Assembly (NCBI GenBank): GCA_036346225.1
Contig: JARFIW010001215.1
Span: forward strand, 8,322,501 to 8,386,500
Direction: 5' to 3'
DNA length: 64,000 nucleotides
Source of the DNA: Platerodrilus igneus
Lineage: Eukaryota > Arthropoda > Insecta > Coleoptera > Lycidae
The notes under the pieces: model-generated
Told to the model about the DNA's origin: nothing
Databases searched by the model: none
What the model saw: only the letters and a program-made list of their open reading frames with translations
Shown: positions 1 to 64,000 of the stretch, in pieces
How positions within the stretch are numbered: position 1 is the first letter of the stretch
Layout of the letters: every line of letters starts with the position of its first letter
Program-made: the position numbers and the translations under genes

Positions 1-1260
1 ACGCCCTGCCTGCAAGGTGCTTTAAATCCTACTATCAGGGCCTGGACTTCCATCAAAGGAAGTTACTTTGTAGAACCATTTTTGTATCAGCATCTACTGC
101 TGAACCCAAGCCAAACACGGCCTACCGAGACGGGATGTCCGAGGTGTCCGTGACGCCCTCGTCTTCGCCGTCCACCATTACTGAAGCGGAGGTAGCGACC
201 TGGACGTGTAAATACCACACCCCGCTCCAGTTCTGACTCTTACTACGAAGAATCCGCCATCATTATGCTGTTCCACGCCTCATATCCCTTTCAAGACTAA
301 AATTATATTCTTCAAAGGGTTCGTGATCTCCGCCGCAGCCTAAAAATCTATATCCTTAACACACGCTTAGCTTTTTCATAAACCGCACCATACCTAGGCA
401 CGTTCCTTGATACACGCTTGAAAACTTGAAAATCAATTCCAACCTTGAAAAACTCTGAGCTAAAACTAAAATCATGCCCTATAACCTTCATTACGCACGT
501 CCGAAAGTCGTTCAACTTTCCAAACCCACCCACAGATTAATCATTAACCAAATCATAATACCCCCCATCAGATACACCGTTGATTTATTGGATTCCTTAA
601 CCCCCATTGTTCAGATGCTCACTTAACACCATAATCAGGCCTTTCCTTTTGTATTCCTCAAGAACCACTTCCACTGTCTCCCGGTATGCACTTCTTTTGA
701 TCACACCCTTGAAATTCTTCTTTACTCGTCAATCAAAATCCGCAACCTCAAGTTCAAGCAACTCATCATTCTACATGACAAAACACTACAAGTTAGATTA
801 TGACATTTACCCAAAATTCAAAATCACATCCCGCATATATTCCTCTTTTCTACGCTCCTGGCAAAACCAAATGGTTCCTCTTCTCCACCGGCAGCCATAC
901 CTACGACATTTTCGCTGACGTAACCAACATCCTATTCACATCCCTCTATCCAACGACTCACAATCCAATTCTTATCTGTACATGGTAATTTTCACCAGAA
1001 ACTTCCCCTACCTAACCTTATCTCTTCCCCTTACTACCTTTGCTCTGACCAATTCCATCTTGAAATTCCTATGTACCTTATGTGATCCTGCCCGTTAATA
1101 ACGGCACTTCAAACTAACCTTAAAATTGTCTTACATCTTGCTCCATTCTCTCCCCTCCGAAGCATAAATTTTTAACAACTCACCGCCCACAATAACGCAA
1201 CCTCTTCCTATGAGAAATCCTTCTCGCAAAACCTCCTATTTACAACACGTGGCACGAATA
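1..1260. other. Unassigned sequence at left edge
   Basis: No gene is recognised here. A frame open from the window edge runs from base 3 to a TGA at 234-236 on the plus strand (77 codons, serine/threonine-rich in its second half). It could be the end of a mobile-element ORF or chance. From about 540 to 1250 the plus strand is pyrimidine-rich with no convincing coding frame. Confidence 0.3.
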
Positions 1261-1266
1261 CACCTT

Positions 1267-1500
1267 CACATTCACACAGTCACATGCCCGCTCACACACG
1301 CACACTCATCAGTACTCACACATCCTTTTTGGTACACAGCGTACTAGTCTATCGAGCGGACGTGGGTGGTGTGGGTCTATATGTGAATGTGGAGATGGAC
1401 GTGGACGTGGATGTGGATGTGAATGTTGGAGTGGGTGTAGATGTGAGTGCAGTGTGCGTTTACGTGTGCGCATGCGCGCGCGCACATCCCCACAGGCATG
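1267..1500. repeat. Degenerate CA/GT low-complexity tract with GTGGAY hexamers
   Basis: The left half is CACA-rich on the plus strand. The right half, about 1365-1475, is GT-rich with tandem hexamers of the form GTGGAC/GTGGAT. The two halves are therefore roughly reverse-complementary in composition. The 84-codon frame over this tract is a by-product of the repeat. Confidence 0.75.
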
Positions 1501-1730
1501 CGGACATGTATATAATAAGAAACATTGGTGGCAATTGACTAAAAATAAGCATCCAGTTGACGCATTTTGCAGTAATTGGGTCTCGTCAGTACGGGAGTAG
1601 CCAACTTGTAATTTTTAAACAGATTCCTTATGGAAAGTTCAGCATCGTCTAGACAGTTTGTACCTTTGTTTTATTTCATCTGACATCACATGTTTTGGCA
1701 ACAGTCAGCACGAGGAAGTCCGGCTAACTC

Positions 1731-2265
1731 CAGCACTAAGGCTGGAAAAGTATAGAAGTTGATTCGAATATATACCGCAATTTCATATACAGCAATACAA
1801 ATAGACTCTGCCTTTGGGATTTTGGTATGTTGCAAGCATAATTTACTGCATAAATGTTACATACATCTCGTGGTGTCGTTTGCTTCCTGCCATTAGGCAA
1901 TAGATATAAAAGGCGAATATTTCTGCAGTTTGCTATTTAAAATTAATTCAAGTTAACATTAAATGTATTTGTAAATCTTTTCTTATGAAAATCATAAAGG
2001 CGAATTTACGTATACAAATCGAACTAATATTTGCATAGCCATTGCTTGACGTTTCATAAGGGGAAAAACGTCCATTTAACTGGTTTCGGCTTTTTGAGCC
2101 TAATGAGAATCGAGTAGTTTTTAACCCAAACGAAACCATCAAAGCAAGCGTCAATATAAGCTCGAAGAACTTTTGTAATCTGCCAAAAATATATTTAAAC
2201 CACCATCAGGTGGCTAAAATCAGCACTAAGGCTGAAAAGGTACAGAAGTTGATTCGAATCTATAT
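1731..2265 (+). repeat. Pair of 45-bp direct repeats 490 bp apart
   Basis: Bases 1731-1775 and 2221-2265 share a motif beginning CAGCACTAAGGCTG and continuing to GAAGTTGATTCGAAT, with only a few differences. They may be ends of a short non-autonomous element or remnants of a duplication. The sequence between them is AT-rich and shows no coding frame that I trust. Confidence 0.5.
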
Positions 2266-2269
2266 TTTA

Positions 2270-3580
2270 GAATTTAGTTAATACTGATTGTTGGTGAAGT
2301 GGCGAGCGAGAGTAGATTGTGGTATCCTTGTTTAAATATTTCGGAAGTTCAAATTTTCTATTTGGTGTGATAAGCAGTAGGATAAACTCGAGTGCACCAT
2401 CTAACCAAAGTGTTCTAAGATAGCTTCCATTTTTATTTCCAAACAAATTTAATTTCGACGATGCGGGGATCTTTCTCGCTTCCTTGTGATTTCCTATATA
2501 TCAATTATACACCTTTTGTTCAACACGCAAGTACTCTTACCGCCTGAGCTGTTGTTAACTTGATAGATAGATTAATTACAGTGTTTGAATGGTCAGATAT
2601 TAAATTATAAAGAAATTGTTCGAACTCAAGGCACAAGGGTGCAGCTATAAATAGAAGGTATGGAATTATTAAAATCATTTTCCCCAAAATAATTAGATAT
2701 ATGATTGATATCGACTTGTCGCGATAACAAAGTTTTGTGGCACACCGCACTTTGGATGGATTTGTAGTTAAAACGGCGAGGAGAACAGGATGTATTTGAA
2801 GTGCAAAGAAGTAATTAAAATATTCCAAAATAACATTTTTACAAGAAAGCTTTCACGCACATATTTACAACTTAAAGGTCGACAAAAATTATAGTATATA
2901 AGAGCTATAGGTTAACACTGCTTAATAATATACATGAGCTATGTACTCACAAATACGTGTATCTGTCATACACGGAGGGCAGTTGGTGGTCGCGGTAGTA
3001 AGTTTTGCAGACTCACTCCGGTAAGTCGCATAGCTCGATGTCGGTGGGAATGATTTGACAGTGCTAACCCAGTGTGCGACGCAGACTTGGTAGCGTCTGT
3101 GGTGGCGAGGTGGAAGATCCAGAGATCAGCCTCTTGGTAGCGTTGATGGGAGTCGTCGTTTGTGGCGTTAAGTTGCGGGCTTTGTGAACAGTGCTGCAAA
3201 CGTCGTCATTGTGAACTTGCAGGCTATATAACGCTGGCGCATTACTTAAACCTACATCCAGTACATTAAATGCATGCAGTAATAAATATCGGGACTTTAC
3301 ACTCCTTCATATTAGATTTAGAGAAATTACAGATAGAAACCGGAGAAATAGCCGTTCATATTAAAGTTATTTGTACACATTCACACGAGTTCAAGAACCA
3401 TCAACTATGGTAGATAAGCACCAATAACTATGTATTAACAAAATACAGCCATAAAATTAATGCGTTGCAAACGACGAATGACACGGCTTTCGGTTTTAAA
3501 CTTAAAACCGTGGGAACAAAATGACGGTTTGCAAGGGTTCGCGTGGGTTGTAAAAATTATAAAAACCTACGAATAGTGAG
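2270..3580. other. Non-coding stretch, nothing recognised
   Basis: No coding or RNA gene is supported. A short perfect inverted repeat lies at 3491-3510 (arms CGGTTTTAA and TTAAAACCG around AC). The 77-codon minus-strand frame at 2966-3199 has no recognisable motif. Confidence 0.35.
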
Positions 3581-3584
3581 TCAG

Positions 3585-3638
3585 TGAGTAAGAGTGTGTG
3601 TGTGAGTGAGAGAGAAAGAGAGACAGAGAGAGAGAGCT
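3585..3638 (+). repeat. (GT/GA)n simple repeat
   Basis: GTGAGT-type repeats run into a (GA)n tract ending GAGAGCTGA. Such purine tracts are common in insect non-coding DNA. No gene start could be tied to it. Confidence 0.8.
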
Positions 3639-3639
3639 G

Positions 3640-4770
3640 ATCATTATTAGACAGCATGCATCAAACTCCTGAACTCGATCATGGTACGGTACGACGTTGG
3701 AAAAGCATGTACGCGAAGTTTACGTAACGGTATTCAAACCTCGAGGCTGTTAGTGAAGAAGCAGACTTTCGAACGCGAAGAACGTGGATGTGATTACCGG
3801 TATCGTTGGAAAGTGACAGTGTTGGGAGTTTTTATGAACCACTGCAGGTTGGATTTTTACCTATGAAGAGTCCCACCCGGAATGTCGATGGAGTCTCTGA
3901 GAATAAGACAAAAATTGTAACTTACTTGAATTTCCTGTTATCCAAATTGCAACCATTACGTTTTGTTTGTTGTATTAATTAACTGTAATTAAGTGTTAAA
4001 ATATATATACGTGTAGAGTTTAGTAGTAAGAAGGAATATTCACGTTGGTGTACGCTTATGTAAATTTGAAGCAAACTGTATAGGATTCTCATACATAAAA
4101 GCTTATTATTATATTAGGAAAGTAGCAAGTAAAATTTATATTGGTTAATTTTCGACAAAGCTGTACATTGTCAATCTAAATTTTTTTAGATAAATGCATA
4201 TTTGGCCAAATTAGGGGTATTCATTGTTTTTTTTAGTTATTTACTGTTTTAAAAATCAAAATTTACAATATTGATTATTTTCAAAAGCTTTACATAGACA
4301 AAGGGAATTTAAATACCTTTTAAGGTAGACGTAAAAGTATTTAGTAGAAGTCTAATTTGTACACTCCTAAAAGTAGTTTATTTGTTTTCATAAAACCCAG
4401 CCTGCCCCACTGAAAGGTAGCCGGTGTACTAAGTTACTGTTATGTCACGCCGCTCCTTGTAGAGTAAAATTAATTCTGAAACGTATCGTCAATTCAGCAT
4501 GTAACAGCTATTCAAACAAAACCGCAAGTATTGCTTTAAGCTACGGACCAAGGGTCAGCACCGCATGCACTTGCAGTTTTCTCAGGTGATAGATCAGCTC
4601 CTGTTAACTATCTCTCTAAAAACAAATTCAATTTCTTTTATACTTGATGACCCTCCTTAACTAATTTGGTCTTTAACCAATAACCTTCTTAGAATTTAAG
4701 ATTGGGTGTTTCAATCTAAATCAAGTGAACAACGTAAATAGTCCTGCTGGGGAAATGGGATTTTGATAAT
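3640..4770. other. AT-rich stretch, nothing recognised
   Basis: AT-rich, with stop codons in all frames apart from one unremarkable 61-codon frame at 3681-3866. No mobile-element domain or RNA gene was seen. Confidence 0.35.
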
Positions 4771-4779
4771 CCCACTCCT

Positions 4780-4894
4780 TCCACGCGCGTTTTGCAGCTA
4801 TCATATTAATACATGGTAGTAGAGCATCAGTAGGTGCAGGTCTGATGTCGCTAGCATGAATCTTTGTAGAGCTTCCATTTTCTAACCGGACCCA

Positions 4895-4940
<46 letters not shown>

Positions 4941-5250
4941 TGGGGTCGGTTCTTCTGACAATAGGATGTGGTACTGACCATTTGGCATTGAATTGAGACA
5001 AAAATGGCGGATGGGCACGTATCATTACCATATCGTGGCAGGGCCTTCGTCGAGTGCGCTCATATTTGTGTATTTGCAGGATTTGCTGCAGTCGGGCTTT
5101 CCCTTGGTTATTGACCGCCGTGTGGTGAGGTTTCCTAGGTCGTGGTAATTCATATTCTAGCAGGTCATGACTTGGTTCCGATGTTTGTGTTCTTTCAAGT
5201 TTGTAGGTGGGACATAATTTCGGGAATTTTCTGGTCCAATGATCGGACAT
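4780..5250 (-). pseudogene. Decayed Gypsy-type integrase C-terminal region
   Basis: On the minus strand, two pieces in different frames read like the end of a Gypsy-group integrase. Upstream is a basic segment with KYER, RAHPP and HPIVRRTDP. Downstream is WVRLENGS followed by HASDIRPAP. The order (R-H-P motif, then P-x-x-IVRR, then a beta-strand V-x-L-E-N-G, then SDIRP) matches the GPY/F-like end of insect Gypsy integrases. A (TA)22 run at 4896-4939 sits between the pieces and shifts the frame. No reverse transcriptase is visible beside it. The family assignment is from motif shape only. Confidence 0.45.
4896..4939. repeat. (TA)n microsatellite
   Basis: Uninterrupted TA run of 44 bp inside the integrase remnant. 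It splits that reading frame. Confidence 0.95.
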
Positions 5251-5259
5251 CGTATTTAA

Positions 5260-5911
5260 TACCCTATATCAAACTCACATGCCGAGAACAGAACAAAAGT
5301 CCCGGAGATGTCACGACTGCGTTGTGCAACTTTCACAAAGGATCGCCGCCTAACGTAAACCCATCGTTCCCATTGGCCGAAGAACAACGCTCACGTAAGA
5401 CCAGGGGGAGACCCCCCCCCATATATAATCAGCTGGATTTCCAGCAGGGATAAGATTTTCTCGGAGCTCCTCATCGCCTAAGATAATCAGCAGCGGTGCT
5501 TATCATAGCCTGCTACTAATCAACACCAAAAGCGGTTATCATGACGTTACCATAAATACCATTAGCGGCGCTCATAATAACCTGCTAGCTTCAACGACAT
5601 GACATTTTGTGTATAGATGTAAATGCATATGTTGTCGCTTGTAGTTTATTTTTACATGTAACCTTATATTTTATTCTTGTATATATTTCGTTGTTTTGGT
5701 ATATTGAAGCGTGTATATTTTTATCATGTATTTTCTTTCGTACTGCATTTATTTTTGCATTGTATTATATACTAGTTACATTTAACCCTGTATATATATA
5801 TTTATGATTTGCACAAAGTTTTATTTCTTAGGCGACATCCAGCCGGTAACAAGCCGTACTTTGTTCAGCCATTGACACCCCGCCGGTAACACTACTTCTC
5901 CTTATCGGTTT
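5260..5911. other. Unassigned stretch beside a C8+ homopolymer
   Basis: The region holds a poly-C run near 5411 and a repeated motif of the type GCGGTGCTTATCATAGCCTGCTA around 5495-5590 (three loose copies of a GCGGY...AT/CATAA...CCTGCTA pattern). It may be the remaining internal sequence of the Gypsy remnant to its left. No coding frame is supported. Confidence 0.3.
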
Positions 5912-6456
5912 TATTACAGCCCCGTCGTCGAGATACGCGAGCCACTATGTCATTTGGTAGCGATGTTAGATAATGTAAAATTGATGCGCAAATTATAGAT
6001 GACGTCACACAATTATATAAAATTTCTCCATCACATAAAAAAAGAAACGGAAATGCTACTCACATAATTTGCAGGGCTTCTTGCAGAATTACTCCATGAT
6101 GGCGGCGGCGGCTTCGCTAATCTTTCTCGGGCGTCGGCTGCTTCGCTGATCTTTCGGGCGTGGAAATTCTTGAGCCCGGTTGAATGCAAATTCAAATTGT
6201 CTTCTCTCTATATGTAGATACAAATAAGGTAAGGGAGACAGGTAAAGGCACGATAATTTGGAGTCACAGGAAACCTACATATCAAAAAAAGACACGATAC
6301 GATACCAGCCAACTACACTTTTTCACGTCTCGGAGGCTAGTCCTAACACGTATTCGGAAATCCACCACTTTCTCCTTGGCCCACCGCGTCGGCGCAAATC
6401 TCGCTCAACGCACTATCTGAAGTGACGGAAATACGCACACGTTATTTCAAATTTAT
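5912..6456 (-). repeat. LTR-like repeat, copy 1
   Basis: This 545-bp block is about 95% identical to 7979-8524, in the same orientation. Related, more diverged copies lie at 60030-60434 and 61770-62177. I place it on the minus strand because the better-preserved copies start there with TGTTAC. On that strand all four copies keep GTGAGT, a splice-donor-like string (here 6058-6063), which suggests a spliced leader within or next to the LTR. The 78-codon plus frame inside both near-identical copies shows no domain and is probably incidental. Confidence 0.55.
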
Positions 6457-7978
6457 CTAGTGTAGTTTAAATCGATATGTGAAGAGATAACAGTAATCAA
6501 AACTCGATTCACTGATACAATTGTTGAAGAACGGAAAGATATCTTGTAACACATATACTTGCTAGGATGACAACCTCTCGTTTGAGTTCCACCTAGACTA
6601 ATGAAGAAAAATTCCAACATCATTCTTAAAAAAATGATTCACAAATTGCTAAAACGACAAACTTACCAACCAAATTCTCGTCTAGAGTTACGTAATGCTG
6701 AGCGACCGGCCCTTCTTAGGTCTTGTCTAGACCTACATACAGCTGGGCGACCAAATTCGACACTAAATCTCGCTTAATAGGTCTTAAAATGTTGCGTTGG
6801 AATATCGATATATCTAAAAAATATGCTATCAAGACAAAATCATACTCGCTACACAAAAGAAATATTCTACGATACATGTATAGAGAAAACAGTATTTCAA
6901 ATTATTAAAATATTCTTTCGATATCGCGGAAATTATCAACTATCGTAAATGAGCATAAATATAAAACGTTAACGACAACTTTATTATTGTAGTGCTTAGA
7001 GAGGCAGATATAAAGAGATCCAGTTTATTACAGCATTTTGAAAGGTAAAAGGTATAGTTAGATAATTGCGTTAACTATATTTGAAGGAAATTCTTTAAAA
7101 AGGGATTTGTAGGTTACAGCTGTTTAAATTACTAAGAAAACACTTTTAGCACGATATGAGAGCAAGATAATGTTTAAGGGAACAAGTATAACAAGATTAC
7201 GTTACCATAACGTTTTAAAAGATGTACTAAAAACTCAGTTAATTACAAAATCTACATTTTGGAAGGAATTTTCTTTATAAAGGTAATTGTAATTTACAAT
7301 TGATTATTTAGGTTATAAAGAGACACTCAAAATTATAGAAGAATACAATATTATGTTATTTAAACGGTAGCTTTAAAAATTTATTTCAATATCAAGTTAA
7401 CATAGGCTAAGAAAATTTCAAAAGTAAAGTGATTATTTTAACTAACCTTAAGTCAGTTTAAGAGATTTTTTCCTCTTCTTGTTCATAATGGATAGGAAAT
7501 AAAGCTATTTATTACAGTTAGAATACTTACAGAGAAAATTATATAATCCAAACATGTGTTTAATTAAGGTTATGTTATGTAATAGACACTCCTAAAAGAA
7601 ATGCACTTTTAATTTTATTCCAAACAAATTAGGTACTTATTTAAAAGAATTTAAGTTAGAAACACACTATTTTTTTTTAATATTACGAGAATTACTTGGA
7701 TTAGCCATACATTGTAAAAAATATACCAGAAAAATCAATATTCAATATGGCCACTGATGTTAAATTAGCCTAGCAGCTGTCATTCCACTACTAATGATTG
7801 ACATAGTAACTTTCAGAGCTACCACTCTAAATTTTGAACTAACAGATATTAAAAAATTAAAATAATTATTTATTTTTTTTTAATGAAAAAGCTACAAATA
7901 TAGTTAATTAATACATTATAAGGTATAAAAAGAAAAGAAAACAAATGAATAACAACCTAACCACTTTGGATGCGTCAC
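6457..7978 (-). mobile_element. Non-coding core between the LTR-like repeats
   Basis: About 1.5 kb with no coding frame. Part of it (about 6560-6780) shares diverged tandem motifs with the interior of the LTR element at 48993-55454: GCTA-x-GACAAAC followed by TCTAGACTGACAT-like strings (compare 52558-52860). Just inside the right repeat, the minus strand reads TGACGCATCCAAAGTGG (about 7960-7976), a possible degraded primer-binding site of the tRNA-Lys type. This suggests a small non-autonomous LTR element in which only LTRs and leader remain. Confidence 0.45.
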
Positions 7979-8591
7979 TATTACAGCCCCGTCGTCGAGG
8001 TACGCTAGCCACTATGTCAGTTGGTAGCGATGTTAGATAATGTAAAAATTGACGCGCAAATTATAGATGACGTCACACAATTATATAAAATTTCTCCATC
8101 ACATAAAAAAAGAAACGGAAATGCTACTCACATAGTTTGCAGGGCTTCTTGCAGAATTACTCCATGATGGCGGCGGCGGCTTTGCTAATCTTTCTCGGGC
8201 GTCGGCACCTTCGCTGATCTTTCGGGCGTGGAAATTCTTGAGCCCGGTTGAATGAAAATTCAAATTGTTTTCTCTCTATATGTAGATACAAATAAGGTAA
8301 GGGAGACAGGTAAAGGCACGATAATTTGGAGTCACAGGAAACCTACATATCAAAAAAAGACACGATACGATACCAGCCAACTACACTTGTTCTCGTCTTG
8401 GAGGCTAGTCCTAACACGTATCCGGAAATCCACCACTTTCTCCTTGGCCTACCGCGGCGGCGCAAATCTCGCGCAACGCACTATCTGAAGTGACGGAAAT
8501 ACGCACACGTCCTTTCAAATTTATGGCGCGAAATTCTTACAAATTAATACTTAATTGGGATGTATAGTTCCGAATTTTTCGGCACGTAACA
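7979..8591 (-). repeat. LTR-like repeat, copy 2
   Basis: Matches 5912-6456 over its first 546 bases. It then continues to a TGTTACGTGCC terminus on the minus strand at 8591, aligning with the TGTTACATGCC start of the 60434 copy. The splice-donor-like GTGAGT is at 8126-8131 (minus strand). The left border adjoins the possible primer-binding site of the core, as expected for a 5' LTR of a minus-strand element. Confidence 0.5.
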
Positions 8592-8689
8592 GTTTACTGA
8601 TTTAGTGCGGGTTGTTTCAAGAAAAATCAGGTGACGCCTAAAAACTTTATTTAGTCATCAAGGCCTTTAGGTTATAAGTAGTTGTCCGG

Positions 8690-9980
8690 ACTTGGGGTAA
8701 CAAGAAGACTCTTTTTCTATTTGTTTTAAGCGAATTAACCCGTAAATGTCGTTTTCAATTGGGTACCAGTTTGCATTTCTTATATTCATTAGCATCATCA
8801 TCATTAGGTCTTCAATCCTGGAACTGACGCGTACCTTTATTGTTTCCTATTCTGAGCTAACCTACACATTTTGTTGTATCTATTATTTTTTGTACCAAAA
8901 TTTAAATAATTCCTATTGTTCTCTGAATTTAATTGTGTGTATGGTATAAATTATTAGTTACATCGTAGGTTTAGAATGACTCGAATAGGTATAAATACGT
9001 TAAGATACTCTCTCTCTCTCTCTCTCTCTTGGGAGATGATGTAAAACTTTTATTGTACTTGGATCTATTTCAGCCTGTAACTACGTACACACCCAAGTGT
9101 CGAAGTTCGAAGAAGTCGCTGCGTTGTTCAGAGTGTGTTAGCGTGTACCGATGTGGCACTCAAGTTTCTCGTCTTTTAATTTTTCGTACCTTTTCCTTAG
9201 GGCGCTACAACTACTATCGGTCAGCACCACGTTAAAAATCTGCAGAAAACCTAACCACTGAAAATACTGATATGACTGATATATGATATAACTGAATTGT
9301 GTTATAATTTTAAAATTTGTATATAGAAAATTGCATTATTCGAATCTTAATATTTAATTAAGTAAGGGTTGGGAACGTAATAAGTTTTCTATGACTATTG
9401 TTTGTTGCTAAGTTTTACTGTTTCCGGTTGTGGTGTTATTTGTAATGTGTCCTCATTTAAGCTATAGTTTTGATTGTCTAGTTTTTGTGGTGTTATGTGT
9501 TAAGTGAATAAACCCGTTACACGCATTTTTCAATCATTGGATAACCAATTTCCATTTCTTATACTCATTTACCGTATTTTGTTTAAAAACCAAAGTAATT
9601 TCCCTTGTTTCTTGGTTCTAGTCTTGAGTAGGTTAAATTGTTGGTTTAGAATGATGTAACGTATAAATATGTTAAGATGTCCTCGGGGTTTACACATTAC
9701 TTGCGGGTTTTTTTATCATTCTTAGGAAAAATAACGTGAAACTTTTATTGGACCTCGAACTAATTCTGCCGGGAATTACGTGGACACTTTTGTACTAAAG
9801 TGGTTGTATTTTGGTTGGAGTGCAGTTTAGGGCGTGTTTTTCTATGTTGTGACCTAAATATCGTCCCCACTTGTCTTTACCTTATTCTTTTAGTACGCTT
9901 CTAAAATTGGAAGATTCATCTGACGAAAATTTGATAAGAACCCGGACCACGATTCCCTGAAAATTCGACAAAAATGTTAT
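8690..9980 (+). repeat. Diverged tandem pair of about 0.5-kb units
   Basis: About 8715-9240 and 9490-9910 can be aligned by eye. Shared in order are AAGYGAATWAACCCGT, CATTTCTTATAYTCATT, GGTTTAGAATGA, a TATA-like GTATAAATAYGTTAAGAT, AACTTTTATTG and GTCTTTWMYTTATTC-like strings. The shared TATA-like box suggests two old LTRs or a promoter-bearing repeat, but no terminal TG...CA or target duplication could be fixed. A (CT)n run at 9009-9030 lies in the first unit only. Confidence 0.5.
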
Positions 9981-10819
9981 AACCATAGCATAGAAAATTG
10001 CATGCCTAAATCATAAAATTTATTTGTAATGGCTGAGGGATATATAACGTGTAGTTATTGACGCTCAAACAGGCGTTATAATAATTTTCGCCTGTCTGGT
10101 GAAACCTAATAGTGGGTTAGTAGTTACGTCCATTTGACTAGTCTCGGTTGTCACTGGCGTGCGCTGGGGGTGGATGTCCAACTGGAATTGTTAAATCACT
10201 AAATAAAGTAACTGTTTATATAGTTGTTCATCAGTTAGAAACGTGCACTCTATGCCTTAGCGGCGTACTCTGCAGCTAATTAAAATGCCACCCTCGACAG
10301 CTATGAAAAAATATCTAACTTCGTTGTTTACTATATGACAAACATAAACAGTGTTACATTAACATAAATCCATTTTCTTTGTAGGAATTTGAGTCTACTT
10401 TGTTTGAACCAAAACATAAACATTAAATTATATTTCGTGACTAAACCCATCTCGGACGAATTTCAATAAACGTGAAATCGATTTTCGTAACGCATAAAAC
10501 ATCTTATTTTGATGAGGAAGCCCAGCAAGTTTCAGTACCAGGCACAGATCTGATATTTATTACACGAGTTCACGAACCCTTCTTGCAGCTTTTATTTATT
10601 CTGAGAAAACTAGGGCATGCATTAAGGAATTTTATAGATGTTTACAATAATGTCTTCTTATGGTTTTTCCTTGACGGAGGGCTATTCTTAAAAATAGGTA
10701 CCAACTATTTAAGTTAAAAACTCCAGCTGTGAAAAAATTATTTTTATTTCTTAAGCCATTGGTTTACCCCTATATTTTGCGCCCATTTATAGCATGTACT
10801 ATTATGTAACAAAGTGTTA
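9981..10819. other. Non-coding stretch, nothing recognised
   Basis: AT-rich. The 81-codon plus-strand frame at 10472-10717 has no recognisable domain and starts at a non-standard codon, so it is not annotated as a gene. Confidence 0.3.
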
Positions 10820-11345
10820 CCCGTAAATCGAGCGAGCCAGTAAGAAAGCAGCTCACCCGAATTACGTGTAACAAAGGAATGGAGAGAAAGAGAATGAATG
10901 CCGCGCTAGACACCGTCGGAAATCGGGGGGGGGGGATGTTTAAAGAACAAAGCAACAGGACCTGACAGTATAATTAAATACAAAAACACATGTTAAATAT
11001 AACTGTAATAAGTAACTTACGAGTTTAAATGGCAAAACAATATTAAAGTACTGGTTTAAGAACAAACATCTAAATTCTTCACTCCTCACGTACTAATGTA
11101 AAATATTAATTATATCTACTAACAATCAAGCCGAAAGGGGTTTTGTAAATAAAAGAACTACTCCATTAGACGCCCCTTAAATATTGTCGCATGATTTGGG
11201 ATAACATAACTACTGGTGGAATTTAACCCCTGGAATTAATAACAATAACCTTACTTAGACTATACGAGTTCGTTACAAATAGAACCTACTCACGCCCAAG
11301 AACCAAAGTACATATTTACAGTAATCTCTTTAGGCGCAATCAACA
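10820..11345. repeat. Interspersed repeat F2, copy 1
   Basis: Aligns with 30050-30730 in the same orientation. Common landmarks are a GAATGCC(R)CGCTA motif, a G-rich run, AAAGAACAAA, a long AT-rich part with ACTGGTTTAARGACAAACATCT, and CACCCCTTAAATATTGYCGCAT. Neither copy has a coding frame. The class is unknown. Confidence 0.6.
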
Positions 11346-11439
11346 TTAGCAGCTAATCAAATTGATGGATAATTATCAAGTCTATCTATTGCGAAACCAG
11401 TTAACACAGTTATTTAGAAATATATACCCCGAATATAAA

Positions 11440-11800
11440 TTTTTCCAGGATCCGAAGATCTGGTTGCCTACCTACACCTAGTTATCTCTTACTGCTAGGG
11501 GGAGATGGGCATGCACTGCTAAAGTCCTGGTGGGTATGCACTAAATGTTATGGGGATCACTTTCACTATCATTTTTTAAGTCCTGGGCGGGATGCGCGGT
11601 TTCACAGTAATTTAATTTCTTAGTTTGATTTATTTATGAATTTTAAGTTAATTAAGAAACCTGATTTAGTTTTTTATTTATTAACAGGGTTTAGAGTTTT
11701 GATTTAATAGCCGATGTTTTTCCGTTTTAGGACAGACAGTGACTGATATAGTGTGAAATTCATCGTACATATTTAGATATGTGGGAGTTTTATTTTGTTG
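11440..11800 (-). repeat. 3' UTR segment of an R1-like LINE
   Basis: Aligns with 22420-22760. Landmarks are CATCCGAAGATCTGG (reading CAGGATCC... here), CACTGCTAAAGTCCTGGTGG, GTATGCACTAAATGTT, ATCACT(T)TCACTATCA and GGATGCGCGGTT. In both places it lies downstream, on the minus strand, of ORF2 remains of an R1-like LINE. I therefore read it as that family's 3' untranslated region. The 3' tail hairpin seen at 21644-21673 was not found in this copy. Confidence 0.55.
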
Positions 11801-12359
11801 TTTTGTATCGTGAGATAGGTTTTGGGCCTTTGGGAGCTTCTTTTTAAAAAGACTTCATTTCCAAATTTACACTCCTATCAAGTGTATTTTAATTTATACA
11901 GAAATTATAAGTGAATTTAATAAATGGTTACGTTCTGTTCATTAACGTTTAAATCAAAATTAATGAAAGTTACTTTCACTAATTAATTAATTAAAACTAA
12001 ATTGAGTAGCTTGAACAACCAACAATGTTAAAGTTGTGAAGCTCGAGACTGACTGGCCATCTTGGGCTTCTGTGGGTATTTATGCTATCCCTGCCCCTCA
12101 CATTGCTTGTGGGAACTGCGGATTTCATGTCTGCTATTTCTTGATACAATACAAAGTATTGCATTTTAATAATCTTAATTCTAATAATTGTTGTCTTATT
12201 GTCTACTGTGACCTGCCCCTGCAGTGTCATATTACGTCTGGAATACAATTTAACTGTTTCCGTTCTCATATCTGGTTTGTGAACTTTCATTAGCCTTTTA
12301 TTATGTTCTTCAATTATACAATGTAACAATAATTCTTAAATCTTAATAATAACAAGCAC
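11801..12359. other. Stretch between LINE ORF2 and its 3' UTR block
   Basis: Both strands of 11997-12329 are open for about 85-110 codons (minus strand the longer), but no domain is recognised. It may be extra material inserted between the degraded ORF2 end and the UTR, or decayed coding sequence. Confidence 0.3.
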
Positions 12360-15330
12360 TTATTTCAATTGTATTAAAATGAGTTTTATAGAAATAAATC
12401 GAGTTATTACATGATAATGCGTGTTCGGGGGCGCCTCCTTTAACAGGTAGCTATACAAAATATCTAAGCGAAGGTGTCGGAATATTTGAGAGCCAGTGTA
12501 AATTGAATGAAAATGTTTAGGAATGTAACAATTTAGCGGCCTCGATACCAATGGGTACGATGTAAGAAACTCCCCTGTTGCGGCCTCTTTGACCAGTTCT
12601 TCTGCTCTGTCGTTTCCTCGATTGCCGCCATGCGAACTAACCCAATTAAATTTCAAATCTCGAAATCCGAGTGCCGTGTGCGTTATTCCCCAGACGTCTC
12701 CTTGAAGATCTGTAGAGGTGATCATATTTGCCAGAGCAGTCAGGGCCGATTTGCTATCGCTAATGATAGAGTACCCACTTGTATCTGAGTGGTTGATGAC
12801 GTACTGCATAATTTTTCTTATAGCTACCAACTCGCACTGAAATATTGTATTTCAGTCCGCAAGCTTAGTTTAGAATCTGAACATTCCCTTTCCTCCTTAT
12901 ACACAACGAACACCGCTTTTGCTTGCCCATCGTCAATTCGCGAGCCATCTGTATAAATCCTAATTCCCCGCTGCCTTTTCATCGCCTTTGACAAACTTGA
13001 GCCCCTTAAAATCAGCCGGGTGCCCTAGTTCCCAAAAAACAATTTTCCTGTCAACCTCCAATCTGAAAAGACCAAGATTTTTGACAATTTCCCGCTTTTT
13101 TTCTATATCTACGAGTCTCTGATCTGTTTATCGACAAATTCGATTGGAAGCATCCTACTAATGACCAAGACCACCTCCGTGGAAGTGATTCTGTACGCTC
13201 TTGCCGCCCTGACCGCGGTTATGCGTTGAACGCTCGCCAATTGTCAGATTTACCTGACCTTACAACCCACCGTCCAAACAGATGTCGCATACAGCGTCTC
13301 CGGTTCTATTGCTCTGGCGTAGACTATCCTCTGAATCCCCAGCTTATTTTCGCTGTCACCATAACTCTCTTAGATAGTACAATGCCCTTTTGACATATTG
13401 CACGCGAGCCTTCCAGTTTAATATGTTGTCTAATTTAACGTCGAAGTATGTGATGGATTCCTTCAATGAAACCTTTTCCCCTCATAGTTCTAACCTGGGA
13501 GGATGGTATCCCGGTTTTGTTCCAAAATAATGCGCCTCCGACTTTGTCATGTTGAATTTCAACTTGACTCCTGCCACCATTTATGCAACCTACACAATGC
13601 CTTATTCGCTTTCGTGCGCATCTACATTAACAATTTCGACCTGATAATCAACAGCGTATTATCCGCGAACCCAACAATAGTGTACCCTAAAGATGGTTTC
13701 ATACAACCAATTCCAGAACATGTGACCAGAGCATAACCCCTAGGGGTTTCACTGTTTCCCAAACGATTGATGTCCCTCGGGCAGCTTTAAATGTTCCTGA
13801 GATGTCCAACGCCACGACGATACAATACTCTATTGTTTCTCTCGCCTGCTTGATTTTTCGACTACGAACTGTAACGCGTCGCTAGTCGACTTACCCTTTG
13901 CGAATCCAAATTGTCTCCTATTAAAACCGTCGCTGTCTTGCACAGCGTGCTCAACTCGGGTGATCATAACTCGATCCAAAGCTTTCCACAGTACCGGTAG
14001 CAAACTAATAACTGCTCGGGTCGGACACACCTGCGCTCATCGGTTTGAGAATAAACTTTACCTTATAAACCTTCCCGCAACGTGGAAATACATCGTTCTC
14101 CAAAATAAAGATTAAACAAGCCGACAAAGGCATGTGGGGTCAACAGGCACGGCACCAGAGCTGCATCTGAGGTGATTCCATCATGCCCCGGTACCTTGTT
14201 AGGGCTCATCCTCCTAAGAGCCCTTACGACCTCATGACCCAAGATTGCCTTATCGGTACATGTCCCTTGCGCCTCTGCAGCTCCTCGACGTATCAAACCG
14301 TGTGACGCCTCATCCTCCTCTGGATTGTCCGATGGGAAGAATTTCTTTAGCAAATATTCCGCCGTTGATTAAAAACTTTAGTATATTCGCAATTTGTTTT
14401 TCTTATACTACCGATTTTTCGTTGTTTACCTCTTATTACGCGGCATGCTGTTCCCCATGGTTCCTTCTCAGAATTTCGCGTGCATAATTATTTGAATTTA
14501 TTTGTTCTCGTTTCTTAAATTAATCTTTTATATTCTACTTTGGCCATACTCGATTTTCCGTTGTTCTCTTATTTCTCCCGAGGCGCGTTGACAGCTGCAC
14601 CTTAGGTTACGCGTTTCTACCCGCTTGGTGGTTAACTCCCGGGTCTACCAAGGTACGCTTTCTACCGCGGCATAGAGTACGACGACGCGTCTACTATCGC
14701 GTCGTTTCATTTTTGCGCGAGGGTTTCTATTTGGGTGACCTCTCGGCAGTTTAATAGTTCGTTCTCGACCGCCGAAATACTGTTGTTAAATTTTTGTTTA
14801 AATATCCCCCAATTTGCTTTTTACTGCAGAACCATGGAAAGGTAGTTATTTGCTCGTTTGCGCTTGTCTAGGCATCAACATCCCACGTTATTAATTTATG
14901 GTCAGAAAGCGTTACGTCGTTCGACCTCAGTTCCCAATTTGATTTAACAAGCCCTCGGTTTGGAGATTTACCCGCCGGGAGTCGACCGGCGGAAGGTAGG
15001 CGTCTAACAGGTAAAATGTATTTAATCCTGTTTTTATTTCGGCCGTCGTTAAAAACTCGTTCGATAAATTATTTAGTGTTATTCCTGCGCACGTCCCATT
15101 ATTTTAATTATTCCGCTGCGCGGTCGTTCGCCATCTGTGTCCAATACGGTAACCCCCCGACCAAAACTCGCTATTTTATGGCTATACATGTGCGGTTCCT
15201 GTATAAGTTCGATGCCGATCTTGTTCTCGTTGAATAACTTTAGGAAGTTATTTGTGCTCTCCTTGCCTTTACCGATATTTAATTGTGCGAATTTAATCTC
15301 CTTACTTCTTTCAGGTTTTATTTGGTCTTA
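12360..15330 (-). pseudogene. R1-like LINE ORF2 (endonuclease, reverse transcriptase, RNase H), degraded
   Basis: Read on the minus strand, an APE-type endonuclease starts near 15310 with FAQLNIGKGKES and LIQEPH, and ends with TLSDHKL near 14900. The reverse transcriptase follows: PNKVPGHDGI near 14185, ISLLPVLWKALDR near 14000, QFGFAKGKSTSDAL near 13900. The palm box reads GFADNTLLI near 13660, where the second Asp of the usual [FY]-x-D-D is Asn. Thumb-side motifs KSEAHYFG and then YVKRALY follow. RNase H shows IYTDGSRIDDGQA near 12945, SDSKSAL near 12760 and WVSSHGGNRGNDRAEEL near 12620. The frame is broken repeatedly by indels and stops, so the copy is dead. The C-terminal C-x-C-G...H...C domain is missing. 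Domain order and motif wording fit the R1/I group, where the protein would nick the target and prime reverse transcription. The exact clade needs a tree. Confidence 0.85.
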
Positions 15331-15397
15331 ACAATCTATGATCGATGTTGCGTGTGACTGCGTTTTTCAGACGTAACATCGTGCGGCATCTGTTCGA

Positions 15398-15671
15398 TGG
15401 CGTCGCCGTGGATCAATGTAGTAAGCGTAAGACTACGGATCCCAAGGTCCTGGGTTCAAATCCCAACACAAAATTTTCACAAAAATTACGCCCTCGTTCG
15501 GATGAGAGGTAAAATGGAGGTCCCGTGTGTGAGTGTTGTCACGCACGTTAAAGATTCCTACCTTGCCTAGAACGGCAAGGGTTCGGCAAAATTCTAAATT
15601 TGCAGGCAACAAAAAACTCGCCTCCTGGCCAATGTAGTACCTTCGGGTGGAGCATTGGAAATGTAAATGAA
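15398..15671 (+). mobile_element. tRNA-derived SINE S1, full length, with 14-bp target duplication
   Basis: The head (15401-15470) resembles a tRNA gene. An A-box-like GTGGATCAATG is followed by a B-box GGGTTCAAATCCC. The body contains CGCCCTCGTTCGGATGAGAGG and ACGCACGTTAAAGATTCCT. The 3' part holds a 30-nt hairpin at 15629-15658 (outer stem CCAATG/CATTGG, inner stem ACC-TTCG-GGT). The insertion is flanked by perfect repeats CGGCATCTGTTCGA at 15384-15397 and 15672-15685, which fix the borders. It sits between ORF1 and ORF2 of the R1-like LINE. Transcription would be by RNA polymerase III and mobilisation would depend on a LINE enzyme. Confidence 0.9.
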
Positions 15672-15689
15672 CGGCATCTGTTCGACCTA

Positions 15690-16860
15690 ACGTCATGGCG
15701 CGTATCGCTTTCGCGCCACCGCTTGTTGTGTCGTTTGCCCTGGCGCAAACCACACACTAATGTACTGCCTTCTGGCAATGCTTGAATTCATGCCCGACTT
15801 CGGCACAGTTACCGCACCATTGTACCTTTTCCCTGCATTTTATCGATCGATGGCCATACTCGTAGCACCGGCGGAACTGCGTCATCGAGAAGTGGTCTTG
15901 GGCCCACACTCTTCGCCACCTGAGGTTTATAGCATCAGCTAATATGCGTCTTCAAGTGTGGAGGTTACTTCAAAGACGACGTTGGCGAAAGGGATCCCTT
16001 TCCGCCAAACCTTTGAGCATCCTTCGAGCTACGACAACAACAAACTCGTTACGAGCGGGATCGACTTTCTTCCTCAGGATCGACATGACGTCCGTACTCC
16101 TCTCATGGCATTGTGTCGACCCTGACGGCAAACATAGGCGTAGCTCAAGCAGCTGCTGCAGCGTACGGTGTCTGGCCTGGCACCGACGTTACCTTACTCC
16201 TGGAACACTGCTGACCTGAAACAGCACCGATTTCCGCTGGACCTCCTGTTACAAGACTTGCCCTTCCAGTATCCCTTATGCAAGGCCGCAATACCCGAAT
16301 CTTATCCATTAGTTGATTTGCAACGTCTCGGAACTCGTCCGCGGCGTTCTAAATCACCTTCCTGACGTCGGTAGCAATCGTGGCGTAGGTTGTGGGCACC
16401 CTCTTGTGGATGACAGTATGCGCCTTTCTCGCCCTAAACATCAAAATGTCCATCTCGTGGACACCACTAGTAACAACAATTCCTTCCGTTATTCCTAGTC
16501 AACATCTTGCACTGTCCTCTCGATGTTGAGGGCAATTCCAGCACTGCAACATCCACAAAGAGCTTTGTCTCTCCCGGCCCGACCGCCGCGCAGGTTTCCC
16601 CGACATCTCGACCTTCTGCTGAGTCTCCAATATCACGTCTTTTGGCATCACCTTCAGTCTTCCCGACCGTGCTCTCAGTCTCTTACGTAACTGATTCCGT
16701 TTTATGGCCCCTCTTCCTCCTTGACAGCGGCTCGTCGTCTCGATGGACCACCATGATGACAAAAAAGGACAAAACAACTACAAGAAATCCAGCTGAAAAG
16801 AACGACAGGAACGTGGCGACGCTTAAACGACGCAAAGATAAAATAAACCACTAAACGTCA
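15690..16860 (-). pseudogene. R1-like LINE ORF1 (gag-like, CCHC zinc knuckles), degraded
   Basis: On the minus strand the end of the ORF (about 15880-15740) shows two zinc knuckles of the C-x2-C-x4-H-x4-C type (CYEYGHRSIKC preceded by C-x2, and CGNCAEVGHEFKHC) and the start of a third (CVVC). A stop interrupts the second and third. Upstream parts are basic and proline/serine-rich but shifted among frames. ORF1 proteins of R1-group LINEs bind the element RNA. Position and strand place it directly upstream of ORF2 at 12360-15330, separated now by SINE S1. The true start is not determined. Confidence 0.7.
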
Positions 16861-17764
16861 CAAATAGCAGTGACGACAAAAAATAAAGTCGCTAGCCCAA
16901 TAAAAATTCTTTGATTACTTATGAAATGAACCGTAAACAATCCTCTATTTATTTATTTTAATTTCAAACCTCCAATAAAAATTTAAACAAACGAATTCAC
17001 TTCAAGAAATCAAATTTATAAAATCCTCAACTTTGGTTGGTCCGTTCGAATTTAACTATTCAAACGAACGATCAGAATGCAATGGAATGCAATGGAATGC
17101 GGCGCCAAAAATCCACTAATAACTTTTCTTACTCGGTGACTGTGTAAGGTTGTACTGTTACACCACTAGTTTTACAAAAGCTCGATTTAAACTAATTTAA
17201 GTATACGCGCCTTAAACTTTAAAATATTTTATTTAATTTTAATACAAAAATTACCGTTTTGGCGCTATATGTTTAATTCAAAAAGGGTCTTGCTTTTATG
17301 GTTGTTATTTTATTATACGCGCACTACAAAAATTTTACAAATTTATTTGTTGGTTTTATGGGGTTTTTGACCCGATTTACGCGATTTTTGCGATAAAAAC
17401 TCCTAATTTATTACAAACGCCTTTTAGTTGTTTTTGAAATTGTTTTTTTAGGTGCTAATTTATGGGGTTTTTGATTCATTAAGTCAAAATTTAATTTTGT
17501 TTGGATTTGAAAGCGGACTTTAGTTAAAATTTAAAGCAAAATGCACTTTATTTATTATTTAACTGCTTAAAGTTTTGTTTTTTGAGTTTATCACACTGCC
17601 CCGGATACGGAAAATTAATGCCGCGCAGTATTATTAGAACAGACAATAAAAAGCAAACGTTTAAAGTGAAAAATATAAAAATACCTATATAAAAACTTAC
17701 GTGTAACAGTGAAGTTCGGAGTTCTACAAAATACGCCCGCTCGGTTCAGCTGCTAACAAAGAAG
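16861..17764. other. AT-rich stretch left of SINE S2, nothing coding
   Basis: Contains a short GGAATGCAAT tandem at about 17078-17100 and otherwise AT-rich DNA. Since the LINE lies on the minus strand, part of this may be its 5' UTR. No specific evidence was found. Confidence 0.3.
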
Positions 17765-17822
17765 TGATTCTTGTATACCTTACATTTGATTTTGCAATGC
17801 TCCACCCGAAGGTACTACATTG
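17765..17822 (-). mobile_element. SINE 3'-tail fragment
   Basis: This carries only the SINE tail hairpin (GGTACTACATTG side retained) and the short AT-rich tail ending in TCTTGTATACC. It abuts the target duplication of SINE S2, so a second copy landed next to, or recombined with, an older one. Confidence 0.7.
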
Positions 17823-17837
17823 TATTCTTGTATACCG

Positions 17838-18138
17838 TGCATTTATATTTCCAATGCTCCACCAGAAGGTACTACATTGGCCAGGAGGCGAGTTTTTTGT
17901 TGCCTGGAAATTTAGAATTTTGCCGAACCCTTGCCGTTCCAGGCAAGATAGGGATATTTAACGTGCGTGACAACACTCACACACGGGACCTCCATTTAGC
18001 CTCTCATCCGAACGAGGGCGTAATTTTTGTGAAAAATGCTCACGTCATTTTTCAAGCAGTCAGCCCTGTCGGGATTTGAACCCAGGACCTTGGGATCCGT
18101 AGTCTTACGCTTACTACATTGATCCACGGCGACGCTCC
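17838..18138 (-). mobile_element. tRNA-derived SINE S2, minus strand, 15-bp target duplication
   Basis: It is the same family as S1. On the minus strand the head is at 18138-18065 (A-box-like GTGGATCAATG, B-box GGGTTCAAATCC), the body near 18030-17940, and the 3' hairpin around 17853-17882 with loop TTCT instead of TTCG. The flanks TATTCTTGTATACCG at 17823-17837 and 18139-18153 are identical and define the insertion. It lies upstream of exon 1 of the KIAA1549-like gene. Confidence 0.9.
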
Positions 18139-18153
18139 TATTCTTGTATACCG

Positions 18154-18849
18154 CGTAAAGCTCCTTTAAATGTACGTGCGGGTCCTATTAGGATCTATGG
18201 CCTATTTATTGGCAGATTCGCAACGAAGTTGTTGCTGACATTAAAACTAAAAACACCTGTAAGGTATTAAGAGAAGGAAAGGTGAATGAGTTTACAAATA
18301 ACTTCACTTCATTTCACTCACTAACTGCAACTGTCTCTGATTATCATGTCTGTTTAAGCCAACTTGTAAAACCCCCGTACTCTATCATCGTCTTTATTGG
18401 TTGAGGCAATAGCGCACGTTACTTCAAAGCGTGTGGAAACATACCGAAAAATGCATGTAATAAACTATAAGGTATTCCTCTAATAGTTCATGGAAATTCA
18501 ACAACCGCATTTTTATATATCATAACCTACTTATACTAGATAAATTATGATGGGAAATACTCTTTAATTTAGGATTGGAAATCCCCTAATTTTAATCATT
18601 AAATAAAGTTTGTAACGCAAAAAAAGGATAACATGTTGAAAATATTGTTGTACTAGATTAATAATTTAAATGTTAATAAATATCTAAATGTTGTTTAATC
18701 ATTCAGTGAAATTCCAAAAAAACGAAGAGCTTCGACCTTTCGATTGGTACTCAGAAATCGCAACGTAGCGCCCATTTAAAAATATTTTTTTCTTTGTTAT
18801 TTATTGATTTCTATCGTATACATCTTCATTAATACTTTTATTTTTATAG
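18154..18849 (+). other. Intron sequence upstream of exon 1
   Basis: AT-rich and non-coding, ending in a polypyrimidine-like TACTTTTATTTTTATAG acceptor before 18850. Earlier exons of the gene must lie upstream, probably outside the window or unrecognised. Confidence 0.5.
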
Positions 18850-19034
18850 AATTAGTTGTAATCGAAAACAGTCTTAACGAGAGAACAGCCTATCGTCTAG
18901 AAGACTTTTTTTGGACAGGTTCCGGCGATGGGAACCCCGAAGATTGGTCATCTGAACATCCGCCAACTGTATTTGAAACAAAAACTATTTTATCCACGAT
19001 ATATCTCACATCGCCATCAATTTCCTTTAATCAG
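18850..19034 (+). CDS. KIAA1549-like gene, exon 1 of those visible (ectodomain)
   Basis: The exon is bordered by ...TTTTTATAG and CAG|GTCAGT. Its first two bases complete a codon begun upstream, and it ends in phase 0. It encodes about 61 residues with an acidic/aromatic stretch (LEDFFWTGSGDGNPEDW) followed by a beta-strand-like segment rich in T, I and S. Joining to exon 2 keeps the frame. The family link comes from exons 3-7. By itself this exon would not be identifiable. It would be part of the large extracellular region. Confidence 0.75.
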
Positions 19035-19160
19035 GTCAGTAATAAGTAATGTATAAACGGTCGATTAATTAATTCGTAAATATTTGAGCGAAAGCATGTA
19101 TGTTTGTGCTAGTTTATTAATTATACATTTATGCAAACGAACTATTTTTTGTTGCTTTAG

Positions 19161-19390
19161 ACACTTCAAACAAAATGTTCGTTCAATTGTGAAAGTGCTT
19201 TGACACCTGAAGGGGAAATTAACCCAACACCTACGTATAGTAGTTATGAAAATAATACCGAGGAAGGCCTCATGTCAGAAGCTGATCGCCAATTTTGGTT
19301 ATTGACAGTTCTTAAAGGTCGTGGAAAAGATCCAGTAGTAAATGATTTGAAAAATAGTTTGGAAAAATTGTATAAAACTGCTTTTGAAAG
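19161..19390 (+). CDS. KIAA1549-like gene, exon 2 (ectodomain)
   Basis: The acceptor is GTTGCTTTAG and the donor GAAAG|GTAAGT. It enters in phase 0 and leaves with two bases (AG) of an Arg codon. It has two cysteines near the start (KCSFNC), an acidic loop, then an amphipathic stretch DRQFWLLTVLKGRG and a helix NDLKNSLEKLYKTAFER. The FWLLTVL and LEKLY-x-x-AF pattern fits the membrane-proximal folded region of KIAA1549/KIAA1549L proteins, from memory of the family. Exon 3 continues the same helix (R-QQERH). Confidence 0.8.
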
Positions 19391-20340
19391 GTAAGTTGTA
19401 ATATTCTGCCACGTATCATTACCGAGCTGTTTGTGTAATTATACAAGTAAGTGAGCTACAATGAAATTCTTTCATACTTAGAGAATGGCGCAATGCCATC
19501 ATTATAGAATGCTGACAACTATTAACTATTACATGTGTCTTTGTAGTATTTGGTATTGCAGTTGGAATGTGTACGAGAATATTTTCGTGTTATTGGGTGT
19601 TATTGCTTAATTTACCCTACACCCTTCTTCTGCGCGAAGCAAAAGCTTCCTACAGGATGATTTCGCCTTGCAGTACAGGTTATGAACAATAAATTATTAT
19701 GAGTGCTCAAAGTTTAAATGGTTAAACTGCTTACAAATAAATTTATATACAAATACATTTCTATTTATAGATTAATTGCACTTTCTTATATAAACTAATA
19801 TGTACGACCGTCTTATTCGTAAATGCTGATTATAATGTTTTTTTATTTATATATTTTTTTTCTAAGTGATAGTGAACAATTTTCAAAACCATATTTAAAG
19901 ACAGAACAGATTTTTCACAACGTAGCTGCTTGACCCCTAGGTACACAAGTTGCAAGCGCCCGTGGACAACGTTCGCATTCTACTGACTCTGACAGTATGG
20001 ACATCAATACTGACAATCAATACCAACGCGAGTTATGTATCCCCAATATATATGTACCATTAATAGAAAGTATTAGAAATTATTAAGAATTATAAAGAAG
20101 TACTAAGTTAGATGCAACATTGTATCTCAAGGATAATTAAATAAAGGTTAATGAAAGTTCACAAGCAAGTTGTGAGAACGGATGCAATACATTGTATTCC
20201 AGACAATAGTGATACTGCAGGTGGCAAATCACAAATGGTTAAGAAACCGCAATTACTTAGAAATTAAGATTGTTACATTGTATAATGAATAGAATTAAGA
20301 AATAAGCAGACATGAACTCTGTAAGTTCCCATAGACATGT
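19391..20340 (+). other. Intron 2, proximal part
   Basis: AT-rich non-coding. The part from about 19860 to 20340 may belong to an LTR-like block whose promoter-like end is annotated next. No second copy of it exists in the window. Confidence 0.35.
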
Positions 20341-20349
20341 GAGGGGCAG

Positions 20350-20400
20350 GGACAACATAAATACCCCGGGAGCCCCAAGACCATCAGTCAGTCTAAGTAT
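20350..20400 (+). promoter_or_regulatory. TATA plus initiator-like core promoter
   Basis: ACATAAATACC at about 20354-20364 is followed, roughly 30 bp downstream, by ATCAGTCAGT (about 20387-20396), which matches the arthropod initiator TCAGT. This spacing is typical of insect LTR promoters. The downstream sequence reaches TTTGTTACA near 20541, a possible LTR end, but the partner LTR is absent. Confidence 0.35.
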
Positions 20401-20539
20401 TTCAGCTTTAACATTATTGTTTAACTAGGCTACTCGCCCTAATATTAGTTCAATTATTACTTTAACTTCGACTTAGAATATTTACAACAGATTGTCAAAA
20501 TTCCATAATTAACGTCTGTTTAAACTAATAAAATTTGTT

Positions 20540-21603
20540 ACAAGTTTTGGAAGAAGTTTTTAAAAAAGACCGCTCCCAAGGTCGGAAACGTAACTCGCGG
20601 TAAACCGCAAACACAGACTAGTAGGACAGGACTAGACGAAATAACGAGACAAAAGAAACGCAAACGGGAAAATGATAGCCCAAATGAAAAATTACCGGAA
20701 AAACCTTTAGTACAGGAGGTACAGGACAAATACCTATAAGTTATACACTACTTAGACAACACGCTTTATCCTACAAACAAAGTATCAAAAGAAAGAAAGA
20801 AAATACTGAAGGAGTATATCACACATATGTCATTTTTAAGAGCACAAGTAAAAGGCGAAAGAGACGCAGTACAAAAAGAGAATGAACAGCATAAGGAGGA
20901 AATAAAAAAATTAAAAGCACAACCCACACCTACACCATTCCCATAGCGCAGGACACACAAATGCAAAGACTAGGACCAAAACAAGATGCGATAGAACGAG
21001 CAAGACAAACGACGAACAATACGCTATTTATAACCTCCAAAACGAGAGAAACCTCAAGAAAAGTGGCTGAAATCTTTACAAGCACAATAAAACTAGCAGA
21101 GCAGAAAATAAAATAAAAAATATGCGCACAACAAATAAGGTCCTGATCATAGAGACTGAATCAGAGAAGGACATACAAACATAGTTAGCAACCAAGGCAT
21201 ACACAATGCATTGAGATGTGAACTTCCGAAAAAGTGTAACCCGTTGGTAGTCATTTATGATGTTCCAACTATACTCAAAGACGACAAAATACATACGGCC
21301 AAACACAGACAAAATATAGAAGCCATTATGTCGGTCAAAGAATTTAAAAGAAAATTCATCTTGAGACTCAAAACCGGTCCAAAAAGAAAACAAACTCAGT
21401 ATCATGTAGCCGAGGTCACACCGGAGCTAAGGAAAAAAATACTGACAAGTGGCAAAATATATATTGAATATAGGACATTAACAATAAAAGATTACCTGGT
21501 GGTACCACGTGCACCAGATGCCAAAATCTGGGACGTGTGTCAAAGCATTGCTCCAGAACCAAGGAAACATGCGCCTGCTGTGGATGAGAAAACGACAGAG
21601 ACA
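20540..21603 (+). pseudogene. LINE 2 ORF1 (gag-like), 5' part, degraded
   Basis: Plus-strand pieces in changing frames include a lysine/glutamate-rich coiled-coil-like region (about 20780-20930). Next is NNTLFITSKTRETSRKV (about 21018-21068), then an uninterrupted 132-codon piece at 21211-21609 with NPLVVIYDVP and RLKTGPKRKQ. The wording VIYDVP...LKTGP...YIEYR...RDY is the C-terminal gag domain of I/R1/Jockey-type ORF1 proteins. In the next frame a zinc knuckle appears (CTRCQNLGRVSKHC, about 21511-21552) in which the expected His is Arg. The ORF is then split by another LINE, and its remaining knuckles resume at 23089. Confidence 0.75.
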
Positions 21604-23088
21604 TTATAATTTGAATTAGGGCCGCTATACTTGCGCCACGTCCCCAATGCTCCACCCGGAGGTACTACATTGGGTTTAAACGCGAAAAATAGTCGTGCTC
21701 CTAATTTATTCTTACTTCATAGTTGATTCACCCTAAATAAAAACTAAATAAAAATCTAACAAACCTAACAAACTCTAACAATCTAACAAACCTAAAAATC
21801 TGACAAAAACTGGAACAAAAACAAAACAAAAACTAATAACAAAGTTGTAAATAATGGTATCCCTAGCGCTGACTTTCGAGTGTACCCGATCAACAAGCAA
21901 AAATGAGGGGGGGGAGGGATCCGTAATACCGGATAGCAGACGCCGGCTCTACCCTGAAGGGTCGTCTTAAAACTATCCAAATCTAGCTAACTAATTTAAA
22001 TCCATCCCTAGCTTTCCCTATCGTTCCCTAACTGATTTACATTATGATTACAATCTTCGCAATTCTGCTCGTCCTTCCCAAATATATACTGCAACCAAAA
22101 TGGCGACAGAACGTCAAACAAAACAAATATGCCACATAATACATGCTATATATAAATAAATATAAAGTGTAAATATAAAATATAAATAAATATAATTATG
22201 TAAATATATAAATAAATGTTTAATAAGCGTTAAGCATATAGCAGTGCACAAAATAGCGAAAGCATCACCCTATTTATCAGGTGCACTCGCACAAGCATTA
22301 TGTCTGCTAGCGCCTTTACACACCAAACGTGCTTCTTAAATTATTTCAAAACTACTAATTAATGCAAATCAATGCTTGTGCGAGTACAGCCGCCACAATT
22401 TAAGTCTTACCTCGATAATAAAATTCTCCAGCATCCGAAGATCTGGCCGTCTGTAACTTACTTCTAAAGGTGGGACGGGGTGCACTGCTAAAGTCCTGGT
22501 GGGTATGCACTAAATGTTCTTGGGGGGGATCACTATCACTATCACTTCACAGTCCTGGGGGATGCGCGGTTGCGCTCTGTTTTATTATCCTTGTTTACTT
22601 TATTGATTTAATTTAATGAGGGTTTATGATTTATTTGTTATTGTTTATTTGGTATTATTTATTGCGATTTTCCGCACATAATTATGAAGATAGGCAGTGA
22701 TTGTATTAATGGAGTGGGGGTTTCTCGTGCATATTGGACATTTTGGTATAATTATCTTTTTTTTTTTTTTTTTTAATTTAATATCAGGTTTTGGTAATGC
22801 TCGTATCCCTACTCACGCCAACTCAATCTAAAAATTTTCAATCCTCCCACCAACCCCACCGAATTTTTACACGCGGTCGTCATTGATTGTCTAATCTCGC
22901 GACACTTCCCGCGAATTCTTTTAAGGCTGTCCAGAACGCCTTCTGGTTAACTACTTCCCCGACTTCCTCTAGGCTCTTTGGCCATGCCAGACCTAGGATA
23001 GCTAGTTTGCTATCGGCCAACCTTCGATTTCCCGCCTCAAGCGGGCAGTCGAAGAGCACGTGCTCTGCGCTTTCCGCGCCCTCACCGC
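21604..23088 (-). mobile_element. 5'-truncated R1-like LINE inserted in LINE 2, with 13-bp target duplication
   Basis: The flanks AACGACAGAGACA at 21591-21603 and 23089-23101 are identical. Read on the minus strand, the insert begins inside the ORF2 C-terminal domain (CGEGAESAEHVLFDC, EAGNRRLADSKLAILG, about 23088-22990). That domain ends near 22880. The insert then runs through a 3' UTR that includes the block shared with 11440-11800 (22420-22760), and ends about 40 nt after a tail hairpin at 21644-21673. Other contents are a (T)23 run at 22759-22782, an inverted repeat at 22285-22385 and an A/C-rich CTAACAAAC repeat at about 21733-21835. Variable 5' truncation and a target duplication are the usual marks of target-primed reverse transcription. 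Confidence 0.85.
21644..21673 (-). promoter_or_regulatory. LINE 3'-tail hairpin shared with the SINEs
   Basis: On the minus strand the outer stem CCAATG/CATTGG encloses an inner stem ACC/GGT closed by TCCG. This is a 30-nt element nearly identical to the SINE 3' tail (15629-15658), where the loop is TTCG. Both loops fit UNCG. In known LINE/SINE pairs such a shared 3' end is the recognition site for the LINE reverse transcriptase. That role here is an inference. Confidence 0.7.
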
Positions 23089-24215
23089 AACGACAGAGAC
23101 AGCAACCATAAGAAGATTAACTGTCCTAATAAAGATAGGGCAATATCGTGTATTCCATGTCAAAGGAGAGGGAAAAAGTGCACAGGAGACCAGAGAAGTT
23201 GTCCGACACACAAAGTGCTACAAAACAGACTAATACAACGCACTGACTATGGACAACACAACCACAACACGACGCATTTAGAAATAGCGTAACACTTAAC
23301 AAAACTAAACATAACAAACGACAACAAACCAAAAAGGAATCCACCATCACAACAAAAACTTCTTACGAGCACAAAAACATATAGCTTCCCAAATATCCAA
23401 AACCCTTGAAGATAGAGGGATCCAAACTAAAATAAAAAATTTCAGTATTCCTGGATGAAAAGCCAAAGAAAAAGAACAAACAAAAGAGAATAATAAACAT
23501 TTTAAAGGGAAAATCAGAAGAAAAACACACTAACGACATAGGCGAAGAACAACAAGACATAGTATATGATGAAAAGCACCAAGAGACCGAAAATGAACCA
23601 TCACAACAAGAAACCTGTAACTCGGCGAATATATACAAACATATTAAAAACATACCGCAAATAACAACACTAGAAGACCCCCAAAATCTGACAACGGCCC
23701 TGCAACACGTAATCAGAACGGGACATTCAAATGGAAAGAAAATTACTTTTCCAACCATCGAATCCGTGGGCAGAACAATATGACCACAGACGTAAATGAA
23801 CTGACAAGACCACTACACGCCGTCTTTAATAGATGGGACGAAATCCTGAACTTGGATGAAATTTACAACCAATTCGTAGTGGCACATGGAAAGATGTCTG
23901 TTGATCTCACCAAACCCTGCTCTCAGGCAATTATGACCACCAAATACGCTAATGGATAGAGATCTTAAAATAGCAAAAATAAACTCAAACTGAAACAAAA
24001 CAGTTAACCAGGAACTAAGAAAGATTGCCGAACAAGCAATAGACATCATAGCAATCCAAGAACCATACACCATAAATAAACAGATAAGGGGAATGCCAAG
24101 CACGACAATGACAATATGCAAAGGAGACGCACCAAAATCAGGGATTATAATTTCCAATAAATTGATAATAACAACCGTCATACAAAAATATACCAACACA
24201 GAAAGTTTTTTTATC
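23089..24215 (+). pseudogene. LINE 2 ORF1 end and ORF2 start, degraded
   Basis: Directly after the target duplication the ORF1 frame resumes with further zinc-knuckle residues (HKKINC, CIPCQRRGKKC, CPTHK). A decayed part follows. From about 23960 an ORF2 endonuclease start is visible: KIAKINSN, then QELRKIAEQAIDIIAIQEPY and IRGMPSTTM...GIIISNK. The I-D-I-I-A-I-Q-E-P motif carries the catalytic Glu region of APE-type endonucleases. The sequence stops matching near 24215, so reverse transcriptase is absent. The wording fits the I/R1 group and differs from the minus-strand LINE inserted into it. Confidence 0.7.
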
Positions 24216-25040
24216 TCTTCTTCAACACCTGCAACTAACTATTTTCATACGTTTCATCTATTATTTTCATCCCTTCGACATCATCTTCTGGAGTTTCCAA
24301 TAATTCTGAGTTTTTCTCTAAAAACGATACAACTTCTCTTCTAACTTCACCAGGGCACTTACTACTTAAACTTCTACCCCCTCCACCTTACATCTCCTTC
24401 TCAAATTGATTTAAATTCATACAATCTCCTTGTACTTCCATATGAACTTCTTCGTCCCATTTAGTCCTCTCATCTCCTATAATTATCACCTTAATCTCGG
24501 TATCTATTATACCTTTCATCTAACTTATAAAATCCTCTAAAATTTGTATCACTTTTCCTCCAACTTCAAATTTCATTTCTTCAATGGCTTTGTTAGTTTC
24601 CTCTAAACCCAAAATTATTCTTTCACTAATCTCTTTAAATTTCCTTTCATTCTTTTCACTTTCTAATCTTAAACTTTCCCCAATGTTGCTATGTTCTCTC
24701 CAAATTCTGCTCGTAACTCCTGAGTATTTTCATCAAATCTCCCACTCATTTCTTTTATATTCTCTTTCACTTCTTGCATGCTTTTCTCATTCTTTTCACT
24801 CATTTCTTTCATGCCTTTCTCATTCTTTTCACTCATTTGTTTCATATTTTCTTTTTGTTCCTGCATACTTTGATTTACACTTAATAAAAGAGCCATTATT
24901 TTTGATTCCTGGGTTTCTCCTACACGCTTGGCCTCTGGATTCTCCTTTTTCGCTTCTTCCAAATAAACGCTTTCCTGAGAACCAATTTTCACTCTCTCAG
25001 CTCTCAAACTTTCACGAACTTGTTTCACTCTGTCGGTCAT
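24216..25040 (-). pseudogene. LTR-element gag fragment with long coiled coil
   Basis: On the minus strand a 123-codon frame (25040-24669, Met start) begins MTDRVKQVRESLRAER. It continues with repeated 11-residue units of the type MKQMSEKNEKG and MKEMSEKNEKS, a strong coiled coil. After a frame break the same strand continues with charged helical sequence to about 24220. Layout (MTD start, coiled coil before the capsid) is like the intact gag at 41848-43662, although the sequences are not close. It abuts LINE 2 abruptly. No capsid motif, protease or reverse transcriptase follows. Confidence 0.5.
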
Positions 25041-25140
25041 ACTGGAAATTAATCAGATATCACAAAAGAAAAAAATAAACTCCAAAAACAAATACTACGA
25101 AACAAGAAACTCTAATTTACAGATGATTTAATCGAGCCAC

Positions 25141-25327
25141 AGAGTGGGTCGCCGCTAAAAGAGTGCTATGACAAGGCAACACCGAGGGACGTTACTAAAA
25201 GGGTGATATGAAAAAGTCGCACGTTGAGGTGCCGCTAAAAGAGTGATATGATAAGGCCCGCGTTGTGCGTCGCTGAAAAAGTGATATGAAAATGGCCTCG
25301 CGTTGGGAGCGTCACTAAAAGAGTTTT
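25141..25327 (-). repeat. 40-bp tandem repeat in the gag leader, about 4.5 units
   Basis: Units begin near 25157, 25197, 25237, 25276 and 25317, all with CTAAAAGAGTG-like strings (one GCTGAAAAAGTG). On the minus strand each unit has a variant of GCGACGCCCAACGYGGGCC followed by TCATATCACTCTTTTA. The first part resembles a tRNA-Lys primer-binding site. The block lies just upstream (minus strand) of the gag start at 25040, where a primer site and leader are expected. Confidence 0.7.
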
Positions 25328-25330
25328 AAC

Positions 25331-27117
25331 TTTGCCTAGCTAACTCAACGGAATTGACGGGGTTTTCTAAACGAAATAATACACAGCAATATCATAAAGC
25401 ATTTATACAGTATGAAATATTTTCTCTCATACAAAAGCATTTACAACATCGTTTTTTTTCAAACATAAAATAATTTCAAAGAAGTACTTGTTATAAAAAA
25501 ATTGTTTTTTTAAATTTACAGAACTAAATTCCTTTTTTTATGGATGATTTACCTGGTTTTTGTTTATTGCCACGCTTGTAGGTTTGTTTGGCCACAAACT
25601 CCTTGACAGATAAGCCATTAAAAAGGTTAAAATATTTCAAACTCTGATCACAAATTCTCCTGGTAAAAATCCATTACAGAAAAATATGATATGATTAACA
25701 CTTATTATTCTACCTTATATTAAATACAAATATTCCAATATTAGTTAAAAATAAATCTAAAAGTAATACTTGCAGAATCCACACAAACACTCCGCGTAAT
25801 TAAATATCTTCTTATTTTAAATTGACGTCCAAATCAGCTTACAAGATTTTCCATATTTAAAATCCTCGTGTCAAACAGCAGTTATCAAAGTACATATTGA
25901 TTATTTAATAAAAATTTTAAAATAGCGTTATATTGAAGAATTTTCCCTCTTTATTCTAATTTATAAATTCCATTTTTTTTATGTAATTTGCGTTTAAAAC
26001 ATCACTTCTATATACATAATAATTATAAGATTAAGCTACGCTTACTGCATACTTCAAATATCATCTTTGCAAAGCAACAGCTCGCGATCAAATTAACATT
26101 TCGTGATCGAATTTAAGAATCGACTTAATCGAATGAATGAATCTACTGAATGAATGAAAGAATTCCGTTTTTAATAAACGCTTCCTTATATACAAATTAT
26201 CTATGTTTTAATTGTTATTAGAATAGTATGGAACATTATGATGCAAGGTTCTCAGAAAAACTCATTAGCGTCTAAAATCGCGGCGTTTTATTACCTTGTT
26301 ATCTGGTTCCAGTTATCCGTGACCTGCACTGTTTGTTCTTGTATAACACCCAGGTTAATGCTCGCGGACTCCTTTTATCCTACATTGAATGCGAAGATCA
26401 CCAATATTTCTTATTAATTTCTATTACATTTTCTGGGTTTTTAGTGTTCCGGGCTGCTTCTTGGAATAAAATATTTCATTTATTAATTAGATATTTATGT
26501 AGTTCTAAATACCAATGACCCATCCTTTTATATTCTTAATTCTAGAAAATTCTTTATTTAAATAAATTGCCGTAGTTTACGGGGTAATTAATTTAAACCC
26601 TAATTGCTTTTTAATTCAAAAAGGGTTGCATTTTATTGAAAATATTTGCTTTCCTGTTTCATTCACAAAATTAAGACTAAAATTGTTTTTTAAATACAGG
26701 AAATTATTTATTTTTATGCTAAATGCGTAAAGCTAGTACTACTCTATGCTATTTACAGCAAATGAAAAGCAAAAAATGTATTGATAATTAATAAGTAAAA
26801 AAATGGCTTTGTATTTATCTTTAAAAGTGATCAATTTGCGATCGTATTTAAATGCGTTTTCCGGTATCTTACAATTAATTATTTTTACATATGCAACTTA
26901 CGTTACTTGATATGTATTGACAATATGCTTATATCACACAGGGTGATTATTTATACACGGGGAATTTGATTTTCCGCTTGTACCTCAATAAATAAAAGTA
27001 CGCGTGTATTGTACAGGGCGTAACCATAAATTTACGAAAATTTTCATTTTTCAGAATTCTTTTATATTTTGGTGGGATTTATTTGTAGAATTGGGGTTTC
27101 AATGACCTCTCGTGACC

Positions 27118-27165
<48 letters not shown>

Positions 27166-27841
27166 CTACGGTATCTCCCTTCGTCAGATGTACAACGATC
27201 AATTGTCTGCTGATCGTAACCTCTCTGTGCCTTTAAAATAATTTAAAATTAACACAATTATATTTATGCTTCGACTAGCTCAGTGATACCTGCACAGAGT
27301 GAAGGACGATATGATAACAGAGAATTTTTACTCCTTTCCAACGCTTAATATCTCCGCATAAGGCAAACTGAATTCACCAAAATTTGTATAATGAAATAAA
27401 TAAGATTACAATTTACAAATCTGCGCCCTTTTTAATATCATTTACTTTGTATAGAATTTTTAAATCAAATTTAAATAAATATTTCTATCAAATTAGCTAT
27501 TTACTAAGATTATAGCTTTTCACACCTTTTTATAGTATAAAGCCAGCAAAAAAATTGTATTTTTACCACGAATAGTTTCGTTGAACGTTCAAAGAAATAT
27601 CTCCTTTTTTAAGCATACTATTACATACCAATCAAATTTTTGTTGACCTTTTACACAAAATATTAATCACATGCAACTTTTTAGAGCTTGCCTCCGAATA
27701 CACAAATTAATTAAAATTATAAATGTAACATACTATAAATTAAAAAAGATTGTCCCGACATATTCCTCCTGTTTTTCTCGCTGGAGCTTCTTGTCCCAAA
27801 TCGGTCGTTTGTTCAGTAACTTGGAGTCGTTAACCATCAGC
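25331..27841 (+). other. Intron 2, AT-rich middle part
   Basis: No coding frame or mobile-element domain recognised. A (TA)n run occupies 27121-27164. The remainder is AT-rich with scattered homopolymers. Confidence 0.4.
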
Positions 27842-28082
27842 TTAGCGTGTTAACTCAGTATTTAACAACTCGGAGTTGTCTGCCCAATGATTTGAAGTAT
27901 TAACCTTAGAGTTTTTACTTGGAATATTAACGTCGTGCTCTAGTGTATTAACCCAGTAATCAAATATATTAACGTCGTCTTCTAGTATATGTCGCTCTCC
28001 AGTGTATTTATTATTAATGCCGTGATCCAGTTTATTATTAATGTCGTGATCCAATTTATTATTAAGGTCGTGATCCAGTTCC
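27842..28082. repeat. Minisatellite with TTATTATTAATGYCGTGATCCAG units
   Basis: The 3' part (about 28005-28080) has three 24-bp units ending GTGATCCAGTT. The upstream part has looser TATTAACGTCGTSTTCTAGT units. It creates a 70-codon minus-strand frame that I regard as repeat-derived. Confidence 0.65.
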
Positions 28083-29400
28083 CTAAATTAATAAATTGCA
28101 AAGATTTTATTTACTAATTAATTCTAGATTTACGTTTATCTCAACGGCAGAATTTTATACACACTTATTTCAACACGCACTTTATTATTTGTCACTTTAA
28201 ATTATTAATTTATATTATAAATTTCTTCAACTTATAATTTTCACAAAATTTTATTTGAGTAATAATCTTGTTTGAACGATTGCAATCGGCGCGTCGATTA
28301 TGGAATGAATATCTTTATCTGCTTAGGTTAGTTTTATAGACAAATTCCTTCCCAAATGTTCAAGGCGTTCTTATTGGTCGACAGTCCGCTATCGGTCATT
28401 TGTCCGTGGGAGAGGCGTTTCAATAGTTATCTGCAAGGTGTTGTATTTTATATATACGTTCTAAATGTCACGTATCTCGCAACTTTGTAAAGGGATTTAT
28501 TAACAAACGGTCTTCCGTGCACGTTTCAAACTGCACGTATATCGGAATTTTAATTTCCATACTTTAATTACATATGCTTGTTTTGTTAAGTATGGCATTT
28601 TCTATACGTTCCAAATTGCACGTATTACTGTAGTGGGATTTGTTTAGTGAATGGTATTTCGGGATCATTATAAATTACACGTATCCCATCGGCTATAATA
28701 TTCATACTTTATCTAATATGCTTGTTTTTAAATATTATCCTATACAAGCTGATATAAATTATATGCGTTTATTGACTTCTTTACGCAACTGCGGTTAGAA
28801 AGAAATTTCATTTCACCGTTATTTTTCTTCAAATATTTTGAACCTGCATCTTAGATCCTTACTCAGATATTACTTAGAGTCCTAAATTAATGTTTACTTT
28901 CATTAAATTTAGACTTAGGTTTTTAATATTAACGGCAAATTTTCATTAACTCGTACTTCACGCGCGCTTCTACTATTTTTACTTGAATTTTATTTTGTCA
29001 TTTTTGACTTCACTTAATTTCAGATTCACCTAATAAATTCGTCTAGACTGGCACAGCCGTGCGTCGTTAATGGAATGAATCCATCTTATCAGTTTTAGTT
29101 CCTTATATAGAACAAGTTCGTTCCCTCCTATCTCTTAATCTGTTGGGGTTAATTCAAAATTGCTTACTCTGCGCATTTAACTTTGCACGTATTTCAACGT
29201 TTTGTATTGGGATTTGCTAACAAGTGTTAATTATGCTTGAAACATCACGTAGACATAAATTTTGTAAAGGAATTTATTAAATTTTTCATTTAATTCTGCA
29301 CGTATACCAAAACTTATAATACCATATTTTGTTTACGCATGCCGGGATTTACAAAAATGTGGCAATTTATACATTTATAATGTCACATACATCTTTTGCC
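28083..29400. repeat. Diverged direct repeats upstream of exon 3
   Basis: About 28083-28480 and 28880-29320 align loosely. Landmarks are CTAAATTAAT, AACGGCARAWTTT, CACGCRC, a CGTCGWTWATGGAATGAATMYATCTTATC-like string and TAGTT...ATAGA. Between and after them a shorter motif (AAATTGCACGTAT followed by GGGATTTGTTWA) recurs at about 28460-28740 and 29190-29300. It may be an old LTR pair or stacked tandem duplications. Nothing coding. Confidence 0.45.
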
Positions 29401-29477
29401 CCAATATTAATACAAAATGCAAAAGTATTAGTCTGTTGTAAATAAGTAGTGATCAAACTAACATTCATACTTTTTAG

Positions 29478-29734
29478 GCAGCAAGAACGGCACTTAGGAA
29501 TTTATACTCGTTATAAACGTGCAGCAGAACCTTCCAGTGATAAACCTGTAAATGTATATATCCATAACATATCGAAATCACCTATCAATGGAAATGAGAA
29601 AATCGATGTTTTATATCATGTTGCTGTTTCTGGACAACCAGTTTCTGCTGCTACTGCAGCGGCAGACATGCATTTAGTATCAGATGAAGAAGTTATAAAT
29701 GAATTAGGATATCCATTTATCATAAAAGCCGAAC
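29478..29734 (+). CDS. KIAA1549-like gene, exon 3 (membrane-proximal domain)
   Basis: The acceptor is ATACTTTTTAG and the donor GAAC|GTATGT. Its first base completes the Arg codon from exon 2, and it leaves one base (C). It encodes about 85 residues: a basic helix end, VNVYIHNISKSP, EKIDVLYHVAVSGQPVSA, AADMHLVSDEEV and NELGYPFIIKAE. The order beta-strand, V-x-Y-x-V, D-M-x-L-V-S, L-G-Y-P, KAE is what I remember of the DUF3827 region of KIAA1549-family proteins. The leftover C joins CA of exon 4 to give Pro (KAE-P-YL), which confirms the splice. Confidence 0.85.
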
Positions 29735-30049
29735 GTATGTATTAAAATATGAGCACTAACATTAAAACATCAAAATAGGATTTTATTTAAAAATAATCAT
29801 ATTCTCGTATTGTTTAATTACAGATTATTTTACTCTATAGCGTGTGCTGTTTATAAGAAATTAATTTGGTCATTTTACATTTGGTGTATATGAAAGGTAC
29901 AAGGTACAAACATCTTTTTGAAGTTGTGTGATATTTAAAAAATTATAACATTAACTCTACTTAAGTCAACGATCGTAAAAACAAGAGCTGGATGATACAT
30001 TTTTAGACTAACGACTAACAGGCCTTGACAAGTTAAAACTATAAAGTAT
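29735..30049 (+). other. Intron 3, proximal part
   Basis: AT-rich, no feature recognised before repeat F2. Confidence 0.4.
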
Positions 30050-30730
30050 TACCAGTACAACGAGTAGATCAGTAAGAGAAGAATCAGTAATAACAAGTCA
30101 ACTGGCTCGAAGTACAAGTTAACAAGGAGAGAGAAGGAGAAGAAAGAAAACGAATGCCACGCTAACACAGTCGAAGATGGGGGTGGGGTCTAAAGAACAA
30201 AACGACAAGACCCACGATCCAATTTGTCTTCTTTAGAACATTTGTATCTGAAATGATAAATAAACACAAAAACACATGTCAAATATAGCTCTAATAACTA
30301 ACTTTTATGAATTTAAATGCCAAACAATACTAAATTACTGGTTTAAAGACAAACATCTGAATTCTTCATTTCTCACGTGCTAACATTAAATATTAATTAT
30401 ATCTAGTAACGATCAAGCTGAAGAGTGTTTTGTAAATAAAGGAACTAGTCCAGTATACACCCCTTAAATATTGCCGCATACTCTAGGATATCAGACAAAG
30501 CGGAATTTAATCACGGTAATTAAATTGGCTCAAAAAATAACTTATTAATTATATTTACACAGCCGCATAAACGTCCGTATCACAAATATCGCCAGAATCT
30601 TAATTACTTACTCCATATTGGCGGAAAACAAGCTCAGCTGAATAGAAACTACTGAAACATAAAACGCAAAAAGATACATATTTACATTAGTGCATTTAAA
30701 TACAATCCACCAAATTGTCGATCAAATCTC
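30050..30730. repeat. Interspersed repeat F2, copy 2
   Basis: Second copy of the repeat at 10820-11345. It differs by substitutions and small indels and includes an extra CCACGATCCAATTTGTC segment near 30211. No coding frame. Confidence 0.6.
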
Positions 30731-32467
30731 ACAGGATAAAACAGTCTACGTATACTCATCAAAATTCTTAACATTCCTAGAATGTAGGCAATTTATGTGC
30801 CATAAGGAGCCAAGTAAACACCTGTTGGTCACCATGACATGATGTTCCCTCACGCAGGCTGTGAAGGGATGTGGTAATTTTTCAACCTGTAACAAACAGT
30901 TACATCCAAAGGAAATACAAAGTATTAATATTAAAACCTAAAACATGTTTGAAATCGGTTGGCAACCTTCTTGATCTAACAAAGTTAGTTGTTTGCCTTT
31001 CAAACTTGAAATAATAAAAGTGTAGCGGGATCCATATGTTCAACTAAGTAGAAACTGAATGGTTTTTAAATTAAGAAGGCAGTAAATTTACAAGTACAAA
31101 ATGGAACGTAACAAAAGACAACACAGTAGAAGAAAAAATACAGAAAATTTGAAATACACTGAAGAAAATTGTGAAAAGTATAGAAAAGAAATGGAAATTG
31201 AAAATTAATTGGAAAACATTGCACAAACATTAAAAGAGCTTTTAATGAAAAATTGGAGAATAATAGAACTAGAGTCTGAAAATCTAAATAAAGCATCTTA
31301 TAATAAAAAACAATCAACAAAATATAAAACTTTAAATTAAAAAATAACACAGATTCTTATTATTATTATTATGTCTTTATTAAAGTAATAAACAAGAAGT
31401 ATAATTTCTAAATTAGCAATTTTTAAGGCGGGTTTCAGCTGACATGTAGCTGTCCGTTAGTCTTCCACCTAAGATTTAAATAATTAAAGCATAATATAAT
31501 ATGAAGTCCTGCTTTATTGTTGTCATACAGTGTTACAAGAGCGTATAATAACCAAAACAACAACATTAAAATACTATCGCTAGCAGTTATTAACTTGTCG
31601 AGAAAAGATTAATAAACTGAGTTGACACTAAAGCACTGATTAAAGGAAGGAACTTGATGTTCCTAGACAGATAACCATACCATCGCTAAATATTATATAT
31701 AAAACTTCCTTTCACCCTTCAACTTCCAAACCCACCCTCCCTTCTGTTTACTATTCGCGCATATGTCCACATATTGACGTTTTCCAATTAACGGCTCGCA
31801 GATAATTAATTTGTTTTTTTGCGCCGGATGTAATTATAGTCATTTAATTACTTCTCCTTTACGGTCAATCTTCCTTTGATGCAATGAATGCCGCGAAAGT
31901 ACTTGTGGTATCATGTGATTTACTTAGGTTAACGATCCGTGTTTCCTTCTATCTTCTGCAATATAAAATGAATGCATTGTAACATTTTACATTTTATTGT
32001 ATGAAGTAATTAAATTATCTGTAATGTGATATTCCAGAATCCTACCAGCGAAGCGTCTGGGTTATAAGCAGTTACTACATTATAAACTATAGTTGTAATT
32101 TTTTCGGTGTATTAAATGGAATTATTTTTAAGGGCCAACTTAACAAAAGCTTTCTTAAATTCATGCGAGAAATGCATAATATTCAAATCTGTTTTTCTTG
32201 TTTGTGGTTTTAAAATAATTTATGAACTTGAGTTCTGTCCTTAATATGTATTTTACCACGAATAACTTTCTGATTTCGTGATTTGAGTTTATTGCAGAAC
32301 GCCCTGAAAACATTGCATATTTATTACTTTGTACGATTAATGACATATGTTATTCCAGGAGTTTTATTATCGAGATATTTATCATATTTAAGGATTAATG
32401 AGCTATCTTATTATTGCTTTAAATTGTACTAATTTATTTTTTTTTAATTTCATTTTATTGCTTTAAT
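30731..32467 (+). other. Intron 3, unassigned part
   Basis: AT-rich. A short (ATT)n run lies near 31357-31372. The plus strand of 31075-31340 is A-rich and lysine-like but full of stops. No gene seen. Confidence 0.4.
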
Positions 32468-32469
32468 TA

Positions 32470-32480
32470 CGAGGGGTGCT

Positions 32481-32486
<6 letters not shown>
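32470..32486 (+). mobile_element. Separated mariner left terminal inverted repeat
   Basis: CGAGGGGTGCTTGATAT, preceded by TA, matches the reverse complement of 47191-47207 (CGAAGGGTGCTCGATAT, followed by TA) at 15 of 17 positions. TA is the usual mariner target. The intervening DNA begins and ends in (TA)n, so the mariner probably was split by later insertions. Confidence 0.55.
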
Positions 32487-32524
<38 letters not shown>

Positions 32525-32530
32525 TATAGT
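32483..32530. repeat. (TA)n run at the mariner break
   Basis: TA repeats with one TTTA interruption. This is the first of three TA runs that bracket the nested LTR elements. Confidence 0.9.
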
Positions 32531-34479
32531 GGTTTTAAAAGATTAAAAGTAAATATAAACGAAGCAATTTCAAAACACCCTGTATAAAGGAACAACCAGT
32601 ATTTACGGGCGAAATTTATTCCAGTTAGTTCATTTTTAAGTAACAGGTATTAACAAAATTTTACAAATAATGAAGAAGATTTAGTAGGTTGCAAAAGAAA
32701 TAAAATGTTAGAAGCCAATGCCATTAATTTATGAATTTAATTGAATTTAATTGAACGGTTATTTACGTATAATATGCATAAAAGCGTGTAAAAATCAATA
32801 ATACCAAGGTGACACGCGTTGCTAACAAACAAATATATCGGTGGGGTTGAAATACGTGGAAAATCCAACTCGTAGAAGTGTTATTTAAAACGCTCGTTAA
32901 GATTAAACACCTGCAGAATTTTAAATGTCAAGTTCCAATTATTTTTGTAGATAAAGCTACAAGTTTCAAAGAATATCAGTAAACCGTCGCAGGTGTTCCC
33001 AGTAAATACTAACGAGGGGTGATTTAAAGCACGTAACAGTGCACGTGGGGTAGATAGCAGATTGTCACGAATATCGATTTTCTACCACTCACACCAGGTT
33101 AAAAAGAGACGTAGAAAACGCATAAACAAGGGACAACGGTAGTATAGGAGGGATTTATAGGACGTCAGTAAATATACGATTGGTCGATATTGTTAGTTGG
33201 ACGCGACACAAATACGAGCATAGTGTATAGTAATTTTCAGAAAAATATCGTAACAACGTGCTGAAATTCGCGGACTTGGAAATCGGTTGAGCAAAATTTT
33301 AAGAACGTGTTGTAGATGGGGATTTCGGACGAAAGGCGGCCAGGAGGTGGCGGCCTAAGTTCTATAAAAGCTTTTCGAAAACATAATAAAAGCCCTTAAT
33401 ATTTCGATCGCTTCAGACGACGTATGCAAATTATCACGAGTTGTAAGTAGAATAAAATTATTTTTAATTATATTGCATGGTGAATTGCTCATAATTTGTA
33501 CGCGGTTTGTGTGCCGAGATTACAATTTTAATTGAGGTATTACCTATAATTTTTTTAACAAGCTCGTGCCGTGATGTTAAGTAACGTGGATTAAAGTAAA
33601 TAATTGTGAAAGACGTATGTAATTTGGATTTGGAAAGTGGAGACAACGCGAAGGCAGCGCTAGCAGCTCAACTTACATGGAGTTCTTCTACTAATAGCCA
33701 GAAGCGGCTTGCAAAGCAGAGAAAAAAAACAAATACCATCGACCACGGAGCGGAGATCTTCTAGAAATTCCAGGTAACGTTTTGAAATTGTGTTATTATA
33801 AACTATGAATATTGAGTGACGTATGAGAGTGATTTTGAAGGTATTGTGCATTATTTTGTGTATTGAACATAATACATATAACTAACTTTATTATGGTATG
33901 TAAATAGAAATCTGAAGGTGTATATAAAGCTTATTAACGTTCCATCAGGAAGTTACAATTTGTGAATGGTACATGGGTGTTTTTGTTTGTTTGTTGTAAG
34001 AGTATGCAAAGTATAAGGCCATACATTATGCATAATTAACTGGGTTATCATGAGCTCACCATACTCCAGAGTTTACTTAGATTTAAAATAAATTAAATAA
34101 AAGGAATGAGAAATAAAATATTATTCAGGGCCTATTTACTCCGGGTAGATTTTATGTGTTTCATAATTTAAATTAAAAATACAGGACAGTTACAAAATAG
34201 GATTTATTGAGGTGTAACTTGATCACGGAAATGTGGATAAAATTTAATTTTATTTGTAAATAGTGAAAAATAAAAGATTGTATGTTTGTTGTATTTTGTG
34301 GTTTTATTGGGAGTGTGCGTGAATGATAGAAATGAGAGTGAATATAGATATCCAAGAGGAAGAGAGGAAAACGGGTAAGAAATTATGTTTTTATGAATTA
34401 TTTAATTTTTGAGAAATTTTCTATTATGAACAATTTTCGAGTTATGAAAAATTAATAAAATTTTCGAATATAATTTTTA
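32531..34479. other. Unassigned AT-rich block, possibly interior of an old LTR element
   Basis: No coding frame. It lies between the (TA)n at the mariner terminus and the 3' side of the minus-strand LTR. It may be the residual interior of that older element, but no gag or pol motif supports this. Confidence 0.3.
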
Positions 34480-36240
34480 TTGGTGAGGATTTTACCCGAG
34501 ATCCACGGCAATATATATTTTTATGCCGCCCCCACACTCTTTTTTGTTGCGCGCCTTTTCTTATTAATTTAATGATTTTATACGATGTGCAAATACCTAT
34601 TTCACGCCACGTATTTTAGCAACGTTTGGTTGGTTAATTAAATCAAAATTGTTTTTAATATGCCTCGACTATATGAACTCTTTCTTCTCAGGGTATCCAC
34701 CTACTTACCGTGGGTTCAGTGGTAAGTAGATGTGCAATGCCCAACCAAACTGCACTATCTTTTGTTTTAGTACCTTTTTTAGAATTTACTTTTGTATATG
34801 CCAAATTTTATATGATCCGCGTAGCCTTGTGCCAAATTGATTAATACCACAAAATTACTGACTTTGACGTTATAATACACTGTACTCACCTGGATTATAC
34901 GTCGTTACTGGCCTCTCTTAATGCTGGCTCAAAATCATTTTCGCCGTATGCGCCTTCACAAGGTTTCACTATCACTTTGAACTGCCGTCTAGCCTCCATG
35001 TACCTTTTCTTTAATTTTGTTGCGCCCAAATCTAAAATAAATATAACCCGAATTTAGAATTTAGAATACCCTTTTTTATTTACTTCCCCTGCGCTAATTC
35101 TTCCTTAGTAATTTCTTCTTTGACTTATACCCTTCCACCTGCTACTCTTACGCTGCCTTCTAAATTTTCTCCTCTCGTTCTAAATCAATTCAAATCTATC
35201 CTCGTTCCTATTAACCATTCAATCCAAATCTATCCTCGTTCCTATTAACCATTCAATCCAAATCTATCTTCGTTCCTATTTACCACTCTATCCAAATCTA
35301 TCTTCGTTCCTATTTACCACTCAATGCCCCGCTACACATAAATCCATATCCAAATCAATCCTTATATTTTTCACTCTTATGTTTCTCACTCGATGCCTTC
35401 TACCTATAATCTCGTTCCAATCCAATCTTATTTTCCGCCGGTTCGCTGTCGCACTAATTCCAATATTACCTTTTATTCGTCGCCGCTATTAATTCTTTAT
35501 ACACTGATGCTTCTCTTTACTCTTCTGTTATAAATCAAAGTCTTACAATTCAAACACATTTATTTAATCTTCCAAAAATATGAACAATTTAGCGCAGTTT
35601 CATAAACACGTCTTTACACAAAATTAATTCGAAATCGATTCCCTTTGTTTACTATCCTAGGTGATAATTACAATATTTTCTGCCTACTCTATTACATATT
35701 ATATAAAATAAAACATCCAATAACATTTTATCACTGAGTGCGTGTCACAAATACCTTAAATTTTGTCTTTTGCACTTTCCTATTTTATACATAATATTCT
35801 ATCATTGGTCCGAAATATTTCACAACCCTTCAATCATATTTGACACTGCTATTACTTATAATTTTGAGATTACATGTTTGTCCAAAAGTTGATTCTAGTA
35901 AAATAAAAGCCAAAATAATTCACATATGAACCTGGATCTGCGTGGCTAATAGTGGACATCCATAGACGCATCCGGTTTTCGGTTGGCAAATGTACGTTCA
36001 ATGGCCTATTAAATTATAACTCAGTATAAAACCTTGAGCACTGTGTATTTTATCACGTCATCAAGTCATTATAATTTACATCTTGGCACTTACATTTCAA
36101 CTTATATTTTAAATACTTTAACGTATGTAAAGTACGGCAAACATACATTTTTAAATTACGGGATCTGATATATGGATTATTTTATTTGGCATACACTACC
36201 TTCTACACAAAACCACCCTTAGAAACCTTGTGGCTCCTAG
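34480..36240 (-). mobile_element. Old LTR of the (TA)n-associated family, minus strand
   Basis: Its reverse complement aligns with the LTRs at 36287, 40152 and 44753. Shared strings include GTGTATGCCAAA, CATATATCAGATCC, TACATTTGCC...CCGG, GCGTCTATGGAT, GCAGTTTGGTTGGGCA, GAACCCACGGT and TTCATATAGTCGAGGCAT. It differs by many substitutions, so it is older than the plus-strand element next to it. Its start faces the (TA)n at 36251-36286, giving a head-to-head arrangement. Confidence 0.75.
35186..35321. repeat. 34-bp minisatellite, four units, inside the old LTR
   Basis: Units of the form CAATCCAAATCTATCCTCG plus TTCCTATTAACCATT start at 35186, 35220, 35254 and 35288. The plus-strand LTRs have only one equivalent unit at this place, so the expansion is private to this copy. 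Confidence 0.85.
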
Positions 36241-36248
36241 TGACATTA

Positions 36249-36250
<2 letters not shown>

Positions 36251-36286
<36 letters not shown>
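36251..36286. repeat. (TA)n run between head-to-head LTRs
   Basis: TA repeats directly precede the TGTTATG start of the plus-strand LTR. A similar TA run follows the third LTR at about 46362. Confidence 0.9.
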
Positions 36287-36290
<4 letters not shown>

Positions 36291-37690
36291 ATGTAAAGGG
36301 GGGGGGTACAAGGCTTCTAAGGGTAGATTTGTGTTAAAAAGGGTGTATGCCAAACGACATAATTCATATATCAGATCCAGTAAGTTAAAAAAACTATATT
36401 TTGCTGTACTTTACATATGCTAAAGTATGTACCATTTTAGTTTGAAACGCATGTGCCAAAGGTAAACAAAATGACTTTATGACGTTGATACAATGCACGG
36501 TACTTGAGGTTTTATACTGAGTTGATATTTTATAAGCCATTGAAAGTACATTTGCCGTCGGAAAACCGGACGCGTCTATGGATATCTACAATCAACCAAG
36601 CGTCCAGGTCTTGTGTAAATATTTTGGCTTTTCATTTAAATAGAATCAACTTTGGACGAATTGTAATATCAAAATTATAAGTGAATAGAAATATAAAATA
36701 TTATTGGAGAATTGTGAAGTGTTTAGGACCAATGGTAGAAATTATGAATGTATATAAAGACTATAGTGAAGGTATTTTGGACACTAGAGTAAAGACGAAT
36801 TGTTATTGGATATTGTATGCGTTTAAAATGTAATTAAGTAAGCTGATGTTGTTATGCTTATTGCTTAGCGAAGTAAATAAAGGGATTTTTTGATTAATTC
36901 GTATAAAAGTGTTTGCAAACCTGGTTAAAAGCGAAATAATTTGATGAAATAAATTTTTTGAGTTAAATAGTCGATTAAAGTGAAATAAGAAGTCGAGATA
37001 AAGAGATATAGGAAAAATTTAGAGTGGTTAATAGGCGACGGAAAGCGAGATTTAGAGGTTTGAAGAATTGGATTGGATTTGGGGATTGGTAAACGACGCA
37101 GGAGATTCGAATTAAAGGATAGGGCTAGAGGGATATTGAAGGAATGAGGAAAGGTGATTGGAATACGCAGGAAGATTAGTGGATCGGAAAGGCGAAGGTG
37201 ATTGACTAAAGGAAACAGAAGCAGCATTTCAAGAAAATTAAGAGGGAGTAACAAGGTTTTCAAAATTTAAAATTAGGGTAAATTATTTCAGATTTGGGGT
37301 GAAAATTGTAAGAACACTAAGGGATACGCAATAACAGGATTTGAATCCTGTGAAGGTCTACGTAATAATTAGAGCCAGAAATTTAAAAAGGCATTATCGA
37401 GTAAATTAGTAAGTACGTTAAATTAAAACCAAAATTAAAGTAGAAATTGATACATAAATTAATTTGGAACATAATATTCATATAAAAAGTGGAAAAAACG
37501 GTTATTTGGTTGGGAGTGACATATCAGATTAACCCACTGATTGGTGAAGCCTAGATAAAGGTTTCATATAGTGAGGATAAAAATAGGGAACGTAAATGTA
37601 ACCACAAATTTGCTAAAAGCAATCAATAGAAGCATATATGATAAAAAGTAGGGGCAAGAAAAAGTCGGTATCGAATTTAAAATTGGAACC
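36287..37690 (+). mobile_element. LTR 1 of the plus-strand element
   Basis: It starts TGTTATGTAAAGG followed by a long G run, as at 44753. The first 600 bp match LTR 3 almost exactly. From about 36885 onward it loses bases at short intervals relative to LTRs 2 and 3 (see findings). Confidence 0.8.
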
Positions 37691-40151
37691 CAAGTGGGTG
37701 AAAAAGGCTAGAAAATACTAGGAAAGAAGAAGAACGGGACCCGAGATTAGGTGGGGCCCGGTTTTTCTTTTATTTTGAGAAAAGGTCAAAACAGGAAGCA
37801 GAGACGAGGGAACAAAAGGATCGAGATGGGACGGATTAGGTGAAATGGAATAGGGACAAAGGACATGGAGCAGACGGGGATACAGGAGAGGACGGAGGCA
37901 GACAGAGCCGGAGGTGAAGAATGGAACGGACCAGGCGACGTACCGGAGTAGGAGCAAACACGGAACCCAGACATTAGAGATTCGATAGTAGAAAGAGATT
38001 AAAGCAATGGCAGCACAACAAAAATTCAACAAATTTAACGAACAAAAGGAAAACACGTAGAACAAAAAGCAATACGTAGTTAAAATTTAGGAACACATGC
38101 CGAACTAAAACGGAACTGACAGAAAAGACGAATCACAAACGAATTAAGAACATTTAGGACGGCAGCGGAAGACGCAAAATGAAAACGCAGGTTCTAACAC
38201 AAAAAATTGTAAAGGACAATCGGACAGAGGTACACAAAAGGACAGGTTGACACAGGTTGGAAACAAGGACATTTTAGGAGTTGAACACGACGGACTAAGA
38301 AGGAAATAAGACACGGGATACGAGAAAGGAATTGGGGTTTTCGAATAAACGGAAATACAGATGGACCAAAGACAACGACGCATACCGAAATTTAGGAAAC
38401 GTTGGGAAACAAAATAAAACGAAACTAGGACAACTGGACGCAAAACTGATAGACAAGCGCAGTATTGGAAAATAGGGTCGGACAGGAAGTTAGAAGACAG
38501 ACAAGTTGGACGATAGAAAGAAGCGCTGGATGGACAGACTTAGATAACCGGGAGCATTACAAATTTGAGGGACAAGGACAGAACGCCATGGGATTTGACC
38601 GACTACGAATGGACAAAATCGGAACAAAACTACGATCGTGGGGCGACTTTGACGGAGCCAAAATGGCATAACATCATCCGCCGACAATGAACCGGCATTT
38701 TAGAAGACTTTTAGAGCAATTTTGAGCAATTACACAGTAATAGGACGAATTTAATTACCGAATTCAGCAGGACTACGGCACACGCGAAGAATAGGATACA
38801 AGTTTAATAGGAAACACTGACACCAAAATTGGGCAGGAGACATTTATACTGCAGGACATTGGAACCGGAAGTACAAAGGGGAGACAAACTAGACATGGAA
38901 GGTTAAGGGAATGAGAAACTTGATTTAGCACAGCACGGAGGCAAAACGCGGACAAATTTGGGGCAAAACAGGGGTATAGGAGACACCGAGACAACCGTAC
39001 CAGAAACACCTAATTACGACAGGCAATTTCAACACGGACACGGAATCAGGGGACAGAAGGAATGACGCCGATTACAGGGATCACAGGGCAAAAACAATGG
39101 ACAAAACGATCGCCAGCAACGACGAGGATGACGGCCGGATACTGGGGCGAATAAATGGAAACACCGGAGGACAGGGACATAAACCAATTAGACGAGCCGT
39201 TACAACGACCGATAGGATTGAGGTGGTAATTAGAGGGTAGAAAAAATTAAGCAATTTTGGACACGACGTTAGGATAAATGTCAGGTGTTATATTAAGGTT
39301 TATTGTTAAATGTTATTTTTGTAAAAGAATTTGTTGTTTATAAAATAGTTTAAGTTTGCTTAATTTGTATTGATAGGGTTACAGTTGTCGCTGGTAAATA
39401 GAAGTGTAAAGATTGTTTTTAAAGAAAAGGAACAATTGAGGGGTAATTGGAGTAACAAAAAGTAAGAGATTTATAGTTATCGGTAGGATATAATAGGGAA
39501 TAAGAAAGGAGATGAGAGTTTTATTAAAAGGGTTTGCAAAGATTTATATTGGAATGGATTTTATAGAGATTTTGGGTGAATGAAATGGAAAGGATAGGTC
39601 AATTAGGAATTTGATAAAGATAGTTATGGGTGTGCTAGGTTAGTTAGAAATAGGATGGAAATGATATAGATAGTACAGGATTAGGAAGTAAAAGGATAAT
39701 TAGGGTTGAAGTGAGATTTTAATATATTTGCGGTTAATTAAGATGAAAGATGGAAAGGAGTAATGAAATTGGGGAAGCAAGAGGAATGTTTAATAAATAT
39801 ATAGGTTGTTTAATAGGCCAAGATTTGCAGGGGTAAGATAATGGAGTGGAAGAAAGGGTTTAATACAAGGGGATCCAATTCCGTTTCCATAAGAAAGGGT
39901 TAAAGCGGATAAAGAAAATGTTAAAAGAAGGTATTATGAACAGGAAAATCATTTGCCGGATAGTAGTAAAGGGTTTATAGTAGTTTATATGTAGTTAGAA
40001 GGAAAGTTTATTTTGATTTTGTTTATAGATAGTTATAATAGATAAGAAAGGAGAGAAAGAACAAGGTTCAATTATTAAAATCAGGGGATTTTAAATAAAA
40101 TGAAATTTAGAACGGGAAGGACCAAACGAATTTCATTATTCAAATGGGCCA
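37691..40151 (+). pseudogene. Internal region copy A (gag, protease remnants), deletion-ridden
   Basis: It aligns collinearly with 41698-44752. The gag-equivalent part (about 37826-39235) is roughly 1.4 kb against 1.8 kb in copy B. The missing bases occur as scattered one- to few-base gaps, and few substitutions are seen. All frames are destroyed, and the frames listed on the minus strand here are shadows. The protease/RT part (about 39290-40080) is equally affected. This looks more like a low-quality consensus of the same sequence as copy B than like natural decay. Confidence 0.7.
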
Positions 40152-41697
40152 AGTAAGTTAAAAATATTTGCTTAGTAATGTAAGTAACTTTTATTTAAAC
40201 GCAGTCAAGAAACAAAAGTTTTAAAAACTATAGTTTGTATTTAATAGTAAATTGTACTAGTACCATTTTAAAGTTGAAACGCAATATCAGCCAAAGTGTA
40301 AATTTGTTCATTAAATGACTTTATGACGTTGATACAATGCACGGTACTTGAGGTTTTATACTGAGTTGATATTTTATAAGCCATTGAAAGTACATTTGCC
40401 GTCGGAATACCGGACGCGTCTATGGATATCTACAATCAACCAAGCGTCCAGGTCTTGTGTAAATATTTTGGCTTTTCATTTAAATAGAATCAACTTTGGA
40501 CGAATTGTAAATCAAAATTATAAGTGAATAGAAATATAAAATATTATTGGAGAATTGTGAAGTGTTTAGGACCAATGGTAGAAATTATGAATGTATATAA
40601 AGACTATAGTGAAGGTATTTTGGACACTTGAGTAAAGACGAATTGTTATTGGATATTGTATGCGTTTAAAATGTAATTAAGTAAGCTGATGTTGTTATGC
40701 TTATTGCTTACGAAGTAAATAAAGGGATTTTTTCGATTATATTCAGTATAAAGACGTGTTTTGCAAACCTGCGTTAAAAGTCGTATAATAATTTGATGAA
40801 ATAAATGTTTTTGAGTTAAATAGTCTGATTTAATCAAGTGAAAGTACAAGAAGCATCGGTAGTATAAAAGCGACGAGTATAGAAAATATTTAGAGTGGTT
40901 AATAGTGCGACGGGAAAGCGACGATTTAGATAGGTTTGAACGAGATTGGTATTGGATTTGGGACGATTGGTTAAACGACAGCAGGAGATTCGAATTAAAG
41001 GCAGTAGGGCATAGAGTGGATATGAAGGAATAGCAGGAATAGGTTGATTTGGAACAGTACGGCAGGATAGATTGGAGATTGGATACGGAAATGCGAGAGG
41101 ACTGATTGGAGCTCGAAGAAGGAAGACAGGAGAGCAGCATATTACAAGGAAGAATTAACGCAGGGGAAGTAGATACAACGGTTTATTCAAAATTCTAAAA
41201 TTAGGGTAAATTATTTCAGATTTGGGGTCAGCAAAATTGTTAAGAACACCTGGAGGCGATACGCAAGTGAACAGCGATTGTGAATCCTTGTGAAGGTGCG
41301 TACGGTGAATACGATCTAGAGCCAGAAACATTTAAAGAAGGCATTCATCGCAGTATAATTCAGGTAAGTACCGTGTAATATCTTAAAACGTCAAAATTAA
41401 AGTCAGAAATTGTATACATAAATTAATTTGGCATATACAGTAAATAATTCCATATTAAAAAAGTGGTAAAACAAACGAGTGTAGTTTGGTTGGGCAGTGC
41501 ACATCTACTCACGATTGAACCCACTGTGAGTTGGTGAACGCCCTGAGATAAAGGTTTCATATAGTCGAGGCATAAAAATAGAGTGAACAGTAAATAGATA
41601 ACCAACCAAACTTTGCTAAAAGCACATCATATAGAAGTCATATTATTGAATACTAAAAAGTAGGGGCGACGACAAAAGTCGTGTATCAGAATTTATA
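40152..41697 (+). mobile_element. LTR 2 (middle LTR), followed by primer-binding site
   Basis: Nearly identical to LTR 3 from about 40250, but its first 100 bp are garbled. Immediately downstream lies TTGGCAAACCCAACGTGG (about 41698-41715), a tRNA-Lys-like primer site, marking the LTR end. It serves as 3' LTR of copy A and 5' LTR of copy B. Confidence 0.7.
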
Positions 41698-41847
41698 AAT
41701 TGGCAAACCCAACGTGGAGGCTCGAAAAAAGGCTAGAAAAGTACTAGAGTGAAAGATAGTAAGATACGGGATCCCGAGATTAGGTGGGGCCCGTAGCTTT
41801 TTTCTTTATTATTTTGCAGAAAACGAGTTCAAAACTAGGAAGCAGAG

Positions 41848-43662
41848 ATGACGGACGCGGACACGAAAAGGATCACGAGATCGGGACGGATATACGGTGT
41901 TGAAATGGAATTAGGGACAAAGGACATGGAGCTAGACGCAGGGGGAGACATACAGGAGATGGACGTGAGGCAGACAGAGCCGGAGGTGACAGACATGGAC
42001 ACGGACCAGGCGACGGTACCGGAGGTTAGGGTAGCAGAAGCCGACGGAACCCAGGACATTATGAGATTTCTGATGAGTATGAAAGATGATTTAAAGACAA
42101 TGGCAGCATCACACACAAAATTGCAGACAAATTTAACGAACAAAATGGAAGAATCACGTACGGAACAGAAAGAGGCGAATGCAGCGTTAGCTATAAAATT
42201 TACGGAATCACATGCCGAACTAAAAACGGAACTGACAGATAAAATCACAGAATCACATAACGAATTAAGGAACGAGTTTAGGACGGCGCACGCGGAACTG
42301 ACGGCAAAAATGAACAACACGCAGGACTATCTACTAACACAAATACAAATTGTAAAGGACGACATGCGGACAGAGGTACAACAACAAGTAGACAGGGTTG
42401 ACGACAGGTTGGAACACATACGGGTACATTTTCAGGGAGACTTGAACGCGACACGGACGGACCTAAGAACGGAAATTAAGACACGTGTGGATACGGTAGA
42501 AGAGACGATGATTAGCGGGTTTTCGACACTTAATACGGAAATACAGACATGTGACCAAAGACATACGACGCACTACCGAAATTTAGGACAAACGTTGGAG
42601 ACTATACAAAATGAAAACGTAAACGTTAGGACGCAACTGGACGCAAAACTGATAGACAACGCGACAGTATTGGAAAATAGGGTCGGACAGGAAGTTAGAC
42701 AGATACAGGACAAGTTGGACGAGCTAGAAAGAAGGCGCGTTGGACTGGACTACGGACAGCACGTTAGATTAAACCGGGACGCATTACCAAAGTTTGAGGG
42801 ACGAAGGACAGAACAGCCCATGGGATTTTTGGACCGACTAGACGAGATCGTAGGGACTGAAAATGAGAGAACAAAACTACAGATCGTGGGGGCGACTTTG
42901 ACGGGCAACGCCGAAAAATGGCATAACATCATCCGCCGACAATACGACACGTACGCCGATTTTAGAAGACTTTTTATAGAGCAATTTTGGAGCAATACAC
43001 ACCAGACTGACATACGGACGAATTTAATTACCGGACATTACAGCAGGACTCACGGCACACGCGAAGAATACGCGATTGACAAGTTTAATCAGGCACAACA
43101 CTTGACACCAAAATTGGGCGAGGATGACATTGTACTACTACTCGCAGGACATATGGAACCGGAAGTTACAAAGGTGGTAGTGATACAGAACGTCAAGACA
43201 TTGCGGGAATTCTTAGGGGTAATGAGAAACTTTGATTTAGCGACAGCACTGGAGGCGAAAACGCGGACAAACTATTGGGAGCAAAACAGGGGTTATAGGG
43301 AAGACAGCCGACGACAACCGTACCACGAACACCGACCTAATTACAGACAGGACAATTTCAACCACGGACATCGGAATCAATGGGGACACGAAGGACATAG
43401 ACGACCGTATTACAATAGGGATCACAGGGCAAATGAATACAATGGACAAAACAGATATCAGCACAGCAACGACGAGGATGACGGCCGGACTACTGGGGGC
43501 GGAATACACAATGGAAACAGCCGGACGGACAGGGACATAAACGTCCAGCATATGACGACGAGCGCGATTACAACGGACCCAGATAGGATTGAGGTGGTGC
43601 AGATTCACGAGGCGCCACAGGAACAAAAAAAAACGCGAATTTTTGGACGACCGACCGCTTAG
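41848..43662 (+). CDS. gag: Gag of a Gypsy-type LTR retrotransposon, intact 604 codons
   Basis: The ATG at 41848 follows the primer site by about 135 bp, and the frame is uninterrupted. Residues 1-60 are acidic. About 70-310 forms a long coiled coil with repeated ESHAELKTEL and TESHNELRNEF units. About 320-465 is a capsid-like retrotransposon gag domain (FLDRLDEI, AEKWHNIIRRQY, RRLFIEQFWS, REEYAIDKFNQAQHL, ILLLAGH-type helix). The C-terminus, about 470-604, is rich in Arg, His, Asn and Gly and lacks a CCHC zinc knuckle, so RNA binding would rely on basic residues. The gag stop is at 43660-43662. Pol lies in the -1 frame with an A9 slip site 30 bases earlier. An intact gag beside a gutted pol suggests a non-autonomous element that may still assemble particles. 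Confidence 0.85.
   Translation: MTDADTKRITRSGRIYGVEMELGTKDMELDAGGDIQEMDVRQTEPEVTDMDTDQATVPEVRVAEADGTQDIMRFLMSMKDDLKTMAASHTKLQTNLTNKMEESRTEQKEANAALAIKFTESHAELKTELTDKITESHNELRNEFRTAHAELTAKMNNTQDYLLTQIQIVKDDMRTEVQQQVDRVDDRLEHIRVHFQGDLNATRTDLRTEIKTRVDTVEETMISGFSTLNTEIQTCDQRHTTHYRNLGQTLETIQNENVNVRTQLDAKLIDNATVLENRVGQEVRQIQDKLDELERRRVGLDYGQHVRLNRDALPKFEGRRTEQPMGFLDRLDEIVGTENERTKLQIVGATLTGNAEKWHNIIRRQYDTYADFRRLFIEQFWSNTHQTDIRTNLITGHYSRTHGTREEYAIDKFNQAQHLTPKLGEDDIVLLLAGHMEPEVTKVVVIQNVKTLREFLGVMRNFDLATALEAKTRTNYWEQNRGYREDSRRQPYHEHRPNYRQDNFNHGHRNQWGHEGHRRPYYNRDHRANEYNGQNRYQHSNDEDDGRTTGGGIHNGNSRTDRDINVQHMTTSAITTDPDRIEVVQIHEAPQEQKKTRIFGRPTA
43626..43632 (+). promoter_or_regulatory. Candidate -1 ribosomal frameshift site (A AAA AAA)
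   Basis: Gag codons CAA-AAA-AAA-ACG run through an A9 tract (43625-43633). Slipping back one base at AAAAAAA moves the ribosome into the frame of the protease ORF, which is open from here onward. It lies about 28 bases before the gag stop. Homopolymer length must be confirmed, since a one-base error would change the frame relation. Confidence 0.5.
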
Positions 43663-44519
43663 GGATAAATGTCGACGTGTGTTATAGTATAAGGGATTTA
43701 TTGTTAAATAGTTATATCTTTAATAAAAAGAATTTGTTGTTTATAAATATTAGTTTAAGGTATTGCTTATATGTTGCTTTAGTTGATAGTGGTTCACAGT
43801 TGTCGCTGGTAAATGAGAATGTGGTAGTAAAACATGCTGATTTTTTAAAAGGAAAAATAGGAACAATTGATGGGGTTAACTTATGGTCAGCGATGAACAA
43901 AAAGCTAACGACGATTTATAGTGTTATCCGTGTACCGATATACATAGGGAATAAAGAAGCAGGAGATGCAGAGTTTTTAATTACAAAGGGGTTGCAGCTA
44001 GATTTCATATTAGGAATGGATTTTATAGAGGATTTTGGGTTGAATATAGATGGAAAGGATAGGTCAATTAGGATATTTGATAAAGATAGGTTATGGGTGG
44101 TGCCTACGGTTAGTTCAGAATATAGGAATGGAAATGATATAGATAGTACAGGATTAGGAATGATAAAAGAGGATAATTATGGACGGATTGAAGTGAGATT
44201 ATGTAATATGTTTGCGAGATTAATTAATGATGAACAGATAGGGAAAGTGAGTAATGAAATTAGGGTGAAGCTAGAGGAATTGTTTAATAAATATATAGGC
44301 TTGTTTAATGAAGAGCCAAGATTTGCGAGGCGGTATATGCATAAGTTGGAGGTCACGGAAGACAACGGGTTTAATACAAGGGTGTATCCAATTCCGTTTG
44401 CCATAAGAAATAGGGTTAAAGCCGAGATAAAGAAAATGTTAAAAGAAGGTATTATCGAACCAGCGAAAACTCCATATGTGAGCCCGGATAGCTCAGTCGA
44501 AGAGGGTTTAGTAGGATAG
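43632..44519 (+). pseudogene. pol: Truncated pol: protease and start of reverse transcriptase
   Basis: The frame is open from the slip site (first possible in-frame start codon GTG at 43677). The aspartic protease shows VALVDSGSQLSLV (DSG active site) and, about 80 residues later, FILGMDFIEDFGL, the ILG-x-D-F motif. Reverse transcriptase begins with HKLEVTEDNGF, RVYPIPFAIRNRVKAEI and MLKEGIIEP, then stops after YVSPDSS. The RT core, RNase H and integrase are missing. Only about 230 bp separate the stop from LTR 3, so the internal part was deleted. The element cannot move without a helper. Confidence 0.8.
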
Positions 44520-44752
44520 TTTATTATGTAGTTTATGCAACGGAAAGTTTAGTTTTTGTTTTTTTGTTTATAGTATAGGTTAGTATATAGCGTAGTAAGA
44601 TAGATGTGAGAGAAAGGCGAACAAGGGTTGACTAATTGAGATGTAAAAATGCGAGAGGGTGATTTTAAATAAAAATTAGAAATTTATGCACACCAGGGGA
44701 AGAGAAAAAAACATACAGAATTTCCAATTTCATTCAAAATCAGTGGGGCCAA

Positions 44753-46362
44753 TGTTATGTAAAGGGGGGGGGTACAAGGCTTCTAAGGGTAGATTTGTGT
44801 TAAAAAGGGTGTATGCCAAACGACATAATTCATATATCAGATCCAGTAAGTTAAAAAAACTATATTTTGCTGTACTTTACATATGCTAAAGTATGTACCA
44901 TTTTAGTTTGAAACGCATGTGCCAAAGGTAAACAAAATGACTTTATGACGTTGATACAATGCACGGTACTTGAGGTTTTATACTGAGTTGATATTTTATA
45001 AGCCATTGAAAGTACATTTGCCGTCGGAATACCGGACGCGTCTATGGATATCTACAATCAACCAAGCGTCCAGGTCTTGTGTAAATATTTTGGCTTTTCA
45101 TTTAAATAGAATCAACTTTGGACGAATTGTAAAATCAAAATTATAAGTGAATAGAAATATAAAATATTATTGGAGAATTGTGAAGTGTTTAGGACCAATG
45201 GTAGAAATTATGAATGTATATAAAGACTATAGTGAAGGTATTTTGGACACTTGAGTAAAGACGAATTGTTATTGGATATTGTATGCGTTTAAAAATGTAA
45301 TTAAGTAAGCTGATGTTGTTATGCTTATTGCTTAGCGAAGTAAATAAAGGGGATTCTTTTTCGATTATATTCAGTATAAAGACGTGTTTTGCAAACCTGC
45401 GTTAAAAGTCTTATAATAATTTGATGAAATAAATGTTTTTTGAGTTAAATAGTCTGATTTAATCAAGTGAAAGTACAAGAAGCATCGGTAGTATAAAAGC
45501 GACGAGTATAGAAAAATATTTAGAGTGGTTAATAGTGCGACGGGAAAGCGACGATTTAGATAGGTTTGAACGAGATTGGTATTGGATTTGGGACGATTGG
45601 TTAAACGACAGCAGGAGATTCGAATTAAAGGCAGTAGGGCATAGAGTGGATACTGAAGGAATAGCAGGGAATAGGTTGATTTGGAACAGTACGGCAGGAT
45701 AGATTGGAGATTGGATACGGAAATGCGAGAGGACTGATTGGAGCTCGAAGAAGGAAGACAGGAGAGCAGCATATTACAAGGAAGAATTAATGCAGGGGAA
45801 GTAGATACAACGGTTTATTCAAAATTCTAAAATTAGGGTAAATTATTTCAGATTTGGGGTCAGCAAAATTGTTAAGAACACCTGGAGGCGATACGCAAGT
45901 GAACAGCGATTGTGAATCCTTGTGAAGGTGCGTACGGTGAATACGATCTAGAGCCAGAAACATTTAAAGAAGGCATTCATCGCAGTATAATTCAGGTAAG
46001 TACCGTGTAATATCTTAAAACGTCAAAATTAAAGTCAGAAATTGTATACATAAATTAATTTGGCACCAAGCAACATTGATCAGTAAAATTTGGCATATAC
46101 AGTAAATAATTCCATATTAAAAAAGTGGTAAAACAAACGAGTGTGCAGTTTGGTTGGGCAGTGCACATCTACTCACGATTGAACCCACGGTGAGTTGGTG
46201 AACGCCCTGAGATAAAGGTTTCATATAGTCGAGGCATAAAAATAGAGTGAACAGTAAATAGATAACCAACCAAACTTTGCTAAAAGCACATCATATAGAA
46301 GTCATATTATTGAATACTAAAAAGTAGGGGCGACGACAAAAGTCGTGTATCAGAATTTATAA
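44753..46362 (+). mobile_element. LTR 3 (3' LTR of copy B)
   Basis: It begins TGTTATGTAAAGG after CAGTGGGGCCAA (possible polypurine tract) and ends near CAGAATTTATA before a TA run. It carries one insertion absent from LTR 2 (CACCAAGCAACATTGATCAG near 46063) and otherwise differs mainly in homopolymer length. The long minus-strand frames inside LTRs 2 and 3 lack domains. The ends do not show a clean TG...CA pair. Confidence 0.75.
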
Positions 46363-46374
46363 TATATATATATT

Positions 46375-47207
46375 ATATATCGAGAACTGACAGCACTAGT
46401 GTTGCTAGGTGCGATCTGACGTCTCCAACTAAAGTTTAACATTTTTGACGGTTTACATACTTATAACGTTTTGCCATATGAATGCCAAAAGTGGAATTAA
46501 CTCGTGAACATTTTCGTGCGATGATTTTTTACAATTTCTAACGTGGATTATCTCCACAACAGTGCCTGAATCAACTTATTTCGACTTTTGGAGAAGAATC
46601 TCAAACAAGAACCGCTGCATATCGTTGGTATAGTGAATTCAATCGTGGTCGTAGTTTGCTAGCGGATGAATTTAAGGAAGGTCATCCAAAATCGGCATTT
46701 CAAAGTAAATGGTTGCCTGTTTTTTTGGAATAAATCGAGAGGATCGTAGAACAGTTAATTATGCTTGGTATACAACCATTTGTTTGCTACAAGTTTTTGG
46801 AGAAATAAGACAAGTAAACCAATGACGCCGAATCATTCTTATATGACAATGCGAGCTCTCACACATCGGTTCAAACAAATGACTATTTGAGCACTCAGAA
46901 CATCGAACTGTTGGATCATCCGCCGTATGGTCCTGATTTGGCACCTAATGATATCTTTTTGTTCCCACACGTGAAGAACAAACTGCGTGGGCAACGATTT
47001 TCGACACCGAAAGAGGCAGTTAATGCGTTGAAAAACCATATTCTAGAGATCTCAATTGGAATGGAAAAAATACCATGAAAATTGGTTTCAATGTATGCAA
47101 AAGTGTATCAATCATCGTGGAGAATATTTTGAAAAGCAGTAAAGAAGTGTTCACACCTTAAGTTTTGTTTTTGTTACCGATTTTCGATTCATATCGAGCA
47201 CCCTTCG
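46375..47207 (+). pseudogene. Mariner transposase remnant with right terminal repeat
   Basis: ATG at 46482. The N-terminal DNA-binding part reads LTREHFRAMIFYNF, QQCLNQLISTFGEES and AAYRWYSEFNRGRS, with a stop near residue 20. About one third of the gene, including the first catalytic Asp, is missing after DEFKEGHPKS. The C-terminal part resumes with LYDNASSHTS (second Asp), YGPDLAPNDIFLFP (third Asp) and RFSTPKEAVNALK. The stop is at 47159-47161. The right inverted repeat is 47191-47207, then target TA. The left terminus is absent here and appears at 32470. About 680 bp remain of a usual coding length near 1,040 bp. Confidence 0.85.
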
Positions 47208-47209
47208 TA

Positions 47210-47671
47210 TACTAACTGTTTTATTTGAAATTATATTGTATAGAAACAAAAAAAAAATTATCATGCTTAATTAAGAATAATTATTTGTGAAATCTATTTT
47301 AAAAGGTGCGTTTTTCTTACCTATTTAATTTTATAGCTAGCATAAGGTACTCGAATTACAACACTTTTATTCTAAAGTAAAATTTAATAATGAATCATTG
47401 TTTGCTATTAAACAGTATGGCGCATTTTTGTCAGTACCACAAACGATACTCCAAACTGAAGGATAACAATGTTCATAGTGTTGAGTTATACCTAGCGCCC
47501 CAGCAGGTCAACTTGGTAAGTTTCCGTTTGCCAAGGTGCCATGTGAAGTTACTTAAACTGTGAATTACGTTTTAAATAAATTATCAGTTTTCAATGTATA
47601 AACCTTTAGGACTTACAGTATTTTCAAAATATCAAGGCATTGTTTATATTCCTAACATCCTTTTATTTTAG
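47210..47671 (+). other. Intron 3, distal part
   Basis: Non-coding before the acceptor CCTTTTATTTTAG at 47671. A short frame at about 47390-47518 ends at a good donor-like GTAAGT, but its phase does not fit the neighbouring exons. Confidence 0.5.
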
Positions 47672-48023
47672 CATATTTAAAGGTTGGTGAACCTCAATAT
47701 TTATCAAGCTCTAATAACACATGGATCTTCATAGGAGTGGCACTTACAATTCTGTTTACTCTTCTGTTACTAGTAGCTTTACTAACACTTGCGTTAAGCA
47801 AGCGCAACCAAAAACCACAAAAATCACAGCCTACTCGTAAGGACGTTGGTATTACCCATCACGACTCATTTATTTCACATGAAATCGAAAAGGGTAATCA
47901 ATCAGCAAAGCAAAATCTATCACCAACTTATATAAACTTCCGATCACAACCTTCCAATTGTACTTTAAAAAGTGGAGCTGTTTTGAGCAGGCCTTCCAGC
48001 ACATCTAGTTCTAGTTCATTTAG
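47672..48023 (+). CDS. KIAA1549-like gene, exon 4 (transmembrane segment)
   Basis: The exon begins by completing Pro with CA and ends with AG of the next codon (donor AG|GTAATT). It encodes about 117 residues: a short ectodomain end (YLKVGEPQYLSSSNNT), a single hydrophobic helix WIFIGVALTILFTLLLLVALLTLAL, then a basic stop-transfer SKRNQK and a serine-rich cytoplasmic stretch. The topology is therefore type I with the N-terminus outside, provided an upstream signal peptide exists. The AEP-YL junction and the position of the helix after L-G-Y-P fit the KIAA1549 family. Confidence 0.88.
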
Positions 48024-48072
48024 GTAATTTGAAATCTTTAACTAGGGTGTAATTAATTTAACCTATTTTTAG

Positions 48073-48342
48073 TATAACAAGTTTAGATCTCACTCCGTTA
48101 ATGAAGGAAAAACAGCAACATACTCCACCTAGAAATGTACTACCAAGACCTCGAGCTGCCTTAAATAAAACAGCGCCAATGAAACATGGAAGTAGGACTA
48201 GTCTAATTGTAGATAGCGACAGTAGTAGAAGCGATCAAACTCGACAAAGTTCAGCCGATACTATACTTATAAAAAATTATGATCCAGGTATAGTAAGTCC
48301 AAAATCGTATTTGTCGATGCCATCTGTGAAATCTTTTCCAAG
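48073..48342 (+). CDS. KIAA1549-like gene, exon 5 (cytoplasmic tail)
   Basis: Preceded by a 49-bp intron. The acceptor is CTATTTTTAG and the donor CCAAG|GTACAA. It encodes about 90 residues, polar and serine-rich, low complexity, with basic patches (PRNVLPRPRAAL) and a run of phospho-acceptor-like serines (VDSDSSRSDQTRQSS). No catalytic domain. Both borders leave two bases, consistent with exons 4 and 6. Confidence 0.82.
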
Positions 48343-48389
48343 GTACAATTAGTTTTACGTCAGGAAAACATTTAACATAATTCTTTTAG

Positions 48390-48589
48390 AGGAAGTATTC
48401 CTGAACCTTTAAACAAAGTATTAGAACCTGTAAGTGTTTTACACTTGGATATTATAGATGACGAAGTTGACCATCGACGTGCAACTAAAAAACCCTTGTT
48501 TATACGACATGGTAGTTTAAATGCCGTTGAAGATCCTGGAGTGATTGGACCAGTTGTTTGGAGTGAACATTGCAAAAGGTTGCAACATG
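48390..48589 (+). CDS. KIAA1549-like gene, exon 6 (cytoplasmic tail)
   Basis: Preceded by a 47-bp intron. The acceptor is AATTCTTTTAG and the donor CATG|GTAAGT. It encodes about 67 residues ending PGVIGPVVWSEHCKRLQH. The G-P-x-x-W-x-x-H-C motif is, to my recollection, conserved in the tail of KIAA1549-type proteins. One base carries over into exon 7, 12.4 kb away. Confidence 0.85.
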
Positions 48590-48802
48590 GTAAGTATCTT
48601 GACTTGCTATAGGGCTCTACAAATGAGATAAACGAACAAAAAAATCAATAATTCCAACTCAAGCTCGACGTTTCTACAATTTTATCAGTTGTAAAGTGAA
48701 ATGAATGTTTGACTTTATATCGAAGTTTCATCAAATGGTATATCCAAAAAATGTTTTACCACTTTTTAAACAAGCGCAGGTGTTGAACAATTTTATCAAT
48801 GA

Positions 48803-48879
48803 ATAAAGAGTGTTAGCCACTGCATGTACGATGAAGATTGTAATCTTCATCGTACATGCACTTGCCTAACACTCTTTAT
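48803..48879. repeat. Near-perfect palindrome with about 38-bp arms
   Basis: Arms 48803-48839 and 48842-48879 are separated by GT. 19 bp next to the centre (TGCATGTACGATGAAGATT) and 14 outer bp (ATAAAGAGTGTTAG) are exactly complementary. A 4-versus-5-base mismatch lies between. It is in the intron 214 bp after exon 6. Confidence 0.9.
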
Positions 48880-48992
48880 ATGTTGTCTTTATGTATGAAA
48901 CTCAGACCACTCTTTTTAAAAACTTTGTCAATAAAACAAGCAACCTTAAAGTTGGACATATAGTTTTTAAATCGTTCTCTAACCAAATAGGT

Positions 48993-50917
48993 TGTAAGTG
49001 TAATAAAAAACGGGGTAATTAAAAACTTTTTGTAAGTTTATTACCCTTTATCCTCGTGACTATCAGCTATATACTAAAACTCTCTATTTTTAATCTGATG
49101 TCACTAGGTCGAGATTTTCTTCTTTAGACTCCAAGCCCAGGGTAGTGTCAGATGGAAAACGGCTTTAGACAAAGAAAACTCTTAGGGTTAAACGGCTAGT
49201 AGAGTGTTAGCTCTGGGTAGATCATGAGCATGGGTCATGGGTGGATAATCGACCAAAAATATTTTTAATAGGCGCCACCGTATTTTTAATACAAGTGCCA
49301 ACAAAATTTAACTGTGTTTGTATAAGGGAATGCGGAAACCTTATCTTAACACCACTATCATAGCCATAAAATTTGAATTTCACTCTTTATCACACACTTA
49401 CCAAAACCTCAACCACCAGATGTGAAACAGTTGTCTCAGCTTTACCTGTGAACAAACAAAAACACCACATGGACACTATTTGTGTCTTCAAAAGCATATG
49501 CCAAAAATAGAATAAATGAATTTAAACATCTGTGAAATACTAAAGGATTCATTTTCATTACTCTGTCTTTTACTTAAGGAGGATTTGCTCTAGTTTTCTC
49601 TTTCTTAATTTAAATGTAGAATAATAAAACTTCATTCAAATGAAACAAAATGAATTCTATTCATATGTAGAAATCGGATATATATACATGTGACTGCAAT
49701 ATATATGCTTACTATCTTGTCATTAATTTTTTTATAAAAGAATTTTAGTGAAGTTTAACCTTCTAAATAAATATTTATAAATTAATCATTTCTATAAAAT
49801 TTTAGTTTAAGCAAACATATCATAATTTATTTGTTCATATCACAAGATTTTATTTTTACTATAATCATTGAAGCGCTTCATTGACCATTTACAACAAAGA
49901 TTGATCATCAGAAAAATAGCGATCATAAAATGCAACTACTCAAATTTAACTATAATCTACAAAAAAATATACGCGAATTTCAGCACCAATAAAAAGCTTT
50001 TACATGACCTGAATGTTTTTAAGCAAAATGTGAAAATTAAATCAAGACTGCATCTGGCGTCTAGATTAGGAAACAGAATCTATACTATTTTTTATCTGAC
50101 ACAAGTTGTCATTCTAAATATCTTGACACACATTGAATGCGTGTACAAGTAACTGATAAACTAAAAATTTATTCGGTGTGTTATTAACTTTAAAAAACTA
50201 CTTTAAATTTGTGTTATTCTAATAATCAACGTAGGAGATCTTATAATAATTTATAATACTTTCAAAGTTACGGAAAGTTTCAAACACTCACGTGTATCCA
50301 AATAAATTGCAGGTGCAAAATCATGACGTCAGCTGTTGTATTTTTCCAGCGTATTAATCATCTGTAAGTTTGAAGTACCAAGATTCTTTGTTGAATAAAC
50401 CATTTCTATGCGGCGTATTAAATAGATAGAACGAAACCATAACTGCCTGCTTTAAATTACTGCGACGAAAATTTATTATAATTTAACATTGAAAATTGTT
50501 GTTGTAGATATGTCCATTAGATATTGCACTAAAGTGAAATATATTAGTTTAATTTATAATATTAATCTATACCAACTGTCTTAAATGATGTATATTATTG
50601 TTCCATGTTCTCAACTCAAGTTCTTCTTTCTGACTCTATTAGACGCCTCGTGTTTTAGTCGAGCCATCTTGACTTTTATCTCTAGTCTACAAAAAGCGAC
50701 TTGATTCTTCGACGTTGGAAACAAAAGTGCTCATAATTAACTGGACTACGCTTGGCAACAAGCCACAGAATATAAATCTCCTAGATTCTATGTGTTATTG
50801 GGAATATTATACTTTACTTTTTATTGGCTGAATATTTACGAATTAAATGCTTTAAAATTTATCTGTTTTATTATTAATCTATTAAGCTTGGTGTAACAAG
50901 AAAAAAAATACGTTACA
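48993..50917 (-). repeat. 3' LTR of the minus-strand element (1,925 bp)
   Basis: Differs from the other LTR mostly in homopolymer lengths, with very few substitutions (for example T versus C near 49017). A 94-codon frame at 49868-50152 on the plus strand (antisense to the element) is identical in both LTRs but shows no domain. Confidence 0.9.
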
Positions 50918-52064
50918 CAGCCTCTTCCCAAGAGAAAAAATTCGAGGTATGGAAGAATTTTTTCTAAAAAAATTTTTGACTGAAACTTCAAAATTACTCT
51001 CATTAACTGTATAAACCTCTAACAACTCACAACAAAACAGCACAAACTTTAACTATAACTAACGATGAGTTTAACAAAAAAATCAGAATCATTCACTAAT
51101 TGATATGGGGGAATATTAATGCATGGGATTGAGTGATTAGTAACTGCGCGTACTACACGCCTATAAAGGGACAAATTCGGGAAGTCATAATCAGTATATA
51201 CGTCAATCAGTTAAGAATATTTAGGGGAATCTAACACTCAGTGGATGCATTTCATCTATAGTTACAAACGCAACAACCATATCAAAATAAAAAGATTTTA
51301 CCTGAAGCGAAAATATTTTTCTATAAATTAGAACTGTAATAAACAAAATCGAATGTATAACAAAATTACTATTAAACAAAAATCTGTACAACGAATACTC
51401 TTCTCTAATTTACTATATCTGTCTTAAGGATTTATGTACATAACTTTCTAAGTGCTAATTACATTTAAACTAATCGATGAATTTAACAAGTACCAAAAGC
51501 TGTTATTTACGAAGTCCATTCACCAAACAAATCTCCAATACTCGAGAAACAGACAAAGTATTAACAATACTTATTCATCAACAAGATACCTTTGATCTTT
51601 GAGTGAGCACCTCACAACATTATCTGTACGACTACTATGCTACAGACTCAACTATATCTCTCAAAATTCTACAACATCAGTGATTCATCACCAAAGAACT
51701 CCAAAACCACTAATAAATCATACGTTGAGCCTACTGGGAGACATCCACCAGCAACTCACAAAAAAAACTCTTCATGAACTCTCTTAGCTCATGTACACTC
51801 TCAATAAAAATAAGCACATCAGGCCTAGTCTCAAACTACTAAACCAAAACTCAAGCATTCCTTTAATGCTTAATACTCTATCACACTCTAACTATATAAC
51901 TATACTCAACACTTTACTAAACACTCTCTATACTCTATCATGTACCTCATAACTGAATACGCACCTCTTCACCGAATACATATTCATCTCTATATACCTG
52001 CAACATCTCTAAGCATATGCTGCACTCTCAAACACCTCAAAAATATATCATCATTCAAAATCCA

Positions 52065-52160
52065 TAAACATATCCTTGTCGTCATCAAAATTATCATTTA
52101 ACACATCTTTGTCGTCATCAAAATTATCATTTAACACATCTTTGTCGTCATTTAACACAT
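52065..52160. repeat. Short tandem repeat in the element interior
   Basis: Three units of ATTTAACACATCTTTGTCGTC with intervening ATCAAAATTATC (period about 36 bp), the last unit shortened. Non-coding. Confidence 0.7.
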
Positions 52161-52557
52161 GCAACATCTAAATCAACAAACATATTAAGCTCTATTACTA
52201 CTAAAACAAAATTACTTTAAACAAACCAAAAAATTTCACTAACTTTAATCTTGTCCTACTTAAGAATTTAAAACATGGACCAAAAAGAATTACTACTGAC
52301 ATCAACTATAATTAGAAGTACTTAAGGATCAGAAACATTCTTAACATCTTCATTTTCACCTTCATCTGTCGCAGAATTATCGATACTAAACATTTTCTTA
52401 GACTTAAATTTGAAGATACGGATAAATGAAAAGGGGAATTTGAATACGAAATTATTTTCTACTTTACTTCATGATAACTATTAATAAATGTTCTGGTACA
52501 CGCTTACTCTACCCATAATCAAACTGTCGATATAAACTAAAGTGCTTCACAACGCAT

Positions 52558-52860
52558 AAATTTGCTAGTATGACAAGCTCCTCTATGAGCCTCACCTAGA
52601 CTTATAAACAAAATTGCTAGAATGACAAACTCTTCTCTGAGTCTCATCTAGACTGACAAACTAAATAAGCAAAACGAATCACATCATAACCGACTTCAAA
52701 TAATCTCAAGTGACGATGCCAAAACTGCTAAAGCGACAAACTTACCACGACCCTCGCATAGACTGACATAACGCTGAGCGACCAACCCTTCCGGAGTTTC
52801 GTCTAGACTAACATAACGCTACACGATGAACCACAACAAGTCTCGCTTAGATCTAATTTA
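52558..52860 (-). repeat. Degenerate tandem motif shared with 6560-6780
   Basis: Four or five diverged units of about 60-90 bp with GCTARARYGACAAAC and TCTAGACTGACATAACGCT strings. The same motifs occur in the core at 6457-7978, linking the two elements. Confidence 0.55.
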
Positions 52861-53369
52861 ACTCAACATACTACGTTGTAACGCGACCATAAAAATTGCT
52901 ACTCAAAACCAATCAAACTAAACCAAAACGTGCTCATGCACAAGAGCAATCTTCAAACTATATTTCAACAGTAAAAACTAGTGTACCATTAATCGAACAA
53001 CTAATATAACTAATAAGACTGAAAGATGAATCTATTATCGATGAAATACATACAAAATCAAACAAACTCGTAATATCCATATCAAATAACTTTATCATTT
53101 TATCTAGAAACAGGAATTTCGCTACTCATTTTTAAGTAAATGTACGATGCTATAAGTTTCTGCCATAATTAAATATCTGTATATCTCTAACGTAACTCAA
53201 TTATAAAATTTTTGAAGATGAAATCTCAAACAAACGAATGTCCTAACTATATAAAGAAGAACCCACTATAAACTGTAACAAACTTTAACAAAAATGAAAC
53301 TAAAAGAAGACGTTACTAATATCAAAGCAAACCTCAGTCGGTGAATATAAGTGTGATGAAAATAACTAC

Positions 53370-53503
53370 TAAATGTTCCAGCCTCTAAGTGAAATTATTC
53401 GAGCCTCTAACTGAATTTATTCGAGCCTCTAACTGAAATTCCAGCCTCTAAATGAATTTCCAGCCTCTAAATGAAATTATTCGAGCCTCTAACTGAAATT
53501 CCA
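53370..53503 (-). repeat. Tandem repeat beside the primer-binding site
   Basis: Units of CCAGCCTCTAAATGAAATT and ATTCGAGCCTCTAACTGAA (17-20 bp subunits) run up to the primer site at 53504. A tandem-repeat leader also occurs next to the gag fragment at 25141-25327. Confidence 0.8.
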
Positions 53504-53521
53504 GCCCCACGTTGGGCGCCA
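53504..53521 (-). promoter_or_regulatory. Primer-binding site, tRNA-Lys type
   Basis: TGGCGCCCAACGTGGGGC on the minus strand, directly inside the 5' LTR. This 18-mer is the well-known complement of tRNA-Lys1,2 used by several retroelements. Confidence 0.85.
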
Positions 53522-53522
53522 G

Positions 53523-55454
53523 TGTAAGTGTAATAAAAAACGGGGCAATTAAAAACTTTTTGTAAGTTTATTACCCTTTATCCTCGTGACTATCAGCTAT
53601 ATACTAAAACTCTCTATTTTTAATCTGATGTCACTAGGTCGAGATTTTCTTCTTTAGACTCCAAGCCCAGGGTAGTGTCAGATGGAAAACGGCTTTAGAC
53701 AAAGAAAACTCTTAGGGGTTAAACGGCTAGTAGAGTGTTAGCTCTGGGTAGATCATGAGCATGGGTCATGGGTGGATAATCGACCAAAAATATTTTTAAT
53801 AGGCGCCACCGTATTTTTTAATACAAGTGCCAACAAAATTTAACTGTGTTTGTATAAGGGGAATGCGGAAACCTTATCTTAACACCACTATCATAGCCAT
53901 AAAATTTGAATTTCACTCTTTATCACACACTTACCAAAACCTCAACCACCAGATGTGAAACAGTTGTCTCAGCTTTACCTGTGAACAAACAAAAACACCA
54001 CATGGACACTATTTGTGTCTTCAAAAGCATATGCCAAAAATAGAATAAATGAATTTAAACATCTGTGAAATACTAAAGGGATTCATTTTCATTACTCTGT
54101 CTTTTTACTTAAGGAGGATTTGCTCTAGTTTTCTCTTTCTTAATTTAAATGTAGAATAATAAAACTTCATTCAAATGAAACAAAATGAATTCTATTCATA
54201 TGTAGAAATCGGATATATATACATGTGACTGCAATATATATGCTTACTATCTTGTCATTAATTTTTTTTTTATAAAAAGAATTTTAGTGAAGTTTAACCT
54301 TCTAAATAAATATTTATAAATTAATCATTTCTATAAAATTTTAGTTTAAGCAAACATATCATAATTTATTTGTTCATATCACAAGATTTTATTTTTACTA
54401 TAATCATTGAAGCGCTTCATTGACCATTTACAACAAAGATTGATCATCAGAAAAATAGCGATCATAAAATGCAACTACTCAAATTTAACTATAATCTACA
54501 AAAAAATATACGCGAATTTCAGCACCAATAAAAAGCTTTTACATGACCTGAATGTTTTTAAGCAAAATGTGAAAATTAAATCAAGACTGCATCTGGCGTC
54601 TAGATTAGGAAACAGAATCTATACTATTTTTTATCTGACACAAGTTGTCATTCTAAATATCTTGACACACATTGAATGCGTGTACAAGTAACTGATAAAC
54701 TAAAATTTATTCGGTGTGTTATTAACTTTAAAAACTACTTTAAATTTGTGTTATTCTAATAATCAACGTAGGAGATCTTATAATAATTTATAATACTTTC
54801 AAAGTTACGGAAAGTTTCAAACACTCACGTGTATCCAAATAAATTGCAGGTGCAAAATCATGACGTCAGCTGTTGTATTTTTCCAGCGTATTAATCATCT
54901 GTAAGTTTGAAGTACCAAGATTCTTTGTTGAATAAACCATTTCTATGCGGCGTATTAAATAGATAGAACGAAACCATAACTGCCTGCTTTAAATTACTGC
55001 GACGAAAATTTATTATAATTTAACATTGAAAATTGTTGTTGTAGATATGTCCATTAGATATTGCACTAAAGTGAAATATATTAGTTTAATTTATAATATT
55101 AATCTATACCAACTGTCTTAAATGATGTATATTATTGTTCCATGTTCTCAACTCAAGTTCTTCTTTCTGACTCTATTAGACGCCTCGTGTTTTAGTCGAG
55201 CCATCTTGACTTTTATCTCTAGTCTACAAAAAGCGACTTGATTCTTCGACGTTGGAAACAAAAGTGCTCATAATTAACTGGACTACGCTTGGCAACAAGC
55301 CACAGAATATAAATCTCCTAGATTCTATGTGTTATTGGGAATATTATACTTTACTTTTTATTGGCTGAATATTTACGAATTAAATGCTTTAAAATTTATC
55401 TGTTTTATTATTAATCTATTAAGCTTGGTGTAACAAGAAAAAAAATACGTTACA
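53523..55454 (-). repeat. 5' LTR of the minus-strand element (1,932 bp)
   Basis: Partner of 48993-50917. It begins TGTAACGTATTTTT on the minus strand at 55454 and ends CTTACA at 53523. Confidence 0.9.
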
Positions 55455-55495
55455 AGGTGATACCTACGTTTGCAAGAGTTAAGTCGTTCAAGAAT

Positions 55496-55800
55496 GTACC
55501 TTTACATTTCACTTTCCAATGTTCCACTCGAAGGTACTACATTTGCCAGAAAACGATTTTTTACCTAAAAATTTTGAATTTTGCCAAATCCTTGCTATTC
55601 CAAGTAAATAAGGTAGGGATCTTTAACGTGCATGACAACACTTACACATGAGACCTACATTTTATCTCTCTTCCGAGCAAGGGCATATTTTTGTGAAAAA
55701 TGCTTGCCTAATATTTTTCAAGCGGTCCGTGTTGGGAATCGAAGCGAGGACCTTGGGATGAGCAGTCATACGTGAACCTGTCTGATCCATTTAGCCGCCC
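55496..55800 (-). mobile_element. tRNA-derived SINE S3, older copy
   Basis: Same family as S1 and S2 but with more substitutions. The 3' hairpin at about 55519-55548 has the inner stem weakened (CTCGAAGG). The body has CTTTAACGTGCATGACAAC. The head near 55730-55795 has a decayed B box. A possible 7-bp duplication CAAGAAT flanks it (55489-55495 and 55801-55807). It lies 35 bp from the end of the LTR element. Confidence 0.8.
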
Positions 55801-55807
55801 CAAGAAT

Positions 55808-56240
55808 CTAACTACCAATTTAAAAGAAGATTTACAACTAAGAATTTTTAAACAAGAACATCCAAGGCATGTAAATATTGATTAGGACCTATTAATTTTT
55901 GTATAGTAGATTATTATTAAACATCCCAGGTATTATTTGTAATAGCCTTTTAAGTGAGGTAAATAACATTGTGGACCATGTTGAATCTCTTAAATTCTAT
56001 AAACTAAATAAGGCATTTTCAGAATGGACATGCACTTTGAAGAAGTTCTAGAATACTAGAACGGATAGAATGGCTTGCGTGTTTCAGTGAGCTAAAATGC
56101 CGAACCATAGGTTTAACCAAATTAGTGGGGTCTTTATTGAGGAACCAGACTATCACAAGTCCGCAAAAGAGGACAGTAGCTCTTTTGGTATTTAGGACGG
56201 CAGAGACCTTAGAGATCAGTATGGCATTTTAAGTCACACT
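55808..56240. other. Stretch between SINE S3 and the RTE-like LINE
   Basis: The second half (from about 56090) may be 5' sequence of the RTE-like LINE, reading as broken protein-like frames. Otherwise nothing recognised. Confidence 0.3.
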
Positions 56241-56433
56241 ACTGCGATGTGGAAGGCAACAGGAAACCGCCAAGTACCTCCCAAGTACACAGCCTACCAA
56301 AATCATTTTACAAAATGATGGCATTATCTGGGGTAAAAGATTCTGGAGTTAAAATAGTCCGCTATTTGGATCTCCAGAAGAGGACTACTTCAGAGGATGT
56401 AATCGGCAAGTTAAATAAGAAGAAAAGAAGAAC

Positions 56434-59050
56434 TGGGAACACCTTGCGAGTCAGGGCGAGGAACGTTAGGAGCATGAAGCAAGTAGGCAAGTTAGAGTAA
56501 TTAAAAATTGAAATGGATAGGCTAGCATTAGATATAGTAGGGATTACTAAAGTTCCATGGCCAGAGGCGGGAGATTTGTGGAGCAGAAACTTTAGGATAA
56601 TTTATACAGGATCAGAGAAGGTATATTTATGTGGGGATAATTCTGTAGAAAAAGATACGACACTATATAAAACTTATGGTTATATCGAAATCTAAACTGG
56701 TTAATACAGTAATAATGCAAGTGTACAAGTCCACCTCTAGCTACGGTGAGGAATAAGTAGTAGCATCTACAAAATACCCCTACATTTGATTTTTTTCTTT
56801 CCACTGCTCCACCAGAAGGTACTACATTGTCCAGGAAGCGAGTTTTCTTTACCTGGAAATCTTGAATATTGCTGAACCCTTGCTGTTGCAAGCAAGGTAA
56901 AGATCTTTAACGTGCATGACTACACTCACCCACGGGACCTCCATTTTACCTTTCATCCGATCGAGGGCGTATTTTTGTGAAAAATGCTCGCCTAACATTT
57001 TTCAAACGGACCATGTCGGGATTTGAACCCGTCTCTACAAGATACCCTATATGTGATTTTTTTCCAATGCTCCACCCGAAGGTACTACATTTGCCAGGAA
57101 GCAAGTATTTTTAACCTGGAAAATTTTGAATTTTGCCGAACCCTTACCGTTGCAAGCAAGCTAGGGATCTTTAACGTGCGTGACAACACCCACACACGGG
57201 ACCTCCATTCTACTTCTCATCCGAACGAGGACGTATTTTTGTGAAAAATGCTCGCTTAACATTTTTCAAGCAGACCGTGTCGGGATTCGAACCCGGGACC
57301 TTGGACGTAGTAGTCACACACATACCAACTACGCCACGGAGCCGCCTCTACAAGATACTCTCTCATCCGAACGAGGACGTATTTTTGTGAAAAATGCTGG
57401 CTTAACATTTTTCAAGTGGACCATGTCGGGATTCGAACCCAGGACCTTGGACGTAGTAACACACATATCAACTAGACCACGGGGCCGCCTATCTCTACAA
57501 GATACCTTACATGTGATTTTCCAATGCTCCACCCGAAGGTACTACATTGGCCAGGAAGCGAGTTTTTTTTACCTGAAAAATTTTGAATTTTGCCGAACCC
57601 TTGCTGTTCCAAGCAAGGTAGGGATCTTTAACGTGCGTGACAACACTCACACACGGGACCTCCATTTTACCTCTTATCCGAACGAGGATTTTACAAGATA
57701 CCGAAGACATACTAAGATTCGTAAAAAGATATGAAAATTTCATAATTGCCTGAGATTAATGCAATGGTAGGTGAGGGTAGGGAAGGAGCAGTAGTAAGTT
57801 TATTCGGTTTAGGCACGAGAAACGACAGGAAATAGGTTGATAGAATTTTGCGACAAAAACAATTTAACCATCACAAACACATTATTTCGACATCATGCTA
57901 AAAGACGATACACATGGAAGATACCAGGAGATGTAGGAAAATATCAAATAGATTAAAATCTTGTTAGACAATGATTTACGAATCAAGTAAAAGGCTGTAG
58001 AAGCTACCCAGAAGCAGATGTAGACCTTGACCACAACATTGTAATTATGAAGGCTTCTTTTAAATTTAAAAATTTTAGAAAAAGGAACGGAAAAAGACAC
58101 TTTGAGAAACTTAAAGATAAAGATATTCATGAAAGATTTGAAAAAGGTCAAATGAATTGGTGAAAGATTTTAGGAACATTTCTGATAGTAAGGAGGTAGA
58201 AACAGAATGGAATAACTTTAAATCCTGCTTAGACTTGGCGGCCAGAAATATTCTGGAGTATACACAAAAAGAAAATAAGAAACCATGAATAACAAAGGAT
58301 ATCCTGAATTTAATACAAAAAAAAAACGAAAATACAAAAACAGACTGGACGAAGCTGGAAACTAGAGATACAAAGCCATAAAATGGTAAATTAATTGCAA
58401 ATGCAAGAAAGTTAAAGAGCAATGGATTGATGAAAGTACAAATATAAGGGGCCCGGAAGGAGACATCATTATAGAAAATGTAGAAAAACTGGTTAGACGG
58501 CTAGGATATATACAGAATTTATATACAGGAAAGGAACTAACAGCACTAGAACAGGATTCAGACATTGAAAACGATGATTTGGGATATCCTATACTTAGAA
58601 TGAGTTTGAATTAACATTAAAAGGCCTGAAAAATGGTAAGGTACCGGGTATAGATAAGGTGCAAGCAGAAACCCTAAAAGCCACTGAACAAGCAGTAACA
58701 GAACATCTCTTCCAACTTGTAAGCTATATGTATGAAACATGCGAGATACCCAAAGATTTCATATGTAACATCATAGTCACAATACCAAAAAAAAAGAGAG
58801 GCGCGGATAGATGTGAAAATTTTCAAACAATTAGTTTGACAGCACACGTGTCAAAAATAGAGGTGTGCACTGACGGATGGAAAAACGGGCCCTGGAAGTA
58901 CTAAGAAAAGATCGGATTTAGGTGAACCAGGTGAACACGGGTGGCTATTTTAGCTCTGAGGGTGATAATGGAGAAGACAATAGAAAAAGGAAAAAGCGTG
59001 TATATAGAGTCTGTAGATCTGAAAAAGCAATTGACAATGGAAAATGGAAA
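56434..59050 (+). pseudogene. RTE-like LINE remnant (endonuclease and start of reverse transcriptase)
   Basis: Plus-strand pieces read LRVRARNVRSMKQVGKLE, MDRLALDIVGITKVPWPEAG and FRIIYTGSEK (endonuclease start, 56440-56620). After the SINE cluster come EDILRFVKRYENFII and NAMVGEGREG (57704-57780), then HGRYQ/TWKIPGD-like and DHN-type endonuclease end motifs to about 58050. A reverse-transcriptase start follows: LKNGKVPGIDKVQAE (about 58622-58670), CEIPKDF and PKKKRGADRCENFQTIS (58740-58835), and AILALRVIMEKTIEKGKSVYI (about 58950-59010). The palm and everything after it are missing. The wording (NVRSMKQ-x-GKL, EDILRF, KNGK-PG-D) is that of RTE/BovB-type proteins. Indels and stops make it inactive. 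Confidence 0.8.
56779..57689 (-). mobile_element. Cluster of four SINE units within the RTE-like LINE
   Basis: Minus-strand units are: A 56779-57033 (lacks the A-box part of the head); B 57047-57346 (complete, perfect A box TGGCGTAGTTGG and B box GGTTCGAATCC); C 57360-57493 (head and middle only); D 57507-57689 (tail and middle only). Every junction carries TCTACAAGATACC or a near match (56766, 57034, 57347, 57494, 57690). Hairpin tails are present in A, B and D. Removing the cluster rejoins the endonuclease of the RTE-like LINE. Confidence 0.85.
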
Positions 59051-59159
59051 AAAATGATTGGGCAGTCCGCCTACAAACTGCTACATGCACACCCGACCGT
59101 CAGCCGTCGGTTTTCGAGGAATAGCACACATCCTAAGTATGCCTCTTTTCCTAACTAAG

Positions 59160-60029
59160 CTTTCCCATTACTATTGATTTGCTCTATACTTATTTACATC
59201 ACACTTACCTAATTGCCCACTTCCGGGCTTCCTGGCCATGAGCAACAAAAAATCAGGAACCAGAAGATCGGTCAACCTAGACTTACCTGTGTATGCTCGC
59301 AGCCATCGGTAGCCAGATTACTAAAGGTACTTGCATTGTTCCTAACATATTTGTAGCCTGGTTTACATTTGTTATACTTATTTCTATGATTGGTTGATTA
59401 TTTCTGTTAAAACAGGTGTCTGAAGTGTTAAATTATTAAATTTGGAATTGCTCAGAAGGGGCAAGAATCCCATAACAAATTAAGGATGGAACAATAATTG
59501 AAAATATAAAAATTACCTAAGTGCAATTTCAAGCTACGTTACCAATAACATTTGACTTGAAATGCTTTCAACGTGTCATAAATAATCTAGTGAGAATGCT
59601 ATGGACGACGAACATTCCTGGGTAGTCTAAATACGTCGACCTTTTGTGCAATAAAGTTCTTTTTACAAAATACTACCCTATATTGTACACAAAGAAAATG
59701 ACAAATTTCCGTTCTCTGCGTCACCTAAACCTATTTCAATACAGCCTCATTTCACTATTCCTGTAAACAGGTATTTATACAAAATTTATAACTTATATCA
59801 ATTTAAACATCAGCGACAAAACATATTCCGGTAAAGAAACACACACGTAGATGCGCACACACATATGCGTGCACGCACACACAATTTGTTGTGCTTCACG
59901 CGTTGCTATACTATTGCGCAATTGTTTAATATAACGTATAATTACGCGGCAAATTACGCGCCATTTTGTATCAAATACCGAACACGTTTAAAGGTGATGC
60001 AATAATCAAATTTTTATGCACAATGTAAA
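59160..60029. other. Intron 6, unassigned part
   Basis: No coding frame. A CA-rich patch (ACACACACGTAGATGCGCACACACA) lies at about 59840-59885. The LTR-like copy 3 may extend into the last 100 bp. Confidence 0.35.
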
Positions 60030-60434
60030 TAAAAGCAATTTACTCACTTAAATCGCACCTTGCAGCCAAATCTCAGGGTCCATGTTTTGTGGGTCAAGGA
60101 TTGAATCACGCGCATATTGACTCCAAATTTCATCCGTCCAAACTCTATGCTTGTAGAGGAACGATAAAGAACAACCTGGTATGAGGAACACGAAGGTAAA
60201 GATAAAGGAACCTACATGCGTACAAAGAGAAAAGACACACACAACACAGGTAGATGTTCTTGACTTCAGGTCTCGTAGCTTAATGGCCACTTTCAACACT
60301 ACCCGTACCTACGCATTCTTTTGCGCAAACGCAACTGTCCGGAATGACGGAAATTGACAAGTTCATTTAAAGATATTCGCGGGAATTTATTTACAAATTA
60401 AACAATGTACATTGCCAAATTTTGGCATGTAACA
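60030..60434 (-). repeat. LTR-like repeat, copy 3 (solo)
   Basis: The minus-strand start TGTTACATGCC is at 60434. It shares CATTCTTTTGCGCAAACGC and ATGACGGAAATT with copy 4 (61770-62177) and, more weakly, the block order of copies 1 and 2. The splice-donor-like GTGAGT is at 60042-60047 (minus strand). No partner LTR is nearby. Confidence 0.5.
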
Positions 60435-60955
60435 ATTTGTGAAACTGCATAGATTAGTTCGTATCCAATTAGCCATAAACTTGATAATTCAACTGTAATA
60501 ATCTACAATACGTATCAATTTTCTATTCAAACTTCCAATTGGTTTGTTTACACAATCTAACTACGGCAAATACTCATGCCTGCATCTTTGTATTTGAATT
60601 TGTAATGCATAATATTGAAACATGTTTTCCCTTTTACAGTTTTGAACTAAGTTATTGACCTGAGTTACGTTCAACTATGTATTGTACAAAAAAATCTGTG
60701 GTTTTGTAATTTAGATTTATTGACGGAATTCACGTTATAGAACTAAAAATTATTGAAATATCACGCTTAATGAACACTACTATTCATGAAATCATAATAC
60801 ACGGGGTACGCCCATATTTATTCTGCCCGTTTAACATTACTGTTTTCCTCCTTTTGTATCTGATTTCTATCTAGCATAACGCGAATGCATTACAGTATAC
60901 TTTATGCAATAAAGAGATAATACAAACTATTTTGTAATAATAGTAATTTTTGCAG
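60435..60955 (+). other. Intron 6, distal part
   Basis: AT-rich, ending with acceptor AATTTTTGCAG before exon 7. Nothing else recognised. Confidence 0.5.
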
Positions 60956-61148
60956 GTATTAGTGTTGACGAAGGAATAAACGATGCCAAAATTACAAATA
61001 ATGCTATCCAAATGAGGAAACGATTTCACAATTTACTTGATGAAACCTTTAGTCTGTTTGGTAGTCAACGAGAAATTCCAGTGGAATCTGACGATGGAGG
61101 ACGAGCTGTACCTATTGAAATTAAAAGTCACTCAGCAGTTACGAGCAG
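60956..61148 (+). CDS. KIAA1549-like gene, exon 7 (cytoplasmic tail)
   Basis: The acceptor is TTTTTGCAG and the donor AGCAG|GTATAA. Its first two bases complete Gly with the G left by exon 6, and it ends with two bases AG. It encodes about 64 residues: an acidic start, helix MRKRFHNLLDETFSLFG, then DDGGRAVPIEIKS. The hydrophobic helix L-L-D-E-x-F-S-L-F-G is, from memory, a conserved tail motif of KIAA1549-type proteins. The coding sequence continues beyond the window or in exons I could not find. Confidence 0.85.
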
Positions 61149-61769
61149 GTATAAAAAGAATTAAGTATACGTGTATGATTTTTTGCTCTGCCTGGAATAC
61201 TAAGTGATATTAAAGAATTTTGTAACTATAATATTTATAATAGTATAAAAAATTTTAAAACAACCATCCATCAAATAGATAGTCTTTTCTCTACAAACAA
61301 CCAACGAAGTAAAGTTAAGTAAAGAAACCCAATAATATTCATAGTTTCCTATAGCCCAATTCACCAGCAATTACTATGTGCTGTCATATTAAGACTAAAG
61401 GCTGCATACTTGTTCTGGTGGTGGCTCTGCAGACGAGCAGTCAATAAGTGGATATTAAATGTGATTGTTAGCAATTTACTAGCAAAGATCTGCTAATAAC
61501 AGGTTTTCTGTACTACGACTCATAAAATTATTGCAGCTTTGTTCTATAGATACCTATCGGAGATTGTTATACTCCATGCTATTCTATTCTAAGGTATACT
61601 CGTTAAAGTTCCGGCGTAATTGATAAGAGCCACTACGACAGTTGGCAATACATATAATTAACACGTACATAGTATTGCGCCACGAAATATTTATATTTAT
61701 ATTTATGTTTCAAATTACTGTATCACATGCAAAAAATGTTTATTGCGATTATAAGAAAAGACAAAATGT
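61149..61769 (+). other. Intron 7, proximal part
   Basis: AT-rich, nothing recognised. Confidence 0.4.
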
Positions 61770-62177
61770 ACTCACGTAAACTGTGGAGCTTTTCTCAACA
61801 TTGCAGCTATTTTGGCGTTAGTTGGGCGTGGGTCGGCCTTCGCCCCCCGTTGATACCAGATTTGTTTGTCTTCCTTCTGTAGCGGTACGATAAAGGATCA
61901 ACCAGGTAAAGAGGAACGATAATAAGTACGAGACAGAAAACCTACATATCTGAAAAAGAAGACAAAGGCACACCACAGATAACCACACTGTTCGACGTCT
62001 CGTTGACTAGTCTCGTCGTGTCGGAAAAACGCGCACTTCCGCCACTCTGCGTCTGCGCATTCTTTTGCGCAAACGCAACTGTCCAAAATGACGGAAATTT
62101 AACAAGTCTTTTAAATTATTGGCGTGAATTCACTTACAAATTTAAAAGGGTGCAATGCCAATTTTTGGAATGTAACA
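61770..62177 (-). repeat. LTR-like repeat, copy 4 (solo)
   Basis: The minus-strand start TGTTACATTCC is at 62177. It shares CATTCTTTTGCGCAAACGC with copy 3, and GAAAACCTACATAT, GACGTCTCG...GCTAGTC-like and ATGACGGAAAT strings with copies 1 and 2. The splice-donor-like GTGAGT is at 61770-61775 (minus strand). Confidence 0.5.
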
Positions 62178-63840
62178 AGTTGCAAATTTTTACGGTTTAC
62201 ACTTGGTATTAGTATAAAATTAAGACGAATAATACTTTTATATTGAAGGAAGTGGGACCACAATGTAACATGGCAAGGGAACAGTGAATTGACATGTTAC
62301 AAATCTTCCATGATAGGACGACAAAAGGCAGCTGCTTCTCGCTCTTACACACATAATAAAGCATGCACATAAAACGGCCTGACTTCCTAAACTTGTAATA
62401 GAGAATCATACTGTTACAATATACATCATCTCTCCCTAGCTCAATTTTATATTTATTTATTTAAATAATCGTTATGATTTCAAGACGATTTTAGCTATTT
62501 GAATACAACATATGCATTGATCTGATGAGCTGCAGTATAGTAAAACTGATTGTCAGTTTTTCACTGCAAATTTCTGGCAAATTTGTGGCAGTACAGGAAC
62601 ATGAATAAATGTTATATAATTTATGATCTACGAGACTTTTATACAACTACCTGCATCTAAGTAGTCTGATGTTGATTATGATTTCTTATCTGTCATCAGT
62701 TTTACTGTTGTTTAATGTTAGCTCTAATTAACTGTTTATTAAAGCCTTAAAAGAGGTTATCTATTATTTTAATTTAATAAACAAATGGATCATATTTTGG
62801 CTCCAAATCGTATTGACATCGAACCTAACTCTATAAATGCAACTCTGGGGTGGAATACATATAAACAATTTCTAAATATTGTAGCGCCAATTGGTCTGAT
62901 TCCGACCACAACAATTACATTAGATTGCAAACGAAGGTTTTGAATACAAAAGATAATTGGGGGCAGCCTGTGGCAAGACATCTTCAAATAAAGATGATTG
63001 GCAGGTCTTATGGTGTGGGATCACTTGATTGACAGGTACAAGGCTGTTACATTTAAGGGTTATTTAGATTACATTAAGCAATCCGGAGAACGTTATTACT
63101 TAATTTCTGCAATGTTTACGAAATAATTAGTACAATTAAATGTGCATAAATTTGCAGTCATAGATGTTGCAAGTCTGTTCTAATTGCAGCTTTGATTGTA
63201 TTAATAATTCCAATCGAGCCTTGATCACAATGTTAGTTTGAGTTCCGATCAAAGCGTTGCTTATGATAGATATGTTGTAGTTTAAAGCTTTAAAATATGT
63301 GACATATATTACTGTGTATTGTCGATATAAATTTATCTACTATTGATATAAACCTCCCTATTCGATATAAATTAATTATACTAGTTAGTATTTTTCTTGA
63401 TCTTCTTTGGGAATTAAACCACTCATAGTTGTTAAAATTGTCTTTATTTACGTTTTGATCCATGACATTTTTGACATAAATTGAAGGTGACTTTAGTTTA
63501 TTAAAGTTTGATTTGAATACAATACGTGAACATTTTAAAGTTTAGAAGAATGAGTGCCTTCAATTTGCGTTGCGCCCTGGGAGCTAGTTTGAGGTAGCCA
63601 ACATGCTTAACTTGAAATCAGCTGATTAATTTTTATATAGTTAAATTTAATATAAATTTAATAACTTGAGGATTTTACAACATTTTTTAACATATTTGTA
63701 TTTATACGGTTGAGAGGATTGTTATTAAAGAAGTGTGCGAATACGTTACTATAAGTCTTAAGCAGCCTTTTTCTATATTTATCTTGAGGAGGAAAACTTA
63801 TTATCATTTAGGCTACCTCTTTGGTAGATTTTTAACATGA
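62178..63840 (+). other. Intron 7, remainder
   Basis: AT-rich. Apart from the gag-like fragment at 62785-62945 nothing is recognised. Confidence 0.35.
62785..62945 (+). pseudogene. Possible LTR-element gag start fragment
   Basis: A plus-strand frame reads MDHILAPNRIDIEPNS followed by TLGWNTYKQFLNIV and stops after KRRF. The pattern RLDLDP...W..W...F-x-N-[FY] is common at the start of Gypsy-like gag proteins of insects. It is short and without flanking support. Confidence 0.35.
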
Positions 63841-64000
63841 TTCTGAGGCGCCCCTATGGCGGGTTTACACTTGTCAGATACCAATGTTGTTCTACCAATA
63901 TTTTCTATGGTTTTGAGGCGACCCTAAGGCGGGTTTACACTTGTCAGATACCAATACTGTTCAGCAAAGATTGTATGTGGATCTGAGGCGACCCTATGGC
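63841..64000. repeat. 70-bp tandem repeat running off the right edge
   Basis: Units start at 63841, 63911 and 63981 with TTCTGAGGCG, TTTTGAGGCG and ATCTGAGGCG. Each continues ACCCTATGGCGGGTTTACAC and TTGTCAGATACCAAT. At least 2.3 units are visible, and the array may extend well beyond the window. Confidence 0.9.

What the first reader, a model, noticed from the sequence alone, without database searches (positions are those of the whole stretch)
15629..21673. SINE and R1-like LINE share a 3'-tail hairpin with a UNCG-type loop
The 30-nt tail at 15629-15658 (SINE S1) and at 21644-21673 (minus strand, LINE 3' end) are almost the same. Both have outer stem CCAATG/CATTGG and inner stem ACC/GGT. The loop is TTCG in S1 and TCCG in the LINE, both of UNCG type, one of the most stable RNA loops. 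It recurs in S2, S3 and the 56779-57689 cluster; S2 and one cluster unit have TTCT instead. In known SINE/LINE pairs the shared 3' end recruits the LINE reverse transcriptase. This would identify the parasite's host enzyme as an R1-group LINE.
Basis: partly seen in the sequence, partly recalled or inferred. Interest (0 to 1): 0.82.

Follow-up and report, generated by a model that had tools for sequence, protein, structure and literature searches.

The report
SINE and LINE share docking hairpin
A short parasitic DNA element and a long self-copying element in one animal genome carry the same small RNA hairpin near their ends, insert at similar DNA sites and are often found one directly behind the other, which points to the short one borrowing the long one's copying enzyme.

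Summary
The 30-nt hairpins at 15629-15658 (SINE) and 21644-21673 (LINE, minus strand) match at 29 of 30 bases. The LINE hairpin is not a SINE fragment: it lies 40 nt from the 3' end of a 5'-truncated LINE (21604-23088) flanked by a perfect 13-bp target duplication, and it sits at that place in other LINE copies of the genome, including 5 of 6 chosen for open ORF2 frames. Among solved structures the family's endonuclease is nearest to TRAS1 and R1, so the partner is an R1-group LINE. Three further findings tie SINE to LINE: (1) similar target sites, G-Y|T-G-Y (SINE also GG); (2) SINEs in the LINE's own target duplication, 164 exact LINE-end/10-16 nt/SINE-head matches genome-wide, 0 with the backward pattern; (3) insertions of hairpin plus tail only, of both types, and two LINE/SINE joins at the hairpin. 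The SINE lacks the LINE's second hairpin. Covariation was tested and not found. The SINE looks closer to TTCG-loop LINE subfamilies than to the window's TCCG copy. Binding of ORF2 protein to the hairpin is inferred, not shown.

The parts
15398..15671 (+). SINE S1, 274 nt, TSD CGGCATCTGTTCGA at 15384-15397 and 15672-15685
   Evidence: head of this SINE family aligned end to end by the Rfam tRNA model at 22.2 bits, below the gathering score of 29 (on relative L049)
15629..15658 (+). shared hairpin of S1, loop TTCG
17838..18138 (-). SINE S2, 301 nt, TSD CGGTATACAAGAATA
17851..17880 (-). hairpin of S2, loop TTCT
17780..17823 (-). S3: hairpin-plus-tail-only SINE insertion (44 nt) between copies of the target GGTATACAAGAAT
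21604..23088 (-). 5'-truncated R1-group LINE insertion: ORF2 C-terminus, long 3' UTR, 3' end
   Evidence: 13-bp TSD; ORF2 C-terminus like the ORF2 end read in L022 (by eye); weak zf-RVT match, E 0.055
21591..21603 (+). target duplication, copy at LINE 3' end (AACGACAGAGACA on +)
23089..23101 (+). target duplication, copy at LINE 5' end
21644..21673 (-). shared hairpin of the LINE, loop TCCG, 40 nt from the LINE 3' end
21620..21637 (-). place of a second LINE hairpin (GGCCGC-AAGTATA-GCGGCC in other copies; this copy lacks one C); absent from the SINE
57507..57691 (-). 5'-truncated SINE unit of the cluster, TSD GGTATCTTGTA
57521..57550 (-). hairpin, loop TTCG
57064..57093 (-). hairpin of next cluster SINE
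56801..56830 (-). hairpin of next cluster SINE, loop TTCT
55516..55545 (-). hairpin of a further, more diverged SINE copy

Best explanation
A tRNA-headed SINE of about 295 nt is copied in trans by an abundant R1-group LINE (about 7.4 kb; ORF2 with endonuclease, RT, RNase H and zinc domains). The ORF2 protein is thought to grip the UNCG-loop hairpin that both RNAs carry near the 3' end (inferred). Its endonuclease nicks G-Y|T-G-Y-like sites (motif shown; enzyme inferred), primes cDNA synthesis at the end of the tail, and leaves duplications of mostly 13-16 bp (shown). Because a LINE insertion regenerates its target beside its 3' end, SINEs land there again, giving LINE-TSD-SINE-TSD-SINE chains (chains shown; order of events inferred). 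The LINE's second hairpin is not needed in trans, since the SINE lacks it (inference). Hairpin plus tail is the smallest unit that moves, as hairpin-only insertions with duplications show.
For: Hairpin identity 29/30. LINE boundary by TSD. Of 29 LINE ends, 26 have the identical hairpin; 5 of 6 copies chosen by ORF2 frame have it. Open ORF2 frames up to 1234 aa among the 78 rows scored of 70,093 candidates, counting rows without a stop inside the match. Endonuclease PDB matches: TRAS1 1wdu 1.7e-16, R1 6a44 5.8e-12, R1Bm 2ei9 2.6e-11. Pfam Exo_endo_phos_2, RVT_1, RNase_H; zf-RVT below its cut-off. Target: SINE -2 G 31/38, -1 Y 32/38, +1 G 36/38, +2 Y 32/38; LINE +1 G 41/45, +2 Y 41/45, -2 G 13/17, -1 Y 14/17. 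SINE head 15-17 nt behind 4 of 63 LINE ends, 0 of 63 on the opposite strand. Genome-wide, LINE end + TG + 8-14 nt + SINE head: 164 exact matches, 0 for the backward pattern. Hairpin-only units with TSDs. LINE/SINE joins at the hairpin, L119 and L121.
Against: No covariation: one pair with a double change, a value reached by 241 of 500 shuffles. The SINE lacks the LINE's second hairpin; the shared block is 30 nt, and the likeness of the last ~11 nt was judged by eye, not tested. SINE targets begin GG in 10 of 51, and the SINE targets resolved in this window (S1, S2, S3, cluster) are of the GG kind, not TG, while none of 45 LINE targets begins GG (the first T is partly set by the query). 4 of 45 LINE junctions do not begin TG. 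L072 showed no hairpin in the 701 nt read. The motif was not compared with other LINE families of this genome. The backward-pattern control is weak, and the antisense control was not obtained. No protein-RNA binding data.
Confidence: 0.85

Rival explanations
1. The SINE is moved by a sister LINE lineage that shares hairpin and endonuclease taste but whose tail fits the SINE better (TTCG loop, TCACAT..TAA end, perhaps without the second hairpin, perhaps with GG targets).
For: LINE tails with TTCG loop and TTCACAT..TAA exist (L088, L096, L097, L104), closer to the SINE's TTCG and ATCACATGTAA. Of the 4 LINE ends followed by a SINE, two (L090, L100) have TTCG loops. L119 and L121 join LINE 3' UTR, hairpin and SINE tail. 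The window's SINE targets are of the GG kind.
Against: These tails look like subfamilies of the same LINE. 164 SINE heads sit behind LINE ends with CAAATTATAATG (a CACATTATAA version was not searched), and L015 and L070 have TCC-loop LINE ends. L119/L121 may also be deletions between two hairpins of a LINE-SINE chain.
Confidence: 0.2
2. The hairpin at 21644-21673 is a SINE fragment inserted into a LINE.
For: Hairpin-only SINE insertions do exist (S3; L118, L122, L123, L127, L131).
Against: No TSD around the hairpin (longest flank match 6 nt, not adjoining it), no SINE tail behind it, and the same hairpin at the same place in other LINE copies.
Confidence: 0.01
3. LINE-SINE chains arise by template jumping in one event rather than by re-cutting of the duplicated target.
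For: Template jumps to small RNAs are reported for R2 (PMC3414825, passages seen).
Against: A copy of the target lies between the units in the chains read through (L015, L028, L031, L049), which a template jump would not place there.
Confidence: 0.08
4. Chance or independent origin of two like hairpins.
For: UNCG hairpins are common in RNA (recalled).
Against: 29/30 identity including unpaired positions; gap from 3 to 11 mismatches in the window; similar targets and chains.
Confidence: 0.005

Closest known systems
Stringent SINE/LINE pairs with a common 3' tail, such as UnaSINE1/UnaSINE2 with UnaL2 (PMC3747384 Table 1; PMC4176376 passages)
   Same: SINE and LINE share a 3' sequence with a stem-loop near the end; autonomous LINE plus tRNA-headed SINE.
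   Different: The LINE is R1-group. By the LINE names in Table 1 I see no R1-clade partner, though clades are not given for each row (LfR1 is a lungfish LINE of unstated clade there); the only protostome entry is Gecko with LINEs named I. Sharing here is one hairpin plus a loosely similar end, with the LINE's second hairpin missing from the SINE.
SART1Bm, R1 and TRAS1 (R1 clade)
   Same: Endonuclease sequence nearest to TRAS1 and R1 among solved structures; SART1 needs its 3' UTR, which has stem-loops (PMC7265360, passages).
   Different: No poly(A) end, RNase H domain present, loose 5-base target motif instead of telomere repeats or 28S rDNA.
R2/R1 hybrid SIDEs of Drosophila (PMC3414825, passages)
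   Same: Non-autonomous elements that use R1 machinery through the R1 3' end.
   Different: Not Pol III-transcribed, made of R2 and R1 pieces, inserted at the rDNA R1 site.

Membership tests
Stringent-type SINE/LINE pair | common 3' sequence with stem-loop in SINE and LINE | tested here: met
   the hairpin, and by eye loosely the last ~11 nt
Stringent-type SINE/LINE pair | shared feature kept in LINE copies with open ORF2 | tested here: met
   5 of 6 chosen by ORF2 frame (one of the five has only a 606-aa frame); the sixth unresolved
Stringent-type SINE/LINE pair | LINE protein binds and needs the stem-loop | not testable with these tools
   bench assay needed
tRNA-derived SINE | tRNA-like Pol III head | tested here: inconclusive
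   Rfam tRNA model aligned end to end, 22.2 bits against gathering 29, E 0.1 (one of the two SINEs in L049); ARAGORN finds none; A and B boxes by eye
R1 clade LINE | R1-type endonuclease | tested here: met
   (frame of L012)
R1 clade LINE | RT phylogeny within R1 clade | not tested
   no labelled reference set; the 120 listed relatives carry few names and no clade names
R1 clade LINE | poly(A) 3' end (said of most R1-clade elements in PMC7265360) | tested here: not met
   LINE ends ...ATTATAA directly before the target

The most novel reading that the evidence does not exclude
The hairpin is a portable RNA module that alone marks an RNA for this LINE's enzyme: reverse transcription often stops at its first base, giving 44-71 nt hairpin-only retroposons. 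Each LINE insertion then serves as a landing pad where the same enzyme inserts SINEs in chains, so parasite and host are physically linked across the genome.
Probability: 0.45. Interest if true: 0.78.

Novelty: new variant of a known kind. Interest (0 to 1): 0.62.

Why it matters
Shared 3' tails are used to name a SINE's host LINE, often on sequence alone. Here target motif, LINE-SINE chains and hairpin-only insertions give independent genomic evidence, in a LINE group (R1) that I did not find among the partners in the pair table I read. It offers a compact substrate, a 30-nt hairpin, for testing how R1-group proteins choose RNA.

Tried and rejected
Rejected: SINE fragment in the LINE (hairpin in other LINE copies). 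Not usable as support: covariation. Rejected as a target claim: strict TGTCTC specificity, which came from 29 nt of flank in the query; the flank-free query gave TGY. Led nowhere: the hairpin pattern (28 nt) in viral contigs and genome contigs, 0 each; protein searches with the ORF2 end (78-aa frame, padded: none); one search gave 188 relatives, few of the 120 listed with names; Rfam on the window at gathering score, 0; EN-like window frames against the PDB (no LINE match) and ORF2 end (none). Not obtained because the machine was busy: antisense-SINE control and count of LINE/SINE joins. Literature: no R1-clade SINE pair in the titles and abstract starts of search listings 17, 23, 24, 48, 49, 107, 123 (two listed nothing) nor by LINE name in Table 1 of PMC3747384; most subscription papers are not held.
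Full report
Observation. The window holds eight copies of a 30-nt hairpin within 3 mismatches of S1, seven in SINE copies and one in a LINE; the next best site has 11 mismatches. The LINE and S1 differ by one loop base (TCCG against TTCG). Both fold to the same hairpin.

The LINE boundary. On the minus strand the LINE starts inside the ORF2 C-terminus at 23088 and ends at 21604, flanked by a perfect 13-bp duplication. It sits inside ORF1-like sequence of another LINE on the plus strand (by eye). No duplication encloses the hairpin alone.

The family. The genome search placed the window in a genome of 2.71 Gb and 1723 contigs. A 127-nt query gave 40 scored hits of 248 candidates; 20 were fetched as 9-kb stretches. 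All 20 show the hairpin within 4 substitutions. They hold 22 LINE ends; 20 have an upstream repeat of the target of 13 nt or more, 3 of these in simple repeats where the repeat says little. Nine insertions are about 7.4 kb long. An ORF2 query gave 70,093 candidates, 78 scored, with frames up to 1234 aa among rows without a stop inside the match. Six copies were chosen by frame (1217-1234 aa, one 606 aa): five show hairpin, second hairpin and end in the 701 nt read; one (L072, 1223 aa) does not, and I could not tell whether its end lies elsewhere. Endonuclease matches in the PDB are TRAS1 and R1; domains are. The LINE has a second hairpin, GGCCGC-AAGTATA-GCGGCC, missing from the SINE; the window copy lacks one C of it.

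A bias found and corrected. The first query included 29 nt of flank, so its hits favoured target TGTCTC. A flank-free query gave 41 rows; 39 loci besides the window's own were fetched. That search skips very common words and so seems to pick diverged copies. 36 of the 39 had a recognisable end. With nine further ends met elsewhere, 45 LINE junctions begin TGT (30), TGC (9) or otherwise (6). The first T is partly set by the query's last base; the G and Y are not.

SINE targets. A SINE query gave 40 scored of 728 candidates. One search lists 57 SINE copies, 55 with a repeat of at least 9 nt; some repeats fell within SINE heads or tails of neighbouring units. A rule dropped 17 such rows, and the remaining 38 give G-Y|(T/G)-G-Y. 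A few of the 38 are off by a base or two in register (for example L060 and the cluster unit), and some are not independent (S2/S3; L062 and L068 share a target). LINE upstream bases agree: -2 G in 13 of 17, -1 Y in 14 of 17, after three microsatellite targets were dropped. Against: the window's resolved SINE targets are of the GG kind.

Chains. In L015 the order is LINE, TGTCTCCGTTTATGA, SINE, the same target, SINE. Four of 63 LINE ends (L015, L070, L090, L100) have a SINE head 15-17 nt downstream, none on the opposite strand; with 8 elements per 64 kb as density (the window has 7 SINE hairpins, so this is on the safe side) P is 2e-8, or 9e-6 for a 32-nt window. Genome-wide, LINE end + TG + 8-14 nt + SINE head has 164 exact matches (87 and 77 by strand) and 0 for the pattern read backwards. 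Of these 100 were listed; some spacers recur (TGCCTTACAACTT, TGTCTGTGAAAACC, TGTATATAGGCTG), so the 164 are not all independent or not all at single-copy sites. Nine of 38 SINE-first loci have two or more head-to-tail SINEs less than 340 nt apart. L031 and L042 show SINEs behind LINE ends, found from the SINE side.

Hairpin-only units. A pattern for the hairpin with an AAA tail but without the two G of the SINE before it has 102 matches, backward control 0. Twenty were fetched, eight of them picked for AC before the hairpin. Six (L118, L122, L123, L124, L127, L131) are hairpin-plus-tail insertions whose target copy ends at or within one base of the hairpin's first base (L124 and the full length in L131 by eye). 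Two (L119, L121) are LINE 3' UTR joined through the hairpin to a SINE tail and followed by a SINE head. Two (L114, L120) are LINE ends. The other ten are SINE copies changed just before the hairpin, or unresolved (L115, L116). LINE-type hairpin-only units are L092, L107, L108 and L103 (the repeats of L108 and L103 are imperfect) and L037; S3 in the window is a SINE-type one. These show that hairpin plus tail suffices as a template. That reverse transcription stops there is an inference.

Subfamilies. All 29 LINE ends have TCC loops (28 TCCG, 1 TCCA); they lean to window-like copies by the queries used. Many diverged LINE ends have TTCG, and TTCACAT tails were seen with TTCG and not with TCCG. 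The SINE has TTCG in 49 of 56, commonly with ATCACATGTAA. So the SINE looks nearest to TTCG lineages of this LINE; no tree was made.

Against. Covariation is absent. R1 assignment lacks a tree; there is RNase H and no poly(A). The motif was not compared with other LINEs of the genome. Binding is not shown.

Literature. PMC3747384: passages and Table 1. PMC4176376, PMC9191728, PMC8010984, PMC3272025, PMC7265360, PMC3414825: passages only. PMC4176376 says that pairs were found in several clades such as CR1, Tad1 and RTE, and that SART1 needs its 3' UTR.

Noticed in passing
window 12300-16900, minus strand: Decayed R1-group LINE with ORF1, EN, RT and RNase H pieces resembling the frames of L022; SINE S1 is inserted in its ORF1 region. 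Same family by eye only.
   Followed up: partly
window 11370-11825, minus strand: Relative of part of the LINE 3' UTR (73% over 227 nt in the best piece); no hairpin within 13 mismatches near it in the scan.
   Followed up: partly
window 20500-24250, plus strand: Another R1-like LINE with an ORF1 zinc-knuckle pattern by eye, split by the hairpin LINE.
   Followed up: partly
L119, L121: LINE 3' UTR joined at the hairpin to a SINE tail, then a SINE head: template switch or deletion between hairpins.
   Followed up: partly
L118, L122, L123, L124, L127, L131, L092, L107, L108, L103; window 17780-17823: Insertions made of the hairpin and tail only, target copy ending at or near the hairpin's first base.
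   Followed up: partly
L012, L025, L026: LINE copies inside TGTCTC-type simple repeats; L026 has a second truncated LINE in tandem.
   Followed up: no
window 36287-46362 and 48993-55026: Near-identical direct repeats (mostly 94-100%, one copy 79%) with long gag-like and pol-like frames at 41839-44519: probably young LTR elements.
   Followed up: no
window 5977-6276 and 8045-8344: 300-nt direct repeat, 98% identical.
   Followed up: no
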